This document shows, in pieces, positions 1 through 64,000 of a stretch of 64,000 bases of DNA. The notes beneath the pieces were generated by a model that made no database searches, was not told the DNA's origin, and saw only the letters and a list, made by a program, of their open reading frames with translations. This DNA comes from Melaminivora jejuensis (GTDB taxonomy: Bacteria; Pseudomonadota; Gammaproteobacteria; Burkholderiales; Burkholderiaceae_C). The stretch spans positions 1,054,001 to 1,118,000 of the forward strand of contig NZ_JACWIJ010000002.1 in assembly GCF_017811175.1 (NCBI RefSeq). The letters run 5' to 3'. Both the position numbers and the translations under genes were made by a program. The stretch's first letter is position 1. Each line of letters opens with the position of its first letter.

Positions 1-1
1 C

Positions 2-1921
<1,920 letters not shown>

Positions 1922-1928
1922 CGCCGTA

Positions 1929-1959
1929 GGTTGAAATACTGTATTGCAGTATTTCAACC
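1929..1959. promoter_or_regulatory. Perfect 13-bp inverted repeat upstream of the toxin-antitoxin pair
   Basis: Arms GGTTGAAATACTG (1929-1941) and CAGTATTTCAACC (1947-1959) match perfectly around a 5-base loop. The site lies 8 bases after the mutase stop and 12 bases before the antitoxin start. Ribbon-helix-helix antitoxins usually bind such palindromes to repress their own operon, so an autoregulatory operator is the favoured reading. It could also act as a hairpin that weakens mutase read-through, although no T-tract follows. Confidence 0.6.
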
Positions 1960-1971
1960 CAGGAGAACATC

Positions 1972-2346
1972 ATGGCTGTCTCTGTTCGCATGGATCCCCT
2001 GCTGGAAAAGGAGCTGGAGCAAGCTGCGCGTCGCCAGGGCGTGAGCAAATCGCAATTCATCATTGCTGCGGTGGAGCGCGCCCTGGGGCGCAAAGACCCG
2101 GCGCAGCTATACCAGCAGGTAATGGGCAAGGCCGAGGAGGCCGCACAACCCCGCTTCACGGATGCAGCGCACGCGCGCGGATCGGATGAGGGCATGGCAA
2201 CCGATGCTGCGAACAGCACCAGCATTCGCTTGCGTGAAAAATTGCGCGCACGACATCAGGCGCAGTCCCGCGACTGGCAGGCCTACCAGGAAGCGCGCAA
2301 GAGAGGCGTTGCCTGGGTGCCGGACGATGAGGAAGGCGCTGCGTGA
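1972..2346 (+). CDS. Ribbon-helix-helix (CopG/VapB-type) antitoxin
   Basis: Predicted DNA-binding antitoxin of 124 residues. The first ~45 residues fit a ribbon-helix-helix fold: a short basic strand (VSVRMDPLL) followed by two helices (ELEQAARRQGVSKSQFIIAAVERAL). The charged C-terminal half would neutralise the toxin. An AGGAGA Shine-Dalgarno lies 8 bases before the ATG. The stop overlaps the GTG start of the PIN toxin by 4 bases, typical of translational coupling in such pairs. The perfect palindrome just upstream is a likely self-repression site. The chain is longer than most VapB proteins. Family by fold and context; target and toxin specificity are not shown. Confidence 0.8.
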   Translation: MAVSVRMDPLLEKELEQAARRQGVSKSQFIIAAVERALGRKDPAQLYQQVMGKAEEAAQPRFTDAAHARGSDEGMATDAANSTSIRLREKLRARHQAQSRDWQAYQEARKRGVAWVPDDEEGAA

Positions 2347-2756
2347 ACATCGCCCTGCTCGATGCCGGCCCGCTGATTGCACTGTTTGATCAGCAGGATT
2401 TGGCCCATGACCACTACAGCCATCTGTTGACGACAGAAACCTCAGGCTGGCACCTGACCACCACCTGGCCTTGCCTGGTGGAAGCCTCTCATTTCCTGCT
2501 GCCCGCCGCTCGCTGGAAGATGTTCGACTGGGTGGCCATGGGAGGTGTCTCGGTGTTTCCCTTCGATCCCGGACATCTGGAAGACATGCTGACCCTGATG
2601 CGCCGCTACACCGACAGACGCAGCGAAATGGATTTCGCCGATGCCTCTCTGGTGTGGGCGGCAACAGAGACCGGGATCACGCAGATCTGGACTATCGACG
2701 TGCGTGATTTTTATCGCTACCGCCTGCCCGATGGGCGTGCTTTTGAGATTCTGTGA
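2343..2756 (+). CDS. PIN-domain (VapC-type) toxin
   Basis: Predicted Mg-dependent ribonuclease of 137 residues. The PIN acidic set is visible: D7 in LLDAGPLIALFD, a Glu in CLVEASHFLL, and aspartates in DFADASLVWAA and TIDVRDFYRY. It starts at GTG inside the antitoxin stop region (4-base overlap) and ends 6 bases before meaB. The pair is therefore squeezed between mutase and its chaperone in an otherwise standard propionate cluster, which points to insertion of a small mobile TA cassette. VapC enzymes usually cut tRNA or rRNA; the target here cannot be read from sequence. Confidence 0.82.
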   Translation: MNIALLDAGPLIALFDQQDLAHDHYSHLLTTETSGWHLTTTWPCLVEASHFLLPAARWKMFDWVAMGGVSVFPFDPGHLEDMLTLMRRYTDRRSEMDFADASLVWAATETGITQIWTIDVRDFYRYRLPDGRAFEIL

Positions 2757-2762
2757 TCCGGC

Positions 2763-3794
2763 ATGAGCCATCCTCCCTTGCTCGAACCACTGCTGCATGG
2801 CTCGCCTCCAGAGCGCCGCCGCGCCATGGCCAAGGCCATCACCCTGCTCGAATCGACCCGCGCCGACCACCGTGCGCAGGCCGACGAGCTGCTCACGGCG
2901 CTGCTGCCGCACACGGGCCGTGCGCTGCGGCTGGGCATCAGCGGCGTGCCCGGTGTGGGCAAATCCACCTTCATCGAAGCGCTCGGGCTGCACCTGATCC
3001 GCGAACATGGCCTGAAGGTGGCGGTGCTGGCCATCGACCCCTCATCCACCGTCTCGGGCGGCTCCATCCTGGGCGACAAGACGCGCATGGAGCAGCTGTC
3101 CAACCAGCAGGACGCCTACATCCGCCCCAGTCCCAGCGGCGGCACCCTGGGCGGCGTGGCAGAAAAAACCCGCGAGGCCATGCTGGTGTGCGAGGCGGCC
3201 GGCTACGACGTGGTCATCGTCGAGACCGTGGGCGTGGGCCAGAGTGAGATCGCGGTGCATGGCATGACGGACATGTTTTGCGTGCTGCAACTGCCCAACG
3301 CCGGCGACGACCTGCAGGCCATCAAGAAGGGCGTCATGGAGCTGGCCGACCTGGTCGTCATCAACAAGGCCGACATCGACCCGCACGCCGCCATGCGCGC
3401 GCAGGCGCAGATCACGTCGAGCCTGCGCCTGCTGGCCATGCACGGCAACCCCGATCACGACTGGAAGGCCGGCCTGGTCTGGCGGCCCAAGGTCATCACG
3501 CTCAGCGCGCTCAAGAGCGAGGGCGTGGACGAGTTCTGGGCCGTAGTCAGCGAATTCCGCGCCATGCAGACAGGCAATGGCCGCTTGGCCGCGCGGCGCG
3601 AGCGCCAGGCCCTGGCCTGGATGTGGGAGCGCATCGACTTCGGCCTGAAGGCCGCGTTTCGCCAGCATCCGCAAGTGCAGGCGCTGCTGCCGCAACTGCA
3701 GCAGGACGTGGCCACAGGGCGCATTGCCGCCAGCACTGCAGCACGAAATCTGCTTGCAGCCCAATCAGGACAAGCGCTGACAGCTATCGATTGA
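2763..3794 (+). CDS. meaB: Methylmalonyl-CoA mutase-associated GTPase MeaB
   Basis: G3E-type P-loop GTPase that gates loading of adenosylcobalamin into methylmalonyl-CoA mutase and protects the enzyme from inactivation. Seen directly: Walker A GVPGVGKST (residues ~60-68), the switch segment ETVGVGQSE, and the guanine-specificity motif NKAD. At 343 residues it has normal family length. ATG follows a short gap after the toxin gene. The last codons (…SGQALTAID) are written by a copy of the dispersed repeat at 3749-3800, so the natural C-terminus may have been replaced by repeat sequence. It was formerly called ArgK. Confidence 0.96.
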   Translation: MSHPPLLEPLLHGSPPERRRAMAKAITLLESTRADHRAQADELLTALLPHTGRALRLGISGVPGVGKSTFIEALGLHLIREHGLKVAVLAIDPSSTVSGGSILGDKTRMEQLSNQQDAYIRPSPSGGTLGGVAEKTREAMLVCEAAGYDVVIVETVGVGQSEIAVHGMTDMFCVLQLPNAGDDLQAIKKGVMELADLVVINKADIDPHAAMRAQAQITSSLRLLAMHGNPDHDWKAGLVWRPKVITLSALKSEGVDEFWAVVSEFRAMQTGNGRLAARRERQALAWMWERIDFGLKAAFRQHPQVQALLPQLQQDVATGRIAASTAARNLLAAQSGQALTAID

Positions 3795-3800
3795 ATAGCT
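3749..3800 (+). repeat. Dispersed repeat, copy 1 (reads into the meaB 3' end)
   Basis: Contains GACAAGCGCTGACAGCTAT followed by an ATAGCT arm, so AGCTAT and ATAGCT can pair. It matches ten other copies in this window. This copy encodes the last residues of MeaB and then runs past the stop. Confidence 0.8.
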
Positions 3801-3852
3801 AATACCGACAATTTCCAACCAATCCCCGGTTCAACACAAGGACGAACTCCAC

Positions 3853-5385
3853 ATGCAAAGCATCCTCGATCAACTGGAGCAAAAGCGCGAGCTTGCCCGC
3901 CTGGGCGGTGGACAAAAGCGCATAGCCGCGCAGCACAAGAAAGGCAAGCTGACGGCGCGCGAGCGCATCGAGCTGCTGCTCGATGACGGCACCTTCGAGG
4001 AATGGGATATGTTCGTCGAGCACCGCTGCGCCGATTTCGGCATGCAGGGCAACAAGATTCCGGGCGACGGCGTGGTCACGGGCTACGGCATGATCAATGG
4101 CCGCCTAGTCTTCGTCTTCAGCCAGGACTTCACTGTGTTCGGCGGCGCGCTGTCGGAGGCCCATGCCGAGAAGATCTGCAAAGTCATGGATCAGGCCATG
4201 AAGGTCGGCGCGCCGGTCATCGGCCTGAACGACTCGGGCGGCGCGCGCATCCAGGAGGGCGTGGCCAGTCTGGGCGGCTACGCCGAGGTGTTCCAGCGCA
4301 ACGTCATGGCCTCGGGCGTCATCCCGCAGATCAGCATGATCATGGGCCCGTGCGCCGGCGGCGCGGTCTATTCGCCGGCCATGACCGACTTCATCTTCAT
4401 GGTCAAGGATTCGAGCTACATGTTCGTGACCGGCCCCGAGGTGGTCAAGACCGTGACGCACGAGGAAGTCACGGCTGAAGAGCTCGGCGGCGCCATCACC
4501 CACACCACCAAGAGCGGCGTGGCCGACATGGCGTTCGAGAACGACGTGGAGGCGCTGCTCATGCTGCGCCGCCTGTACAACTACCTGCCGCTGAACAACC
4601 GCGAAAAGCCCCCCGTGCGCCCGAGCAAGGATCCGGCCGACCGCGCCGACCTGAGCCTGGACACCCTGGTGCCGGCGAATCCCAACCAGCCCTACGACAT
4701 GAAGGAGCTGATCCAGAAAACCGTGGACGACGGCGACTTCTTCGAGCTGCAGCCCGACTACGCCAAGAACATCCTCATTGGCCTGGCGCGCATGGAAGGG
4801 CAGACCGTGGGCATCGTCGCCAACCAGCCGCTGGTGCTGGCCGGCTGTCTGGACATCCGCTCCAGCATCAAGGCGGCGCGCTTCGTGCGCTTTTGCGATG
4901 CCTTCAACATCCCCGTGGTCACCTTCGTCGATGTGCCCGGCTTCATGCCCGGCACGGCGCAGGAGTACGGCGGCATCATCCGCCACGGCGCCAAGCTGCT
5001 GTATGCGTATGCCGAATGCACCGTGCCCAAGATCACCGTCATCACCCGCAAGGCCTATGGCGGCGCGTATGACGTGATGAGCTCCAAGCACCTGCGCGGC
5101 GACGTGAACCTGGCCTGGCCCAACGCCGAGATCGCCGTGATGGGCGCCAAGGGCGCAGTGGAAATCATCTTCCGCGAGGACAAGAACGACCCGGTCAAGC
5201 TCGCCGCCCGCGAGGCCGAATACAAGGAGCGCTTCGCCAACCCCTTCGTCGCCGGCGCGCGCGGCTACATCGACGACGTGATCCTGCCGCACGAGACCAG
5301 AAAGCGCATCTGCCGCAGCCTGGTCATGCTGCGCGAAAAGAAGCTGGAAAACCCGTGGCGCAAGCACGGGAACATCCCGCTGTAA
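3853..5385 (+). CDS. pccB: Propionyl-CoA carboxylase, beta (carboxyltransferase) subunit
   Basis: Transfers the carboxyl group from carboxybiotin to propionyl-CoA to give (S)-methylmalonyl-CoA. The 510 residues match the family length. The two crotonase-like halves carry the oxyanion glycines: [15 protein letters not shown] in the N half, and the [15 protein letters not shown] segment preceded by [20 protein letters not shown] in the C half. The start follows an AAGGACGAACTCCAC leader with a purine-rich site. pccA follows after 33 bases with its own AGGAG site, so the two subunits are co-transcribed. Closely related acyl-CoA carboxylases exist, but mutase and MeaB next door favour propionyl-CoA as substrate. 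Confidence 0.95.
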
Positions 5386-5418
5386 CTACAAGAACAAGAA
5401 ACCAGGAGTTCACCAGAC

Positions 5419-7466
<2,048 letters not shown>

Positions 7467-7467
<1 letters not shown>

Positions 7468-7515
7468 AATCCGGCCTCAAGCCTTGCCAGTCAAGCGCTG
7501 GCAGCTATCAAAAAG
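7467..7515 (+). repeat. Dispersed repeat, copy 2
   Basis: Fills the gap between pccA and the VOC gene. Core TCAAGCGCTGGCAGCTATCA, preceded by CCGGCCTCAAGCCTTGCCAG. Its distal end lies next to the ribosome-binding site of the next gene. Confidence 0.85.
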
Positions 7516-7524
7516 GGAGTTCTC

Positions 7525-8001
<477 letters not shown>

Positions 8002-8012
8002 ATCTGGCGGCT

Positions 8013-8036
8013 CCCTCTCCCGCGTGCGGGAGAGGG
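8013..8036. repeat. GC-rich REP-like hairpin between convergent genes
   Basis: Perfect 11-bp arms CCCTCTCCCGC and GCGGGAGAGGG around GT, followed by TTGGGGTGAGGGC. I recall this motif as a common intergenic repeat in many proteobacteria. It sits between the convergent VOC and CoA-transferase genes and could block transcription from both sides, although there is no T-tract. Confidence 0.7.
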
Positions 8037-8061
8037 TTGGGGTGAGGGCGGTTTTTGCTCG

Positions 8062-9309
8062 TCAAACCACCCCGCGCGCGCGCAGTTCGGCCAGGCGCGC
8101 CTCATCCACCCCCCACTCGCGCAGCACCTCGTCCGTGTGCTGCCCCAGCGCCGGCGGGGCACGATGCAGCACCGGCGGCGTGGCCGACAGGCGCAGCGGG
8201 CTGGCCACGGTGGCGATGCGCTCCACGCCATCGCCCGCATCGCGCGGCAGCTCCACGCGCAGGCCACGGGCGCGCACCTGGGCATCGTCGAAGGCCTGGG
8301 CAATGGTGTTGATGGGGCCGCAGGGCACGGCCTTGTCCTCCAGCAGTGCAATCCACTCGGCAGTTGTGCGCGTGCGCGTCACCGCCTCCATGGCAGGGAT
8401 CAGCGCCTCGCGGTGCCGCACCCGCAGCGTGTTGCTGGCAAAGCGCGCATCCTGCGCCCACTCGGGCTGGCCGGCAGCAGCGCAAAAGCGCGCGAACTGC
8501 CCGTCGTTGCCGATGGCCAGCAGCATGGCGCCGTCGCGGGTCGGGAAATCCTGGTAGGGCGCCAGGCTCGGATGCGTGTTGCCCTGCCTGCCGGGCGCCA
8601 CCCCCGTGGCCAGAAAGCCGGCGGCCTGATTCGCCAGCACCGCCATGCCGACATCGAGCAGCGCCATGTCGATGTGCTGGCCCGCCCCGGTGCGCTCGCG
8701 CACGTGCAGCGCCGCCAGGATGGCGTTGCTGGCATACAGCCCGGTGAACAGGTCGATCACCGCCACGCCTACGCGCAGCGGCCCGCCGCCAGGCGCGTCA
8801 TCGCTGCGGCCGGTGATGCTCATCATGCCGGTCATGGCCTGCACCATGAGGTCGTAGCCGGCGCGCTCGGCATACGGCCCGTCTTGGCCGAAGCCGGTGA
8901 CCGAGCAGTAGATCAGCCGTGGGTTGAGGGCGCGCAGGCTGTCCCAGTCCAGGCCGTAGCGCGCGAGGCCGCCGACCTTGAAGTTCTCCACCAGCACGTC
9001 GCAGTCCTGCGCCATCTGGCGGATGAGCTGCTGGCCGTCCTGCGTGGCCATGTCGATGGTGACCGAGCGCTTGTTGCGGTTGCAGGCGGTGAAGTAGCTG
9101 GCCTGTTCGGTGTCGCGCCCCTGGGCGTCGCGCACAAAGGGCGGGCCCCAGTGGCGCGTGTCGTCGCCGGCGCCGGGGCGCTCGACCTTGATCACGTCCG
9201 CGCCCAGATCGGCCAGCACCTGCGTACACCACGGGCCGGCCAGCACGCGCGAGAGGTCGAGCACCCGGATGCCGGCCAAGGCGGCGGGCCTGGAGGAGAT
9301 GTCAGTCAT
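8062..9309 (-). CDS. CaiB/BaiF (family III) CoA transferase
   Basis: Moves CoA between an acyl-CoA donor and a carboxylic acid via an aspartyl-CoA intermediate. 415 residues. Family signatures seen: the N-terminal LAGIRVLDLSRVLAGPWCTQ, the glycine/valine-rich DLGADVIKVERP, and the NRNKRSVTIDM segment. The conserved catalytic Asp should lie in the HIDMALLD region. It is the last gene of the GABA/succinate-semialdehyde block on this strand, separated from the dehydrogenase gene by a dispersed repeat. The acyl substrate cannot be named from sequence; succinyl-CoA as donor is plausible. Confidence 0.88.
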   Translation of the reverse strand: MTDISSRPAALAGIRVLDLSRVLAGPWCTQVLADLGADVIKVERPGAGDDTRHWGPPFVRDAQGRDTEQASYFTACNRNKRSVTIDMATQDGQQLIRQMAQDCDVLVENFKVGGLARYGLDWDSLRALNPRLIYCSVTGFGQDGPYAERAGYDLMVQAMTGMMSITGRSDDAPGGGPLRVGVAVIDLFTGLYASNAILAALHVRERTGAGQHIDMALLDVGMAVLANQAAGFLATGVAPGRQGNTHPSLAPYQDFPTRDGAMLLAIGNDGQFARFCAAAGQPEWAQDARFASNTLRVRHREALIPAMEAVTRTRTTAEWIALLEDKAVPCGPINTIAQAFDDAQVRARGLRVELPRDAGDGVERIATVASPLRLSATPPVLHRAPPALGQHTDEVLREWGVDEARLAELRARGVV

Positions 9310-9323
9310 GATGAGAATATGGT

Positions 9324-9373
9324 CAAAATCGGCTCAAACCCTTGCTGGACAAGCGCTGGCAGCTATCAAAACG
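9324..9373 (+). repeat. Dispersed repeat, copy 3
   Basis: Core ACAAGCGCTGGCAGCTATCA, with CGGCTCAAACCCTTGCTGG upstream. It occupies the gap between the CoA-transferase start and the dehydrogenase stop and is one of the copies closest to consensus. Confidence 0.85.
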
Positions 9374-9402
9374 ATGTGCAGCAACAGATCCACCAGCTTG
9401 CC

Positions 9403-10896
9403 TCAGCGGGCGATGTCGCCCACGCACAGGTATTTGAGTTCCACGTAGTCATCCATGCCGTGGTGCGAGCCTTCGCGGCCCAGGCCGGACTGCTTGACGC
9501 CGCCAAAGGGCACGTGCTCGGTGGCCAGGATGCCGACGTTGATGCCCACCATGCCGTACTCCAGCGCCTCGCCGACGCGGAAGATGCGGCCCACGTCGCG
9601 GCTGTAGAAGTAGCTGGCCAGGCCGAACTCGGTGTTGTTGGCCGCCGCGATGGCCTCGGCCTCGGTCTTGAAGCGAAACACCGGGGCGAACGGGCCGAAG
9701 GTCTCCTCGCGCGCGCACAGCATGTCGGGCGTGGCGTCGGCCACCACCGTGGGCTCGTAGAACTGGCCGCTACCCAGGTCTGGCAGCCGTCGCCCGCCGG
9801 TGAGCACCCGAGCGCCGCGCGCCAGGGCATCGTCCACATGGCGCTGCACCTTGGCCAGCGCCGCCTCCTCGATCAGCGGCCCCTGGTTGACGCCGTCCTC
9901 GAAGCCGTTGCCCACCCGGGCCGTGCGCACCTTGGCGACGAAGCGCTGGACGAATTCCTCATACACCCCGTCCTGCACATAGAAGCGGTTGGAGCACACA
10001 CAGGTCTGGCCGGCGTTGCGGTACTTGCTGGCAAAGGCGCCCTCCACGGCGCTGTCCAGGTCGGCATCGTCGAAGACGATGAAGGGCGCGTTGCCGCCCA
10101 GCTCCAGCGACATCTTCTTGACCGTGGGCGCCGACTGGGCCATCAGGATGCGGCCCACCTCGGTCGAGCCGGTGAAGCTGATGTGGCGCACCGTGGGGCT
10201 TTCGCACAGCACCTTGCCGATGGCCACCGACTGCGCAGTGTCGGCGCACAGCATGTTCAGCACCCCGGCAGGGATGCCGGCGCGCTGCGCCAGCTCGGCG
10301 GCGGCCAGGGCGGTGAGCGGCGTCAGCTCCGCCGGCTTGATGACCACCGGGCAGCCCGCCGCCAGCGCCGGCGCCACCTTGCGCGTGATCATGGCCAGCG
10401 GGAAGTTCCACGGCGTGATGGCCGCGCACACGCCGATCGGCTGGCGCAGCACCAGCAGCCGGCGGTTGTTGTCAAACTGCGGCAGCGTCTCGCCGTTGAC
10501 GCGCTTGGCCTCCTCGGCATACCACTCGACGAAGCTGGCGCCGTAGGCGACCTCGCCGCGCGCCTCGGCCAGGGGCTTGCCCTGTTCGGCGGTCATGATG
10601 CGCGCCAGGTCGTCCTGGTGCGCCATCAGCAGGTCGAACCAGCGGCGCAGCACGATGGAGCGCTCCTTGGCGGTGAGCGCCTTCCAGGCCGGCCAGGCGG
10701 CGTGCGCGGCCGCGATGGCGGCCTGCGCATCCTGCGGCCCCAGGTTGGCCACATCGGCCAGGTGCGCGCCCGTGGCCGGGTCGTGGACGGCAAAGCGGCT
10801 GGCGCCGCAGACCCATTGGCCATCGATCAGGGCATCGGTCTTGAGCAGCGCCGGGTCGCGAAGCTGGGCCAGGGGACTGGGTTGGGCAGAGGTCAT
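9403..10896 (-). CDS. gabD: NAD(P)-dependent succinate-semialdehyde dehydrogenase
   Basis: Oxidises succinate semialdehyde, the product of GABA transamination, to succinate. The 497 residues show the aldehyde dehydrogenase features: the cofactor fold around ITPWNFPLAMITRKVAPALAA, the general-base Glu in LELGGNAPFIVFDDAD, and the nucleophilic Cys in NAGQTCVCSNRFYV. The C-end EGSHHGMDDYVELKYLCVG is typical of GabD-type enzymes. It lies downstream of the ABC transporter and gabT on the same strand, which supports GABA or a GABA-yielding compound as the substrate source. A glutarate-semialdehyde role is the main alternative. Confidence 0.9.
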   Translation of the reverse strand: MTSAQPSPLAQLRDPALLKTDALIDGQWVCGASRFAVHDPATGAHLADVANLGPQDAQAAIAAAHAAWPAWKALTAKERSIVLRRWFDLLMAHQDDLARIMTAEQGKPLAEARGEVAYGASFVEWYAEEAKRVNGETLPQFDNNRRLLVLRQPIGVCAAITPWNFPLAMITRKVAPALAAGCPVVIKPAELTPLTALAAAELAQRAGIPAGVLNMLCADTAQSVAIGKVLCESPTVRHISFTGSTEVGRILMAQSAPTVKKMSLELGGNAPFIVFDDADLDSAVEGAFASKYRNAGQTCVCSNRFYVQDGVYEEFVQRFVAKVRTARVGNGFEDGVNQGPLIEEAALAKVQRHVDDALARGARVLTGGRRLPDLGSGQFYEPTVVADATPDMLCAREETFGPFAPVFRFKTEAEAIAAANNTEFGLASYFYSRDVGRIFRVGEALEYGMVGINVGILATEHVPFGGVKQSGLGREGSHHGMDDYVELKYLCVGDIAR

Positions 10897-10898
10897 GA

Positions 10899-10956
10899 TG
10901 CTATTGAATAAAGAGTGGCTTGCCCTTGCCTGGCAAGGGTTTCAAGGGGTTTTGAC
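10899..10956 (-). repeat. Dispersed repeat, copy 4 (divergent)
   Basis: Reverse-strand copy reading CCCCTTGAAACCCTTGCCAG, then a diverged core and TTCAATAGC. It lacks the canonical AAGCGCTG, so it is assigned by its two ends. It lies in the gap between the permease gene and gabD. Confidence 0.5.
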
Positions 10957-10970
10957 TGGAATTGCAGGAG

Positions 10971-11786
10971 TTATTTGCGCCGTCCGCGCAGCCACTCCAG
11001 CGTCATCATCAGCGCTGTGGTGAACAGGGTCAGCAGCGTGGCCACGGCGGCGATGACCGGCGAGATGTTCTCGCGGATGCCGGTGAACATCTGGCGCGGC
11101 AGCGTGACCTGCTCCGGCCCGGCCAGGAACAGCGTGACCACCACCTCGTCGAAGGATGCGGCAAATGCAAACAGCGCGCCCGAGATGACGCCCGGCGCAA
11201 TCACCGGCAACGTGATGCGGAAAAACGTCTGCACCGGCCCGGCGCCCAGGCTCAGGCTGGCCTTGACCAGGTTCTGGTTGAAGCCCTGCAGCGTGGCCAG
11301 CACCGTGGTCACGACGAAGGGCGCGCCCAGCGCGGCATGGACGAGCACCAGGCCCAGGTAGCTCTCGCTCAGGCCGATGCGGGCAAAGAACAGGTAGGTG
11401 CTGACGGCCACCACTACGATGGGCACGACCATGGGCGAGATCAGCAGGGCGCTGAGCAGGCCCTTGCCGGCGAACTGCGTGCGCGCCAGGCCCATGGCTG
11501 CCAGCGTGCCCAGCGTGGTGGCCAGGAGCGTGGCCAGCGGCGCCACGATGAAGCTGTTGCGCGCCGCGCGCGCCCACTCGGGCGAGGCGAACAGCTCGCG
11601 GTACCACTGCAGCGACCAACCCGGCAGCGGATAGGCCAGGAAGGAGCCGCTGGAAAACGACAGCGGCACGATCACGAAGATGGGCAGCAGCAGAAACAGC
11701 AGCACGCCGATGCCGAAGGCGCGCAGGCCCAGCCAGCCGAGCTTGTCGGCCAGCGTGTAGTGGGCGGGAAAGCGGGAGGGTCTCAT
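10971..11786 (-). CDS. ABC transporter permease (PotC/YdcV type)
   Basis: Inner-membrane permease of 271 residues with about six hydrophobic segments. The ABC-permease coupling motif reads AALGAPFVVTTVLATLQGFNQNLVKASLSLGAGP, equivalent to the EAA loop that touches the ATPase. It pairs with the larger permease upstream, the binding protein and the PotA-like ATPase. The family imports polyamines, GABA, aminovalerate or related cations. Lying beside gabT and gabD, it probably imports GABA or a precursor such as putrescine. Confidence 0.88.
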   Translation of the reverse strand: MRPSRFPAHYTLADKLGWLGLRAFGIGVLLFLLLPIFVIVPLSFSSGSFLAYPLPGWSLQWYRELFASPEWARAARNSFIVAPLATLLATTLGTLAAMGLARTQFAGKGLLSALLISPMVVPIVVVAVSTYLFFARIGLSESYLGLVLVHAALGAPFVVTTVLATLQGFNQNLVKASLSLGAGPVQTFFRITLPVIAPGVISGALFAFAASFDEVVVTLFLAGPEQVTLPRQMFTGIRENISPVIAAVATLLTLFTTALMMTLEWLRGRRK

Positions 11787-11805
11787 GGCGGTGTCTTGCG
11801 TGAAT

Positions 11806-13065
11806 TCAGCCCATGCCCAGCTCGGCCTTGCCGAACTTGCGATAGACGGCGTACAGCGCCAGCGTGGTCACCAGCAGCACCGAGCCCAGCGCCGCCGCCA
11901 TGCCCCAGTTGACTTCTACGTTGGTGTATTGGGCAACGTAGTAGCTCAGCATCTGGTCGCTTGGCCCGCCCAGCAGCGCCGGGGTGACGTAGTAGCCGAT
12001 GGAGGTGATGAACACCAGCAGCCCGCCGGCGGCCACGCCCGGGTAGGTCTGCGGCACATAGACCTTGAAGAAGGCCGCCAGTGGCGTGCTGCCCAGCGAG
12101 ATGGCGGCGCGCAGGTAGTTGGGCGGCACGGTCTTCATGACGCTGTACAGCGGCAGGATCAGAAAGGGCAGCAGGATATGCACCATGGCGATGACCACGC
12201 CCAGGCGGTTGAACAGCAACGCCACCGGCGCTTCGGTCAGGCCCAGGCCCATCAGCGCGCGGTTGAGCAGGCCGTTGTTTTGCAGCAGCACGATCCAGGC
12301 GGCGATGCGCACCAGCACCGATGTCCAGAACGGCACCAGCACCAGGATCATCATCAGGTTGGCGCGCCGCTCGGGCAGCAGGCTGAGCCAGTAGGCCAGC
12401 GGGTAGCCGAGCAAGATGGCGATCAGCGTCACCGTGGCGCTCATCTCGAAGGTGCGCACCAGGATGTCGCGGAACGCCGCCGCCTCGGCCGGCACGGCGA
12501 CGATCTCGCCCTGCGAATTGCGCCGCAGGTCGACCGAGGCCAGCAGGTAGTCGGGCGTCCAGCGCGCCGAGTTCTTGGCGATCGCCTGCCAATAGGGCAG
12601 TTCGGCCCAGCGCGCATCCAGCTGCAGCAGCTGGTCGCGCACCTGGGCGTCGCTCAGGCCCGGCTCCAGCGGCAGGGCGCGGTAGGTGCCCATGATGAGC
12701 GAGCGCGCCCCGCTGACCTCGCTATTGAGGCGGCGCGCCAGCGCTCCGGCCTGCGCCGTCTCGGGCAGACCCGACAGGTCGCGCACCAGCGCGCCGTAGG
12801 CGGCCTCGGGCGGGGCGCTGCGCCCGTCCCAGTCGGCCAGCACGCTGCCGGTGGCGCTCAGGGTGCCCGCCACCTCGGGGTTTTCCACGGCGCGGATCAT
12901 CAGCGCGGCCAGGGGCACGACGAACACGGCCAGCAAAAAAGCCAGCAAGGGCAGCGTGAGCGCGATCGAGCGCAGGCGCCGGCGGCGCTCGCTGGCGCGC
13001 AGTTGCTGGCGCAGATCCGCCGGGGCGGCGCGGCCCGGAGGCAGGGTCAGGGTGGTGGCTTGCAT
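11806..13065 (-). CDS. ABC transporter permease (PotB type) with large N-proximal periplasmic domain
   Basis: 419 residues. After a basic cytoplasmic start and TM1 (LTLPLLAFLLAVFVVPLAALMIRAV) comes a ~150-residue hydrophilic stretch before the next membrane segments, longer than in classical PotB but seen in a subset of proteobacterial polyamine-type permeases. The EAA-type loop is seen as RAAISLGSTPLAAFFKVYVPQTYPGV. It is encoded 19 bases upstream of the partner permease. The extra domain may contact the binding protein; that is inference. Confidence 0.87.
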   Translation of the reverse strand: MQATTLTLPPGRAAPADLRQQLRASERRRRLRSIALTLPLLAFLLAVFVVPLAALMIRAVENPEVAGTLSATGSVLADWDGRSAPPEAAYGALVRDLSGLPETAQAGALARRLNSEVSGARSLIMGTYRALPLEPGLSDAQVRDQLLQLDARWAELPYWQAIAKNSARWTPDYLLASVDLRRNSQGEIVAVPAEAAAFRDILVRTFEMSATVTLIAILLGYPLAYWLSLLPERRANLMMILVLVPFWTSVLVRIAAWIVLLQNNGLLNRALMGLGLTEAPVALLFNRLGVVIAMVHILLPFLILPLYSVMKTVPPNYLRAAISLGSTPLAAFFKVYVPQTYPGVAAGGLLVFITSIGYYVTPALLGGPSDQMLSYYVAQYTNVEVNWGMAAALGSVLLVTTLALYAVYRKFGKAELGMG

Positions 13066-13095
13066 GGTCGAAGCGCTGGCGTGGACGGCGCGCGC

Positions 13096-14145
13096 TTACT
13101 GGGCGGCCCAGGCGGCGAAGCGCTTTTCCAGGGCCTCGCCCTGGTCGGCCCAGAAAGCCACGTCAAAGCGCAGCGCATCGCGGCTGTTGGCCGGCGAGGT
13201 CGGCAGCAGCGCCTGCGTCTTGGCATCGATCTTGGCCATGGCCTGGGTGTTGGTCGGGCCGTAGGAGATCTGGCGTGCGTACTCGGCCTGCGTGTCGGCA
13301 CTGCTGGCCAGGGCGATGAACTTCATGGCCGCGTCCTTGTTGGCCACGCCCTTGGGCATGACCCAGAAGTCCAGGTCGTAGATGCCGCCGGCCCAGGTGA
13401 TCTGCAGGTTCTGGCCCTCGCGCTGCGCGGCGTCGATGCGGCCGCTGAAGGCGCTGGTCATGGCCACGTCGCCGGCCACCAGGAACTGCGGCGGCAGCGC
13501 GCCGGCCTCCCACCACTGGATGTGCGGCTTGAGCTCGGTCAGTTTCCTGAAGGCGCGGTCGGCCCCTTCCTTGCTCGACAGCAGCTTGTACACGTCGGCG
13601 GCCTTGACGCCATCGGCCATCAGGGCGAACTCCAGGTTGTAGCGCGCGCCCTTGCGCAGGCCGCGCTTGCCGGGGAATTTCTTGACGTCCCAGAAGTCCG
13701 CCCAGCCGGTGGGCGCGGTCTTGAGCCGGTCGGCGTTGTAGGCCAGCACGGTAGACCACACGAAGGTGCCCACGCCGCACTCATGCACGGCAGCGGGCAG
13801 GAAGTCGGCCTTGTTGCCGATGCGGCTCCAGTCCATGGTCTCGAACAGGCCCTCGTCGCAGCCTCGGCTGATGTCCGGGCCTTCGACCTCGACCACGTCC
13901 CAGGTCACCTTCTTGGCCTCGACCATGGCCTTGATGCGCGCCTGCTCGCCGTTGTATTCCACCTGCGTGACCTTGCCGCCCGTGGCTTTCTCGTAGGCAT
14001 CGAAATAGGCTTTTTTCTGTGCTGCGCCATTGGCGCCGCCGAAATTGACCACGGTAATGGCCTGCTGCGCCAGGGCTGGCAGGGCCAGGGCGGCGGCAGC
14101 GGCCAGCAGTGCGGTGCGGGCGGTGCGGGCGGTGGAACGGATCAT
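13096..14145 (-). CDS. Periplasmic extracellular solute-binding protein (PotD/PotF type)
   Basis: 349 residues. The start is placed at MIRSTARTARTALLAAAAAL because it gives a clean signal peptide (cleavage near LPALAQQ) and has a GAGGAG site at good distance; an upstream in-frame start would add 15 non-signal residues. The mature protein begins ITVVNFGGANGAAQKKAYFD, the usual opening of spermidine/putrescine-binding relatives. It delivers substrate to the two permeases encoded downstream. Polyamine, GABA or aminovalerate are candidate ligands. Confidence 0.9.
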   Translation of the reverse strand: MIRSTARTARTALLAAAAALALPALAQQAITVVNFGGANGAAQKKAYFDAYEKATGGKVTQVEYNGEQARIKAMVEAKKVTWDVVEVEGPDISRGCDEGLFETMDWSRIGNKADFLPAAVHECGVGTFVWSTVLAYNADRLKTAPTGWADFWDVKKFPGKRGLRKGARYNLEFALMADGVKAADVYKLLSSKEGADRAFRKLTELKPHIQWWEAGALPPQFLVAGDVAMTSAFSGRIDAAQREGQNLQITWAGGIYDLDFWVMPKGVANKDAAMKFIALASSADTQAEYARQISYGPTNTQAMAKIDAKTQALLPTSPANSRDALRFDVAFWADQGEALEKRFAAWAAQ

Positions 14146-14217
14146 GGTGATGTCTCCTCGGGGATGGTGTTGTCGTGATGGGGTGAACAAGGGCCGGGCC
14201 AGCGCGCTGGCCTGCCG

Positions 14218-15294
<1,077 letters not shown>

Positions 15295-15375
15295 GGCAAT
15301 TCCATCGGTTGTCGTGCGAAACGGCTCAGGCGCCGAACTGTAGAGGCTGCGGGACTGTCCGGCGCCCGCGCGCGC

Positions 15376-16677
15376 TCAGCCTGCCGCCAGCGCGGCCTGC
15401 AGCGACTGCCCGATGATGGCCAGGCCCTCGTCGAGCAGCGCATCGCTGGCCGTGAGCGGCACCAGGATGCGGATGACGTTGCCGTAGGTGCCGCACGACA
15501 GCAGGATCAGGCCGCGCTCGGCCGCCTGGGCGCACAGGTTCTTGGCCAGCTGCGCATCGGGGCGGGCCGGATCGCCGTCCTGGCACAGCTCCATGGCCAC
15601 CATGGCGCCCAAGCCGCGCACCTGGGCGATGCAGGCGTGCTGCTGCGCCAGCTCCTGCAGATTGAGCATCAGGCGCTGGCCCACGTCCTCGGCGCGCTGC
15701 AGCAGGTTTTCCTGCTCGAACACGTCCAGCACCGCCAGTGCGGCGGCGCAGGCCAGCGGACTGCCGGCGTAGGTGCCGCCCAGGCCGCCGGGGTTGGGCG
15801 CGTCCATGATCTCGGCACGGCCAATGACGGCGGAGATGGGAAAGCCCCCGGCCATGGACTTGGCCATGGTGATCAGATCCGGGGCCACGCCGCTGTGCTC
15901 GATGGCAAACCATTTGCCGGTGCGCCCGGCGCCGGTCTGCACCTCGTCGGCGATCAGCACGATGCCATGCTGGTCGCACAGCGCGCGCAGGTGCTGCAGC
16001 AGCGCCGCCGGCGCGACGTTGAAGCCGCCCTCGCCCTGCACCGGCTCGATGATGATGGCAGCCACGCGCGTGGGCTCGATGCCGTTCTTGAAGATGCTCT
16101 CCAGCGAATCGATGGCGTCCTGCACGCTCACGCCGTGCAGGGCATTGGGAAAGCGCGCATGGAAGATATCCGCCGGGAAGGGACCGAAGCCCGCCTTGTA
16201 GGGCACGACCTTGCCGGTCAGGCCCATGGTCATCAGCGTGCGGCCGTGGTAGCCGCCGGTGAAGGCGATGACGCCCGGGCGGCCGGTGTAGGCGCGGGCG
16301 ATCTTGACGGCGTTTTCCACCGCTTCGGCGCCGGTGGTCAGGAACAGCGCCTTCTTGGCGAAGTCGCCTGGCGCCTTGGCGTTCAGGCGCTCGGCCAGCT
16401 CGACATAGCTCTCGTAGGCCAGTACCTGAAAGCAGGTGTGCGTGAAGCGGTCGAGCTGCTCCTTGACCGCCTGCACCACGGCAGGGTGGCGGTGCCCGGT
16501 GTTGAGCACGGCGATGCCGCCGGCAAAGTCGATGTAGCGCCGACCGCTCACGTCCCAGATTTCGGCGTTCTCGCCCCGGTCGATGAAGATCTGGTGGGAG
16601 TGACCGACACCGCGCGCAATGGCGGCCTCGCGGCGGGCAAACAGGGCGGCGTTGTCGAGATGGGGTTCGCGTTGCAT
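15376..16677 (-). CDS. gabT: 4-aminobutyrate--2-oxoglutarate aminotransferase
   Basis: PLP enzyme converting GABA plus 2-oxoglutarate to succinate semialdehyde plus glutamate. The start at MQREPHLDNAALFARREAA is chosen because an AGGAAGGA site lies about 9 bases upstream and the 433-residue product matches GabT length; a longer upstream extension has no family similarity. Class-III features: GGIAVLNTGHRHPAVV, TGAEAVENAVKIARAYTGR, the Asp in LIADEVQTGAGRTG, and the Schiff-base Lys in ITMAKSMAGGFPIS. It heads the GABA block and is divergent from the MocR regulator. 5-Aminovalerate could be an additional substrate. Confidence 0.92.
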   Translation of the reverse strand: MQREPHLDNAALFARREAAIARGVGHSHQIFIDRGENAEIWDVSGRRYIDFAGGIAVLNTGHRHPAVVQAVKEQLDRFTHTCFQVLAYESYVELAERLNAKAPGDFAKKALFLTTGAEAVENAVKIARAYTGRPGVIAFTGGYHGRTLMTMGLTGKVVPYKAGFGPFPADIFHARFPNALHGVSVQDAIDSLESIFKNGIEPTRVAAIIIEPVQGEGGFNVAPAALLQHLRALCDQHGIVLIADEVQTGAGRTGKWFAIEHSGVAPDLITMAKSMAGGFPISAVIGRAEIMDAPNPGGLGGTYAGSPLACAAALAVLDVFEQENLLQRAEDVGQRLMLNLQELAQQHACIAQVRGLGAMVAMELCQDGDPARPDAQLAKNLCAQAAERGLILLSCGTYGNVIRILVPLTASDALLDEGLAIIGQSLQAALAAG

Positions 16678-16826
16678 GAGGGGATGTCCTTCCTGGAGGG
16701 TGCGCTCGGGCTGTGGGTCGGGCTGTGGGGCCGTGGTCGCGCCACTGTAGGAAGGCCTGGCGGGAACTAACATATACAGTTGCCGCGCTACAGCCAATGC
16801 ACTGTGCTGCCCGGCCAGCCTGTACA

Positions 16827-16867
16827 GCAAAACCCTGTCCAGGCAAACCCTGAGCGGGCAAACCCTG
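16827..16867 (+). promoter_or_regulatory. Three direct repeats at 15-bp period in the gabT/mocR intergenic region
   Basis: CAAAACCCTG (ending 16837), CAAACCCTG (ending 16852) and CAAACCCTG (ending 16867) recur at an exact 15-bp spacing, just after a CTGTACAG palindrome (16820-16827). MocR/GabR proteins bind direct repeats near their own divergent promoters, so this is a candidate operator for the neighbouring regulator. No binding evidence exists beyond position and pattern. Confidence 0.5.
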
Positions 16868-16963
16868 GGCATTTGTCGGGCCAGCCCACCCGCCCGGCTC
16901 CTGCCCTGCCGCCATCCGTGTGCCTCCGGGCGCCCGCCTTGCCCCCTCTTGCTGCCTGCCGCC

Positions 16964-18364
16964 ATGTTCTCGCTCGATCACCAGTCCGCCACCCCTCTTG
17001 TCGTGCAGGTGGTCGAGGGCTTTCGCGAATTGGTGGACAGCGGCAGCCTGCGCGCCGGCGCCAAGCTGCCCTCCATCCGCCAGTTCGCCCACATGCACGG
17101 CATCAGCGTCTATACCGTGGTCGATGCCTACGACCGGCTGGTGGCGCAGGGCTACTGTGTGTCGCGGCCGCACTCGGGTTTTTTCGTGCGCCGGCGCGCC
17201 GATGCGCTGCAGCCCGAGCCCCTGGCCGAACCGGTCTCCACGGGGGAGTACCGCTTCGATGCCATGTGGTACATGCAGCGCATCTTCGAGAACCGGGCGC
17301 TGCGCCTCAAGCCCGGCTGTGGTTGGCTGCCCGGCGAGTGGCTGTTCCATGACGGCGTGCGCCGCAGCCTGCGCGCGCTGGCCGCCGAGGATGCCGACCT
17401 GGGCGGCTACGGCGAGCCCAAGGGCTATCTGCCGCTGCGCCAGCTGGTGCGCGACCTGCTGGCCGAGCACGAGGTGGCAGCCAGCGCCGAGCAACTGCTG
17501 CTGACCCAGGGCTCGACCCAGGCGCTCGACCTGGTGGCGCGCCAGTTGCTGCGCCCGGGCGACGCCGTGCTGGTGGACGACCCGGGCTATGCCAACCAGT
17601 TGTCGGCGCTGCGCTTTCAGGGCGCGCGGCTGATCGGTGCGCCGCGCACCGCCCAGGGCTACGACCTGGAGCTGCTGGAGGAGCGTGTGCGCCAGCACCG
17701 GCCCAAGGTGCTGTTCACCCAGCCCCGGCTGCAAAGCCCCACGGCCTCGACGGCGCAGGTGGCGCACCTGTACCGGCTGCTGCAGCTGGCCGAGAAATAC
17801 GATTTCGTGGTCGTGGAAAACGACATCTACGCCGACCTCGACCCCGAGCCGCGCCCGACGCTGGCCAGCCTGGATCAACTGCGCCGCGTGGTCTATGTCA
17901 GCAGCTTTTCCAAGACCATCTCGCCCAACATCCGCGTGGGCTACCTGGCGGCGCACCCGGATCTGCTGGAGGAGCTGGCGCGACTGAAGATGGTCTCGGG
18001 CCTGACCTCATCGGAGTTCACCGAGCGCCTGGCCTACGGCGCCCTGCTCGATGGCCGCTGGCGCAAGCACACCAAGGCGCTGCGCGACCGCCTGGCCGTG
18101 GCCCAGCAGCGCGTGGCCTCGGAGCTGCTCGACCTGGGCTTCGAGCTGTTTGCCGAACCCAAGGCCGGGATGCTGCTGTGGGCGCGGCACCCGCGCATCA
18201 CCGACTCCACCGAACTGGCCTACCGCGCCGCCGAGCACGACATGCTGCTCGGCCCCGGCCACCTGTTCACCATCGACTTGCAGCCCAATGCCTGGCTGCG
18301 CTTCAACGTGGCGCACTGCAACGACCCGGCGGTGCTGGCCTTTCTGCGCGCGCAGCTGGGTTGA
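16964..18364 (+). CDS. MocR/GabR-type transcriptional regulator (GntR winged helix plus aminotransferase-like domain)
   Basis: 466 residues. The N-terminal winged helix spans about residues 10-75 (GAKLPSIRQFAHMHGISVYT). A fold-type-I aminotransferase domain follows, with the PLP-lysine region VSSFSKTISPNIRVGY. In GabR of Bacillus, PLP and GABA bound by this domain switch on gabTD. Divergent placement to gabT strongly suggests the same logic here. The start is set at the ATG of MFSLDHQSATPLVVQVVEGF; a TTG 15 bases upstream is less likely. The effector could be GABA or aminovalerate. Confidence 0.88.
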   Translation: MFSLDHQSATPLVVQVVEGFRELVDSGSLRAGAKLPSIRQFAHMHGISVYTVVDAYDRLVAQGYCVSRPHSGFFVRRRADALQPEPLAEPVSTGEYRFDAMWYMQRIFENRALRLKPGCGWLPGEWLFHDGVRRSLRALAAEDADLGGYGEPKGYLPLRQLVRDLLAEHEVAASAEQLLLTQGSTQALDLVARQLLRPGDAVLVDDPGYANQLSALRFQGARLIGAPRTAQGYDLELLEERVRQHRPKVLFTQPRLQSPTASTAQVAHLYRLLQLAEKYDFVVVENDIYADLDPEPRPTLASLDQLRRVVYVSSFSKTISPNIRVGYLAAHPDLLEELARLKMVSGLTSSEFTERLAYGALLDGRWRKHTKALRDRLAVAQQRVASELLDLGFELFAEPKAGMLLWARHPRITDSTELAYRAAEHDMLLGPGHLFTIDLQPNAWLRFNVAHCNDPAVLAFLRAQLG

Positions 18365-18420
18365 GGGCGTTCTGCGCTGGGCATGAGCGCGCTTTGAAAA
18401 GCGTTGTGGGAAAGCCCGAG

Positions 18421-18481
18421 AAATATCAAATTTGATAGCTGTCAGCGCTTGTCTGGTGCGGGTTTGGCGCTGTTTTTTATC
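18421..18481 (-). repeat. Dispersed repeat, copy 5
   Basis: On the reverse strand it reads CCAGACAAGCGCTGACAGCT, then TATCAAATTTGATA, a perfect 14-base palindrome that closes the distal hairpin. It lies 57 bases behind the MocR stop. Confidence 0.82.
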
Positions 18482-18540
18482 AAATCCTGCCCGGCAGAGC
18501 GCTTGTGTCGGTCTGTCGTCTTGTTCTGGCGCAGCGAAGG

Positions 18541-18621
18541 GCTTTTGCCGTCTTTTGCCGTCTTTTGCCGTGGTTCGGGCGGCGGCTTCCGGCATTCTTG
18601 CCATACTGCCGGCAAAAGACG
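18541..18621 (+). repeat. Triple TTTTGCCG tandem repeat with downstream inverted copy
   Basis: YTTTTGCCG recurs three times at a 10-bp period (18541-18570). At 18610-18621 stands CGGCAAAAGACG, the exact reverse complement of CGTCTTTTGCCG at 18549-18560 and 18559-18570. The transcript could form alternative stems ahead of bioB, or the boxes could be protein-binding sites about one helical turn apart. Confidence 0.55.
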
Positions 18622-18758
18622 CAAAGATTCCGCCAAAAATCATCTTCTGCTGGCAAATTTGGCGACAAATGCCATCTTTTACCACCTCTTGCCAAGGGCC
18701 GACTATTTGCAGCTGCAGGTGTGCCAGGAGGCGGCTGGCACGGCCACAATGCGCCGCC

Positions 18759-19796
18759 ATGAACCAAGCCCTGTCCCCCTCTGCCCCCGAAGCGGTCGCC
18801 AGGCCGCTCACCTTTCTGTCCCCGAAGGCCACCAGCGCCCGCCCGACCCAGCGCTGGAGCGTCGCCGGCGTCCAGGCGCTGCTCGACCTGCCTTTCCTGG
18901 ATTTGCTCTGGCAGGCCCAGGCCGTACACCGCCAGCACTGGCCAGCCGGCGACATCGAACTGGCCACGCTGCTGTCGGTCAAGACCGGCGGCTGTCCGGA
19001 AAACTGCGGCTATTGCCCGCAGTCGGCGCAGTTCGACACCGGCGTGGCGGCGCAAAAGCTCTTGCCGCTCGATGAGGTGCTGGCCGCCGCCCGGGCCGCA
19101 CGCGAGGCCGGCGCCACGCGCTTTTGCATGGGTGCGGCCTGGCGCGCGCCCAAGGAGCGCGACATCGAAAAAATGGCCGAGCGCATCGCCGCCGTCAAGG
19201 CGCTGGGCCTGGAAACCTGCGCCACGCTGGGCATGTTGACGCCGGCCCAGGCGCAGGCGCTCAAGGCGTCCGGGCTGGACTATTACAACCACAACCTGGA
19301 CACCGCGCCCGAGTACTACCAGGACGTGGTCAGCACGCGCCAGTACCAGGATCGGCTGGACACGCTGCAGGCCGTGCGCGGCGCCGGCGTCAAGGTCTGC
19401 TGCGGCGGCATCATCGGCATGGGCGAGGCGCCGGTGCATCGCGCCGGCCTGCTGGCGCAGCTGGCCAACCTCGACCCCTACCCGGAGTCCGTGCCCATCA
19501 ACAGCCTGGTGCCGGTGCCCGGCACGCCGCTGGCCGGCAGCGCGCCGGTCGATCCGCTGGACTTCGTGCGCGTCATCGCCGTGGCGCGCATCACCATGCC
19601 GCGCGCCCGGGTGCGCCTGTCGGCAGGGCGCCAGCAGCTGGGCGATGCCGTGCAGGCGCTGTGCTTTCTGGCCGGGGCGAACTCCATCTTTCATGGCGAC
19701 CAACTGCTGGTCACCGGCAACCCCGAGGCCGAGGCGGATGAGCGGCTGCTGCAGCGCCTGGGGCTCAGACCTGCAGCACGAGTAGAGGGCGCATGA
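18759..19796 (+). CDS. bioB: Biotin synthase
   Basis: Radical-SAM enzyme that inserts sulfur into dethiobiotin. The start is placed at the ATG giving [20 protein letters not shown] (345 residues), since the open frame upstream is non-coding repeat sequence. The radical-SAM cluster motif is [10 protein letters not shown] (C-x3-C-x2-C). Downstream are the conserved [12 protein letters not shown] and GGIIGMGE segments and the [2Fe-2S]-ligand Arg region near [10 protein letters not shown]. No other bio genes are beside it, so here it stands alone. An ISAs1 element begins 5 bases after the stop, so any downstream co-transcribed gene has been cut off. Confidence 0.95.
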
Positions 19797-19801
19797 AAGC
19801 C

Positions 19802-21008
19802 CAGGGCGATCGCATCTAAATGCATAGCTCCATGACCCGCTCCAAGTAGGTCAAGTCCCAGCCCGCGCGTTTGCGCTTGGCCTTGAGTCCGGCCTTCACG
19901 CTGGTGTCGGCTTGCAGCATCTGCTGGGCTATGCGCCTGAGCAGCGCTTGGTTGTGCGCAGCGTGGTCTTTCTGGCTCAGACCGCTGTCGTCGCCCATGC
20001 CCACATCCAGGCTCCAGTGCAGCTGGTTTTCCACGCTCCAGTGCCCCCGGATGTATTGCGCCATTTGCTGGGCGCTGGTGTGTGCGCTCAGGCTACTGAG
20101 GTAGTAGCTCGTTTGTTCGCTGACTCGCTCTTGGCCTGGCAATTGGCGCGTGCGCACCACGCGCACCACGCTTTGCAGCTGGGGCCAGTGCTGGGCCGCA
20201 CGCTGCAGCGCCGGCGGCAGTGCCGACACCTGGTACTTGCGCGTCTCGATGCGCCCGTGGCCTTTGTCTGAGTCACTGAACGTTTGCTGGCCCCTGTCAG
20301 CTTCAGCGCTTTCAAAGTGTTTCTTGCACACGTTGAACATGTGCCGCTGATTGCCCTTGAGGCTGAGCACGTAGTGGGCACCTTGGTCGGCGATTTGCTT
20401 GGCAATGGCTTTTTGGCAGCCCATGGCATCGATGGTGATGGTGCACCCACCAATGTCCAACAACTTGAGCAACTCAGGAATGGCCGTGATCTCGTTGCTC
20501 TTGCCATCGACCTTGCGCTGGCCCAGCAGCAAGCGCTGCTCAGATGCCCAGGCGCTGACCAAATGCAAACTGTGGTGCGCACCCTTGCCCTTGCGGTGGG
20601 CGCTGCGCACGCTCTTGCCATCGATGGCCACATGGCCCGAGGCGCTCGCAGACATACCCTTGAGCCATTGCTGCAAGACCTGTTCGAGTGCATGTGGATC
20701 CAGGCGGCGAAAGACCCGCGCGAAGGTGTCGTGCGAGGCAATGCCGCAGGGCAGGCGCAAAAAGCGTTGCAGCCAGGCCTGGTGGGCCTGGGCAAACTCC
20801 ACCGTCTCGATCCAGTTGTCTGCTCCGGCGACAGTAGCGCACAGGGCGATAGCCAGCAAGTCGATGAGCTCATGGCGGCGGGTGCGCTGCACACGGGGAT
20901 CGGGAATTTGTTGGAGCAGTTGCAGCAGGCTCAAGGTCGCATCCGGTTGGCTTTAGGAGCCTGCACTTTGCATCAAGATTGGCTCAAAATTTAGATGCGA
21001 TCGCCCTG
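19802..21008 (-). mobile_element. ISAs1-family insertion sequence, copy 1 (1207 bp)
   Basis: Terminal inverted repeats CAGGGCGATCGCATCTAAA at 19802-19820 and inverted at 20990-21008 match over 19 bp. The element contains one transposase gene. The 10 bases on each side (catgaaagcc and gggacaagcc) share only the last five, so no full target duplication is seen. A nearly identical, oppositely oriented copy lies at 57334-58540. Confidence 0.95.
19816..20934 (-). CDS. ISAs1-family DDE transposase
   Basis: 372 residues, full length. An N-terminal DDE_Tnp_1-associated region (SLLQLLQQIPDPRVQRTRRH) precedes the catalytic domain: aspartates in VAIDGKSVRS and ITIDAMGCQK, and a Glu in HWSVENQLHWSLDVGMGDD. 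It probably starts at GTG or TTG just inside the IS end. Compared with the second copy it differs at only a few residues (H/Q in LDPxALEQ, S/G in ERVxEQT, I/M in LRRxAQQ), so both copies are recent and probably active. Confidence 0.94.
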   Translation of the reverse strand: MSLLQLLQQIPDPRVQRTRRHELIDLLAIALCATVAGADNWIETVEFAQAHQAWLQRFLRLPCGIASHDTFARVFRRLDPHALEQVLQQWLKGMSASASGHVAIDGKSVRSAHRKGKGAHHSLHLVSAWASEQRLLLGQRKVDGKSNEITAIPELLKLLDIGGCTITIDAMGCQKAIAKQIADQGAHYVLSLKGNQRHMFNVCKKHFESAEADRGQQTFSDSDKGHGRIETRKYQVSALPPALQRAAQHWPQLQSVVRVVRTRQLPGQERVSEQTSYYLSSLSAHTSAQQMAQYIRGHWSVENQLHWSLDVGMGDDSGLSQKDHAAHNQALLRRIAQQMLQADTSVKAGLKAKRKRAGWDLTYLERVMELCI

Positions 21009-21024
21009 GGGACAAGCCTGTTTT

Positions 21025-21079
21025 GCTATTTTGTTAATAGCTTGCAGCGCTTATCCAGCAATGGTTTCAGCCAATTTTG
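21025..21079 (-). repeat. Dispersed repeat, copy 6
   Basis: The reverse strand reads TGGCTGAAACCATTGCTGG, then ATAAGCGCTGCAAGCTATTA, with GCTATT/AATAGC arms. It lies between the IS and the DUF2892 gene. Confidence 0.78.
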
Positions 21080-21115
21080 ATGCTACTTTGGCTGCTGGCC
21101 CGGAAAGGGCGGTAC

Positions 21116-21322
21116 TCACGGCTTGGGCGGCTGCTGCTTGATGGGGCAGGTGTTCATGCCCAGCAGGCCATAGGCCGGGCAGAAGCGAAACAGCCCGGTC
21201 ACCAGCGGCACGATGCCGATGTAGCCCCACCAGCCCACGGTGCCGGTTGCGGCCAGGGCGATCAGCACCAGGCCGACGATGATGCGCAGGATGCGGTCGA
21301 TGCCGCCAACGTTGAGTTTCAT
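21116..21322 (-). CDS. DUF2892 (YgaP-like membrane) small protein
   Basis: 68 residues. MKLNVGGIDRILRIIVGLVL opens with the DUF2892 signature (N-x-G-x-x-D-R-x-x-R). Two hydrophobic helices follow, with FCPAYGLLGMNTCPIK containing the two-Cys PxxxLxGxxxC element. In E. coli YgaP such a membrane domain is fused to a rhodanese; here the rhodanese is a separate gene 42 bases upstream in transcription order. Probable role in sulfur relay at the membrane. A GAGGAGCACTCC site precedes the ATG. Confidence 0.85.
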   Translation of the reverse strand: MKLNVGGIDRILRIIVGLVLIALAATGTVGWWGYIGIVPLVTGLFRFCPAYGLLGMNTCPIKQQPPKP

Positions 21323-21364
21323 GGAGTGCTCCTCGGGTTGCAGAAAAAAAAGGCCTGGGCGCAA

Positions 21365-21745
21365 TCAGCCGAACTGCGGCAGCTTGGGCTGCTGCACCGG
21401 CTGGCCGGCGGCGACCCAGGCGTCGTAGCCACCGGCAATCGAGCGCACGTTGCGGTAGCCCATGTCGTGCATGGCGCACGCCGCCAGGGCGGCGCGGCCA
21501 CTGGTCTTGCAGTACAGCAGCACGTTCAACTCGGCGTTCTGGCAGGCCGGGTGGCTGCTGAGCTGGAATTCCAGCAGGCCGCGCGGCATGTTCACGGCAC
21601 CGGGCAGGTGGCCCTGGCGGTACTCGTCGGGCTCGCGCACGTCGATCAGGACGTCGGCACCGGCCACGGCCTGGGCGGCCTCGGCAACGGACAGTTCGTG
21701 GACGCGGGCCTTGGCCTCGGCCACCAGTTCAAGGGCGGTTTTCAT
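21365..21745 (-). CDS. Rhodanese-like sulfurtransferase
   Basis: 126 residues forming one rhodanese domain. The substrate-binding DVREPDEYRQGHLPGAVNMP and the active loop LLYCKTSGRAA, whose Cys carries the persulfide, are both present. The CKTSGR loop differs from thiosulfate-type CRxGxR/T loops, so persulfide substrates such as glutathione persulfide are plausible. It lies between two DUF2892 genes and downstream of the SQR-like gene, consistent with handling the sulfane sulfur that SQR makes. Confidence 0.88.
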   Translation of the reverse strand: MKTALELVAEAKARVHELSVAEAAQAVAGADVLIDVREPDEYRQGHLPGAVNMPRGLLEFQLSSHPACQNAELNVLLYCKTSGRAALAACAMHDMGYRNVRSIAGGYDAWVAAGQPVQQPKLPQFG

Positions 21746-21776
21746 GGGCTTCCTTTGCGGAGGTTCAACAATCGGT

Positions 21777-21986
21777 TCAGCAGCCGGGCTGGGCGCCCAG
21801 CTTGCGCAGGATGTTCTCCAACATGCACCATTTGGTGAAGCTGCTTTGCAGCAGGTTGGCGCCGACGAAGGCGGTGAAGGCCAGCCACCACTGGCTCATG
21901 AACAGCGGGCTGCCAGGGATGCCCAGGGCCAGCGACAGCAGGATGAAGGTACCGGCCAGCAGGCGCACGATTTGCCAGGAAGTCAT
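21777..21986 (-). CDS. DUF2892-like small membrane protein
   Basis: 69 residues, starting MTSWQIVRLLAGTFILLSLA after an AAGGAGCTGTTCCC site. Two transmembrane helices flank a short loop, and the C-terminal part has Cys residues (KWCMLENILRKLGAQPGC). The pattern LLQSSFTKWCMLENIL is typical of DUF2892 proteins found with rhodaneses. It is the second such protein in this cluster and probably a partner of the adjacent rhodanese in membrane sulfur transfer. Confidence 0.78.
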   Translation of the reverse strand: MTSWQIVRLLAGTFILLSLALGIPGSPLFMSQWWLAFTAFVGANLLQSSFTKWCMLENILRKLGAQPGC

Positions 21987-22050
21987 GGGAACAGCTCCTT
22001 GAAGAATGAAAAGAAAGGGCAGGGCACTCGGGATGTTGTGCCTGGCCGGC

Positions 22051-22413
22051 TCAGTTGGCTGGCCGGGCCGGGCAGGCGCCGCCGGCACAGGCCGGGCAGA
22101 ACATGGCCACCAGCGGCCAGGCGAACAGCGCAAACGCCGCACCCAGGCCCAGGGCCATGCCCAGCAGGTTGAGCCAGTCCACCCAGTAGCCCATGTTGTC
22201 GAACGAGGACTGGGTCAGGTGGGGCAGCGTGAAGAACAGCAGGCCGGCCACGAAACTGGCCGGAAACAGGGCGCGGCGCAGCGCCAGCAGGCTCAGGCGC
22301 GAGCGCGCCAGCACCATCAGCGCCAGCCAGACCACGGCCAGCGCCAGCAGCACCGGCCACAGGCCCAGGGCGATTTCGTAGAGGATGTTCAGCACCAGCC
22401 AGATTTCGTACAT
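22051..22413 (-). CDS. Small multi-pass membrane protein with Cys-rich tail
   Basis: 120 residues and about three or four hydrophobic helices (GLWPVLLALAVVWLALMVLA, LFPASFVAGLLFFTLPHL, LLGMALGLGAAFALFAWPLV). The tail MFCPACAGGACPA carries three Cys in a short loop. No family is recognised with confidence. Its place between the SQR-like gene and DUF2892 suggests it serves the same sulfur-handling unit, perhaps as a membrane partner of the flavoprotein. Function is otherwise unknown. Confidence 0.6.
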   Translation of the reverse strand: MYEIWLVLNILYEIALGLWPVLLALAVVWLALMVLARSRLSLLALRRALFPASFVAGLLFFTLPHLTQSSFDNMGYWVDWLNLLGMALGLGAAFALFAWPLVAMFCPACAGGACPARPAN

Positions 22414-22445
22414 GACGTGTCTCCTTGGAAAACATCAGCAGGGCA

Positions 22446-23832
22446 TCAGACACGGCCCTTGAGCACCGCCATGTAGGCCGGCTTGAGCATCCGGATCTTC
22501 ATCAGCCAGGCGGCGTAGCTGTCCTGCAGCGGCTCGATCATGGGCAGCGAGGGCGTGAGCCGGCCCTCGTAGTCGAACTCGATCAGCCAGGCCGAACCCT
22601 CGCGCACGATCATGGGGCAGGAGGTGTAGCCGTCGAACACCTCGCCCGGCGTGCGCCCGGCGATGACCTCCACCAGATGCCGGGCGACGATGGGCGCGCT
22701 CTTCTTGACGGTGGCCGCCGTCTTGCCGCGCGGCGTGCCATTGGTGTCGCCCAGGCCGAAGACGTTCTTGTAGCGCCGGTGCTGCAGGGTGCTCTTGTCC
22801 ACCTCCAGCCAGCCGCCGGCGGCCATGGGGCCGTCCTGCCAGGCCAGATCCGAATTCTTCACCGCATCGACGGCGCGCATGGGCGGCACGACGTGGATGA
22901 AGTCGTAGGGCACTTCGCTGGCCTCGCCCTCGGGCGTGGCGAAGGTGGCGCGGCGTGCGCCGATGTCGATGGCCGTGAGCTTTTGCCCGTACTGCACGCC
23001 CACGCCCAGGGCCTGCCAGCGCTGGAGCACGCTGTCGTTGACCGCCGGCACGCCAAAGACGTTTTGCAGCGCCGAATAGAAGGTGATGCTCGACTTGTCC
23101 AGGGTGCCGGCCTGCGCCAGCCGGTCGCGCAGCATGAAGGTCATCTTCAGCGGCGCGCCGGCGCACTTGAGCGGCGTGGCCGGCAGCGTCATGACGGCCT
23201 GGCCGCCCTTTTGCCGAAAGCTGTCCATGGCGGCCCAGGTGGCGACAGCTGCCTCGGCGCTGGGATAGACGCTGGCCAGACCGTTGCTGCCGATGGCCTT
23301 GATATCCATGCCCTCGATCTGCGCCCAGTCCTGGTGCGTGCCGGTGGCCACGACCAGGTAGTCGTAGGTGATGCGCTGGCCGCTGGCGGTGACCACCGTG
23401 TTGGCCGCCGGGTCGAACTCGGCCACCATGTCCTGCACCCACTGCACGCCGGCGGGCTGCAGCGCGGCGTTGCGCTCGATGACCTTGTCCACCGGCCATA
23501 CGCCCGTGGCCACCAGGGTGTAGCCGGGCTGGTAGTGGTGTGCCTGCTTGGCATCGATGATGGTGATGCGCGCGCCATCGAGCAGGCCTTGCAGGCGGTG
23601 CGCCACGGCGATGCCGCCCAGGCCGCTGCCGGCGATGACGATGTGCGCCTTGGTCGGCAGGCGGGCGGCATGGGCCGGGGCGGCAGTGGCCCCAGGCCGA
23701 TGCCGGCGGCAGCTCCTGCCCTGCGGCTGCACCCAGCCAGGCGCGGCGGGACAGGGGCAGGGCGGTGGAGGATTGGGTGGCGCCAGCCGGGGTCGGGCAG
23801 CCTTGCGGATGGGGGTGCATGGGCATGGTCAT
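22446..23832 (-). CDS. Sulfide:quinone oxidoreductase-like flavoprotein; signal region broken by two apparent 1-base deletions
   Basis: FAD protein that should oxidise sulfide to sulfane sulfur and pass electrons to quinone. The ungapped body (22446-23732) shows the dinucleotide motif IVIAGSGLGGIAVAHRL, the redox Cys regions PLKCAGAPLKMTF and GYTSCPMIVREGSAW, and GLGDTNGTPRGKTAATV. The likely start, ATG at 23832, gives a twin-arginine leader (LSRRAWLGAAAG), but this leader falls in three frames, with shifts near 23719-23721 and 23690-23693, each in a run of Gs on the coding strand. With two bases restored it reads through to AHAARLPTK. As written, translation might instead start at a GTG at 23732 without the leader. 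Confidence 0.82.
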
Positions 23833-23873
23833 CTCCCTGTTTCCTGGTTGTTTCCTGGTCTGTGCCGGCGTGG

Positions 23874-24472
23874 CTACAGCGCCTGCCCCAGCCAGCGCAC
23901 GACCTGCGCCGGCCCCTGGTGTCCCGGGCCTTCGTCCAGGTTGGCCAGCACTTCGGCGCCCAGTTCCTCGCGCAGCAGGCCGGCGAAATCCTGGCGCAGC
24001 GCGGCCAGGGTGTAGAGCATGTCCACGTCCTTGGGGCCGCCGCTGGTGAAGGCCAGTTGCCCGGGATGGAAGGCCTCCAGCAGCAGCCAGCCCCCGGGCG
24101 CAGGGCGCGCGCCAGGCGGCGATGGATGGCGGGGCGCGCTTGCGCGGGCAGGTGGACGTAGGTCAGCACCACGGCGTCGCAACTGGCCGGCTCGGGCGTC
24201 CAAGTGCCCAGGTCGGCTTGCAGGGTCTGCAGGGCCACGCCCTGCTGGCGGGCCAGAGTGCGGGCCTTGTCCAGACCCACGGCGGAGGCATCGACGGACA
24301 GCACCTCGTGGCCCTGGGCCGCCAGCCAGACGCCGTTGCGCCCCTCGCCGTCGCCGGGCACCAGCACGCGGGCCGCCGGGGGCAGCCGCCGTGCCTGCTC
24401 GCGCACGAAGGCATTGGGCTCGGTGCCGTACTTGTAGTGCGGGCTGTCGAAAGCCTGATCCCAGAATGTCAT
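23874..24472 (-). CDS. SAM-dependent methyltransferase (TehB/thiopurine type), frameshifted as sequenced
   Basis: Starts MTFWDQAFDSPHYKYGTEPN. The SAM-binding motif ARVLVPGDGEGRNGVWLA and the following acidic VLSVDASAVGLDKA are clear. At the five-C run 24091-24095 the frame changes: upstream reads ALRPGAGCC, while the sensible continuation in the next frame is PGGWLLLEAFHPGQLAF through to RWLGQAL. Adding one G to the coding strand joins them into ~199 residues. It lies in the sulfur/efflux operon, so thiol or selenium/tellurium detoxification by methylation is plausible but unproven. Confidence 0.75.
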
Positions 24473-24489
24473 TTTTTGCCTCCTTTTGC

Positions 24490-24530
24490 TGTTTTTCCCT
24501 TGCTGGACAAGCGCCATCAGCTATTGAAAA
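24490..24530 (+). repeat. Dispersed repeat, copy 7
   Basis: CCCTTGCTGGACAAGCGCCA, then TCAGCTATTGAAAAG. It sits between the tolC-like stop and the methyltransferase start. Confidence 0.72.
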
Positions 24531-24563
24531 GTGAGTGAATACACTTGCTGGTCAGCATTTTTT

Positions 24564-26033
24564 TCACTCCTTTTCTTTCTGGGCGCTGCCTGTGGCGGCA
24601 TCTGCCGCTGCCGCTGCCGCTGCCAATGCCTGGCTGGCGGCCCGCAGGCGCTGTTCGTCCAGCTGGCCGGCCAGCAGGGCCAGGCGCAGGCCGTCCAGCA
24701 GCAGCGCGCCGCGCGCCTGGCTCAAAGCCAGCTCGGCGGCGGCGGCGTCGTTCTGGGCGTTGAGCCAGTCCAGCAGCGTGCGGTCGCCGGCCTCGCGCCC
24801 GGTGCGCGTGGCGTCCAGGCGCGACCGACTGGCGTTGAGCGCGTGCTCCAGCGCCTGCACGCGCTGCGCCCCGGCGGACAGGCCCAGCCAGGCGGCATGG
24901 GTCTGGCTGGCGACCTGCTGGCGCGTGCTGTCCGCCTGCGCCTGGGCCTGTTCGAGCTGGCGCAGGGCCTGCTCCTGACGGGCCTCGCGCATCCCGCCGG
25001 TGTACAGCGGCACGGTGAGCTGCACGCCCACGCTGGCGCTGCGGGCGCTGCTGCGCGAGCGGCCAAAGTCGCCGCTGCCGTGCAGTCGCTCCTGACCGGC
25101 CTGGGCGACCAGCTCGACGCTGGGCGCGGCGCGGGCGCTGTGCCGCTCGGCCTCGGCGCGCGCCAGCTCCTGCGCCAGCCGCTGCAGGCGGATGCCGGGG
25201 TTGGCGTCTTCGGCCTGCTGCTGCCAGTGCGCCAGGGGCAGGGCGGTGGCGGCACTGGCGTTCGCGGCTGTAGCCGCGGCGACGGGCAGCTGCGGGCGCA
25301 GGGTCTCGGGCGGCAGGCCGGTGGTGTCGGCCAGCAGGCGCAGCTTGACCTGCAGCGCGACCTGCGCGGCCAGCTCCTGCGCCTGCAGCGCAGCCAGCTG
25401 GGCGCCGGCCTCGTGGGTGTCGGTGATGGGCGCGTCGCCGATGCGAAAGCGCTCCTGCGCTTCTTCGAGCGCGCGCTGCACGGCCTGCAGTTGCTGGCGC
25501 GTCAGCTGCAGGGCCTGCTGCGCCAGGGCGGCGTCCAGGTAGCGCTCGGCGGTGCGCAGCATGGCCTGCTGGTGCGCCGCCTGCCATTGCAGCTCAGCCC
25601 TGTCGGCCTGCAGCTGCAGCAGCTGCTGCTGGACGCGGCGCTGCGGGTGGTACAGCGGCTGGCTGGCCTGCAGCGCCCAGCGCGTGGCCGTGCCGCCGTG
25701 GACGGAGGTGGAAAAATCCACCCCGTCGTTCTGGCCCATGCCGGGCGCGGCAAAGTGGGCGCCGCGCGTGTCGCTGTCGTGGCTGGCGGCGCCGGCGCTG
25801 GCGGCAAGCTGCACGCCTGGGCGCCACAGGGCGGCGGCCTGCTCGCGCAGCGGCTGGGCGCCGGCACGGGCGGCACGCGCCACGGCCAGCTCGGGGTCGT
25901 GCTGCTCGGCCCCCGCCCAGGCGGCCAGCAGGTCGGTTGCCAGGGCAGGGCGCGGCAGGGCCCCGGCAAGCGTCAGGCCGGCAGCCAGGGCCAGGGCGCT
26001 CAAGGCCCTGGAGGAGAGGGGCAAGGCAGGCAT
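24564..26033 (-). CDS. TolC-family outer-membrane efflux protein
   Basis: 489 residues from the chosen ATG, which gives a signal peptide (MPALPLSSRALSALALAAGL, cleavage near PALA-TDLL). The mature part is almost entirely helical and Ala/Gln/Leu-rich, with the internal duplication typical of OEP proteins. It would form the outer channel for the RND pump and adaptor encoded at the start of the same strand block. The sequence lacks an N-terminal lipobox Cys, so it is a TolC-type rather than an OprM-type lipoprotein. Confidence 0.88.
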   Translation of the reverse strand: MPALPLSSRALSALALAAGLTLAGALPRPALATDLLAAWAGAEQHDPELAVARAARAGAQPLREQAAALWRPGVQLAASAGAASHDSDTRGAHFAAPGMGQNDGVDFSTSVHGGTATRWALQASQPLYHPQRRVQQQLLQLQADRAELQWQAAHQQAMLRTAERYLDAALAQQALQLTRQQLQAVQRALEEAQERFRIGDAPITDTHEAGAQLAALQAQELAAQVALQVKLRLLADTTGLPPETLRPQLPVAAATAANASAATALPLAHWQQQAEDANPGIRLQRLAQELARAEAERHSARAAPSVELVAQAGQERLHGSGDFGRSRSSARSASVGVQLTVPLYTGGMREARQEQALRQLEQAQAQADSTRQQVASQTHAAWLGLSAGAQRVQALEHALNASRSRLDATRTGREAGDRTLLDWLNAQNDAAAAELALSQARGALLLDGLRLALLAGQLDEQRLRAASQALAAAAAAADAATGSAQKEKE

Positions 26034-26088
26034 GGGTGGGCAGTCTTTGTGTGGAGAGCGAAGGGGGACGGGGCGCTGCCGGCGGGCT

Positions 26089-26451
26089 TCAGCCAGCCTT
26101 GGCGGCGGCCTGGGCGGCGAACTCGTCGAAGGCGGCGCTGGCACGGGCGGCATACATCAGCGATGGCCCGCCGCCCATGTAGACGGCCATGCCCAGGGCT
26201 TCGGTCAGCTCCTCGCGGGTACAGCCGAGCTTGACCAGGGCCTGCGTGTGGTAGCCCAGGCAGGGGTCGCAGCGCACCGACACCGACAGGGCGATGGCGA
26301 TCAGCTCCTTGGTCTTGGCGTCCAGCGCGCCGTCCTTGGTGGCGGCCTGCGCCATGGCGGAAAACCCGCGCAGCGTGTCGCCGATCTCGCCGCGCAGCTT
26401 GCCGATCTCGGCGCTGGTGTCCTTGATGATTTCCTGGTAGCTGGGGAACAT
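26089..26451 (-). CDS. AhpD/carboxymuconolactone decarboxylase-family protein
   Basis: 120 residues, all helical. The CxxC-x3-H redox motif is visible as CDPCLGYHTQALVKLG, preceded by DAKTKELIAIALSVSVR, both hallmarks of AhpD-like thiol peroxidase partners. The start follows an AAGGAGTCACACC site. In this cluster a role in thiol or peroxide redox is likelier than ring-cleavage metabolism, because there are no aromatic-degradation genes nearby. Confidence 0.88.
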   Translation of the reverse strand: MFPSYQEIIKDTSAEIGKLRGEIGDTLRGFSAMAQAATKDGALDAKTKELIAIALSVSVRCDPCLGYHTQALVKLGCTREELTEALGMAVYMGGGPSLMYAARASAAFDEFAAQAAAKAG

Positions 26452-26480
26452 GGTGTGACTCCTTGTCGTGAGGGTGAAAA

Positions 26481-26540
26481 AGCAAGCTATCCATTCAATA
26501 GCTGGAATCGCTTGCCAGGTAAGGGTTTCAGGCCGTTTTG
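26481..26540 (-). repeat. Dispersed repeat, copy 8 (overlaps the RND gene 3' end)
   Basis: The reverse strand reads GGCCTGAAACCCTTACCTGG, then CAAGCGATTCCAGCTATTGA, with AGCTAT/ATAGCT arms around tgaatgg. The inner end overlaps the last codons of the RND pump gene. Confidence 0.8.
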
Positions 26541-29500
26541 CCCATTTCCTGCTGGCCTGGCGCGCGCCGGCGATAGGCGGCGTAGTACAGCGTAGGGATG
26601 ACCACCAGCGTCAGCAGCGTGGACACCAGGATGCCGAAGATCAGCGCGATTGCCAGGCCGTTGAAGATGGGGTCGTCCAGGATGAAGAAGGCGCCGATCA
26701 TGGCCGCCAGGCCGGTGAGCACGATGGGCTGGGTGCGCGCGGCCACGGCGTGGACGACGGCACGGGCCAGCGGCACGCCACCGGCCTGCTGCAGCCGCAC
26801 GAAGTCCACCAGCAAGATGGAGTTGCGCACGATGATGCCGGCCAGGGCGATCATGCCGATCATGCTGGTGGCGGTGAACTGCGCGCCCAGCAGGGCATGG
26901 CCGGGCATGACGCCGATGACGGTGAGCGGAATGGGCGCCATGATGATCAGCGGCGTGAGGTAGGAGCCGAACTGCGCCACCACCAGCAGGTAGATCAGGA
27001 TCAGGCCGACGGCGTAGGCCGCCCCCATGTCGCGGAAGGTCTCGTAGGTGATGCGCCACTCGCCGTCCCAGCGCAGGCTGTAGTCGCGCTGGGCGTCCTG
27101 CGGCATCTCGACGAACAGCTCCTGCAGCGCGCCGCCGCCGGGCGTGGCGATGCCGGCCAGCGCGCCGCGCATGGCGAACATGCCATACAAAGGGCTGTCC
27201 ACGCGCCCGGCCATGTCGCCCTGCACGAAGTCCACCGGCAGCAAGTCCTTGTGGTAGATGGGCTGCTCGCGCTGTGTGTTGCTCACGCTGACCAGCTCGC
27301 GCAGCGGCACCAGCCGGCCCGCCGCGCCCGGCACGCCGAGCTGCAGCAGGGCATCCAGGCTGCCGTGGCTCTCGGGCGGCAACTGCAGCCACACGGGCAC
27401 CGGGTGGCGGCTGGCGTCGCGCAGCCAGGTCACGGCCTCGCCGGCCAGGCCGGCGCGCAGCGTGGCCACGATGTCCGGCTGCGCCACGCCGGCCAGCGCG
27501 GCCTTTTGCCGATCGACCAGCAGCAGCGTGCGCGGCGCCGGGGCAATGGATGTGGAGTCCACATCGACCACCCCCGCCGTCGATTCGAAGACCGCGCGCA
27601 CGGCCTGCGCCACCTGGCGGCGGCCTTCGGTGTCGGGGCCGTAGATTTCCGCGACGATGGGCGCCAGCACCGGCGGGCCGGGCGGCACTTCCACCACCTT
27701 GACATTGGCGCCCCAGCGCCGGCCAATGTCCTGCAGCGCGGCGCGCTCGCGCATGGCGATGGCGTGGCTTTGCTGCTTGCGGTGCTGCCGATCCACCAGA
27801 TTGACCTGGATGTCGCCCAGCTCGCTGCTGGCGCGCAGTTCGTACTGGCGCACCAGGCCGTTGAAGTTGATGGGCGCTGCGGTGCCGGCATAGGCCTGCC
27901 AGTCCTGCACCTCGGGCACGCTGGCCAGGTGTGTGCCCAGTTCGCGCAGCACGGCGGCGGTGTCTTCCAGCGGTGTGCCGGCGGGCATGTCCACGACGAT
28001 CTGGAACTCGGACTTGTTGTCGAAGGGCAGCATCTTGAGCTGCACCCAGCCCAGCACCGGCAACAGCACCGACAGCGCGATCAGCGCGGCCACGGCAAGC
28101 CACAGCAGCGCCCGGTTGCGCCCGCCGCGCTGTTCATGGAGCAGCGGGGCGAAGGTGCGGGCGAAGAACGGCTCGAGCCGGGCGGTCAGGCCGGTATGGC
28201 CGCCGGCGCTGTGCGACTTCATCCAGAGCCGGGCCAGCCAGGGCGTGACGACGAAGGCAATCGCCAGCGACAGCAACATGCCCATGCTGGCGTTGATGGG
28301 GATGGGCGCCATGTACGGCCCCATCAGGCCGGAGACAAAGGCCATGGGCAGCAGCGCGGCAATGACCGTGAAGGTGGCCAGGATGGTCGGCCCGCCGACC
28401 TCATCGACGGCGCGCGGGATGATCTGCGCCAGCGGCAGGCCGGGCTGGAGCTGCTGATGGCGGTGGATGTTCTCGACCACCACGATGGCGTCATCGACCA
28501 GGATGCCGATGGAAAAAATCAGCGCGAACAGCGATACCCGGTTCAGCGTGAAGCCCCAGGCCCAGGAGGCAAACAGCGTGGCCGTGAGCGTCAGCACCAC
28601 CGCCAGCCCGACGATGGCGGCCTCGCGCCGGCCCAGCGCCAGGAACACCAGCGCCACCACCGAGGCCGTGGCGAACAGCAGTTTCTGGATTAGCTTCTGC
28701 GCCTTGTCGTTGGCGGTCTCGCCATAGTTGCGCGTCTGGCGCACCTGCACGTCATCGGGGATCAGCACGCCCTGGAGCTGCGTCATGCGCGCCGACAGGG
28801 CATTGGCCACGTCGATGGCGTTCTCGCCGGGCTTCTTGGTCACCTGTAGCGTGATGGCTGGCCATTCCTGCACCTGGCCGCCTTCGCCATCCTTGCCGCG
28901 CTGGCCCAGCCAGACCAGGCGCTGCGCCGGCGGCGCGCCGTCGCGCACCTGCGCCACGTCCTGCAGGAAGATGGGGCGACCGGCGCGCGTGGCCACGACC
29001 AGCCCGGCCACCTCGCGCGCCGAGGCCAGGAAAGGGCCGGCCTGCAGCTCGACGCTTTGGCCGCCGGCCAGCAAGTCGCCCACCGGCAGGCCGAAGTTGG
29101 CCGACTGCAGCGCGGCGCGCAGCTCGCGCACCGACACGCCGGTGCTGGCCATGCGCGCAGCATCGAGTTCGACCACCACGGCGCGGCCCGGCCCGCCGAT
29201 GGCACGCACCTCGCGCACGCCGGGCACGCGGGCCAGCTCAGCCTCGATGGTGTGGGCCACGCGCTCCAGGCCGAAGGTGTCGGCGGTCTCGTCGCTGGCG
29301 TGCAGGGTAAAGCTGACGATGGGCACATCGTCGATGCCCTTGGGGCGGATCAAGGGCTGCTGCACGCCCAGGCCCTGGGGCCACAGGTCGGCATGGCTGC
29401 GCAACTGGTCGTGCAGGCGCACCAGGGCTTCATTGCGCGGCACGCCGACCTTGAACTGCACCGTGAGCAGCGCCAGGCCCGGACGCGAGACGGACATGAC

Positions 29501-29770
29501 ATGCTCCGTGCCTTCCATGCCGGCGAGCAGTTGCTCGGCGGGTGTGGCGATCAGTTGCTCGACATCACGCACCGAGGCGCCGGGGAAGGGCACCAGCACG
29601 CTGGCCATGGTCACGTCGATCTGCGGCTCCTCCTCGCGTGGGGTGACCAGCACGGCAAAGGCGCCTAGCAGAAAGGCCACCAGCGCCAGCAGCGGCGTGA
29701 TCTGCGCCGACTGGAACAGGGCGGCAATGCGGCCGGAGATGCCCATGCGGGCCGGGTTGGCGTGCTGCAT
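26528..29770 (-). CDS. RND efflux transporter permease (AcrB-family)
   Basis: 1080 residues, the proton-driven inner-membrane pump. TM1 is ITPLLALVAFLLGAFAVLVTP. Two large periplasmic loops follow TM1 and TM7. The TM4 proton-relay aspartates are in GILVDDAIVVVENIHRH. The sequence EEEPQIDVTMASVLVPFPGAS is shared by a subgroup of HAE1-like pumps often found with an ArsR-type regulator. It lies 1 base from the adaptor gene, with the TolC-like gene further down the strand. Substrate unknown; sulfur species, solvents or metals are possible in this context. Confidence 0.93.
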   Translation of the reverse strand: MQHANPARMGISGRIAALFQSAQITPLLALVAFLLGAFAVLVTPREEEPQIDVTMASVLVPFPGASVRDVEQLIATPAEQLLAGMEGTEHVMSVSRPGLALLTVQFKVGVPRNEALVRLHDQLRSHADLWPQGLGVQQPLIRPKGIDDVPIVSFTLHASDETADTFGLERVAHTIEAELARVPGVREVRAIGGPGRAVVVELDAARMASTGVSVRELRAALQSANFGLPVGDLLAGGQSVELQAGPFLASAREVAGLVVATRAGRPIFLQDVAQVRDGAPPAQRLVWLGQRGKDGEGGQVQEWPAITLQVTKKPGENAIDVANALSARMTQLQGVLIPDDVQVRQTRNYGETANDKAQKLIQKLLFATASVVALVFLALGRREAAIVGLAVVLTLTATLFASWAWGFTLNRVSLFALIFSIGILVDDAIVVVENIHRHQQLQPGLPLAQIIPRAVDEVGGPTILATFTVIAALLPMAFVSGLMGPYMAPIPINASMGMLLSLAIAFVVTPWLARLWMKSHSAGGHTGLTARLEPFFARTFAPLLHEQRGGRNRALLWLAVAALIALSVLLPVLGWVQLKMLPFDNKSEFQIVVDMPAGTPLEDTAAVLRELGTHLASVPEVQDWQAYAGTAAPINFNGLVRQYELRASSELGDIQVNLVDRQHRKQQSHAIAMRERAALQDIGRRWGANVKVVEVPPGPPVLAPIVAEIYGPDTEGRRQVAQAVRAVFESTAGVVDVDSTSIAPAPRTLLLVDRQKAALAGVAQPDIVATLRAGLAGEAVTWLRDASRHPVPVWLQLPPESHGSLDALLQLGVPGAAGRLVPLRELVSVSNTQREQPIYHKDLLPVDFVQGDMAGRVDSPLYGMFAMRGALAGIATPGGGALQELFVEMPQDAQRDYSLRWDGEWRITYETFRDMGAAYAVGLILIYLLVVAQFGSYLTPLIIMAPIPLTVIGVMPGHALLGAQFTATSMIGMIALAGIIVRNSILLVDFVRLQQAGGVPLARAVVHAVAARTQPIVLTGLAAMIGAFFILDDPIFNGLAIALIFGILVSTLLTLVVIPTLYYAAYRRRAPGQQEMGKTA

Positions 29771-29771
29771 G

Positions 29772-30887
29772 TCAGCGCACCCGGGCCGCAGCCTGTGGAT
29801 CGAGCACCACGCGCTCGCCGGCGCGCAGTCCGCTCAGGACGGGGATGGAGGCCTGGGCATCGGCGGCGCTGGCCGGGCTGGCCGGCGCCTGGCCCAGGCG
29901 CACCTGGCGCAGGCGCGGGCGCTGCTGCTCGTCCAGCACATAGACGGCGGTCAGCTCGCCGCGGCGCAGCACGGCGCTGGCCGGCACGGCGAGCGCAGGC
30001 GTGGGGACGGAACTGGCGCCAGGCTGGGCGCTGGCACCTGGGGCCACCGGCAGCCACAGCCGGGCGAACATGCCGGGTGCGGCGCCTGTCAGATCGCCGG
30101 GCAGGGGCAGGCGCCATTGCGCCGTGTGCGTGCTGCGGTCGATGGTGGGCAGGCGCTGGATGTCGTTCAGCGCCACGCTGGCGCGGCTGCCGGGCAGGCT
30201 GGGGATTTCCCATTGCGCGGGCGCATCGGCCAGTTGCAGGGTCTGCGGCACGCTGGCGGTGATGCGCAGCGCTGCCGGGTCGTACAGGCGCAGCAGCGGG
30301 CGCCCGGGCGTAGCCATGTCGCCCAGGGCCACCGGCAGTTCGCTGACGATGCCGGAGTAGGGCGCGCGCACGATGTGCAGGCCCGCCTGTGCGGAGGCGG
30401 CACCGGCCTGGGCCTGCAGGGCGCGCATCTGGGCATGGGCGGCCTGGGCCTGGGCCTGGGCGCGCTCCAGCCCGGCCTGGCTGATGTATTGGCGGGCGAA
30501 CAATTGTTTTTGCCGCGCCAGCTCGCTGTCGGCCAACTGGGCTTGCGTGCGGGCCGCCTCCACCTGGGCGGCGCTGGCGAGAGCGCCTTGCCGGGCCGGC
30601 TGGGCATCCAGTCGCAGCAGTTCCTGACCGGCCTGCACCCGGTCGCCCACACGTACCAGCAACTGCACCACGGCACCGGCCACCTGGGTGGACACGGTGG
30701 TGTCGCGCACGGCCTCGACAACGCCGTCTGCGGCGTGCAAGTGCGGGCTGTGGCTGGCCAGGATCGGAGCCGACGCCAGAGCCTGGGCGTTGGCAAAGGG
30801 CAAGCCAGCGACCGAAGCCAGCCCGGCTGTGACAGCCAGCGCCACCAGCATCCGCCGGGAATCAAGGGGCAAGACAGGACAGAACAT
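29772..30887 (-). CDS. RND efflux periplasmic adaptor (membrane fusion protein)
   Basis: 371 residues. The N-terminus has a signal-like hydrophobic segment (MLVALAVTAGLASVAGLPFA). A lipoyl/barrel-sandwich hybrid follows (VSTQVAGAVVQLLVRVGDRV … APYSGIVSELPVALGDMATP), with a helical hairpin between the halves and a beta-barrel after. It is the first gene of the long reverse-strand unit. The first possible ATG (30887) lies at about the predicted transcription start; an internal ATG 36 bases downstream is the alternative start. Confidence 0.9.
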   Translation of the reverse strand: MFCPVLPLDSRRMLVALAVTAGLASVAGLPFANAQALASAPILASHSPHLHAADGVVEAVRDTTVSTQVAGAVVQLLVRVGDRVQAGQELLRLDAQPARQGALASAAQVEAARTQAQLADSELARQKQLFARQYISQAGLERAQAQAQAAHAQMRALQAQAGAASAQAGLHIVRAPYSGIVSELPVALGDMATPGRPLLRLYDPAALRITASVPQTLQLADAPAQWEIPSLPGSRASVALNDIQRLPTIDRSTHTAQWRLPLPGDLTGAAPGMFARLWLPVAPGASAQPGASSVPTPALAVPASAVLRRGELTAVYVLDEQQRPRLRQVRLGQAPASPASAADAQASIPVLSGLRAGERVVLDPQAAARVR

Positions 30888-30893
30888 GCAGGC

Positions 30894-30922
30894 ATTATTT
30901 AACTAAACAGTTAATTAGTCAA
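30894..30922 (-). promoter_or_regulatory. Sigma70-type promoter of the efflux/sulfur operon with embedded inverted repeat
   Basis: On the reverse strand TTGACT (30917-30922), 17 bases, then AATAAT (30894-30899). The inverted repeat TTAACT/AGTTAA (30899-30914) lies in the spacer, where a repressor would block polymerase. The divergent arsR gene begins 75 bp away. The predicted transcription start falls close to the first ATG at 30887, so the message could be leaderless. Confidence 0.65.
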
Positions 30923-30996
30923 ACAACTCATAGAATGTCGGCCATGCACCACACCTGTGAACCTGTTCTGTCTGTTCTGTCTGGAGGGAGGACGTC

Positions 30997-31329
30997 ATGA
31001 AGGAACTCCCGCCCGAGGCGCTGGAGCACATCGCTGCATATTTCCAGGCCTTGTCCGAGCCGATGCGCCTGCAGCTGATCAACCTGCTGCGTGCCGGCGA
31101 GCGCAACGTGGGCGAGTTGGCGCGTGAATGCGGCTGCACCACGGCCAATGCGTCCAAGCACCTGGCGCTGCTGGCGCAGCAAGGCATGGTCGCGCGCGAA
31201 AGCCGTGGCACCAGCGTCTATTACCGCATCGCCGACGACACCATTGATGCCCTGTGCGATCTGGTGTGTGGCTCCCTGGCGCGGCAGTTCGAGCAGCGCG
31301 TCCAGGAGGGTGCGATGTTCAATCGCTGA
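30997..31329 (+). CDS. ArsR-family winged-helix repressor (possible BigR/SqrR-type sulfur sensor)
   Basis: 110 residues. The winged helix-turn-helix is VGELARECGCTTANASKHLALLAQQGMV. Cys are at residues 45, 47, 87 and 91: one pair in or near the DNA-recognition region and one in the C-terminal helix. Persulfide-sensing BigR/SqrR proteins also use one N-proximal and one C-terminal Cys, and the controlled genes here include SQR and rhodanese, so a sulfide/persulfide sensor is plausible; a metal sensor is the alternative. A GGAGGGAGG site precedes the ATG. Confidence 0.85.
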   Translation: MKELPPEALEHIAAYFQALSEPMRLQLINLLRAGERNVGELARECGCTTANASKHLALLAQQGMVARESRGTSVYYRIADDTIDALCDLVCGSLARQFEQRVQEGAMFNR

Positions 31330-31532
31330 CTGCGGTTTGCGGCTGCAGGTCATGTGTGCCGACCGACCGACCGCCGACGGCTTTTTCTGTTCCTGGTTAC
31401 AGGGCGGTAAGTGCGGCGGAAACGGTGAATCTTTGGCAATTGTTGTTTGTAAATTAACATAATATACATCGTATATATAAAAACCATGCCCAAGGGCCGC
31501 CCGGGCCTTTCGCTGATCGGGATAATCACCCC

Positions 31533-31952
31533 ATGCGATTCCTTCACACCATGCTGCGCGTTGGCAATCTCCAGCGCTCCATCGACTTCTACACCCAGGT
31601 GCTGGACATGCAACTGCTGCGCACCTCGGAGAACCCCGAGTACAAATACTCGCTGGCGTTTCTCGGTTTCTCGGGCGGCAATCCCGACCAGGCTGAGCTT
31701 GAGCTGACCTACAACTGGGGCGTGGACAACTATGAGATGGGTACGGCCTATGGCCACATCGCCATCGGCGTGCCCGACGCCTACGCCGCCTGCGCACGCA
31801 TCAAGGCGGCTGGCGGCAACGTCACCCGCGAGGCCGGCCCGGTCAAGGGCGGCTCGACGGTGATCGCCTTCGTCACCGACCCCGATGGCTACAAGATCGA
31901 ATTGATCCAGGAGAACACGCGAGCTGCCAAGGCCGATCCGCTGCGCTCATAG
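31533..31952 (+). CDS. gloA: Lactoylglutathione lyase (glyoxalase I)
   Basis: Isomerises the methylglyoxal-glutathione hemithioacetal to S-lactoylglutathione. 139 residues. The metal ligands are seen as His5 ([10 protein letters not shown]), a Glu in ELELTYNWG, a His in YGHIAIGV and a Glu in GYKIELIQ. Conserved [15 protein letters not shown] and [11 protein letters not shown] confirm GloA. An A+T-rich stretch (about 31433-31484) upstream probably holds its promoter. The ispF/ispD pair is convergent downstream. Confidence 0.96.
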
Positions 31953-31972
31953 CCAGCCTCGGCGGCGGCAGT

Positions 31973-32452
31973 TCAGGGCCGCTGCAGCAGCACCACTGCG
32001 CGCGCCTCGATGGCCAACCCCTGGCCGACCGGCCCCAGGCGCTCGGCAGTCTTGGCCTTGACGTTGACCTGCTCGGGCGCCAGGCCCAGCACCTGCGCGA
32101 TGCGTCCGCGCATAGCGGCGATGTGCGGCGCCAGGCGCGGTGCCTGGGCGATGACGGTGCTGTCCAGATTCACCACAGCGTAGCCCTGTTTGGCCACGCG
32201 CCGCATGGCTTCGGCCAGCAGGACGGTCGAATCTGCCCCGCGAAAGCGCGCGTCGGTGTCGGGGAAATGACTGCCGATGTCACCCAGCCCGGCGCCGCCC
32301 AGCAGCGCATCGGTGATGGCGTGCAGCAGCACGTCGGCATCCGAATGCCCCAGCAAGCCCGTGCGGTGGGCGATCTCCACGCCGCCAATGACCAGCTTGC
32401 GTCCGGGCACCAGGGCGTGGACATCCCAACCCTCGCCAATCCTGAAATTCAT
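31973..32452 (-). CDS. ispF: 2-C-methyl-D-erythritol 2,4-cyclodiphosphate synthase
   Basis: Fifth enzyme of the MEP isoprenoid pathway. 159 residues from [20 protein letters not shown]. The zinc ligands are the Asp and His of GWDVHAL and the His of [11 protein letters not shown]. The CDP-binding [13 protein letters not shown] is present at the C-end. It follows ispD on the same strand with 35 bases between, the common ispDF arrangement. An in-frame upstream extension is not family-like and is left out. Confidence 0.96.
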
Positions 32453-32487
32453 GTCGCTTCGACTCTCGCTTGTTGTGTGCCGGATGC

Positions 32488-33369
32488 TCAGCCCGGCGGA
32501 CGATGGAAGAACGCCGTCTTTTCCCCGCCGGCTGCTTCGCCCGCAGCGCCACCGAAACGCTCGACCGTGGTGCCCAGCAGGCGCTGCGCCAGCACTGCCT
32601 CGGCCAGGGCGAAGTCCTGCGGCCAGGTGACCTTGAAATTCTGCGCCCCGCCCTCGACCAGGCGCGGGTGCAGGCCCAGCGCCTCCATGGCGCTGGCCTC
32701 GTCGGTGGCGCCGCTGCCGACCTGCTCCAGCGCCTGCCGCAGCGCCCCCAGGCGGAACATCTGCGGCGTCTGCGCCAGCCATTTGTCGCTGCGATCCACC
32801 GTGGCCAGCACGCGCACGCCGCCTGGGCCGTCGCTGGCCGTCTTAAGCGTGTCGGCCACCTTGTGCGCCAGCAGACCACCCACGCTGTCGTCCAGGCAGG
32901 CATCGATCAGCGCATCGATCAGCGCGCTGGTGACCAGGCAGCGCGCTGCGTCGTGTACCAGCACCCAGTCGTCCTCATGCGCGCCACGCTGTGCCAGCGC
33001 GCGCAGGCCGCCCAGCACCGAATCGGCGCGCGTGGCGCCGCCGCAGGGCACGGCAAAGCCGCCCGGGTGCAGGGCGTGGCGCTCGAAGAAATCATCGCCC
33101 GGCGCCACCGCCAGCAGCGTGCCGGCCAGCCGCGCCACGCCGGCAAAGGCCGTCAGGGTGTGCAGCACCAGCGGCTGGCCGGCAATGACCTGGTACTGCT
33201 TGGGGCCGCCGGCCATGCCCGGGGCCAGGGCGCGCGTGCCAGTGCCGGCGCAGGGGATCAGGGCCCACAGCCGCACGGCCGCAGGCGGCGGTGCGGACAG
33301 GGTCGCGTAGGCCGCATCGCGGGCCGGAGGCTGGCCCGGCGCAGTGCCGGGGGCGGACAAGGCAGTCAT
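32488..33369 (-). CDS. ispD: 2-C-methyl-D-erythritol 4-phosphate cytidylyltransferase
   Basis: Third enzyme of the MEP pathway, forming CDP-ME. 293 residues from the ATG at 33369. Catalytic-loop equivalents: [22 protein letters not shown], with a small insertion before the PKQY Lys, then [13 protein letters not shown] and [12 protein letters not shown]. It is longer than usual because of ~30 extra residues at the N-terminus ([17 protein letters not shown]), so the true start may lie downstream. It is divergent from mfd. Confidence 0.93.
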
Positions 33370-33459
33370 GGGCGCGCATTCTAGAATCGCCCTCCGCCGC
33401 CCAGGAGCTGACCCGCCGCCCCGCCCGGCCCGCAGCCTGCCCCCTGCTGCGCGGCGCCC

Positions 33460-36400
33460 TTGCATGGATCTACCCAAACTCTCCCCCGGAAAACGCTTCA
33501 CCCTGCCCCGCCCGCGGGCAGCGCCGATGCCTTGCTGCTGGCCCGCCTGGGCCAGCAGCAGGCCGCCGCTGGCCGCCTGAGCGCCGTCATCACCGCCGAT
33601 GCCACCGACGCCCGGCGCCTGATCGACGAGCTGGCCTTCTTCGCGCCCGAGCTGCGCTGCGCCCTGTTCCCCGACTGGGAAACCCTGCCCTACGACAGCT
33701 TCTCGCCGCACCAGGACTTGATCAGCGAGCGCCTGGCCACGCTGTGGCGCATCTCGCAGGGCGAGGTGGACGTGGTGCTGGTGCCGGCCACCACGGCGCT
33801 GTACCGCCTGGCGCCGCAGTCCTTCCTGGCTGCCTACACCTTTCACTTCAAGACCGGGCAGAAGCTCGACGAAGCCAGGCTGCGCGCGCAGCTGACGCTG
33901 GCCGGCTACCAGCACGTCTCGCAGGTGGTCAGCCACGGTGAGTACGCCGTGCGCGGCGGGCTGATCGACCTCTTTCCCATGGGTGCGGAGCAACCCTACC
34001 GGGTCGATCTGTTCGACGACGAGATCGACTCCATCCGCACCTTCGACCCAGACAGCCAGCGCAGCGCACATGCCGTGCAGGAAATCCGCCTGCTGCCCGG
34101 GCGCGAATTCCCCATGGACGACGACGCGCGCGCGCGCTTTCGCCAGCGCTGGCGCGAGTTGCTGGAGGGCGACCCCACGCGCAGCCGCATCTACAAGGAC
34201 ATGGGCGCGGGCATTGCCACCGCCGGCATCGAGTACTACCTGCCGCTGTTCTTCGAGCACACGGCCACCGTGTTCGACTACCTGGGCAGCAGCGCCACAC
34301 TGGTGCTGCACGGCGACCTGGAGGCCGCCTTCCAGCGCTTCTGGCAGGACACGCGCGAGCGCTACCGACTCATCGAAGGCGATGCCGAGCACCCTGCCCT
34401 GCCGCCCGAGGCGCTGTTCCTGTCCGCCGAGCAGTTCTACGTACAGGCCAAGCCGCACGCCCAGCTGGCGCTACGCGCCGGCATTGAGGACAGCCCGGAC
34501 AACCCGGTGTTTCAGCCGCTGCCGCCCCTGGCCGTGGTGCGCGGCGCCGAAGACCCGCTGGCGCGGCTGCAGGCGCACATCGCCATGGGCGGCCAGCGCA
34601 CACTGCTGCTGGCCGAAAGCAGCGGGCGGCGCGAGAGCCTGCTGGACTTTCTGCGCGCCTCGGGCCTGAACCCGCCGGCCTTCGACAGCCTGGCGCAATT
34701 CCAGCAGACGCAGGACGAACGCATCGGCATCGCCGTTGGCGCCCTGGCGCACGGCTTTGCCTGGGTCGAGGGCGGCATCGACTTCGTCACCGAGACCGAG
34801 CTGTTCGCCGCCAGCGGCACCACGCGCCGGCGCAGAAAGCAGGAGCAGGCCAGCGACCTGGAAGCGCTGATCAAGGATTTGTCGGAGCTCAAGGTGGGCG
34901 ACCCGGTCGTGCATACCCAGCACGGCATTGGCCGCTACCTGGGCCTGGTCAACATGGACGTAGGCCAGAAAAACCCTGACGGCACGCCGGCGCTGCAGGA
35001 ATTCCTGCACCTGGAATACGCCGACAAGGCCGCGCTGTACGTGCCCGTGAGCCAGCTGCAGCAAATCGGCCGCTACACCGGCGTGTCGCCCGACGAGGCG
35101 CCGCTGCACAAGCTGGGCGGCAGCCAGTGGGAAAAAGCCCGGCGCAAGGCTGCCGAGCAGGTGCGCGACACCGCCGCCGAGCTACTCAACATCTACGCCC
35201 GCCGCGCCGCACGCCAGGGCCATGCGTTTCGCTTCCCGGCGCAGGACTACGAGGAATTCGTCAGCGACTTCGGCTTCGAGGAGACCGCCGACCAGCAGGC
35301 GGCCATCACCGCCGTGGTGCAGGACATGATCAGCCCGCAGCCCATGGATCGGCTGGTCTGCGGCGATGTCGGCTTTGGCAAGACCGAAGTGGCCCTGCGC
35401 GCGTGCTTCGTCGCCGTGGCGGGCGGCAAGCAGGTGGCGTTTCTCGCGCCGACGACGCTGCTGGCCGAGCAGCACTACCGCACGCTGGCCGATCGCTTTT
35501 CCCGCTGGCCCGTCAAGGTGGCGGAAGTCTCGCGCTTTCGCTCGGGCAAGGAGATCACGGCAGCCGTCAAGGGCATTGCGGACGGCACGGTGGACATCGT
35601 GGTCGGCACGCACAAGCTGCTCAGTGAATCCACCCAGTTCAAGAACCTGGGCCTGCTCATCATCGACGAGGAGCACCGCTTTGGCGTGCGCCACAAGGAA
35701 GCCATGAAAGCCTTGCGCGCCGAAGTGGACGTGCTGACGCTGACGGCCACGCCGATTCCGCGCACCATGGGCATGGCGCTGGAGGGCCTGCGCGACCTGT
35801 CGGTGATCGCCACCGCGCCCCAGCGCCGCCTGGCCATCAAGACCTTTGTCAGGAGCGAGAGCAACGGCGTCATCCGCGAAGCCGTGCTGCGCGAGTTGAA
35901 GCGCGGCGGCCAGGTCTATTTCCTGCACAACGAGGTCGAAACCATCGAAAACCGCCGCCAGGCGCTGGAGCAAATCCTGCCCGAGGCGCGCATCGCCATC
36001 GCCCACGGCCAGATGCCCGAGCGCGAGCTGGAGCGCGTCATGCGCGACTTCGTGGCGCAGCGCTTCAACGTGCTGCTGTGCTCGACCATCATCGAGACCG
36101 GCATCGACGTGCCCTCGGCCAACACCATCGTCATCGCCCGCGCCGACAAGTTCGGCCTGGCGCAGTTGCATCAGCTGCGCGGGCGCGTGGGCCGCAGCCA
36201 CCACCAAGCCTATGCCTATCTGATGGTGCCCGACCTGGAAAGCCTCAGCAGGCAGGCCAGCCAGCGCCTGGAGGCCATCCAGCAGATGGAAGAACTGGGC
36301 AGCGGCTTTTATCTGGCCATGCACGACCTGGAAATCCGTGGCGCCGGCGAGGTGCTGGGCGAGAGCCAGAGCGGCAACATGCTGGAAGTGGGTTTTCAGC

Positions 36401-36936
36401 TGTACAACGAGATGCTGGCCGAGGCCGTGCGCAGCCTCAAGGCCGGCAAGGAGCCGGACTTGCTGGCGCCCATGCAGGCGGCCACCGACATCAACCTGCA
36501 CGCCCCGGCCCTGCTGCCCGAGGACTACTGCGGCGACGTACACCTGCGCCTGTCGTTCTACAAGAAACTCGCCACCGCCAGGAGCAGCGAGCAGATCGAT
36601 GCGCTGCTGGAAGAACTGGTCGATCGCTTCGGCAAGCTGCCACCGCAGGCGCAGACGCTGATCGACGTACACCGCCTGCGCGTCTTGAGCCAGACCTACG
36701 GCGTGGTCAAGGTCGATGCGGCGCCGGGTGTCATCACCATCACCTTCAAGCCGCAGCCGCCGGTCGATCCGCTGGCCATCATCCAGCTGATCCAGAAGAA
36801 CCGGCACATCAAGCTGGCCGGCAACGAGAAGCTGCGCATTGAACGCGCCCTGCCCGAAGCGCGCGACCGTGCGCAGATGGTGCGCGACGTACTGCGCAGC
36901 CTGGGCCAGCCGCTGGCCGAGCCGACACCGGCTTGA
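33460..36936 (+). CDS. mfd: Transcription-repair coupling factor Mfd; N-terminus disturbed by an apparent 1-base deletion
   Basis: ATP-dependent translocase that removes stalled RNA polymerase and recruits UvrA. ~1158 residues with a UvrB-like N-terminal module, the RNAP-interacting region (GDPVVHTQHGIGRYLGL), and RecG-type motor motifs GDVGFGKTEVALRA (~635), DEEHRFGV (~735), SATPIPRT-equivalent TATPIPRTMGMA and QLHQLRGRVGRS. The usual start MDLPKLSPGKRFTLPRP is encoded from ATG 33464 in the neighbouring frame and joins the main frame only if one base is added near 33506-33517. As written the main frame opens with TTG at 33460. This is probably a sequencing undercall. Confidence 0.93.
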   Translation: MHGSTQTLPRKTLHPAPPAGSADALLLARLGQQQAAAGRLSAVITADATDARRLIDELAFFAPELRCALFPDWETLPYDSFSPHQDLISERLATLWRISQGEVDVVLVPATTALYRLAPQSFLAAYTFHFKTGQKLDEARLRAQLTLAGYQHVSQVVSHGEYAVRGGLIDLFPMGAEQPYRVDLFDDEIDSIRTFDPDSQRSAHAVQEIRLLPGREFPMDDDARARFRQRWRELLEGDPTRSRIYKDMGAGIATAGIEYYLPLFFEHTATVFDYLGSSATLVLHGDLEAAFQRFWQDTRERYRLIEGDAEHPALPPEALFLSAEQFYVQAKPHAQLALRAGIEDSPDNPVFQPLPPLAVVRGAEDPLARLQAHIAMGGQRTLLLAESSGRRESLLDFLRASGLNPPAFDSLAQFQQTQDERIGIAVGALAHGFAWVEGGIDFVTETELFAASGTTRRRRKQEQASDLEALIKDLSELKVGDPVVHTQHGIGRYLGLVNMDVGQKNPDGTPALQEFLHLEYADKAALYVPVSQLQQIGRYTGVSPDEAPLHKLGGSQWEKARRKAAEQVRDTAAELLNIYARRAARQGHAFRFPAQDYEEFVSDFGFEETADQQAAITAVVQDMISPQPMDRLVCGDVGFGKTEVALRACFVAVAGGKQVAFLAPTTLLAEQHYRTLADRFSRWPVKVAEVSRFRSGKEITAAVKGIADGTVDIVVGTHKLLSESTQFKNLGLLIIDEEHRFGVRHKEAMKALRAEVDVLTLTATPIPRTMGMALEGLRDLSVIATAPQRRLAIKTFVRSESNGVIREAVLRELKRGGQVYFLHNEVETIENRRQALEQILPEARIAIAHGQMPERELERVMRDFVAQRFNVLLCSTIIETGIDVPSANTIVIARADKFGLAQLHQLRGRVGRSHHQAYAYLMVPDLESLSRQASQRLEAIQQMEELGSGFYLAMHDLEIRGAGEVLGESQSGNMLEVGFQLYNEMLAEAVRSLKAGKEPDLLAPMQAATDINLHAPALLPEDYCGDVHLRLSFYKKLATARSSEQIDALLEELVDRFGKLPPQAQTLIDVHRLRVLSQTYGVVKVDAAPGVITITFKPQPPVDPLAIIQLIQKNRHIKLAGNEKLRIERALPEARDRAQMVRDVLRSLGQPLAEPTPA

Positions 36937-36954
36937 ATCTGTCCGTATTTATAT

Positions 36955-37010
36955 GAAATCAGCCTCAAACCCAATACAGGCAAGCGCTGACAGCTACCAA
37001 TATGATAGTT
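36955..37010 (+). repeat. Dispersed repeat, copy 9
   Basis: AAATCAGCCTCAAACCCAA, then ACAGGCAAGCGCTGACAGCT, ending ATGATAGTTGC. It lies between mfd and the membrane-protein gene. Confidence 0.83.
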
Positions 37011-37058
37011 GCAGCAAACCTGCGAACACATGCCGCGCGGGTATCGAGGGTGCCTGCA

Positions 37059-37760
37059 ATGGAGTTTGAGTCCGCGCTGGCCACCCTGGCGCTGCTGCTG
37101 GCCTTGGCCGCGCGGCCCTGGCGCATGTTGGCCAGTCAGCGCCCCCTGGTGCATGAGGCCCACGGCGCCCCGGCAGCGCTGTGGACGCCGCTGCTGGCCA
37201 CGCTGGCCATCCTGCCCTGGGCCTGGGCGCTGCCCACGCTGCACCGGATGCCGCTGCAGCTGCAGTGGTCGGGCGCCTGCCTGGTGCTGCTGATGCTGGG
37301 CTGGCCGCTGGCCGTGCCCACGCTGCTGGCCGTGGGCGCGCTGGCCTGCCTGTTCTCGCCCGGCCTGGGCTGGGAGGAGGCCCTGGGGCTGGCCGTGTGG
37401 TCGGGCATCGTGCCGGCCACGCTGGCCATGCTGCTGGGCGTGCTGGTGCGCCGGCTGATGGGCGAGCGCAGCCTTGGCGGCGTGCGCGTGTTCATCTACG
37501 TGCTGGGCCGGGGCTTTCTGGGCACGGCGCTGTGCATGTTCATCGCCGGCAGCCTGGCGCAGTGGACGGGCCACGTCCTGCCCGGCGTGGGCGAAGGGCT
37601 GTCGCTGGTGGCGCGCTGGCTCATGGCCTGGGGCGATGCCTTCGTCACCGGGATGCTGTGCGCCGTGTTCGCCGCCTTCAAGCCGCAGTGGCTGGCTACG
37701 TGGTCGGATGAGATTTATCTGCGCCGGCCTGATAGTCCCGGGGGCAGCGGCGGCGATTGA
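37059..37760 (+). CDS. Multi-pass membrane protein, possibly an ECF-type (CbiM-like) transport permease
   Basis: 233 residues from MEFESALATLALLLALAARP, chosen over an upstream in-frame ATG whose leader is repeat-derived. About six hydrophobic helices. The segment FIYVLGRGFLGTALCMFIAGSL and the charged motif GDAFVTGMLCAVFAAFKPQWLATW near the C-end resemble energy-coupling-factor permeases that bring in cobalt or nickel. Cobalamin genes follow nearby on the other strand, which fits, but the N-terminal His motif of CbiM is not seen. The family call is tentative. Confidence 0.5.
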   Translation: MEFESALATLALLLALAARPWRMLASQRPLVHEAHGAPAALWTPLLATLAILPWAWALPTLHRMPLQLQWSGACLVLLMLGWPLAVPTLLAVGALACLFSPGLGWEEALGLAVWSGIVPATLAMLLGVLVRRLMGERSLGGVRVFIYVLGRGFLGTALCMFIAGSLAQWTGHVLPGVGEGLSLVARWLMAWGDAFVTGMLCAVFAAFKPQWLATWSDEIYLRRPDSPGGSGGD

Positions 37761-37776
37761 GCCGCCTCAACCCTGG

Positions 37777-39528
37777 TCAGGCCAGCAGCTCTTCTTCTTT
37801 CAGATATTGGAAAAACCTGTCCAATATATCCTTGCTGCGCTGCACTATATCGTCCTCATCGAACTTGGCCAGCTCGCTCAGTGACAGGGCTTGCGCAATC
37901 TTGCTGGGCTCCAGGTAACTGCCCCGACGCAGCTTGCCGGTGTATATCTTTTTCTTGTCCTCGAAGCGGTAGTCGGAGGCCCGGATATTGATGCTGGACT
38001 CCAGCAGGATCTTGTTGCCCAGCGCTTCGATGTTCTCTGCATTGGCGAGGCCTTTTTCCATTTCCTGGCGCTTCCTGGGATAGATATGCTCCAGCTGATA
38101 GACCTGCCCTGCATCCAGCAGCTTCTGCTCGGGGTGGGTATGGGCATACCAGGTCAGAATGGAACGAGTGATGTTGCGCTGATTGGTGAACGTATAGTTG
38201 TCGAACATCGCTCTGGCATGGGCTTCGGTGAACCTGTGCTTGTCGAACCTGACATCACCGCCGTTCACGATGTTGACCATTTCATCATATACCGGGGTGC
38301 GCAGCGCGTTGACCCCGGGGTTGGTCACTGCATAGGCATAGATGAAGGCGGTGATCCTGTCGAGGAATTGCCCGAACCGCACTGGCTCAAGCAATTCGTC
38401 CTCCAGCCGATTGAACAGAAAATAGACCGAGGTGATATGCTGCCACATACCATTTGGCGCGTAATTCAGGATGAACAGCTTTTTCAGGATATCGTCAGAA
38501 AATCTTTCCGTATCCTGCTGCGCGACGTCTTTCCAAAAAAGCGCCAAGGCCTTCAAGTCATCCAGTGTGGTCTCGCAGTGCAGGTACTGATACTTGTTGC
38601 GCTCATAGAATTTTCGCAGGGCATCCGTGGTCGTGCTCTTGTTGCCCTCCTTGGCCCGAAGGTAGTACATGTAGCGGGTGAACAGCTCATCCATGGGCGT
38701 GCTGGGCGGGTTGGTGAACACCTCGCTGGCCAGCGCCTCCAGCTCCTTCCACTCGGCGATGAATGCATCCTTCCTGCTCTCGCCCTTTTCGTTCACAAGG
38801 CCGCCATAGTACTTATAGAGCTGCGCCTTGAAGATATCGGCATCCGACAGCGGAAGACCACGATCGTTGAGTGTGGAAAAAATGCGCAAAGCCGTATCCT
38901 GTGACTCCGCCTCGATGGGCAGCAGAATGCAGTTGTTCAGGATGCGCGCCGGCAGATAGGCAAAATAACTGGGGTAGTCCTGCAGGAATTCATCGATCTT
39001 TTTTTGAAAGAAGCGATAGTTTTTCACATAACGGCTCTTATTACCACTCTTTGCCGATCCAGTGCGCAACAACTCGATGAATTCATCCTTGTCGGCATCG
39101 GTGGCAACTTCCGAGTCTATTTTCAATTTTTCCTTGTCGGCATTTCCGAATATATCGGTCTTCCAGATGCATTTCTCGATGTACTCACGGGTCGCAATGG
39201 AATTCTTGTCCTGCATGTTGGCGAATTTTTCATAGAACGCCCGCAGAATCAGCATCAATGTGGTCAGCCGTTGCTGGCCGTCGATGATCTCGGATTTGCC
39301 GTCCTCATTCTTGTAGGCAACGATGGAGCCCAGAAAATATTCCTCATTGTTGTCGAAGGCATCACAATCATTGTTCGGAAAGGAAAAGGCAAAAATATCA
39401 TCCCACAGTAGCTGGCACTGCTCCTCACCCCACGCATAGGGACGCTGATAGTCAGGAATTAGAAAATCCGCTTTCTTGTCGGACAGCAGGGCAAGTATGG
39501 TTTTTTGATCGACATTCAGCTTGGACAT
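37777..39528 (-). CDS. DUF262/DUF1524 (GmrSD-like) protein, probable anti-phage nuclease
   Basis: 583 residues from MSKLNVDQKTILALLSDKKA, preceded by GAGGGAATGCC. The N-terminal DUF262 (GmrS-like) domain has YQRPYAW and EIIDGQQRLTTLMLILRAF. The C-terminal DUF1524 (GmrD-like HNH) domain shows QLEHIYPRKRQ, the expected His-x-x-Pro metal site. Such proteins act as type IV restriction factors against modified phage DNA or as parts of larger defence islands. Base composition is visibly less G+C-rich than the cobalamin genes around it, so it is a probable insertion between cobQ and the transporter gene. Confidence 0.87.
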   Translation of the reverse strand: MSKLNVDQKTILALLSDKKADFLIPDYQRPYAWGEEQCQLLWDDIFAFSFPNNDCDAFDNNEEYFLGSIVAYKNEDGKSEIIDGQQRLTTLMLILRAFYEKFANMQDKNSIATREYIEKCIWKTDIFGNADKEKLKIDSEVATDADKDEFIELLRTGSAKSGNKSRYVKNYRFFQKKIDEFLQDYPSYFAYLPARILNNCILLPIEAESQDTALRIFSTLNDRGLPLSDADIFKAQLYKYYGGLVNEKGESRKDAFIAEWKELEALASEVFTNPPSTPMDELFTRYMYYLRAKEGNKSTTTDALRKFYERNKYQYLHCETTLDDLKALALFWKDVAQQDTERFSDDILKKLFILNYAPNGMWQHITSVYFLFNRLEDELLEPVRFGQFLDRITAFIYAYAVTNPGVNALRTPVYDEMVNIVNGGDVRFDKHRFTEAHARAMFDNYTFTNQRNITRSILTWYAHTHPEQKLLDAGQVYQLEHIYPRKRQEMEKGLANAENIEALGNKILLESSINIRASDYRFEDKKKIYTGKLRRGSYLEPSKIAQALSLSELAKFDEDDIVQRSKDILDRFFQYLKEEELLA

Positions 39529-39594
39529 GGCATTCCCTCGGAGTTGATATTTGATTTGCACCGCGCAGCGTCGGCTGGCTTCAGCGCATGTGCG

Positions 39595-41063
39595 TCAGGG
39601 GTGCGTCAGGGCATTAGCATCGAACCACTGCCCCACCCCCGCCGCCATGCGCTCGAAGGCGGCCTCCAGCGTCTGCGCGTCCCCGCCCAGCAGCGCCTGC
39701 AGCACGCTGGCATTCTCCAGCAGGCCGTGCAGATAGACGCCCAGCACGTTGCCGGCGACGTTCTGCCAGGCCAAGCCGGGGATGAGTTCGCGCGCCACAT
39801 CGCCCTTGGCGGCCATGGCCGGGTGCTGCGCGGTCTGGCCGTGGTGGATTTCGTAGCCCAACACCTCCACGTCGGCAAGTGCCTGCCATGCTCCCTGCAC
39901 CTGGCCAAAGCGCGCCTGCGTGCTGCGCACGGTCTTGTGCTGCTCGAAGCTGGTGACCAGCGGCAGCAGGCCCAGGCCGGGGCCGTTGCCGTCCACGCCC
40001 ACGGTGTCGATCAGCGCCTCGCCCAGCATCTGCAGGCCGCCGCACACGCCCAGCACGCGCCGGCCCTGCGCGGCGTGCCGGGCGATGGCGCTGTCCAGGC
40101 CCTGGGCGCGCAGCCAGGCCAGGTCGGCGGCAGTAGCCTTGCTGCCGGGCAGGATGATCCAGTCTGCGCCTTCGAGCTGCGCCGGGCTGCGCGCCCAGGT
40201 CACGGCGACGCCGCCGGCGGACTGCAGCGGCGCGAATTCGTCCAGGTTGCTCCCGCGCGGATAGGCCACGATGGCCACGCGGGTGTGGATGCGCCCGGCC
40301 CCCCGGCCAGCTGCGGGTTCAGGCTGCCCTCGTACAGGCCATCCTCCTCGGGCAGGCCGTGGCCGTATTGCATGGGGATGGTGGCCACCACGGGCACGCC
40401 GGTGCGCTCGTGCAGCAACTGCGGCGCCGGGGCCAGCAGGCTGGCGTCGCCGCGGAACTTGTTCAGCACAAAGCCCTGGATCAGCGCACGGTCGTCCTCG
40501 GGCAGCAGTGCCCAGGTGCCGTACAGGTGGGCAAAGGCGCCGCCACGGTCGATGTCAGACACCAGCAGGCAGCGCGCCCCGGCATGGCGTGCCACGCGCA
40601 TGTTGACCACGTCGCCGCTGGACAGGTTGATCTCGGCGGGCGAGCCGGCGCCCTCGATGACAACCACGTCGTTCTCAGCGCGCAGCTCATCGAGCGCCTG
40701 CGCGATCGTGGGCCACACGCGCTGGCTGCGCCCGCGCCAGGGCAGCTGCGACAGCGCGTGATCGACCCGGCCCAGCACGATGACCTGGCTTTTGGTGTCC
40801 GCCTCGGGCTTGAGCAGCAGCGGGTTCATGCGCACGTCGGGCACGGCGCGCGCGGCCAGCGCCTGGAAGTACTGGGCGCTGCCGATCTCGCCATATTCGC
40901 CCGCCGGCGTGGCCACGACGCGGGCGTTGTTGCTCATGTTCTGCGCCTTGAAGGGCGCGACCTTGAGGCCTTGATTGGCATACCAGCGGCACAGGGCGGT
41001 GGCCAGCCAGCTTTTGCCGGCACCGCTGCTGGTGCCCAAAATCATGATGCAGCGGGCGCTCAT
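39595..41063 (-). CDS. cobQ: Cobyric acid synthase, frameshifted as sequenced at a six-C run
   Basis: Glutamine-dependent amidation of adenosylcobyrinic acid a,c-diamide. The N-terminal part (from MSARCIMILGTSSGAGKSWL) has the dethiobiotin-synthase-like P-loop and NMSNNARVV. The C-terminal part, in another frame, starts at RVAIVAYPRGSNLDEF and has the class-I amidotransferase Cys in GRRVLGVCGGLQMLGE and the His in VLGVYLHGLLEN. The two join if one C is added to the run 40299-40304, giving ~489 residues, the normal length. Both catalytic halves are intact, so the gene is probably functional in the organism. Confidence 0.9.
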
Positions 41064-41136
41064 GGGGGTTCCGTTCGAGAAACTAGAAATGGAAAGCGGT
41101 GCCGGTGGCAGCGCGGGGTGGATGACGGCGAGGCGG

Positions 41137-42189
41137 TCAGGCGCGATGGTAGTCCCGCACGGCAGCGCGCAAGGCCTGCTGCGCGACCGGCGCCAGCACG
41201 CCCAGGCGCACATGGCCGGGCAGGCCGAAGGAGGCGCAGTCGCGCAGCTTGATGCCGCGTGCGCGCAGGTGCGCCAGCAGCGCGCCGGGTTCGCGCAGCA
41301 CCTCTTGCGGCAGGCGGGCGGTGAAGAAATTGGCCAGGCTGCCGGGCAGCACCTGCCAGCCCAGCGCCCGGCACAGGGCCAGTTGCTGCGCCTTCCAGTC
41401 CTGCAGTACGGGCAGCGATGCGGCCAGCCACTGCTGCGCGCCCTGCCCCGTCCAGGTGCTCAGGAGGGCCACGCCATCGGCCCCCACCGGCCACGACGGC
41501 GCCAGCGCGCGCAGGTGCTGCGCCGTGCCGTCGGCAACGGCGGTGAATGGGGCGATGGCGTAGGCAGCGCGCACGCCTGTCAGGCCCAGCGCCTTGTTGG
41601 GCGAATACATGCGCCAGATGCCGTCCGGCAGATCATGGGCCGGATAGTGCGCCGGGCCGGGTGGGTCGGATGGGCCGGGCGGCAGCAGCAGCGGCGCATA
41701 GGCGCAGTCCAGCACACGCCAGTCGGCGCCGGCTGCGCCGGCCTGCCAGGCGTCGAGCGCGCCATCGCGCCCGCCCAGCGGGCTGGCCGGCTCGCAGGCC
41801 CAGTGCAGGGCGGGCGCTGCAGCGTCGGACGGCGGTGCCTGCACGGCCAGGCCCCACAGCGCCGCAGCGCGCACGTAGTCGCCATAGCCATGCGCCGGCA
41901 CGACGGCCCGGCGCAGCCCGCTGCGCGCCGCCAGTGCGCTGATGCGGTGGATGAACTCGCTGGCGCTGGCGGCCAGCACGATGCGCTCGGGGGCCACCCC
42001 GTGGAAATCCGCCAGGGCAGCGCCCAGGGCGGTATAGGCCGGGTCGGGGTAGCGCGTGCGGTCGGCCTGCGCCAGCGCAGCCAGCGCCGCCGGGCAGGGG
42101 CCGCAGGCGTTGGCGTTGGTGGAGAAGTCATGCTGCGGCACGCCCAGCGCATCCGGGCCGCCATGCAGGGGTGTTGTGCTCACCACCAT
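41137..42189 (-). CDS. cobD: L-threonine-O-3-phosphate decarboxylase (cobalamin side arm)
   Basis: PLP enzyme that makes (R)-1-amino-2-propanol phosphate for the nucleotide loop of cobalamin. 350 residues. Opening HGGPDALGVPQHDFSTNANA and the Schiff-base Lys in MYSPNKALGLTGVRAAY are characteristic (the gene is called cobC in Pseudomonas nomenclature). Its first codons overlap the last ten of cbiB (42180-42189), which in turn are written by a dispersed repeat. cobQ follows on the same strand. Confidence 0.9.
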   Translation of the reverse strand: MVVSTTPLHGGPDALGVPQHDFSTNANACGPCPAALAALAQADRTRYPDPAYTALGAALADFHGVAPERIVLAASASEFIHRISALAARSGLRRAVVPAHGYGDYVRAAALWGLAVQAPPSDAAAPALHWACEPASPLGGRDGALDAWQAGAAGADWRVLDCAYAPLLLPPGPSDPPGPAHYPAHDLPDGIWRMYSPNKALGLTGVRAAYAIAPFTAVADGTAQHLRALAPSWPVGADGVALLSTWTGQGAQQWLAASLPVLQDWKAQQLALCRALGWQVLPGSLANFFTARLPQEVLREPGALLAHLRARGIKLRDCASFGLPGHVRLGVLAPVAQQALRAAVRDYHRA

Positions 42190-43220
42190 TCCTTCATTGA
42201 AATATCAAAAATCATAGCTGCTAGCGCAATCCCAGCAAGGGCTAGAACCGCTTTTCGTGCAAAAAATACGGCCTGCGCCACATGCCCGTCCTGCGGCGCG
42301 CAACCCGCCGGGTTGAGCACATAGACGCCTGGCTTGCCCAGCCGCACGCCCAGCAATTGCGCCATGACGCCCATGGGCCAGCCGCTGTTGGGCGACGGCG
42401 TGGTGCTGGCATCGCGGCGCAGTTGGGCCAGCGCCAGGCGCTGCCCGCCACCGGCCAGGCCCGCCAGCCACAGCAGCGCTGCCGTCAGGCGCGCCGGCAG
42501 CCAGCTCAGGACATCATCGGCATGTGCTGCCCACTTGCCAGCCCACTGCCAATGCCGCCGCTCGGCACCGGCGCCGCGCCAGCCGGGGTAGCCCCACATG
42601 GCATCGGCCGTGTTGGCCAGGCGGTACAGCGCCGCACCGGGCAGGCCCAGCAGGGCGAACCAAAAAAGCGGCGCGACCACCGAGTCGCAGAGGTTTTCCG
42701 CCAGGGTCTCGATGGCGCTCTCGCGCACCTGGGCGGCGTCGAGCTGCGCGGTGTCGCGGCTGACCAGCCAGGACAGGCGCTCGCGCCCGGCGGCCAGCGA
42801 CTGCGCCAGCGCCGCCTGCACGGCCAGCACCTCGGCGCGCAACATGCGCCAGGCCAGCAGCGGCTTGAGCACGACGCCCAGCGCCAGCGCCGCCGCCCAG
42901 CCAGGCAGATAGCGCAGAAGGCTCCATTGCAGCATCCAGGCTACTATGCAAACCATAGCTGCCAGCGCAAGCCAGACAAGGGCTGCAAGCCAAAATGTCT
43001 TGTAATCGTGCGAGCGCTCCTGCGCTGGCGCCAGGCGCGCCCCGCAGGCGCCCAGCGCCCGGCCCATCCAGACCACGGGGTGCAGCCGCACGGGCGGCTC
43101 GCCCCACAGCGCATCGATGGCCAGGGCCACCAGCAGCGCGCCCGCCAGCAGTGCCGGCGTGCTGCCAGCGGTCTGGGCCGCTCCGGCAAGGCTGCCCAGC
43201 GATGCCAGCCAGGTGTTCAT
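42180..43220 (-). CDS. cbiB: Adenosylcobinamide-phosphate synthase
   Basis: Membrane enzyme that attaches aminopropanol phosphate to adenosylcobyric acid. 346 residues. Seen: IDALWGEPPVRLHPVVWMGR, the conserved RESAIETLAENLCDSVVAPLFW, and SPNSGWPMGVMAQLLGVRLGKPGVY. Two copies of the dispersed repeat lie inside it: one (42941-42997) writes part of a transmembrane helix (FWLAALVWLALAAMVCIVAW) and one (42201-42255) writes the C-terminus (AGIALAAMIFDISMKEWW). Both keep the frame and are hydrophobic when read in it. The start overlaps the LysR gene by 4 bases. Confidence 0.92.
   Translation of the reverse strand: MNTWLASLGSLAGAAQTAGSTPALLAGALLVALAIDALWGEPPVRLHPVVWMGRALGACGARLAPAQERSHDYKTFWLAALVWLALAAMVCIVAWMLQWSLLRYLPGWAAALALGVVLKPLLAWRMLRAEVLAVQAALAQSLAAGRERLSWLVSRDTAQLDAAQVRESAIETLAENLCDSVVAPLFWFALLGLPGAALYRLANTADAMWGYPGWRGAGAERRHWQWAGKWAAHADDVLSWLPARLTAALLWLAGLAGGGQRLALAQLRRDASTTPSPNSGWPMGVMAQLLGVRLGKPGVYVLNPAGCAPQDGHVAQAVFFARKAVLALAGIALAAMIFDISMKEWW
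42201..42255 (-). repeat. Dispersed repeat, copy 10, inside the cbiB 3' end
   Basis: The reverse strand reads AGCCCTTGCTGGGATTGCGC, then TAGCAGCTATGATTTTTGAT. It encodes the last residues of CbiB and ends just before the cobD start. Confidence 0.8.
42941..42997 (-). repeat. Dispersed repeat, copy 11, inside cbiB
   Basis: The reverse strand reads GCAGCCCTTGTCTGGCTTGC, then GCTGGCAGCTATGGTTTGCA. It is entirely within coding sequence, in a transmembrane segment. Confidence 0.8.
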
Positions 43221-44131
43221 GGCAACTCCCCGGCACCAGCGCATTCCAGCACCAACCAGTCGCGAAACGCCGTGACCAGCGGCGTCTGCGCCCGCGCCTC
43301 GGGATAGACCAGGTAGTAGGCATCGCCACTGACCAGCGTGTCGGCAAACAACTCCACCAGGGCGCCGCTGGCCAGCTCTTGCTCGATCAGAAAGCGCGGC
43401 AGCAGCGCAGCGCCCATGCCGCAGGCGGCGGCCTGGGCAATCATGGCGAAGTGCTCGAAGTGCGGGCCGCGCAGGGCCGCATTGGTCTCGATGCCCAATT
43501 GCTCGAACCACTCGGCCCACTGCGCTGGCCGCGTGCTTTGCTGCAGCAGCACCACGCGCGCCAGATCCTGTGGCTGCCCGATGCCGTGCGCGTCGCGCAG
43601 CGCCGGGCTGGCCACGGCCACGGCCTGCTCGTGCATCAGGAACTCGCATACCGCCCCGGCCCAGGTCGGCGCGCCGAAGTGAATGGCGGCGTCGAAGGGC
43701 GTGCCGGCAAAGTCGAACGGCTCGGAACGCGCCGCCAGGTTGACCGTGGCCTGCGGATGCCGCGCCTGGAAGCGCGGCAGGCGCGGCACCAGCCAGCGCG
43801 TGCCCAGCGTGGGCAGCACGGCCAGGTTCAGCAGCCCGCCGGCGTGTGAGAACGCCATGGCCTTTTGCGTGCTGGCCGACAGCTGCTGCAGCACGGCGCG
43901 CACGTCAGCGGCATAGACGCGGCCCGCATCGGTCAGCACGATGCGCTGGCGCACGCGGTGAAACAGCGCCATGCCCAGGCGCTGCTCCAATTGCCGGATC
44001 TGGCGCGAGACAGCGCTTTGCGTCAGGTGCAGCTCATCGGCAGCGCGCGAGATGCTGGCCTGGCGCGCGGCGGCCTCGAAGGCCAGCAGGTCGCTGATGG
44101 GCGGCAGAAAGTTCTTGCGAAAACTGTTCAT
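43217..44131 (-). CDS. LysR-family transcriptional regulator (GcvA-like)
   Basis: 304 residues from MNSFRKNFLPPISDLLAFEA. The HTH is AARQASISRAADELHLTQSAVSRQIRQLE, followed by a type-2 periplasmic-binding-like effector domain. The PPISDLLAFEAAARQ start resembles GcvA/AmpR relatives. It is divergent from the amino-acid-binding protein at 44344, its probable target, although its 4-base overlap with cbiB puts it in the same transcription unit as the cobalamin genes. Effector unknown. Confidence 0.9.
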   Translation of the reverse strand: MNSFRKNFLPPISDLLAFEAAARQASISRAADELHLTQSAVSRQIRQLEQRLGMALFHRVRQRIVLTDAGRVYAADVRAVLQQLSASTQKAMAFSHAGGLLNLAVLPTLGTRWLVPRLPRFQARHPQATVNLAARSEPFDFAGTPFDAAIHFGAPTWAGAVCEFLMHEQAVAVASPALRDAHGIGQPQDLARVVLLQQSTRPAQWAEWFEQLGIETNAALRGPHFEHFAMIAQAAACGMGAALLPRFLIEQELASGALVELFADTLVSGDAYYLVYPEARAQTPLVTAFRDWLVLECAGAGELP

Positions 44132-44343
44132 GCAGGAAAGGAATGATGCTGGCGAAGTCAGTGCCGTGAGACAGAACAATCGCCCCTTGTCAAGCCCGGC
44201 AAAACCCGGTCGAGAGGTCTCAATTCTGACCGGGTTCATTCGCTGTGCGCATGAAGTCGTTCCGCATTTTTGCTATCCACAGGTGCCAGGCCGGGCGATA
44301 GTGTGTATCGCAAGGCAGAACAACCATTCAAGGAGACGCAAGC

Positions 44344-45303
44344 ATGACCTTCTGGCACCAGACCTGGCACAGGAAAGCGGCCTCGTTTTCGCTTTCCACG
44401 GCTTCCTCGGCCTTTTCAGGGGCGGCGCTGGCGCTGCTGTGCGCCGCCGTGGTGCCGGCTGCGCAGGCACAGGCCCCTTCAGCCACCTTCGACAAGATCA
44501 AGTCCAGCGGCAAGGTCGTGCTGGGCGTGCGCGAGACCTCTCCGCCCATGGCCTATGCCCTGGGCGCCAACGACAAGTATGTCGGCTACCACGTCGAGCT
44601 GTGCGAGCGGGTGCTCCAGGACATCGCACCCGCCGCGAAGCTGGAATACATGGCCATCACGGCACAAAGCACCATGCCGCTGGTCAGCAACGGCACGGTG
44701 GACATCGGCTGCGGCCCCACGACCAACAACCTGGCGCGCCAGCAGCAGGTGGCCTTTGCCGTGACCAGCTATGTCAGCGAGGTGCGCATGGCCGTGCGCA
44801 GCGACTCGGACTTGAAGTCCATCAGCCAGCTGGGCGGGCGCACGGTGGCCGCCTCCACCGGCACCACGGCCGTGCAGCTGCTGCGCAAGCAAGAGCGCGT
44901 GGTCGGCGCGCCCATCAAGACGGTGCTGGGCAAGGATCACCACGAGAGTTTCATGCTGCTCGAGTCGGGCCGGGTCGATGCCTTTGTGCTGGACGACAAC
45001 ATCCTGGCCGGCGTCATCGCCAACTCCAAGGATCCGGGCGCCTTTCGCATCGTCGGCGAGCCGCTGGGCGCGGAGCCGATCGCGCTGCTGTTTCGCAAGG
45101 ACGACCCGGTCTTCAAGGCGGCGGTCGATGGCGCCATCACGCGCCTGATGCAGTCGGGCGAGATGGAAAAGCTCTACACCAAGTGGTTCGTGCAGCCCAT
45201 CCCGCCCAAGAACGTCAGCCTGAACCTGCCGCTGGGCAACACCTTGCGTCAGCTGTTCGCCAACCCCAACGACAAGCCGCTGGAGTCCTACCAGCAGCCT
45301 TGA
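44344..45303 (+). CDS. Periplasmic amino-acid-binding protein (GltI-like) without neighbouring permeases
   Basis: 319 residues, with a signal peptide ending near AVVPAAQAQAPSA. Family features: GKVVLGVRETSPPMAY, GYHVELCERVLQ, and GCGPTTNNLARQQQVAFAV, the last typical of glutamate/aspartate-binding proteins. No ABC permease or ATPase is adjacent; a ThDP enzyme follows after 19 bases. It may feed a transporter encoded elsewhere or act as a sensor. It is divergent from the LysR gene, which probably controls it. Confidence 0.88.
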   Translation: MTFWHQTWHRKAASFSLSTASSAFSGAALALLCAAVVPAAQAQAPSATFDKIKSSGKVVLGVRETSPPMAYALGANDKYVGYHVELCERVLQDIAPAAKLEYMAITAQSTMPLVSNGTVDIGCGPTTNNLARQQQVAFAVTSYVSEVRMAVRSDSDLKSISQLGGRTVAASTGTTAVQLLRKQERVVGAPIKTVLGKDHHESFMLLESGRVDAFVLDDNILAGVIANSKDPGAFRIVGEPLGAEPIALLFRKDDPVFKAAVDGAITRLMQSGEMEKLYTKWFVQPIPPKNVSLNLPLGNTLRQLFANPNDKPLESYQQP

Positions 45304-45322
45304 TGCCTTCTGGCCCGCCGTC

Positions 45323-47020
45323 ATGACCATCCCAACCCCTACCCCTCCTTCCTCCCGCACCGGCGGCCAGATCCTGGTGCGCCAGCTCCTGGCCCACGGC
45401 GTGCAGCAGCTGTTTTGCGTGCCGGGCGAGAGTTATCTGGCCGTGCTCGATGCACTGCACGATGCCGACATTGCCGTCACCGTCTGCCGCCAGGAGGGCG
45501 GCGCCGCCATGATGGCCGAGGCGCAGGGCAAGCTGACCGGGCAGCCGGGCATTTGCTTCGTGACGCGCGGGCCGGGGGCGTCCAATGCTTCCGCCGGCAT
45601 CCACATTGCGCAGCAGGATTCGACACCGCTGATCCTGTTCGTCGGTCAGGTGGCACGCGGGGCCAAGGGGCGCGAGGCCTTCCAGGAGCTGGACTACCGC
45701 GCCGTCTTCGGCACCATGGCCAAGTGGGTGGTGGACATCGACGACCCGGCGCGGCTGCCGGAGCTGGTCTCGCGCGCCTTCCACGTCGCCACCTCGGGCC
45801 GGCCTGGGCCGGTGGTGGTGGCCTTGCCCGAGGACATGCTGACCGCCAGCGCCAGCGTGGCCGACGCCCTGCCCTACCAGGTCAGCGAAACCCACCCCGG
45901 CGCCGCAGCCCTGCAGGAGCTGCACGGACGCCTGCAGGCCGCCCGCCAGCCCGTGTTCATCCTGGGCGGCAGCCGCTGGAGCGAAGCGGCCGTGCGCGAT
46001 GTGGCGGATTTTGCCGAGCGCTGGCAGGTGCCGGTGTATTGCTCCTTCCGCCGCCAGATGCTGCTGCCGGCCAGCCACGACTGCTACGCAGGCGACCTGG
46101 GCCTGGGCGTCAACCCCCGGGTGCTGGCGCGCATCAGGGACAGCGACCTGGTCGTGCTGCTGGGCGGGCGGCTGTCGGAAGTGCCGTCACAGGGCTATGA
46201 GCTGCTGGACATCCCCAACCCAGTGCAGCCGCTGGTGCATGTCCACGCCGATGCCGACGAGCTGGGCCGGCTGTACCGCCCGGCGCAGGCCATCCACGCC
46301 ACCCCCGTGGCCATGACACGTGCGCTGGCGCAACTGCCGGCCCCATCAGCCACCCCGCGCTGGCTGGAACACACCCGCGCCGCGCGCGCCGAATACCTGG
46401 CCTGGAGCGACCCGGCGCCCATTCGCATCCCGGGCGAGCTGCAGATGGGCCAGGTCATGCAGCACCTCAGGGCCGTGCTGCCGCCGGACGTCATCGTGTG
46501 CAATGGCGCCGGCAACTTTGCCACCTGGGTACACCGCTTCTGGCACTTCGAGTGCTACGCCAGCCAGTTGGCGCCAGCCAGCGGCTCCATGGGCTATGGC
46601 CTGCCGGCGGGTGTCGGCGCCAAGCGCCTGTGGCCGCAGCGCGAGGTGGTGGTGTTTGCCGGCGACGGCGATTTTCTGATGCACGGCCAGGAGTTCGCCA
46701 CTGCCGTGCAGTACGGCCTGCCGCTGGTAGTCATCGTGCTGGACAACGCCATGTACGGCACCATCCGTATGCACCAGGAGCGCGAGTACCCGGGCCGCGT
46801 CAGTGCCACCAGCCTACGCAACCCGGACTTCAGGGCCTACGCCCAGGCCTTCGGCGGCCACGGCGAGCGCGTCGAGCGCACCGAGGAGTTCGCCCCGGCC
46901 CTGGCGCGCGCACGCGCCAGCGGCCTGCCGGCCCTGCTGCACTGCCTGATCGACCCGCAGGCCATCACGCCCGGCAGCACGCTCGACGGTATCCGGGCAG
47001 CGGCGCTGGCCCAGAGCTGA
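45323..47020 (+). CDS. Thiamine-diphosphate-dependent enzyme (acetolactate synthase-like)
   Basis: 565 residues in three ThDP domains. The cofactor-activating Glu is in VCRQEGGAAMMAEAQGKLTG. The central FAD/nucleotide-like domain follows. The ThDP-Mg motif is GDGDFLMHGQEFATAVQYGLP ending at VIVLDN. A separate small regulatory subunit (IlvN) is absent, so it is probably catabolic or a 2-oxo-acid decarboxylase/carboligase rather than the biosynthetic acetolactate synthase. Co-transcription with the amino-acid-binding protein suggests an amino-acid-derived substrate. The reaction cannot be fixed from sequence. Confidence 0.82.
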   Translation: MTIPTPTPPSSRTGGQILVRQLLAHGVQQLFCVPGESYLAVLDALHDADIAVTVCRQEGGAAMMAEAQGKLTGQPGICFVTRGPGASNASAGIHIAQQDSTPLILFVGQVARGAKGREAFQELDYRAVFGTMAKWVVDIDDPARLPELVSRAFHVATSGRPGPVVVALPEDMLTASASVADALPYQVSETHPGAAALQELHGRLQAARQPVFILGGSRWSEAAVRDVADFAERWQVPVYCSFRRQMLLPASHDCYAGDLGLGVNPRVLARIRDSDLVVLLGGRLSEVPSQGYELLDIPNPVQPLVHVHADADELGRLYRPAQAIHATPVAMTRALAQLPAPSATPRWLEHTRAARAEYLAWSDPAPIRIPGELQMGQVMQHLRAVLPPDVIVCNGAGNFATWVHRFWHFECYASQLAPASGSMGYGLPAGVGAKRLWPQREVVVFAGDGDFLMHGQEFATAVQYGLPLVVIVLDNAMYGTIRMHQEREYPGRVSATSLRNPDFRAYAQAFGGHGERVERTEEFAPALARARASGLPALLHCLIDPQAITPGSTLDGIRAAALAQS

Positions 47021-47113
47021 GTTGCCCCGCATGGCAGCGCTGCCGAGTTTTTTGGGTTTCCTGGAGCTGCATTAGCAAAATCGGCCGAAATCATGGCTAC
47101 AATGGCCGGCTTC

Positions 47114-47205
<92 letters not shown>

Positions 47206-47211
47206 TATATG

Positions 47212-47246
47212 AGCCCAAGTGATTGATTCACTTGGGCTTTTTTTTT
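47212..47246 (+). terminator. Strong intrinsic terminator behind tRNA-Ser
   Basis: AGCCCAAGTGA and TCACTTGGGCT form a perfect 11-bp stem around a 5-base loop, followed by a run of nine Ts (47238-47246). It ends tRNA-Ser transcription 8 bases after the CCA. Confidence 0.93.
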
Positions 47247-47501
47247 GGGTTTTTTCTCTACCCACGTTTTTACCCACGTCGAAAACGTCGGTAGCAGCGG
47301 ACGTCCAGCACGGTTCAACGGGGTCGCATCCCCCTTCGAACGCACGAGCCTGAAGCCTTGTCTGCCATGAGCAGCGCCCACGCTGGAGATCGGCAAGTGC
47401 CAGGCTGCCTGAACTCTGCTGCGATGAGCTGCCTCCTCGTGCCGCCATGGATGGCCCAAGCCAGCCTCTTGCCGAAAGAGGAGCCTATCCGGTCGTCTTT
47501 T

Positions 47502-47523
47502 GACCGGCCAAATTTGGCCGGTC
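47502..47523. repeat. Palindrome ACCGGCCAAATTTGGCCGGT, copy 1 (isolated, left side)
   Basis: Perfect 22-bp palindrome: the 20-base core plus flanking G/C. Seven copies exist in this window and none lies outside 47.5-54.5 kb. Its flanks read on the reverse strand as GCG before and AAAAGACG after, so this copy is inverted relative to copies 3, 5 and 6. Confidence 0.9.
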
Positions 47524-47691
47524 GCTTGGCTGCGATCGCTTCAGCAAGTCGCCCAGCCACTGTCGGCTTCATACATCAGCCTCGCACATCAGCATTGCTT
47601 GCTTCGGCTGGTGTGGCATATACTTCCGCGCGTTGCGCCTCTCTCTTTTGGCTTCGATGTTGAAGCTCGTCCGCAGAAAAGAGAGAGCACC

Positions 47692-48222
47692 ATGCACACC
47701 AACGCGACCTCCCCCATCCACGCCCTGCTGGGCCTGCCAGAAATCGGCTCCCAGGGCATCGAGCGCAGCGTCATCTTCCCCCTGCTCCCGGCAGCCGCCC
47801 AGACAGCCATCCGCAGGGCCACCAGCGAGGCCGACAAGCGCCAACTGGCAGCTCAGGCAGGCGACGCCCTGCCCGTCATCCTGGAGATGTACGAGGACTG
47901 CGTCATCCAGCCACAGCAGCGCCGCAGCGCTGGCTTGGCCTTCCCCACCTTCGCAGACTTGGGAAATTTCTTCTTGCCCGGTGTGCTGCACACGCACGAC
48001 CGCTCATGGCTGCGTGTCGGCCAGCAAATCACAGCCATCGAAGTCACCCAGGAGTCCTCGCCTGCCCAGGGCTGGCAAGTCCTCGTTCGCTACGCAGACG
48101 GCGAACAACGCCTGGCTGCCGGCAGTGGCGGTGAAAGTTGTTTTTCCTCCTGCGCCGACGCAATGGAGCTCGCACAACACATCAGAACTGCGGCATTCAT
48201 TCTGGGCAACCTGATCGACTGA
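47692..48222 (+). CDS. Hypothetical protein behind tRNA-Ser
   Basis: 176 residues from MHTNATSPIHALLGLPEIGS, preceded by AAGAGAGAGCACC. No signal peptide or membrane segment. The middle part (LPVILEMYEDCVIQPQQR) and the repeated use of Gln/Ala suggest a soluble alpha/beta protein. Codon use is G+C-rich but less biased than the core genes. No family is recognised. It is the first gene of the accessory segment bounded by palindrome copies 1 and 2. Confidence 0.65.
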   Translation: MHTNATSPIHALLGLPEIGSQGIERSVIFPLLPAAAQTAIRRATSEADKRQLAAQAGDALPVILEMYEDCVIQPQQRRSAGLAFPTFADLGNFFLPGVLHTHDRSWLRVGQQITAIEVTQESSPAQGWQVLVRYADGEQRLAAGSGGESCFSSCADAMELAQHIRTAAFILGNLID

Positions 48223-48687
48223 AAAAAGCGCAAGCCTGCCGTGAGCCCGGCGCTTCCTATCTTGCGGGTAGCTGCCGGGCACGTTCACTTGAGCAGCCAA
48301 GATGCTGTTGAAGGTGGCTCGGTCATCCAGGCGTGGACGCTGTCTTAGGCGAGGGCCGGGCAGCAAACACCTGCGGCTCCAGTTTCTCCCAAGGCTTTTG
48401 GCCCATCAGGGAAGTGTTTCATCAGGAAGGGATCTGCACGGGATATTCCTGTAGCAGAGTTTATTGCCGAACCTAGCCTGTACCCAAAGAAGCAAAGCGC
48501 ATTGAATAGCTGGCAAACAGCGCATACACCTCTTTACTGGCGCAAGAAAAACAAAATTGCCGACTGCCTCGGCAGACTGCTGCCAAGCCATCCTCGGACT
48601 ACGCTTGACTGAGAGATTATTCATGGGATATTGAATTGAACCAATCGGAGCAGACGGTCTGCTCAATTGGCTCACATAGGAGAACCC
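48223..48687. other. 465-bp non-coding stretch
   Basis: No convincing gene on either strand. TTGACT at 48605-48610 with ATATTG 17 bases on is a weak sigma70 candidate for the gene at 48688. No terminator with a clear T-tract is seen behind the gene at 48222. Confidence 0.4.
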
Positions 48688-49386
48688 ATGAAAGACTGTA
48701 CCAACCACCAAGAAGATAGCTCTTCAGGCCAATACTCCGAGGCAGACGTGGCTACAGGCTGCATCACCTTGGCAAAAGCTCTTGTCCAGCTTAACGTTCA
48801 GCTGGGCAAGACACTGCTGCTCGAAGTGATGTATGCTGAAAATTTCCCCGATTACGGGGTCTTGCAAAAGACTCTTCTCGCCGAGCATCTCAAGACTGAT
48901 CGGTTGCGACTGCAATTGCTGGATTTGAGGATCAAGGCAGCGCTTGACTTGGCTACTCGGGTGAAGGTGCTGTTCAGGCAAGCGCCCGATGCTCATGTTC
49001 TGAATGAAGAAGTCGTTCAGTTGCTTTTGACGGATATGGAGAGAGTGGGGTTTCACTGGAAGGGGCAGATCAGCCTGGATCGTTGGGCCGCAGATACTGA
49101 TGCGATCGTGCGCCAATGGCAACGAGAGCGCAGAACACTGGAGGCCAGAATCAGCGAAAAACAGGAAACCTCTGAGTTGATGGCCCTTCAGCAGGAAATA
49201 GTAGAGGTGCTGACCCTGGGTGCCAATCATTTGCATACCCATCTGTCCGCCATGGAGTCAACCGACCCCTGCAAGGCGCAGATCCTGGAGGGTCTGGAGG
49301 TCAATGCCCGCAAGCCTCTGACGACCAGTTGGCAATGGATGTTCAGCAACAGTGACTTCCAGGAGTTTGTCCAACAGTCTTGCTGA
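48688..49386 (+). CDS. Hypothetical helical protein
   Basis: 232 residues from MKDCTNHQEDSSSGQYSEAD with a TAGGAGA site. Mostly helical with leucine-rich stretches (LAKALVQLNVQLGKTLLLEV) and a charged likely coiled-coil (QWQRERRTLEARISEKQETS). No membrane segment and no known motif. Its place before alpA, the helicase and rep suggests an accessory plasmid or island function, for instance regulation or partitioning, but nothing in the sequence shows it. Confidence 0.65.
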   Translation: MKDCTNHQEDSSSGQYSEADVATGCITLAKALVQLNVQLGKTLLLEVMYAENFPDYGVLQKTLLAEHLKTDRLRLQLLDLRIKAALDLATRVKVLFRQAPDAHVLNEEVVQLLLTDMERVGFHWKGQISLDRWAADTDAIVRQWQRERRTLEARISEKQETSELMALQQEIVEVLTLGANHLHTHLSAMESTDPCKAQILEGLEVNARKPLTTSWQWMFSNSDFQEFVQQSC

Positions 49387-49656
49387 GGCAGCAGATAGTG
49401 GCGAAAGAGCCTGGGCCTTGAAGGCTCCGGCTCTCGCCTAACGACAGGTTGCGCTACTGAATGTTGATACCCAACGCGTGTTATTTGCTTCCAGAGCCGT
49501 TCGTGGAGTGCTTACCATGCTCACATGGATTCATGGACGTACCGATTGAATCCATGGTGTTTCCGGCTCACGCCTATGCACTGCCAATCGACTGTACGCA
49601 GCACGCGGGTGGCACCGGATCTTCTTCGATCTTTGCTTTTGTTGAAGGGTATATCT

Positions 49657-49878
49657 ATGTCTGTAATGCTTGGTATGAGCAACACAATGTACCAAGAGCG
49701 TCGTCTGCTGCGCTTGAGGTCGGTTTTGGAGATGACAGGCTTGGGGCGCAGCAGTCTCTATAAGATGATCAAGGAGCAAAAATTTCCGCGCCCGGTGCAA
49801 ATTGGCGCACGATCAGTCGCTTGGGACAGCACCGCAGTGGCAACTTGGATGCAAGAACGCATCAGTGGAAAATTGTGA
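49657..49878 (+). CDS. AlpA-family helix-turn-helix regulator
   Basis: 73 residues from the ATG that gives MSVMLGMSNTMYQERRLLRL; an alternative start lies at MYQERR. The core RLRSVLEMTGLGRSSLYKMI plus KEQKFPRPVQIGARSVAWDS is the AlpA/excisionase-like winged fold. AlpA proteins in P4-like islands activate the integrase or act as excision factors. Here no integrase is beside it, so its target may lie elsewhere or be lost. It lies 207 bases upstream of the helicase gene. Confidence 0.88.
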   Translation: MSVMLGMSNTMYQERRLLRLRSVLEMTGLGRSSLYKMIKEQKFPRPVQIGARSVAWDSTAVATWMQERISGKL

Positions 49879-50085
49879 TCTACCGGAGAAGGCTCAAAGC
49901 CTTCTCTGTGAAATCTGAAGCCGTTGTACTTCAAGATCAATCACGCCATCGTCATCGCACAAATCCTCACCGACGTGTGCCTGGGTGCTCGGTGGCTCCA
50001 TCCGCTTTCCAATAGGCAGGCCTTGGGAGTTAGATGATGGGCTTGAGGTGCGGTACACGTATGGTTTTACCTCTGTAGTTGCAAC

Positions 50086-51963
50086 ATGACTGTTTTTACT
50101 GCTCTCGATCGCATTGGTTGCCAGACGCCCGCAGAGGCACTGCTGGTACTACCCAAGGATTATGTCGACAAAACCCACATGTACCGATGCATCAACGCAC
50201 ATCTACCGACCAATCGCCTCATCATGTTCTGCGCTGTTGCTCGCTCTTGGAGAGGTCTCAACAGCCAAGGTCAAGTGACCTACAGCCCATACCCACGCTG
50301 CATTGACCTGATGCTGGATTTTGAAGATACCAAAGGTTTTCGGGTGCGCTTCTTCGGCCTGACTCCTGATGCAGCCAAGATGCTTGTCGATATGCCGCTG
50401 GAGTTTCAGGCCAGTATCAAAGACTACACCGATGGTCAGCGATTTTTACAAAACGCTCAACTTGCTGCATTGAGCGGCAAGATCGAGCCACAGTACGCCG
50501 GCGTGCAAGGTTCTGTCTCGGGCACCAAGATTGAGGCCGCAGTACGGGCTGCGCTGGCGATGCCTGACGCTCTGGATGCAGCAGCGCAGATCCTCATGGA
50601 CAACCCGACCATCGCCCGCTTGCTGCATCAGCACAGCATCACCGCCCGACAACTTATTGTGGATTTGCACCGGCCCAGCTCGTTTGAGCGTGCCGACACC
50701 GCCCTGCGGCTGGCCCGTCACTGCGTCGTCCAAGAGGTACGTGCGCTGGCGCTGCAAGGCAGTGATGCAAGCCGTAGCGAAGTCGTGCCAGCTTTCTACA
50801 ACCTGGATGAGGACTTGCGCGCCCTGGTGCAGGCCCAGCCCGAGACCCTCAGCCATGACCAGCGCCATGCCCTCAACGGCATTCGTAAACTTGTCAACGC
50901 CCAACGCGGCGTGCGCATCCTGCTCAATGGCGACGTGGGCACCGGCAAAACGCTGGTGTTTCTGCTGGCGCTGGCCGCCATCTGTCAGGCCAGTCTCAGA
51001 CGTGTTGCCGTCGTGGTGCCAAGCGATTTGGTAGCACGACAGATTCATGCCCAGGCCGTACGGCGCTTTCCTCACTTGGAGCCTGATCTGGTAATCGCTG
51101 GCACCACACCTTCACCCCACGCACGGATGCTCATTGGCACCCAAGCGCTGTTTACACATGCTGGCGAATTGGATCTGGAGGCTCTGGTAGTCGATGAACA
51201 GCACAAGTTCTCTGTGCAGCAGCGCACTGTGCTCTCCCAAGGCCACACCCATATTATCGAAGCCAGTGCAACGCCGATTCCTCGTTCTCTGGCACTTGCC
51301 CTCTTTGACGGCTGGCAGCAAATTCGCCTCACCAACAGCCCGGTGAGCAAAACCATTCGCTCGTCCATCGCCTCGAATGCCGAGCGCTCAAAGGTCAACC
51401 AGTTGATTCGCACACATATGAGCAATGGGCGCAAAATCATTTTCTTGTACCCCAAGGTCAGCGGTCAGGGCGCGTCCGTAAAGGCTGCCGGTGAGCGACT
51501 GGGACAGCACTTCAAGAACAAGGTGGCCGTGCTGCACGGGCAGATGGCAAGCGAAGCCAAGACTCAGGCGCTCCAGGCATTTGCCAGCGGCGATAAACCC
51601 ATTGTGGTAGCCAGCACTGCGGTGGAAGTCGGCGTGGATGTGCCCGATATTGGGTTGATGGTGGTCTCTGGCGCTGACCGCTTCGGGGTCGCCCAACTGC
51701 ACCAATTGCGCGGGCGGTTGGCCCGTAATGGCGGCAGCGCCGATTTCGTGATGGTGCTCGACAAGCAGCCTTCGCGCCTGACCCAGGAGCGGCTCCAAGC
51801 TGTGTGTGATCACCCAGACGGATTTTCGCTGGCCGAGCGGGACATGGAGATCCGAGGCTTCGGAGATGTGCTGGGTGAGTTTCAGACGGGCAAATCCCTG
51901 GGTACTTTCAAGCTTCCGCGTTTGGAGGTGCAGGACTTTATCCAGTCCAAGCGCCACTTCTAG
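50086..51963 (+). CDS. RecG-like superfamily 2 helicase encoded on the island
   Basis: 625 residues. Motor motifs are complete: Walker A GDVGTGKTLVF, DEQHKF (motif II), SATPIPRSLALAL (III), TAVEVGVDVPDIGLMV (V) and QLHQLRGRLARNG (VI), then the RecG-type helical-hairpin end LAERDMEIRGFGDVLGEFQTG. The N-terminal part (1-230) replaces the standard RecG wedge/OB domain and is not clearly recognisable. RecG remodels stalled forks and D-loops; next to a ColE2-type initiator this one may process replication intermediates of the element. The host presumably has its own recG. Confidence 0.9.
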   Translation: MTVFTALDRIGCQTPAEALLVLPKDYVDKTHMYRCINAHLPTNRLIMFCAVARSWRGLNSQGQVTYSPYPRCIDLMLDFEDTKGFRVRFFGLTPDAAKMLVDMPLEFQASIKDYTDGQRFLQNAQLAALSGKIEPQYAGVQGSVSGTKIEAAVRAALAMPDALDAAAQILMDNPTIARLLHQHSITARQLIVDLHRPSSFERADTALRLARHCVVQEVRALALQGSDASRSEVVPAFYNLDEDLRALVQAQPETLSHDQRHALNGIRKLVNAQRGVRILLNGDVGTGKTLVFLLALAAICQASLRRVAVVVPSDLVARQIHAQAVRRFPHLEPDLVIAGTTPSPHARMLIGTQALFTHAGELDLEALVVDEQHKFSVQQRTVLSQGHTHIIEASATPIPRSLALALFDGWQQIRLTNSPVSKTIRSSIASNAERSKVNQLIRTHMSNGRKIIFLYPKVSGQGASVKAAGERLGQHFKNKVAVLHGQMASEAKTQALQAFASGDKPIVVASTAVEVGVDVPDIGLMVVSGADRFGVAQLHQLRGRLARNGGSADFVMVLDKQPSRLTQERLQAVCDHPDGFSLAERDMEIRGFGDVLGEFQTGKSLGTFKLPRLEVQDFIQSKRHF

Positions 51964-52187
51964 AGAGCCTCTGCATCACTCCATCACCATTGCATGACGG
52001 CCATGGTGGCCGAAGACGCGAGGGGGTCCAAAATGCTGCATCTATCGCTATCTACGTTGAATCATTGAATATTTTGATTCAACTTGAGCATCGGCTCCGC
52101 ATGAGGTATCCAGAGCAGCACGGACTCATGATTTTGGCTATTTTGCGCCTGCCATCGGTTGCGCCACAATTTTTGTGCAAACTCTAG

Positions 52188-53222
52188 ATGTGGATATTTT
52201 TAGAAATGGAAGCATTGATTTCGGCAAGCCGTACCAATTATTTGCAGCAGGCTATGCGATTTTTTAAGGAAACAGCACCTGCACGCCCTTTTTGCAGCGA
52301 TGATCCACGCACTCAGGGTCAATATCAATTGAGGCGATGCGAAGCATTAAAGCGCCGCCATATCCAACCCAACACGCCTAAACTTGTGACGTGGCTTTGT
52401 TTCGACATCGATCGACCCGGCGCTGCCTACGACTGGTACGATCGCAACTTGCCGCCACCCACGTTGACTATCGAGAACCCCCACAATGGTCACGCGCACT
52501 TGGCTTATGCCCTGACCAAACCGATCCCGCGATCCGATATATCGCGTATCAAGCCCTTGCAATACATGGCTGCCGTGTCCGAGGGAATTCGCGCACAGGC
52601 AGGCGCTGACCTGGGGTACTCTGGTGGACTATTGAAAACGCCAGGGCACCCTGCGTGGCACACCGCGTCCTATGCTGGAACCTACAGCTTGGACGATCTG
52701 GCAGACTGGGTAACGCCTGTCAAGCTTGTAGATCTACGTAAGAAGGTCAAAAACAGCGAATATGCGGGCCTGGGTCGCAATTGTCTGTTGTTCGAGCTGC
52801 TGCGTACCTTCGCTTACGCCGCTTGGCGTCACTACCGTCTCGCAGGGTTCGAGACGTTTCAATCTGAGGTAGAACTGAGGGCTATCGATTTGGCAGCCAA
52901 AAGCAGCCCACGCACGCCCTTGTCAACCGCTGAGACCCGCGCCATCGCTCGCAGCGTAGCCAAATGGGTGTGGCGTCATTTTTCCGCTTCGGGGTTCGCG
53001 GCTTACCAGTCGGCAGTGGGCAGGCGTAAGGGCGCAGCCAAACGTGCCGCCGAGCTAGAGCGTGTGCTCCTCATGGCGTCTGAAGGTTATTCGCAGCGTA
53101 GGATCAGTGCTGCTGTCGGTGTTGCCCAAACGACTGTCAGCCACTGGCTCCGAACCCACGCCCAATCGACTGAGCAAAAGCCATATCAGATATACCCTGT
53201 CTGCGCCCCCCAGCCTCTCTGA
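52188..53222 (+). CDS. ColE2-type replication initiator (Replicase/PriCT domains) with C-terminal HTH
   Basis: 344 residues (or 338 from a second ATG). The N-half has the primase-like motif set LCFDIDRPGAAYDWY and ENPHNGHAHLAYALTKPI. A PriCT-type domain follows (YAGLGRNCLLFELLRTFAYA). Then comes a resolvase-like helix-turn-helix, GYSQRRISAAVGVAQTTVSHWL. ColE2-type Rep proteins make a unique primer RNA at an origin just behind their own gene. The 3' end of this gene is duplicated twice downstream, and the most conserved part of those copies is a candidate origin. This marks the segment as plasmid-derived or capable of replicating. Confidence 0.87.
   Translation: MWIFLEMEALISASRTNYLQQAMRFFKETAPARPFCSDDPRTQGQYQLRRCEALKRRHIQPNTPKLVTWLCFDIDRPGAAYDWYDRNLPPPTLTIENPHNGHAHLAYALTKPIPRSDISRIKPLQYMAAVSEGIRAQAGADLGYSGGLLKTPGHPAWHTASYAGTYSLDDLADWVTPVKLVDLRKKVKNSEYAGLGRNCLLFELLRTFAYAAWRHYRLAGFETFQSEVELRAIDLAAKSSPRTPLSTAETRAIARSVAKWVWRHFSASGFAAYQSAVGRRKGAAKRAAELERVLLMASEGYSQRRISAAVGVAQTTVSHWLRTHAQSTEQKPYQIYPVCAPQPL
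53171..53209 (+). promoter_or_regulatory. Candidate replication origin, copy 1 (within the rep 3' end)
   Basis: TGAGCAAAAGCC then ATATCAGATATACCCTG to CTGCGCCCC is identical in the three copies here, at 53442-53480 and at 53865-53903, although neighbouring bases differ. The AAGCC…TATCAGATA pattern recalls the ColE2 origin from memory. Whether Rep binds it is untested. Confidence 0.45.
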
Positions 53223-53319
53223 GGGCCACGGAGTAGTCGGTCGCGTGAAAAATTAGTTTTTTGACGCAGACTGCATTTTTCAGCTCATGTCCATGCATGA
53301 GGGCGGCGGCTGCGCCACC

Positions 53320-53340
53320 GACCGGCCAAATTTGGCCGGT
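53320..53340. repeat. Palindrome ACCGGCCAAATTTGGCCGGT, copy 2
   Basis: Closes the native rep 3' region and opens module X. It is followed by GCTCTGCCAACCAGGG, exactly as copy 4 is. Confidence 0.9.
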
Positions 53341-53591
53341 GCTCTGCCAACCAGGGCTTCCTGATGGCATCCATCGGTGCTGCCGTCGGCGTCCTCCAAA
53401 CAACTGTCGGCCACTGGCTCCGAACCTACGCCCAACCAACTGAGCAAAAGCCATATCAGATATACCCTGTCTGCGCCCCCCAGCCTCTCTGAGGGCCCCA
53501 GAGTAGTCGGTCGTGCGAAAAAATTCGTTTTTTTGACGCAAACTGCATTTTTCAGCTCATGCCCATGCATGAGGGCGGCGGCTGCGCCACC

Positions 53592-53613
53592 GACCGGCCA
53601 AATTTGGCCGGTC
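53592..53613. repeat. Palindrome ACCGGCCAAATTTGGCCGGT, copy 3
   Basis: Right end of module X, followed by AAAAGATG, as copy 5 is. Confidence 0.9.
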
Positions 53614-53743
53614 AAAAGATGCCGGGAAAGAGGTGTCTTTGGATGCCGAAACTGATTCTGAACGCCAAAAACACCCACCCAAGTCCGAGCGCAGTTCGAT
53701 AGCTGCTCGCGTCGAGTGCTTCGGCTGCTGCTTGGGTCGGGAC

Positions 53744-53764
53744 GACCGGCCAAATTTGGCCGGT
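53744..53764. repeat. Palindrome ACCGGCCAAATTTGGCCGGT, copy 4
   Basis: Left end of module Y, with the same right-hand flank as copy 2. Confidence 0.9.
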
Positions 53765-54013
53765 GCTCTGCCAACCAGGGCTTCCTGATGGCATCCATCG
53801 GTGCTGCCGTCGGCGTCCCTCCAAACGACTGTCGGCCACTAGCCCGAACCCATGCCCAACCGACTGAGCAAAAGCCATATCAGATATACCCTGTCTGCGC
53901 CCCCAGCCTTTCTGAGGGCCCCGGAGTAGTCGGTCGCGTGAAAAATTAGTTTTTTGACGCAGCTTGGACTTTTTTCGCTCATGTCCATGCATGAGGGCGG
54001 CGGCTGCGCCACC

Positions 54014-54035
54014 GACCGGCCAAATTTGGCCGGTC
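54014..54035. repeat. Palindrome ACCGGCCAAATTTGGCCGGT, copy 5
   Basis: Right end of module Y. It is followed directly by the AAAAGATGA…TCATCTTTT stem-loop (54036-54063). Confidence 0.9.
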
Positions 54036-54251
54036 AAAAGATGATGAAAAGACCTCATCTTTTGAAAATTTTACGGAAATTCGCCGTCTAAATAACCAAT
54101 GATAGTTATGAACCGAAATTTGATGCCAATAGGCATATTTTGGGTGCTTGACCAGGAGGCAGGCTCTGCGCAGTGGTGAGCCCTCTTGATACATCAAACG
54201 CGAGCAGCCTTGTGATCGGAGAGGCGAGGTGATCGCCCCGTGCTGACGAGC

Positions 54252-54273
54252 GACCGGCCAAATTTGGCCGGTC
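54252..54273. repeat. Palindrome ACCGGCCAAATTTGGCCGGT, copy 6
   Basis: Stand-alone copy, followed by GAAAGACGC and, after 7 bases, GCGTC, which can form a second small stem. Confidence 0.9.
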
Positions 54274-54425
54274 GAAAGACGCACGCCAAGCGTCATTTTT
54301 CGTTTGCTTTGACTTTCATCAATCCAGACGTTCTTCGAGCGTGCCATGGCAATCAACGTGGCGGATGAGCCAGCTGTTGCAAGAGCGCTCCTGTCCGCTG
54401 GAGTGGTTGGAGCCTTCGTCTGAGC

Positions 54426-54447
54426 GACCGGCCAAATTTGGCCGGTC
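54426..54447. repeat. Palindrome ACCGGCCAAATTTGGCCGGT, copy 7
   Basis: Right-most copy, about 195 bases before the IS3 element. Preceded by GC, followed by TAAGATCC. Confidence 0.9.
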
Positions 54448-54704
54448 TAAGATCCATCCACTTGGACAAGGACAGAGAGCTATCGCTGATCCTCCTTGGT
54501 ACGTAAGTACACGGCTCTGCGCCCTCCCCGCGCCAAGCCTCGACACGCCGCAGACCCAAAGCGCTACCACGATCGGCATCGGAGATCTGAAGACGGGTAG
54601 AGGTAGCAAAGGATCGGCATCCTGCCCTCATAGCTGCCACATGGTAATCCCCCCGCAAAACCAGAGCACTGAGAAGTAGAAGTTTTCGAAGGAAAATTTC
54701 TACC

Positions 54705-54971
54705 ATGAAGAAGTCTCGATTCACCGACAGCCAGATCATTGATGCACTCAAGCGCGTGGAGGCTGGTCTCGCCGTGCCCGAGCTGTGCCGCGAGATGGGC
54801 GTCAGCACAGCCACGTTCTACAAGTGGCGCTCGAAGTTCGGCGGCATGGATGCCTCGCTGATGGCGCGCATGAAGGAGCTGGAGGAGGAGAACCGCCGGC
54901 TACGCAAGATGTACGTCGAAGAAAAGCTCAAGGCCGAAGTGGTCTCGGAGGCGCTCGCAAAAAAGTGGTGA
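54705..54971 (+). CDS. IS3-family OrfA (helix-turn-helix, leucine zipper)
   Basis: 88 residues. HTH_Tnp_1-type start [20 protein letters not shown], recognition helix [15 protein letters not shown], then a heptad zipper ([19 protein letters not shown]). It supplies the DNA-binding part of the OrfAB fusion transposase. The A6G slippery heptamer for -1 frameshifting is at 54959-54965, just before the stop. Confidence 0.94.
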
Positions 54972-55005
54972 AGCCATCTCGCCGCCGCGAGATGGCTCAA
55001 AGGGC

Positions 55006-55791
55006 GTGCTGGAACGAGGCATGTCGATCCGTGCCGCATGTTTGGCGTTCCAGATCAGCCAGGCTTGCTACCGATACGAAGCCAAGCATCAGGCCGAGAA
55101 CGATGAGATCGCCGACTGGCTGCTGCGCCTGACGGACAACAACCGCAACTGGGGCTTCGGGCTGTGCTTCCTGTACCTGCGCAACGTCAGAGGCTTTGCC
55201 TGGAACCACAAGCGCGTGTACCGAATCTACAGGGAGCTGGAGTTGAACCTGCGCATCAAACCACGCAAGCGCCTGGTGCGAGAGAAGCCCCAGCCGCTAT
55301 CGGTACCAGAGGCCATCAATCAGGTATGGTCGATGGACTTCATGCATGACCAGTTGGAGGATGGCAGAAGCTTCAGGCTGCTCAACATCATCGATGACTT
55401 CAACCGCGAAGCACTGGGCATCGAGGTCGACTTCTCGCTGCCCACGCTGCGGGTGATCCGCACGCTCACACAGGTCATTGCCTGGCGTGGCAAGCCGCAG
55501 GTCATTCGCTGCGACAACGGGCCGGAGTACATCAGCGCAGCCATCGCGGCGTGGGCCGAGTCATGGGGCATTCGTTTCGAGCACATCGAACCAGGCAAGC
55601 CCCAACAGAACGCCTACGTCGAACGCTTCAACCGGACGGTACGCTACGAGTGGCTCTCGCAGTACCATTGGTCTGATCTTGATGAGGTCAGGCTGCATGC
55701 CACCCAATGGATGTGGATGTACAACCATGAACGCCCAAACATGGCCTTGGGCGGCATCACCCCCAAGCAGCGGTTGGCCATGGCCGCTTAG
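55006..55791 (+). CDS. IS3-family OrfB (DDE integrase core), 5' part frameshifted
   Basis: 261 residues from the GTG/LERG start. The catalytic DDE is seen in [21 protein letters not shown] and [15 protein letters not shown]. In relatives OrfB follows the -1 frame as [16 protein letters not shown] and then [12 protein letters not shown]. Here the -1 frame leaves the OrfB frame at about 55001-55006 (one base missing in AAAGGGCGTG), so the fusion cannot form as sequenced. Either the IS is dead or a C was missed. Confidence 0.88.
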
Positions 55792-56016
55792 CTCTACTTC
55801 TCGGAGCGGTGGTTTATGGGGGATTACCAGGTGTTCGACAGGCGCGCTAGCATGAGCGCGGCAGATTTATGCAGAGGTTCCTTAGCCGCTCTAAATCTGT
55901 GTCGCCCGTTTCGGACGCTGCACTCTGCACCGATGTGGTATTCGTGTAACTTACGCGTTGTAAATCCTATTGTTATAAACTAGAATTTCCACTTCTAATG
56001 GAACAGGTAACAAGTG

Positions 56017-56505
56017 ATGAAAAAATTGGTGTTTTTGGCTTGCGCTTTTTTTATTGGCTGTGGTGAAAGAACGCCGGAGGTGCCATTATTTGTTGAACTT
56101 AATTCTGACCAGATACAAGCGCTACCGGCAGGGGAGAGGGTCTGTTACAAAATTGCCGCCACTGTAAACGGCGTTTTCCCAAGCAGTCCAACCCAATGTT
56201 CTCCAATTAAAACAGCGTCAGGGGCAATGTTTAAAGAGAGTTTTTCTTTTTATTTAAAAACCTCTACCAAACAAGTTTCCGAATGGAATAAGTGGGCTTG
56301 TCTATCTGCGGGAAAGGTAATGGCTGATGGTGTAGATGTTGGTATGGATAAAATTTTCTTAAAGAGTCATCCTTCGAATAAGCGAGCAGCTGAAATAAGC
56401 GCCTATGTTTGTAGGAATTTGCAGGAAAAGGCTTCTCTTGGGGAAATAAATGGATCAGAAGTCTTAAAAGAATTTAATCGCTATTCGACCCTGAAGGATA
56501 TGTAA
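56017..56505 (+). CDS. Small predicted lipoprotein
   Basis: 162 residues. MKKLVFLACAFFIGCGERTP is a lipoprotein signal with lipobox FIGC. The mature protein has four more Cys (VCYK, TQCSP, WACLS, YVCRN), probably two disulfides. The GTG 3 bases upstream is less likely as a start. The gene is clearly more A+T-rich than the core. No family is recognised. Export plus paired Cys plus foreign composition resemble periplasmic immunity or inhibitor proteins, but that is only a guess. Confidence 0.7.
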   Translation: MKKLVFLACAFFIGCGERTPEVPLFVELNSDQIQALPAGERVCYKIAATVNGVFPSSPTQCSPIKTASGAMFKESFSFYLKTSTKQVSEWNKWACLSAGKVMADGVDVGMDKIFLKSHPSNKRAAEISAYVCRNLQEKASLGEINGSEVLKEFNRYSTLKDM

Positions 56506-56561
56506 GTAATTTCTTGTTTTTGGAAATGCCTTGATGGTTTTTTTGGTCAGAGATGATGCTA

Positions 56562-56885
56562 GAAAACCTGTGCACAAAGCACCTTGAGCTGTGCTGATGC
56601 GACGTTGAAAGGGTTCGGGTTCATCTTTGGCCGAATGCGCAGGCGATTTCAGCCCATGCAGATCGCTTTTGCGGCCCTGTGGCCGCACAGCAGGCGCACT
56701 CATGCCTGCACTGCACCCAACTGGCGTCGCACCATCCACAGATTGGACAGGGCAAACAGCGTGTGCAGTTGCGCCGTGTTCTTGGCCAGGCCCCGGTAGC
56801 GCACCTTGACGTGGCCCCACTGCCTCTTGATGACTTGAAACGGATGCTCGACCTTGGCCCAGACCGCCGCCCACGCCATGAAAGC
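56562..56885 (-). pseudogene. IS5-family transposase C-terminal fragment
   Basis: The reverse strand reads [20 protein letters not shown] and then [33 protein letters not shown] and stop: the conserved C-terminal end of IS5 transposases with the catalytic Glu region just lost or at the edge. The right boundary is near 56562 (GAAAACCTGTGCACAAAGCA). The upstream part is replaced by IS3 sequence. Confidence 0.85.
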
Positions 56886-57323
56886 CCGGCTGGGAACTCT
56901 GGCCCCTGATCGGTGCAGATGGCCAGTGGGTAGCCTCAAAACTGCGCGGTCTAGTCCAGCAAGCGCACGCTGTACTCGCTGCCCGTGCCGTGGTCCACCG
57001 TGATGCCCACGCACTCCCGGCTGAAGTCTTTGACCACCGTCAAGCGCTTGATGACTTGATGCGCCGGCCATTGGCCAGCGCGCCCATTATGAAGTCCGCG
57101 CTCCAGGTATTATTGGCATGGCGGCTACTCACCAAGGCAAGGGCGGACGCTCGCCTGTGGGATGCTTGATCTTGCAGCGCTTGCACACTGACAGATTGGC
57201 CAGCTTGTACAGACACCACACTCGCTTGTGATTCACTTAACGGCCTTCCAGAGCCAACAGGTCATAGATGCGCCGGTAGCCAAAGCGCCCCGCTTATGCG
57301 CCTGACCTGTCCCCATCCACCAC
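56886..57323 (-). pseudogene. IS3-family orfB remnant with several stops, joined to the IS5 fragment
   Basis: Pieces in different frames match IS407-group Orf[76 protein letters not shown] and [10 protein letters not shown], separated by stops and indels. The join to the IS5 fragment falls at [10 protein letters not shown]. It is an old IS graveyard, later the target of the ISAs1 copy. Confidence 0.85.
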
Positions 57324-57333
57324 GGTCGAGGTC

Positions 57334-58540
57334 CAGGGCGATCGCATCTAAATTTTGAGCCAATCTTGATGCAAAGTGCAGGCTCCTAAAGCCAACCGGA
57401 TGCGACCTTGAGCCTGCTGCAACTGCTCCAACAAATTCCCGATCCCCGTGTGCAGCGCACCCGCCGCCATGAGCTCATCGACTTGCTGGCTATCGCCCTG
57501 TGCGCTACTGTCGCCGGAGCAGACAACTGGATCGAGACGGTGGAGTTTGCCCAGGCCCACCAGGCCTGGCTGCAACGCTTTTTGCGCCTGCCCTGCGGCA
57601 TTGCCTCACACGACACCTTCGCGCGGGTCTTTCGCCGCCTGGATCCGCAGGCACTCGAACAGGTCTTGCAGCAATGGCTCAAGGGTATGTCTGCGAGCGC
57701 CTCGGGCCATGTGGCCATCGATGGCAAGAGCGTGCGCAGCGCCCACCGCAAGGGCAAGGGTGCGCACCACAGTTTGCATTTGGTCAGCGCCTGGGCATCT
57801 GAGCAGCGCTTGCTGCTGGGCCAGCGCAAGGTCGATGGCAAGAGCAACGAGATCACGGCCATTCCTGAGTTGCTCAAGTTGTTGGACATTGGTGGGTGCA
57901 CCATCACCATCGATGCCATGGGCTGCCAAAAAGCCATTGCCAAGCAAATCGCCGACCAAGGCGCCCACTACGTGCTCAGCCTCAAGGGCAATCAGCGGCA
58001 CATGTTCAACGTGTGCAAGAAACACTTTGAAAGCGCTGAAGCTGACAGGGGCCAGCAAACGTTCAGTGACTCAGACAAAGGCCACGGGCGCATCGAGACG
58101 CGCAAGTACCAGGTGTCGGCACTGCCGCCGGCGCTGCAGCGTGCGGCCCAGCACTGGCCCCAGCTGCAAAGCGTGGTGCGCGTGGTGCGCACGCGCCAAC
58201 TGCCAGGCCAAGAGCGAGTCGGCGAACAAACCAGCTACTACCTCAGCAGCCTGAGCGCACACACCAGCGCCCAGCAAATGGCGCAATACATCCGGGGGCA
58301 CTGGAGCGTGGAAAACCAGCTGCACTGGAGCCTGGATGTGGGCATGGGCGACGACAGCGGTCTGAGTCAGAAAGACCACGCTGCGCACAACCAGGCGCTG
58401 CTCAGGCGCATGGCCCAGCAGATGCTGCAAGCCGACACCAGCGTGAAGGCCGGACTCAAGGCCAAGCGCAAACGCGCGGGCTGGGACTTGACCTACTTGG
58501 AGCGGGTCATGGAGCTATGCATTTAGATGCGATCGCCCTG
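57334..58540 (+). mobile_element. ISAs1-family insertion sequence, copy 2 (1207 bp), with perfect target duplication
   Basis: The same ends as copy 1 (CAGGGCGATCGCATCTAAA). Both sides carry GGTCGAGGTC (57324-57333 and 58541-58550), a perfect 10-bp target duplication, so this copy arrived by simple transposition. It is oriented opposite to copy 1. Confidence 0.97.
57408..58526 (+). CDS. ISAs1-family DDE transposase (copy 2)
   Basis: 372 residues, intact, differing from copy 1 at only a few positions. The same catalytic set (VAIDGKSVRS, ITIDAMGCQK, HWSVENQLHWSLDVG). The start is non-ATG (TTG/GTG) just inside the IS end. The two copies are far enough apart and similar enough to recombine, which would invert the ~36 kb between them. 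Confidence 0.95.
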   Translation: MSLLQLLQQIPDPRVQRTRRHELIDLLAIALCATVAGADNWIETVEFAQAHQAWLQRFLRLPCGIASHDTFARVFRRLDPQALEQVLQQWLKGMSASASGHVAIDGKSVRSAHRKGKGAHHSLHLVSAWASEQRLLLGQRKVDGKSNEITAIPELLKLLDIGGCTITIDAMGCQKAIAKQIADQGAHYVLSLKGNQRHMFNVCKKHFESAEADRGQQTFSDSDKGHGRIETRKYQVSALPPALQRAAQHWPQLQSVVRVVRTRQLPGQERVGEQTSYYLSSLSAHTSAQQMAQYIRGHWSVENQLHWSLDVGMGDDSGLSQKDHAAHNQALLRRMAQQMLQADTSVKAGLKAKRKRAGWDLTYLERVMELCI

Positions 58541-58842
58541 GGTCGAGGTCGACGCTGCTATACAAAAAGTGAAAAATCCGGTTACCACCCTCCTTTTTCA
58601 TAGGGGAGGGTATGAGAGGTCTTTTTTTAGCGCTAGCTTTTATAGCTGGCAGCGCACTCGCACAGCCAACGGTGTTGAAGTCATGGTGAAGTTGGTATGA
58701 CTTGAGGCAAGGAATTGACAATAATCTACCCTGTTCATGAGTCAGGATTTTAATGTAATTTCAGGAAATAAAATATATAATTCTTCATCTTCCAATCGGC
58801 GGCTTTAAAAATCAAAAATTAATAGTTTGCGTAAGTCCTATC
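58541..58842. other. 302-bp stretch behind ISAs1 copy 2
   Basis: Holds the target duplication, a short signal-peptide-like frame (58611-58688) and, at 58826-58840, TTTGCGTAAGTCCTA, the left partner of an inverted pair with 60379-60393. Otherwise A+T-rich and featureless. Confidence 0.5.
58611..58688 (+). pseudogene. Signal-peptide remnant
   Basis: ATG after AGGGGAGGGT encodes MRGLFLALAFIAGSALAQPT and stops after six more residues. It looks like an intact Sec signal with an AxA cleavage site whose mature part is gone. It could be chance, and the Shine-Dalgarno is unusually close. Confidence 0.3.
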
Positions 58843-59400
58843 TCATTTAATCACCAAACACGGCGCAGAAAAATCCACAACACCGTAACCATCAACATAA
58901 TAATTATCAAATTCCTTTTTACTTCGCACGGCAGGTTTTTTGTACCAATCCTCTATTTTGTAAAAATATCGAACAGCCTTCTCTTTCCCAGATTTTTTAA
59001 TCACTCCCAGGCTCTCCCGAAAAGCGATATAAACCACATCACCAGCATCCTTGGAAAAATTACCCAAATCGCAACTATTTGAACCAAACGTAACTACTTT
59101 TTGATCAACAGGAACAATGTCACTAATTTTCCTCCAGTCAGATGCATTACGACAACCATTTAAAATTCCTTCCCGGGACTCCCAAATCATTATTTTTGAT
59201 TTTGACTCAGAAATATACTTATCCTGCCCCTTGACCCTAAGGGTATTATATATCATCCCCTCCCTAATAACATCACGATGATCCACCTCCACTTTTTTCT
59301 TACAAAAACCATCAGGAGGCATGCTAGGATACATTTCAACAATAGCTGCATAACAAGAAAAATTCACACCAAACAAAAAAACAAACATCATATTTTTCAT
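58843..59400 (-). CDS. Small secreted hypothetical protein
   Basis: 185 residues from MKNMMFVFLFGVNFSCYAAI, start chosen because GGAGG stands 10 bases before it. A Sec signal is followed by a mature part with four Cys (GFCKKK, NGCRN, NSCDLG, APCLVIK) and many Lys/Asp. A+T-rich codon use. No family is recognised. It is one of several exported small proteins in this stretch. Confidence 0.7.
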   Translation of the reverse strand: MKNMMFVFLFGVNFSCYAAIVEMYPSMPPDGFCKKKVEVDHRDVIREGMIYNTLRVKGQDKYISESKSKIMIWESREGILNGCRNASDWRKISDIVPVDQKVVTFGSNSCDLGNFSKDAGDVVYIAFRESLGVIKKSGKEKAVRYFYKIEDWYKKPAVRSKKEFDNYYVDGYGVVDFSAPCLVIK

Positions 59401-59518
59401 TACAATCATCCTCCAAAAAAATTACACATGAATCTTAATTCGATAAATTTTCCATCAATTACCCGCTATTCCGAAATCACCCTCGTACAGGCAGTCGAAC
59501 TACCGACTTCACGCGACC

Positions 59519-59887
59519 TCATTCACTGCCCGGCCTGCACCATATCCCCGGTATGGACAGAAAGGCCGCACCCGTTACGGCGATGACCACGCCATAGCCC
59601 GGCAGCGGCAAACCTGACGGGGACAGCCCAACCATGACAGCGACCACCACTACCGCAAGCAGTCCCGCCAACACCGGATAGAAGCCCGACGCCAGCCGCA
59701 GCACGCGGCATAGCGCCCAGGCCACGGCCAGCAACACGGCCATGCCCACGCTGACCAGCGGCCCCCAACTGAACAAGGCAGCCTTGGCAAGACGCGGGCT
59801 GACGGGCGTGAGCAATGACCAGCCAAGCCAGACCGCCAGGGTGACGGCGATGGAGGCGAGCAGGATCGGTAAAAGATTTTTCTTCAT
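59519..59887 (-). CDS. Small membrane protein
   Basis: 122 residues from MKKNLLPILLASIAVTLAVW. Four hydrophobic helices (SIAVTLAVWLGWSLL, WGPLVSVGMAVLLAVAWALC, FYPVLAGLLAVVVVAVMVGL, GYGVVIAVTGAAFLSIPGIW). It is clearly G+C-rich, unlike its neighbours, so it came from a different source or from the host. No family is recognised. Confidence 0.65.
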   Translation of the reverse strand: MKKNLLPILLASIAVTLAVWLGWSLLTPVSPRLAKAALFSWGPLVSVGMAVLLAVAWALCRVLRLASGFYPVLAGLLAVVVVAVMVGLSPSGLPLPGYGVVIAVTGAAFLSIPGIWCRPGSE

Positions 59888-60081
59888 GCAAAGGGGAGCA
59901 CTCGTAGATGAGCTCGGTATAAACATACTTTTGACTATTTGCGCGAGGAGTTGCGCCACCGTCATTTTACATAGACTTATTGCCCCGAAAGCAATGAACT
60001 TGATATCAACCCATATTCCATCAGAGAGAGCTTGGCGACCTGAATTTCAAGTTCTTAAATCTCTCATCAATAGCACAATTC

Positions 60082-60264
60082 CTACTTAAACAATTGAGAG
60101 CACCCTGAATACTCAAGCAGAACAACTGCAATAATTACACCAACAATAAATTGGATGATTTTATTGGCGTCGCTAATCCCAGGCTCACCTTTACCGCAGT
60201 GCGGGCATACTTTAGCAGATTTGGAAACTTCTTTTCCACACTCAGTACATTCCACTAGTGCCAT
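60082..60264 (-). CDS. Zinc-ribbon plus transmembrane mini-protein
   Basis: 60 residues. The N-terminal zinc ribbon CTECGKEVSKSAKVCPHCGK (two CxxC knuckles) is followed by one membrane helix (IIQFIVGVIIAVVLLEY). Such proteins are widespread and uncharacterised, often in accessory regions. It presumably faces the cytoplasm with its metal site. Confidence 0.75.
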   Translation of the reverse strand: MALVECTECGKEVSKSAKVCPHCGKGEPGISDANKIIQFIVGVIIAVVLLEYSGCSQLFK

Positions 60265-60565
60265 ATAATTATCCCATCAAAAAAACACCATAGAGGGTAG
60301 AAATTTCATATTTTCAAATAAATCAGAAATTTATTTCCGAAAGATAGATCCAAAAAATTTCAACTTGCCTCGTATCTTTAGGATTTACGCAAAGTATTTT
60401 TCGAAATAAAAGCAAAATATTAATTTCCCCAATGAAATCAATAATTTGCATCGACGGAAATCCTCTGTGGTTTAGAGATTTTCAAATAATCAGGACTTAC
60501 GTAAGGATTTGCACCGCCGTCAGTTCGTATATATTTTGCACAACCCCTATTTAGCACTAGACAAT
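60265..60565. other. 301-bp A+T-rich intergenic stretch with terminal-repeat-like motif
   Basis: TAGGATTTACGCAAA at 60379-60393 is the inverse of TTTGCGTAAGTCCTA at 58826-58840 (14 of 15). A third related sequence, AGGACTTACGTAAGG, is at 60493-60507. Otherwise no gene or hairpin is seen. Confidence 0.45.
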
Positions 60566-60949
60566 TTATTGCCCAAGAAGGGATCTAAATACATTTCCAA
60601 TTTGCTTCATTTCTTTATAATCTTTCAATTTTGACGACTCCCAACTCGGACTCCAGTCTTTCCCGCTCCACTTACCATCAACAGTTGTCACAGAGATAAT
60701 CCCATCAGCACCATAGCCCGACTCATCTGAAATACTGCCAGACCAAGTCATATTAACTTTTAATCGAATTTCATTTTGCGAAGAATCTTGGAGATCATGC
60801 TCTATGAGATTGACTTGTATTTTTTTTCCTCCGTCATAATAACTACGAACAACCCACTTTCCGTAGAAATCAGCAAGTTCTCTGGCTTCACTCTGAATTC
60901 GAACCCGCCTCTCCTCCTTCTTCTTTCTTTCATTTTCTCGCCACGCCAT
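60566..60949 (-). CDS. Hypothetical protein, no signal peptide
   Basis: 127 residues. The charged helical start MAWRENERKKKEERRVRIQS leads into a beta-rich part with many Trp/Ser/Asp (WVVRSYYDGGKK, MTWSGSISDES, KWSGKDWSPSW). The same frame stays open for about ten codons upstream without a start codon (YDGYEKEL), so the annotated start may be internal to a formerly longer gene. A+T-rich. Function unknown. Confidence 0.6.
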   Translation of the reverse strand: MAWRENERKKKEERRVRIQSEARELADFYGKWVVRSYYDGGKKIQVNLIEHDLQDSSQNEIRLKVNMTWSGSISDESGYGADGIISVTTVDGKWSGKDWSPSWESSKLKDYKEMKQIGNVFRSLLGQ

Positions 60950-60975
60950 TAATTCTTTTTCATATCCATCATAGT

Positions 60976-61365
60976 TTATTTTGATTTTTTATAATACCCA
61001 TCGATCTCCCTTTCGACTCTCAAGATACCACTTTTCACCTTACCGGATGATATATAACACTGCTTCACTTTGTCTAGAATATTAAAATTTGCATGCCTAC
61101 TACCTCTAGCAGAATTGAAATATCCATCCAAACCGGAATAGCCATAATTGGCACTCAAAAATTCATCCAGAGATTTCATCTTTTTCTGAATTTCATTACT
61201 CATTCCGCACTCATCCGCAACGGCAAATTGAGTTCCAGATTTTTCAGCAAGGGATTGATATTCTGCCTTATCCAGCCTGGGCATTGCAGGCTGAGAAAAT
61301 GCAAAAAATGAAACAAAGAACAATCCGGAAATCAACGTATTTCGCGTGTTTTTTCTTCTACTCAT
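60976..61365 (-). CDS. Small secreted hypothetical protein
   Basis: 129 residues from MSRRKNTRNTLISGLFFVSF, with GGAG 8 bases upstream; an in-frame ATG further upstream is less likely. Signal peptide cleaved near FSQPA. The mature part has two Cys (ADECGMS, VKQCYIS), suggesting one disulfide, and a Lys-rich C-end (GYYKKSK). A+T-rich. No family is recognised. It lies 26 bases upstream of the previous gene on the same strand. Confidence 0.65.
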   Translation of the reverse strand: MSRRKNTRNTLISGLFFVSFFAFSQPAMPRLDKAEYQSLAEKSGTQFAVADECGMSNEIQKKMKSLDEFLSANYGYSGLDGYFNSARGSRHANFNILDKVKQCYISSGKVKSGILRVEREIDGYYKKSK

Positions 61366-61411
61366 CACAATATCTCCAGGAAGCATTTCAATCACAAACC
61401 CACGATTCATT

Positions 61412-61801
61412 TCATCTATTTAGAGCATCAACAAATGATTTTGGCAGTGGATTCATCTTTCCATTTCTATAAATATACGCCTCTCGCACAATTCCACCTG
61501 TCATCACTATTTTCCCATCAAGTCGCCCATTTTTATATTGATACTTAATCGCCTTAAATGGATTTTTATTAACTTCATCTCTCTTTGAGGGAAAATATCC
61601 CGTCGCCAAAATATCAGAATGCTGATATACAGAAACACGTATTTCCTTCAAATCACCGCCAAAATATTCGTACTCCCTTTTCAACTGCACTCCATTGCCA
61701 CGATCCTCCATCTCAATTTTTGTATTCAATTCAGCAGCATTCAGAGCGGGATGAATAATTGCCTGAGATATAATTAAAAAGAAAAAACATACGATTTTCA
61801 T
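61412..61801 (-). CDS. Small secreted hypothetical protein
   Basis: 129 residues from MKIVCFFFLIISQAIIHPAL, AAGGGTG site upstream. Signal cleaved near LNAAELN. The mature part is beta-rich and includes KYQYKNGRLDGKIVMTGGIV and REAYIYRNGKM, which resembles a short MORN/antitoxin-like YwqK pattern (YxNGxxxG). It is the first of three consecutive reverse-strand genes here. A+T-rich. Immunity-like function is possible, not shown. Confidence 0.65.
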   Translation of the reverse strand: MKIVCFFFLIISQAIIHPALNAAELNTKIEMEDRGNGVQLKREYEYFGGDLKEIRVSVYQHSDILATGYFPSKRDEVNKNPFKAIKYQYKNGRLDGKIVMTGGIVREAYIYRNGKMNPLPKSFVDALNR

Positions 61802-61873
61802 AATTTCACCCTTGATAAATAAAACCTCATAAGCCACTATTCAGCATATAAAATTAGGCAACCAAATAAGCAA

Positions 61874-61905
61874 AGCCCCCATCGCGCCAATGCGCGATGG
61901 GGGCT
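61874..61905 (-). terminator. Long GC-rich hairpin, possible terminator
   Basis: AGCCCCCATCGCGC and GCGCGATGGGGGCT pair perfectly over 14 bp around CAAT. Read on the reverse strand it is followed by TTGCTTATTTGG, a poor but T-rich tail. It would end transcription coming from the SEDS-like gene. Confidence 0.5.
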
Positions 61906-61963
61906 CAAAAAAGAAGGAAAAAAGGAAAACCGAGCGGAACTATTCCGCTCAACCCGTTCTACA

Positions 61964-62033
61964 TGCGGGCTGCGGGCTGCGGGCTGCGGGCTGCGGGCTG
62001 CGGGCTGCGGGCTGCGGGCTGCGGGCTGCGGGC
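61964..62033 (+). repeat. Ten perfect copies of TGCGGGC
   Basis: A 70-base run of a 7-bp unit with no mismatch. Because 7 is not a multiple of 3, it reads through all three frames. Such a run is prone to slippage. Confidence 0.95.
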
Positions 62034-62178
62034 GAACATGCGGCGGGGTGGTGTGTGGCGGTTACGGGTTGATGGTGGGCGGCAGGTGTCGCTTCTGGTG
62101 CCTGCTGCCACCTGCCTGCGCCGCAATATAGCAAAGGCCGTTACCTTTGCAACCGGGTGTAAGCCCAATGCTGTTCAG

Positions 62179-63017
62179 TTAGCGTGCTTCCTGCCACTGT
62201 GGGAGCGGCTTCAGCCGCGAATGCCCATTCATGCCGCTGGAGACATCCAAAGACAACATGCCAGCCAGCAGCGGGTAGCCCACGACCACCAGCAGAACCC
62301 CAACGCCTGCCACGGCGAACTGCCTTTGCAATGGCGTCGCGGCATCTGCCCACCGCACCCACACAAGCCAGACCAGAATCACTGCAAAACCCATGGCTAC
62401 GGCGGCCATCCACCATGCGCTGGGAGTTGTTCCTGCAAGCACCTCGCCGCTCGCTCGAAAAAAGGTATTCCAGAACCTTTCCCGACGAAATGGCGACACA
62501 AAAACCCATGCCAGGAAAGCCGCCACTCCCGCACCAACGGCCATGGGCAGCCCCACGCGGATGGCATTGCGTGCTGAAAGGCTGATCACGACGGCAACCA
62601 CACCCAACAATTGCAGGCTGTAGAAATCCGGCTGCGCCAAAAGGCATGCCGCCAATGCCATGCAACCCATGGCCAGCCCCGCATATGCGGCCATGCCAGG
62701 CACACGGCGCTGCGAGAACAATGCCAGGGCAACCACAAACGCCACCAAGCCCCACAACCCGAACGCAAGGACGCCACAGGGTAATAACGCCAAGCGCCGT
62801 TCTCTTCCACCCCAAGCCATAAAACCAGGGAACACAAGCCGATTGACAGCACAAGCCACGGCCACGGACTGGCCAGATGGCTGCGCAAGAAATGGCCCAC
62901 GGCGGCATGGGCCTGGGTATGCAACGGGAGCAGCAGGACGGCCAGTGCCAGCGCCCCCCAGACCATGGCGGGCACTGACATGCCATGCCAAACCAGGCCC
63001 AGCAACATCAAGAACAA
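62179..63017 (-). pseudogene. SEDS-family (FtsW/RodA-like) polytopic membrane protein, frame-broken and C-terminally truncated
   Basis: The upstream frame gives GLCSLVLWLGVEENGAWRYY, close to the FtsW/RodA segment GVEvNGArRW. The downstream frame gives eight or so hydrophobic stretches including LLAQPDFYSLQLLGVVAVVI, equivalent to the conserved QPDfG region. The frames meet near 62771-62785 and need one base to join. Joined, it is ~280 residues against ~370-400 for the family, and the C-terminal PFISYGG motif is missing: the end (NGHSRLKPLPQWQEAR) is written by a REP sequence. Probably a decayed gene. Confidence 0.55.
62199..62222. repeat. REP sequence of Pseudomonas/Xanthomonas type
   Basis: TGTGGGAGCGGCTTCAGCCG followed by CGAA, with a GCGGCT-TC-AGCCGC hairpin (62206-62219). 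This motif is well known to me as an abundant intergenic REP of Pseudomonas and Xanthomonadaceae and is unlike the other repeats here, so it suggests a gammaproteobacterial source for this segment. Confidence 0.7.
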
Positions 63018-63133
63018 CCCCGCCAGAACGGGGACGAAATACTAAGCAATTAATAAATTTAATTCACAAACCCAAATTCTGGATGTGCAAAGAATCCACG
63101 GACAATTTCCGGCATTTGCTGAAGCCTTTCCAA

Positions 63134-64000
63134 GGGAAGGTCTGCAAAACCCTTGGTCACCCCGACTGGTGCTGGGCGTGAACGTCTGGGAAGATGCGAT
63201 GCATGGATCAGATCATGCTCGGCCTTGACCCGCTACCCAAGAAGACCCGCAAGGAGGTCTTCCTCGAAGAGATGAACCAAGTCGTGCCATGGGCTGCGCT
63301 GGTGGCGCTCATTCAAGCGCACGTGCGCGGCGCGCATCAGACGCTGGGCGGACGCCCGCCATTTGCCGTGGAGACGATGCTACGCATCCACTGCCTGCAG
63401 CTATGGTGGAATCTGAGCGACCCGTCCATGGAAGAAGAGTTGCACGAGCGTCCGCTGTACCGTCGCTTCGTCGGCCTGGAGGGTGCGGCGCGCATGCCTG
63501 ACGAGACGACCATCCTGCGCTTTCGACACCTGCTGGAGAAGCACGAGCTGGCGCAGAAGGTGCTGGCCGCGATCAACACCACGCTCGCCGAGCGCGGCCT
63601 CATGCTCAAGACTGGCACGGTGGTGGATGCCACCATCATTGCCGCGCCGAGTTCGACCAAGAACAAGCGTGCAGCGCGCGATCCCGAGATGCACCAGACC
63701 AAGAAGGGCAATCAATGGCACTTCGGGATGAAGGCGCACATTGGTGTGGACGCCGCCTCGGGCTTGGTGCACACGGTGATTGGCACCGCAGCCAACGTCC
63801 ATGACGTAACGCAGGCCGCGGGGCTGCTGCACGGCGACGAGACCGATGCATGGGGCGATGCGGGCTACCAGGGCGTGGACAAGCGCGAGGAGTTCAAGGA
63901 CAGCAAAGTGCGCTGGGAAGTGGCCATGCGCCCGGGCAAGCGCCGCGCCCTCGATCCCGAGCGCGAACTGCATCAGTTGCTGGACAAGGCCGAGAAGCTC
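63134..64000 (+). mobile_element. IS5-family insertion sequence, cut by the window end
   Basis: The probable left terminus GGAAGGTCTGCAAAACCC (from 63135) resembles the GGAAGGTGCGAA start of IS5. The transposase frame follows 60 bases later and is open to the last base. It is of the same broad family as the 56562-56885 fragment, whose C-terminal segment this window does not let me compare. Confidence 0.85.
63203..64000 (+). CDS. IS5-family DDE transposase, N-terminal ~266 residues (3' end outside window)
   Basis: Starts MDQIMLGLDPLPKKTRKEVF (an ATG 9 bases upstream is the alternative). The N-terminal DUF772 region holds PWAALVALIQAHV and ETMLRIHCLQLWWNLSDPSM. The catalytic aspartates are in GTVVDATIIAAPSSTKNK and ETDAWGDAGYQG. 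The final Glu lies beyond the window. The frame is unbroken as far as seen, so the element may be functional. Confidence 0.93.
   Translation, partial: MDQIMLGLDPLPKKTRKEVFLEEMNQVVPWAALVALIQAHVRGAHQTLGGRPPFAVETMLRIHCLQLWWNLSDPSMEEELHERPLYRRFVGLEGAARMPDETTILRFRHLLEKHELAQKVLAAINTTLAERGLMLKTGTVVDATIIAAPSSTKNKRAARDPEMHQTKKGNQWHFGMKAHIGVDAASGLVHTVIGTAANVHDVTQAAGLLHGDETDAWGDAGYQGVDKREEFKDSKVRWEVAMRPGKRRALDPERELHQLLDKAEKL

Follow-up and report, generated by a model that had tools for sequence, protein, structure and literature searches.

A near-invariant 20-bp palindrome bounds origin-bearing modules beside a ColE2-type rep gene in Melaminivora jejuensis

Two short modules, X and Y, were found beside an open plasmid-type replication gene (rep) in the chromosome of Melaminivora jejuensis, within the 64,000-nt stretch of DNA that was analysed here (the window). 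Each runs from one copy of a 20-bp palindrome (ACCGGCCAAATTTGGCCGGT) to the next and encloses a remnant of the rep 3' end; both are genuine modules with palindromes at their ends and an origin inside, and they belong to an integrated plasmid-type element. We judge it somewhat better than an even bet that the palindrome is a dispersed module boundary and that X and Y are origin-bearing modules copied at it.

Modules X and Y and the putative ColE2-type origin

The rep gene and the array that follows it comprise the following features:

52188..53222, + strand: rep, ColE2-type initiator (PF03090 Replicase, PriCT_1, HTH)
53171..53209, + strand: 39-bp core in the rep 3' end, putative ColE2-type origin (motif 53179-53192)
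53320..53613, + strand: module X (palindrome, rep remnant, origin copy 53441-53479, tail, palindrome)
53320..53341, no strand: palindrome copy 2, left end of X
53592..53613, no strand: palindrome copy 3, right end of X
53614..53743, no strand: 130-bp spacer unit in the X-Y gap
53744..54035, + strand: module Y (X-like layout, broken frame, origin copy 53865-53903)
53744..53765, no strand: palindrome copy 4, left end of Y
54014..54035, no strand: palindrome copy 5, right end of Y
54036..54251, no strand: 216-bp spacer unit
54252..54273, no strand: palindrome copy 6
54274..54425, no strand: 152-bp spacer unit
54426..54447, no strand: palindrome copy 7, the last of the array
54651..55822, + strand: IS3-family element just past the array (ends assumed to be two inverted arms)

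The array (53320-54447) is ordered X, 130-bp spacer, Y, 216-bp spacer and 152-bp spacer, with neighbouring units sharing one palindrome; five of the seven window palindromes also border a spacer, which the first-pass annotation made from the sequence alone did not mention. Relatives of the three spacers were not found among the 28 units compared. X and Y were 91.6% identical to each other upon alignment, and 89.3% and 89.8% identical, respectively, to the rep 3' end. A deletion of seven codons in the HTH region is common to both modules (MASEGYSQRRISAAVGV in rep vs. MASIGAAVGV in X and Y); the rep frame is kept in X and is frameshifted in Y. On its + strand, the window holds exactly three copies of the 39-base core (53171-53209, 53441-53479 and 53865-53903). 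The longest invariant runs in the alignment of rep, X and Y were 50 columns, covering the tail and palindrome, and 37 columns, covering the origin core and falling one alignment gap short of 39; when 200 body columns were shuffled 20,000 times, 167 shuffles had a run of at least 37. The match between X and Y spans the whole palindrome-to-palindrome interval, outside of which the two differ on the left and have only AAAAGATG in common on the right. Assembly collapse as the source of the two modules was thought unlikely, since they are ∼8% divergent and have different outer flanks. The module order, the palindrome ends, the identical core and the broken frame of Y had all been described in a first-pass annotation made from the sequence alone, and each was confirmed here, with the addition that X retains the rep frame.

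The product of rep carries PF03090 (E=1e-32), PriCT_1 and HTH_23 domains, the combination by which it was assigned to the ColE2-type Rep proteins, and the columns that do not vary in an alignment of 13 sequences include D73, D75, H102 and H104. Relatives were identified in 3032 plasmid records, all of them below 60% identity. An origin motif, AGCC(A/T)TATCAGATA, was located at rep or just past its stop in seven of the seven ColE2-type plasmids that were fetched, of which Halomonas THAF12 requires three mismatches and two are close E. coli relatives. The same motif is present in rep, X and Y. Homology therefore supports the candidate origin proposed in the first-pass annotation, the 39-bp core being a putative ColE2-type origin, and X and Y would accordingly carry copies of it. 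According to the available text of PMC5304414, RepA-PFP replicons have a ColE2-like origin (primer sequence AGA) that lies either inside the 3' end of rep or past the gene, an arrangement resembling the one found here inside the rep frame. The window also resembles ColE2-type (class C theta) replicons in combining a PF03090 Rep with PriCT_1 and HTH domains and an origin motif at the rep 3' end; unlike these, its rep is chromosomal and is accompanied by two further origin copies in palindrome-bounded modules. The additional origins probably bind Rep. By analogy with the ColE2 origin, which the same available text describes as an incompatibility determinant (PMC5304414), they may titrate it.

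Viral contigs in IMG/VR provided a further comparison. The origin motif was found at rep, with no more than one mismatch, in seven of the 10 loci examined among 15 with Rep relatives. In one of these loci (L156), two motifs follow rep at 4929 and 5160, 231 bp apart and without a palindrome; a spare origin is therefore not peculiar to the palindrome system. AlpA-like proteins are encoded at five of the 10 loci examined, as in the window. The contigs L150-L158, which have Rep relatives, are ∼7–12 kb in length. For L152 and L155, the two with an ORF listing, an integrase-like ORF appeared to come first and head-gene-like ones later, judged by eye; these contigs are perhaps phage satellites using a ColE2-type Rep. 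An exact search of viral contigs with the origin 20-mer returned no match, and Rep as a single-protein query against genome contigs returned 37 pattern matches and no relatives. Within window positions 46500-56500, a tRNA alone passed the Rfam gathering score. An antisense RNA control region upstream of rep had no Rfam match at E values up to 0.1, though one could still be present.

Island A, island B and the proposed parent element

The island in the window, referred to as island A, has the following features to the left of rep:

47114..47204, + strand: tRNA-Ser(gga), at the 3' end of which island A seems to begin
47502..47523, no strand: palindrome copy 1, tRNA-proximal (matching place in island B, C2:596150)
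47692..48222, + strand: ORF1, no Pfam match (island B relative 82% identical)
48667..49386, + strand: ORF2, no Pfam match (relatives in island B, 81%, and genome G275, 37%)
49525..49878, + strand: AlpA-type regulator (PF05930)
50086..51963, + strand: RecG-like helicase (84% to island B, 56–58% to Giesbergeria contigs)

A second island (B) is located at tRNA-Ser(tga) in the same genome. Window positions 47175-48297 correspond to C2:596493-595390 and positions 48542-51938 to C2:536885-533534, at 83% identity each, with the homology starting at 47175, inside tRNA-Ser(gga). Retained in island B are the leftmost palindrome and, of the genes, ORF1, ORF2, AlpA and the one for the RecG-like helicase, the product of which in the window shares 31–35% identity with the best RecG-like matches elsewhere in the seven genomes searched. 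No second rep, X or Y was found elsewhere in the window's genome. The two islands part company near the RecG stop, where no palindrome half-site (≤2 mismatches) was detected in window positions 51001-52300, and on the island B side the break does not coincide with any of the 14 palindromes of the genome. The halves of island B are ∼58 kb apart (C2:537400-594000), and translated starts in between resemble metal-resistance and stress genes by eye. No integrase was recognised in island A, nor was an att repeat beyond chance found. Further along the window, positions 60001-62000 are of low GC content (38%) and carry small ORFs, unlike the rest of the window.

These comparisons bear on the interpretation given in the first-pass annotation, which took X and Y for non-autonomous derivatives (satellites) of a larger Rep/RecG element occupying 47502-53340, with the same palindrome at its ends. 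On this reading they would replicate as small circles with Rep supplied in trans. Both modules do have an intact origin core and intact palindrome ends, and rep is an open frame with its conserved residues. However, 47502-53340 is not a discrete unit: island B has the leftmost palindrome and the core genes and no rep, and its break with island A occurs without a palindrome. Moreover, Giesbergeria contigs that are rich in the palindrome yielded no relative of the window Rep, 3' fragments of an integrase gene occupy the same type of unit in a Giesbergeria metagenome-assembled genome (MAG; see below), and in IMG/VR locus L156 a second origin copy follows rep with no palindrome present. We therefore consider satellites of this kind very unlikely. 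What stands of the earlier interpretation is the putative ColE2-type origin, together with the palindrome-bounded block differences and the one single-palindrome site described below; the parent element does not.

The palindrome and block edges on Giesbergeria contigs

The palindrome (GACCGGCCAAATTTGGCCGGTC) has seven copies in the window, two of them with one end mismatch, and it was absent from each of 100 dinucleotide shuffles of the window. With up to two mismatches allowed, the window's genome has 14 copies, spread over four regions, a wider occurrence than the first-pass annotation mentions. The exact 22-mer was found in one of 120 genomes searched, the window's own, and with one mismatch allowed the palindrome was found in two of 399 family genomes, the window's own and G275. 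A scan of genome contigs yielded 35 stretches with the palindrome, 31 of which came from two genomes of Giesbergeria, a member of the Comamonadaceae. All 34 copies (≤1 mismatch) in Giesbergeria anulus reside on a single contig of 146,907 bp (hereafter Gan), and 29 of 35 copies in the Giesbergeria MAG reside on a single 153-kb contig, with five and one on two others; the MAG supplied the sister contig to Gan (hereafter Gsp). Matches in the plasmid collection to the palindrome flank (three, weak, E 2–6) and to the G275 variant (at least 66 records, E 1–5) were taken as chance.

Among the domains encoded by Gan are coupling-protein, TraI_2, VirB4-like, T2SSE, ParB, actin-like, DnaN, UvrD and RecG-like domains, based on a scan of 20 chosen proteins (one or two clipped at the stretch end) with three added later. 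From these domains we infer that Gan is a conjugative plasmid or an integrated conjugative element; terminal overlap was looked for and not found. When six window proteins were tested, only the RecG-like one had a relative on the Giesbergeria contigs (56–58%), and no relative of the window Rep was found on those that are rich in palindromes. The G275 stretch has other genes in common with the Giesbergeria contigs.

Gan and Gsp are collinear in inverse order. In matched pairs the 20-bp core was identical in eight of eight cases, with flanks 64–93% identical; the eight were taken from 11 Gan palindromes crossed by the alignment, leaving out the three of the array at 100056-100334, and were selected for a recognisable palindrome in both contigs. 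At the place matching Gsp 123915, Gan (31351) carries another palindrome that is itself perfectly symmetric, and at the place matching Gsp 98235 it carries none. A logo of 63 sites showed conservation falling sharply beyond 20 bp, with the core conservation inflated because the sites were picked for no more than one mismatch. The site thus seems to be functional, and conservation of this kind would suit a hairpin or centromere as well as a dimer operator or recombination site. By eye, the palindromes at L059 5611, Gan 135752 and Gsp C12 44713 have a similar right flank and different left flanks.

Edges of homology between the two contigs coincided with palindromes more often than with control positions. 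With the palindromes masked, one-sided homology was observed at nine of 37 Gan sites and five of 31 Gsp sites (≤4 mismatches), compared to 3.0% and 2.6% of random intergenic controls, respectively (binomial 1.3e-6 and 1.1e-3); the two tests are not independent, as all but one of the five Gsp sites have a partner among the Gan sites. Unmasked alignment crosses three of the nine Gan sites (24498, 100212 and 100334), without which the count is 6/37 (binomial 8e-4). An earlier, looser test gave 12/37 for Gan (circular-shift maximum 6) and 6/31 for Gsp (circular-shift maximum 7, mean 1.1). Homology was found on neither side of 20 of the 37 Gan and 11 of the 31 Gsp palindromes, which are therefore uninformative. 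Chance was rejected as an explanation of both the recurrence of the palindrome and the edge enrichment, on the basis of the shuffles and the edge test.

One clean empty site was identified. The sequence to the left of Gan 70902 and that to the right of Gan 74808 join at a single palindrome, Gsp 85968; therefore a 3.9-kb block with one inner palindrome was gained or lost, leaving one palindrome. The first-pass annotation had proposed a search of other genomes for just this pattern, and it was found in this one case, in one contig pair of which one contig is from a MAG. Since the palindrome is also a 20-bp direct repeat, a single-copy scar could also result from ordinary recombination or slippage. 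It is possible, then, though we hold it the weaker case, that the palindrome's job is that of an intrinsic terminator, an operator or a ParB/KorB-like partition site, with modules turning over passively by recombination or slippage at the repeats. A terminator-like T-run accompanies 22 of 68 Giesbergeria copies vs. ∼5% of control positions, two G. anulus copies (51112 and 52192) flank a ParB-HTH gene (51138-52085), and a palindrome cluster lies ∼2 kb from a ParB_N gene preceded by a ParA-like gene; symmetric variants retain two-fold symmetry, as expected of a dimer site or hairpin. In the window's genome, however, a T-run is found at only one of 14 copies, while wrong-side T-runs are also above the 4–5% control in Giesbergeria (14/68, two copies having both). 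Furthermore, a terminator or operator role leaves the short exact unit arrays of the window unexplained.

Similar units were found elsewhere. In the array near a recombinase gene, Gan 100056 joins flanks that are parted by more units in Gsp, and one of the extra Gsp units holds a 3' fragment of the neighbouring integrase gene. Such fragments of the 3' end of the DUF3701 integrase gene lie between palindromes at G448:C3:45890-46336 and G448:C36:37246-37651 in the Giesbergeria MAG, which parallels the rep 3' ends in X and Y. Because these integrase fragments sit in palindrome-bounded units, copying of gene 3' ends is independent of the origin. A second pair of units in the window's own genome (C2:537202 and C2:594526) is 82.5% identical in opposite orientation; the match overruns by ∼54 bp into IS5-like ends on one side, and the pair is weaker evidence because its edges are not exact on both sides.

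The recurrence of short palindrome-ended units could also be expected if the palindrome were the end of a self-inserting miniature transposon or a REP-like repeat, and the modules simply the DNA between insertions. The IS5-like end has four matches in the genome, and all three that reach the terminus abut a palindrome (L030 4525, L030 4829 and L029 5363, i.e. C2:594524, 594828 and 537362); some IS elements target repeats. The palindrome at Gsp 98235 without a Gan counterpart would suit an insertion, and Gan has an IS200-type Y1 transposase (Y1_Tnp) gene at 129473-129928, away from the palindrome arrays. This gene lies beside an OrfB_IS605 / Cas12f1-like gene (129473-131174 for the two). It has no relative on the Gsp contigs compared, yet Gsp has palindromes. 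Broken-up matches to it occur in island B, and no Y1 transposase was among the nine window proteins scanned. In addition, neighbouring units share one palindrome rather than having two each, conservation ends at 20 bp, and no target-site duplication stood out on an unsystematic look at the listed flanks. We regard an origin by self-insertion as unlikely.

For the reading that we favour, a dispersed module boundary, the following course of events is proposed. The palindrome would be a near-invariant site of 20 bp, present in a family of conjugative plasmids and integrated elements in the Comamonadaceae, at which modules may be inserted, lost, copied and shuffled, each module bringing one site and its loss leaving one. 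The window would contain part of such an element, lodged in the chromosome beside tRNA-Ser and ordered as AlpA, RecG-like helicase, ColE2-type Rep with its origin, and then five units in a row, each bounded by palindromes. X and Y would descend from one module that acquired the rep 3' end, and therefore the origin, by recombination at the palindrome; this ancestral module would then have lost part of the HTH and been copied with palindrome-exact edges. The anatomy, the homology of the origin, the enrichment of module edges at palindromes and one precise empty site are what the data show; exchange at the palindrome as a process, the enzyme behind it and any effect of the extra origins are what we infer.

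Candidate enzyme, known systems and significance

Three contigs encode a recombinase with DUF3701 and Phage_integrase domains ∼0.4 kb from a palindrome cluster. Its gene lies at Gan 100722-102482, at Gsp 43322-45085 and on contig C36, of which the latter two belong to the same MAG. The recombinase is a candidate for the enzyme that acts at the palindrome. Its relatives are common on plasmids, several of them beside ParAB and Rep genes. In one ∼50-kb stretch from each of six plasmids with DUF3701 relatives no comparable palindrome was found; a single 14-bp palindrome core recurs, twice. In the window's genome the recombinase has no more than two relatives, both distant (33–34% identical). According to the available text of PMC8138268, DUF3701 belongs to the TnpR subgroup of simple tyrosine recombinases. 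The Giesbergeria recombinase resembles the members of this subgroup with DUF3701 (Tn4401-type; available text of PMC8138268) in its DUF3701 and Phage_integrase domains; unlike the Tn4401-type, its relatives adjoin ParAB and Rep genes on several large plasmids.

The strongest version of the scheme would combine several of these elements: an undescribed system of module exchange in Comamonadaceae conjugative elements, the palindrome as its recombination site, a fully symmetric centre that admits modules in either orientation, a plasmid-borne tyrosine recombinase of the DUF3701 type as the acting enzyme, and X and Y able to replicate by Rep in trans once excised. Taken jointly, we consider this combination rather improbable.

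Among known systems, the closest likeness is to the pdif (XerC/XerD) modules of Acinetobacter plasmids, which, as described in the available text of PMC6449649, are also bounded by short sites, with many sites on some plasmids and others in chromosomes. Gain or loss of a module leaving one site, as for pdif, was seen here in the one case of Gan 70902-74808 vs. Gsp 85968, alongside the edge enrichment. In contrast, the pdif site as given in that text is 28 bp long with 11-bp XerC/XerD arms and a variable 6-bp centre (PMC6449649), whereas the palindrome described here is fully symmetric over 20 bp with sharp edges, the two having been compared by description. Integron cassette arrays are likewise made up of small modules sharing sites, and in Giesbergeria a tyrosine recombinase gene lies ∼0.4 kb from a site cluster; unlike integrons, however, the symmetric palindrome gives no polarity, and recombinase relatives occur on six plasmid stretches without a comparable palindrome. 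The letters of the palindrome (20-mer or 14-bp centre) were not found in the literature searched, with subscription journals mostly outside its scope, and a search on palindromic repeats and cassettes in Comamonadaceae plasmids brought up nothing that looked related.

Should the palindrome prove to be a true site of exchange, it would be a counterpart of the Acinetobacter pdif modules built on a different kind of site, and would offer large conjugative elements a simple route for swapping gene blocks. It would also serve as a sequence tag for module edges in such plasmids and islands. Lastly, the origin modules beside an intact rep provide a means of testing whether spare origins restrain the replication of an integrated plasmid-type element.
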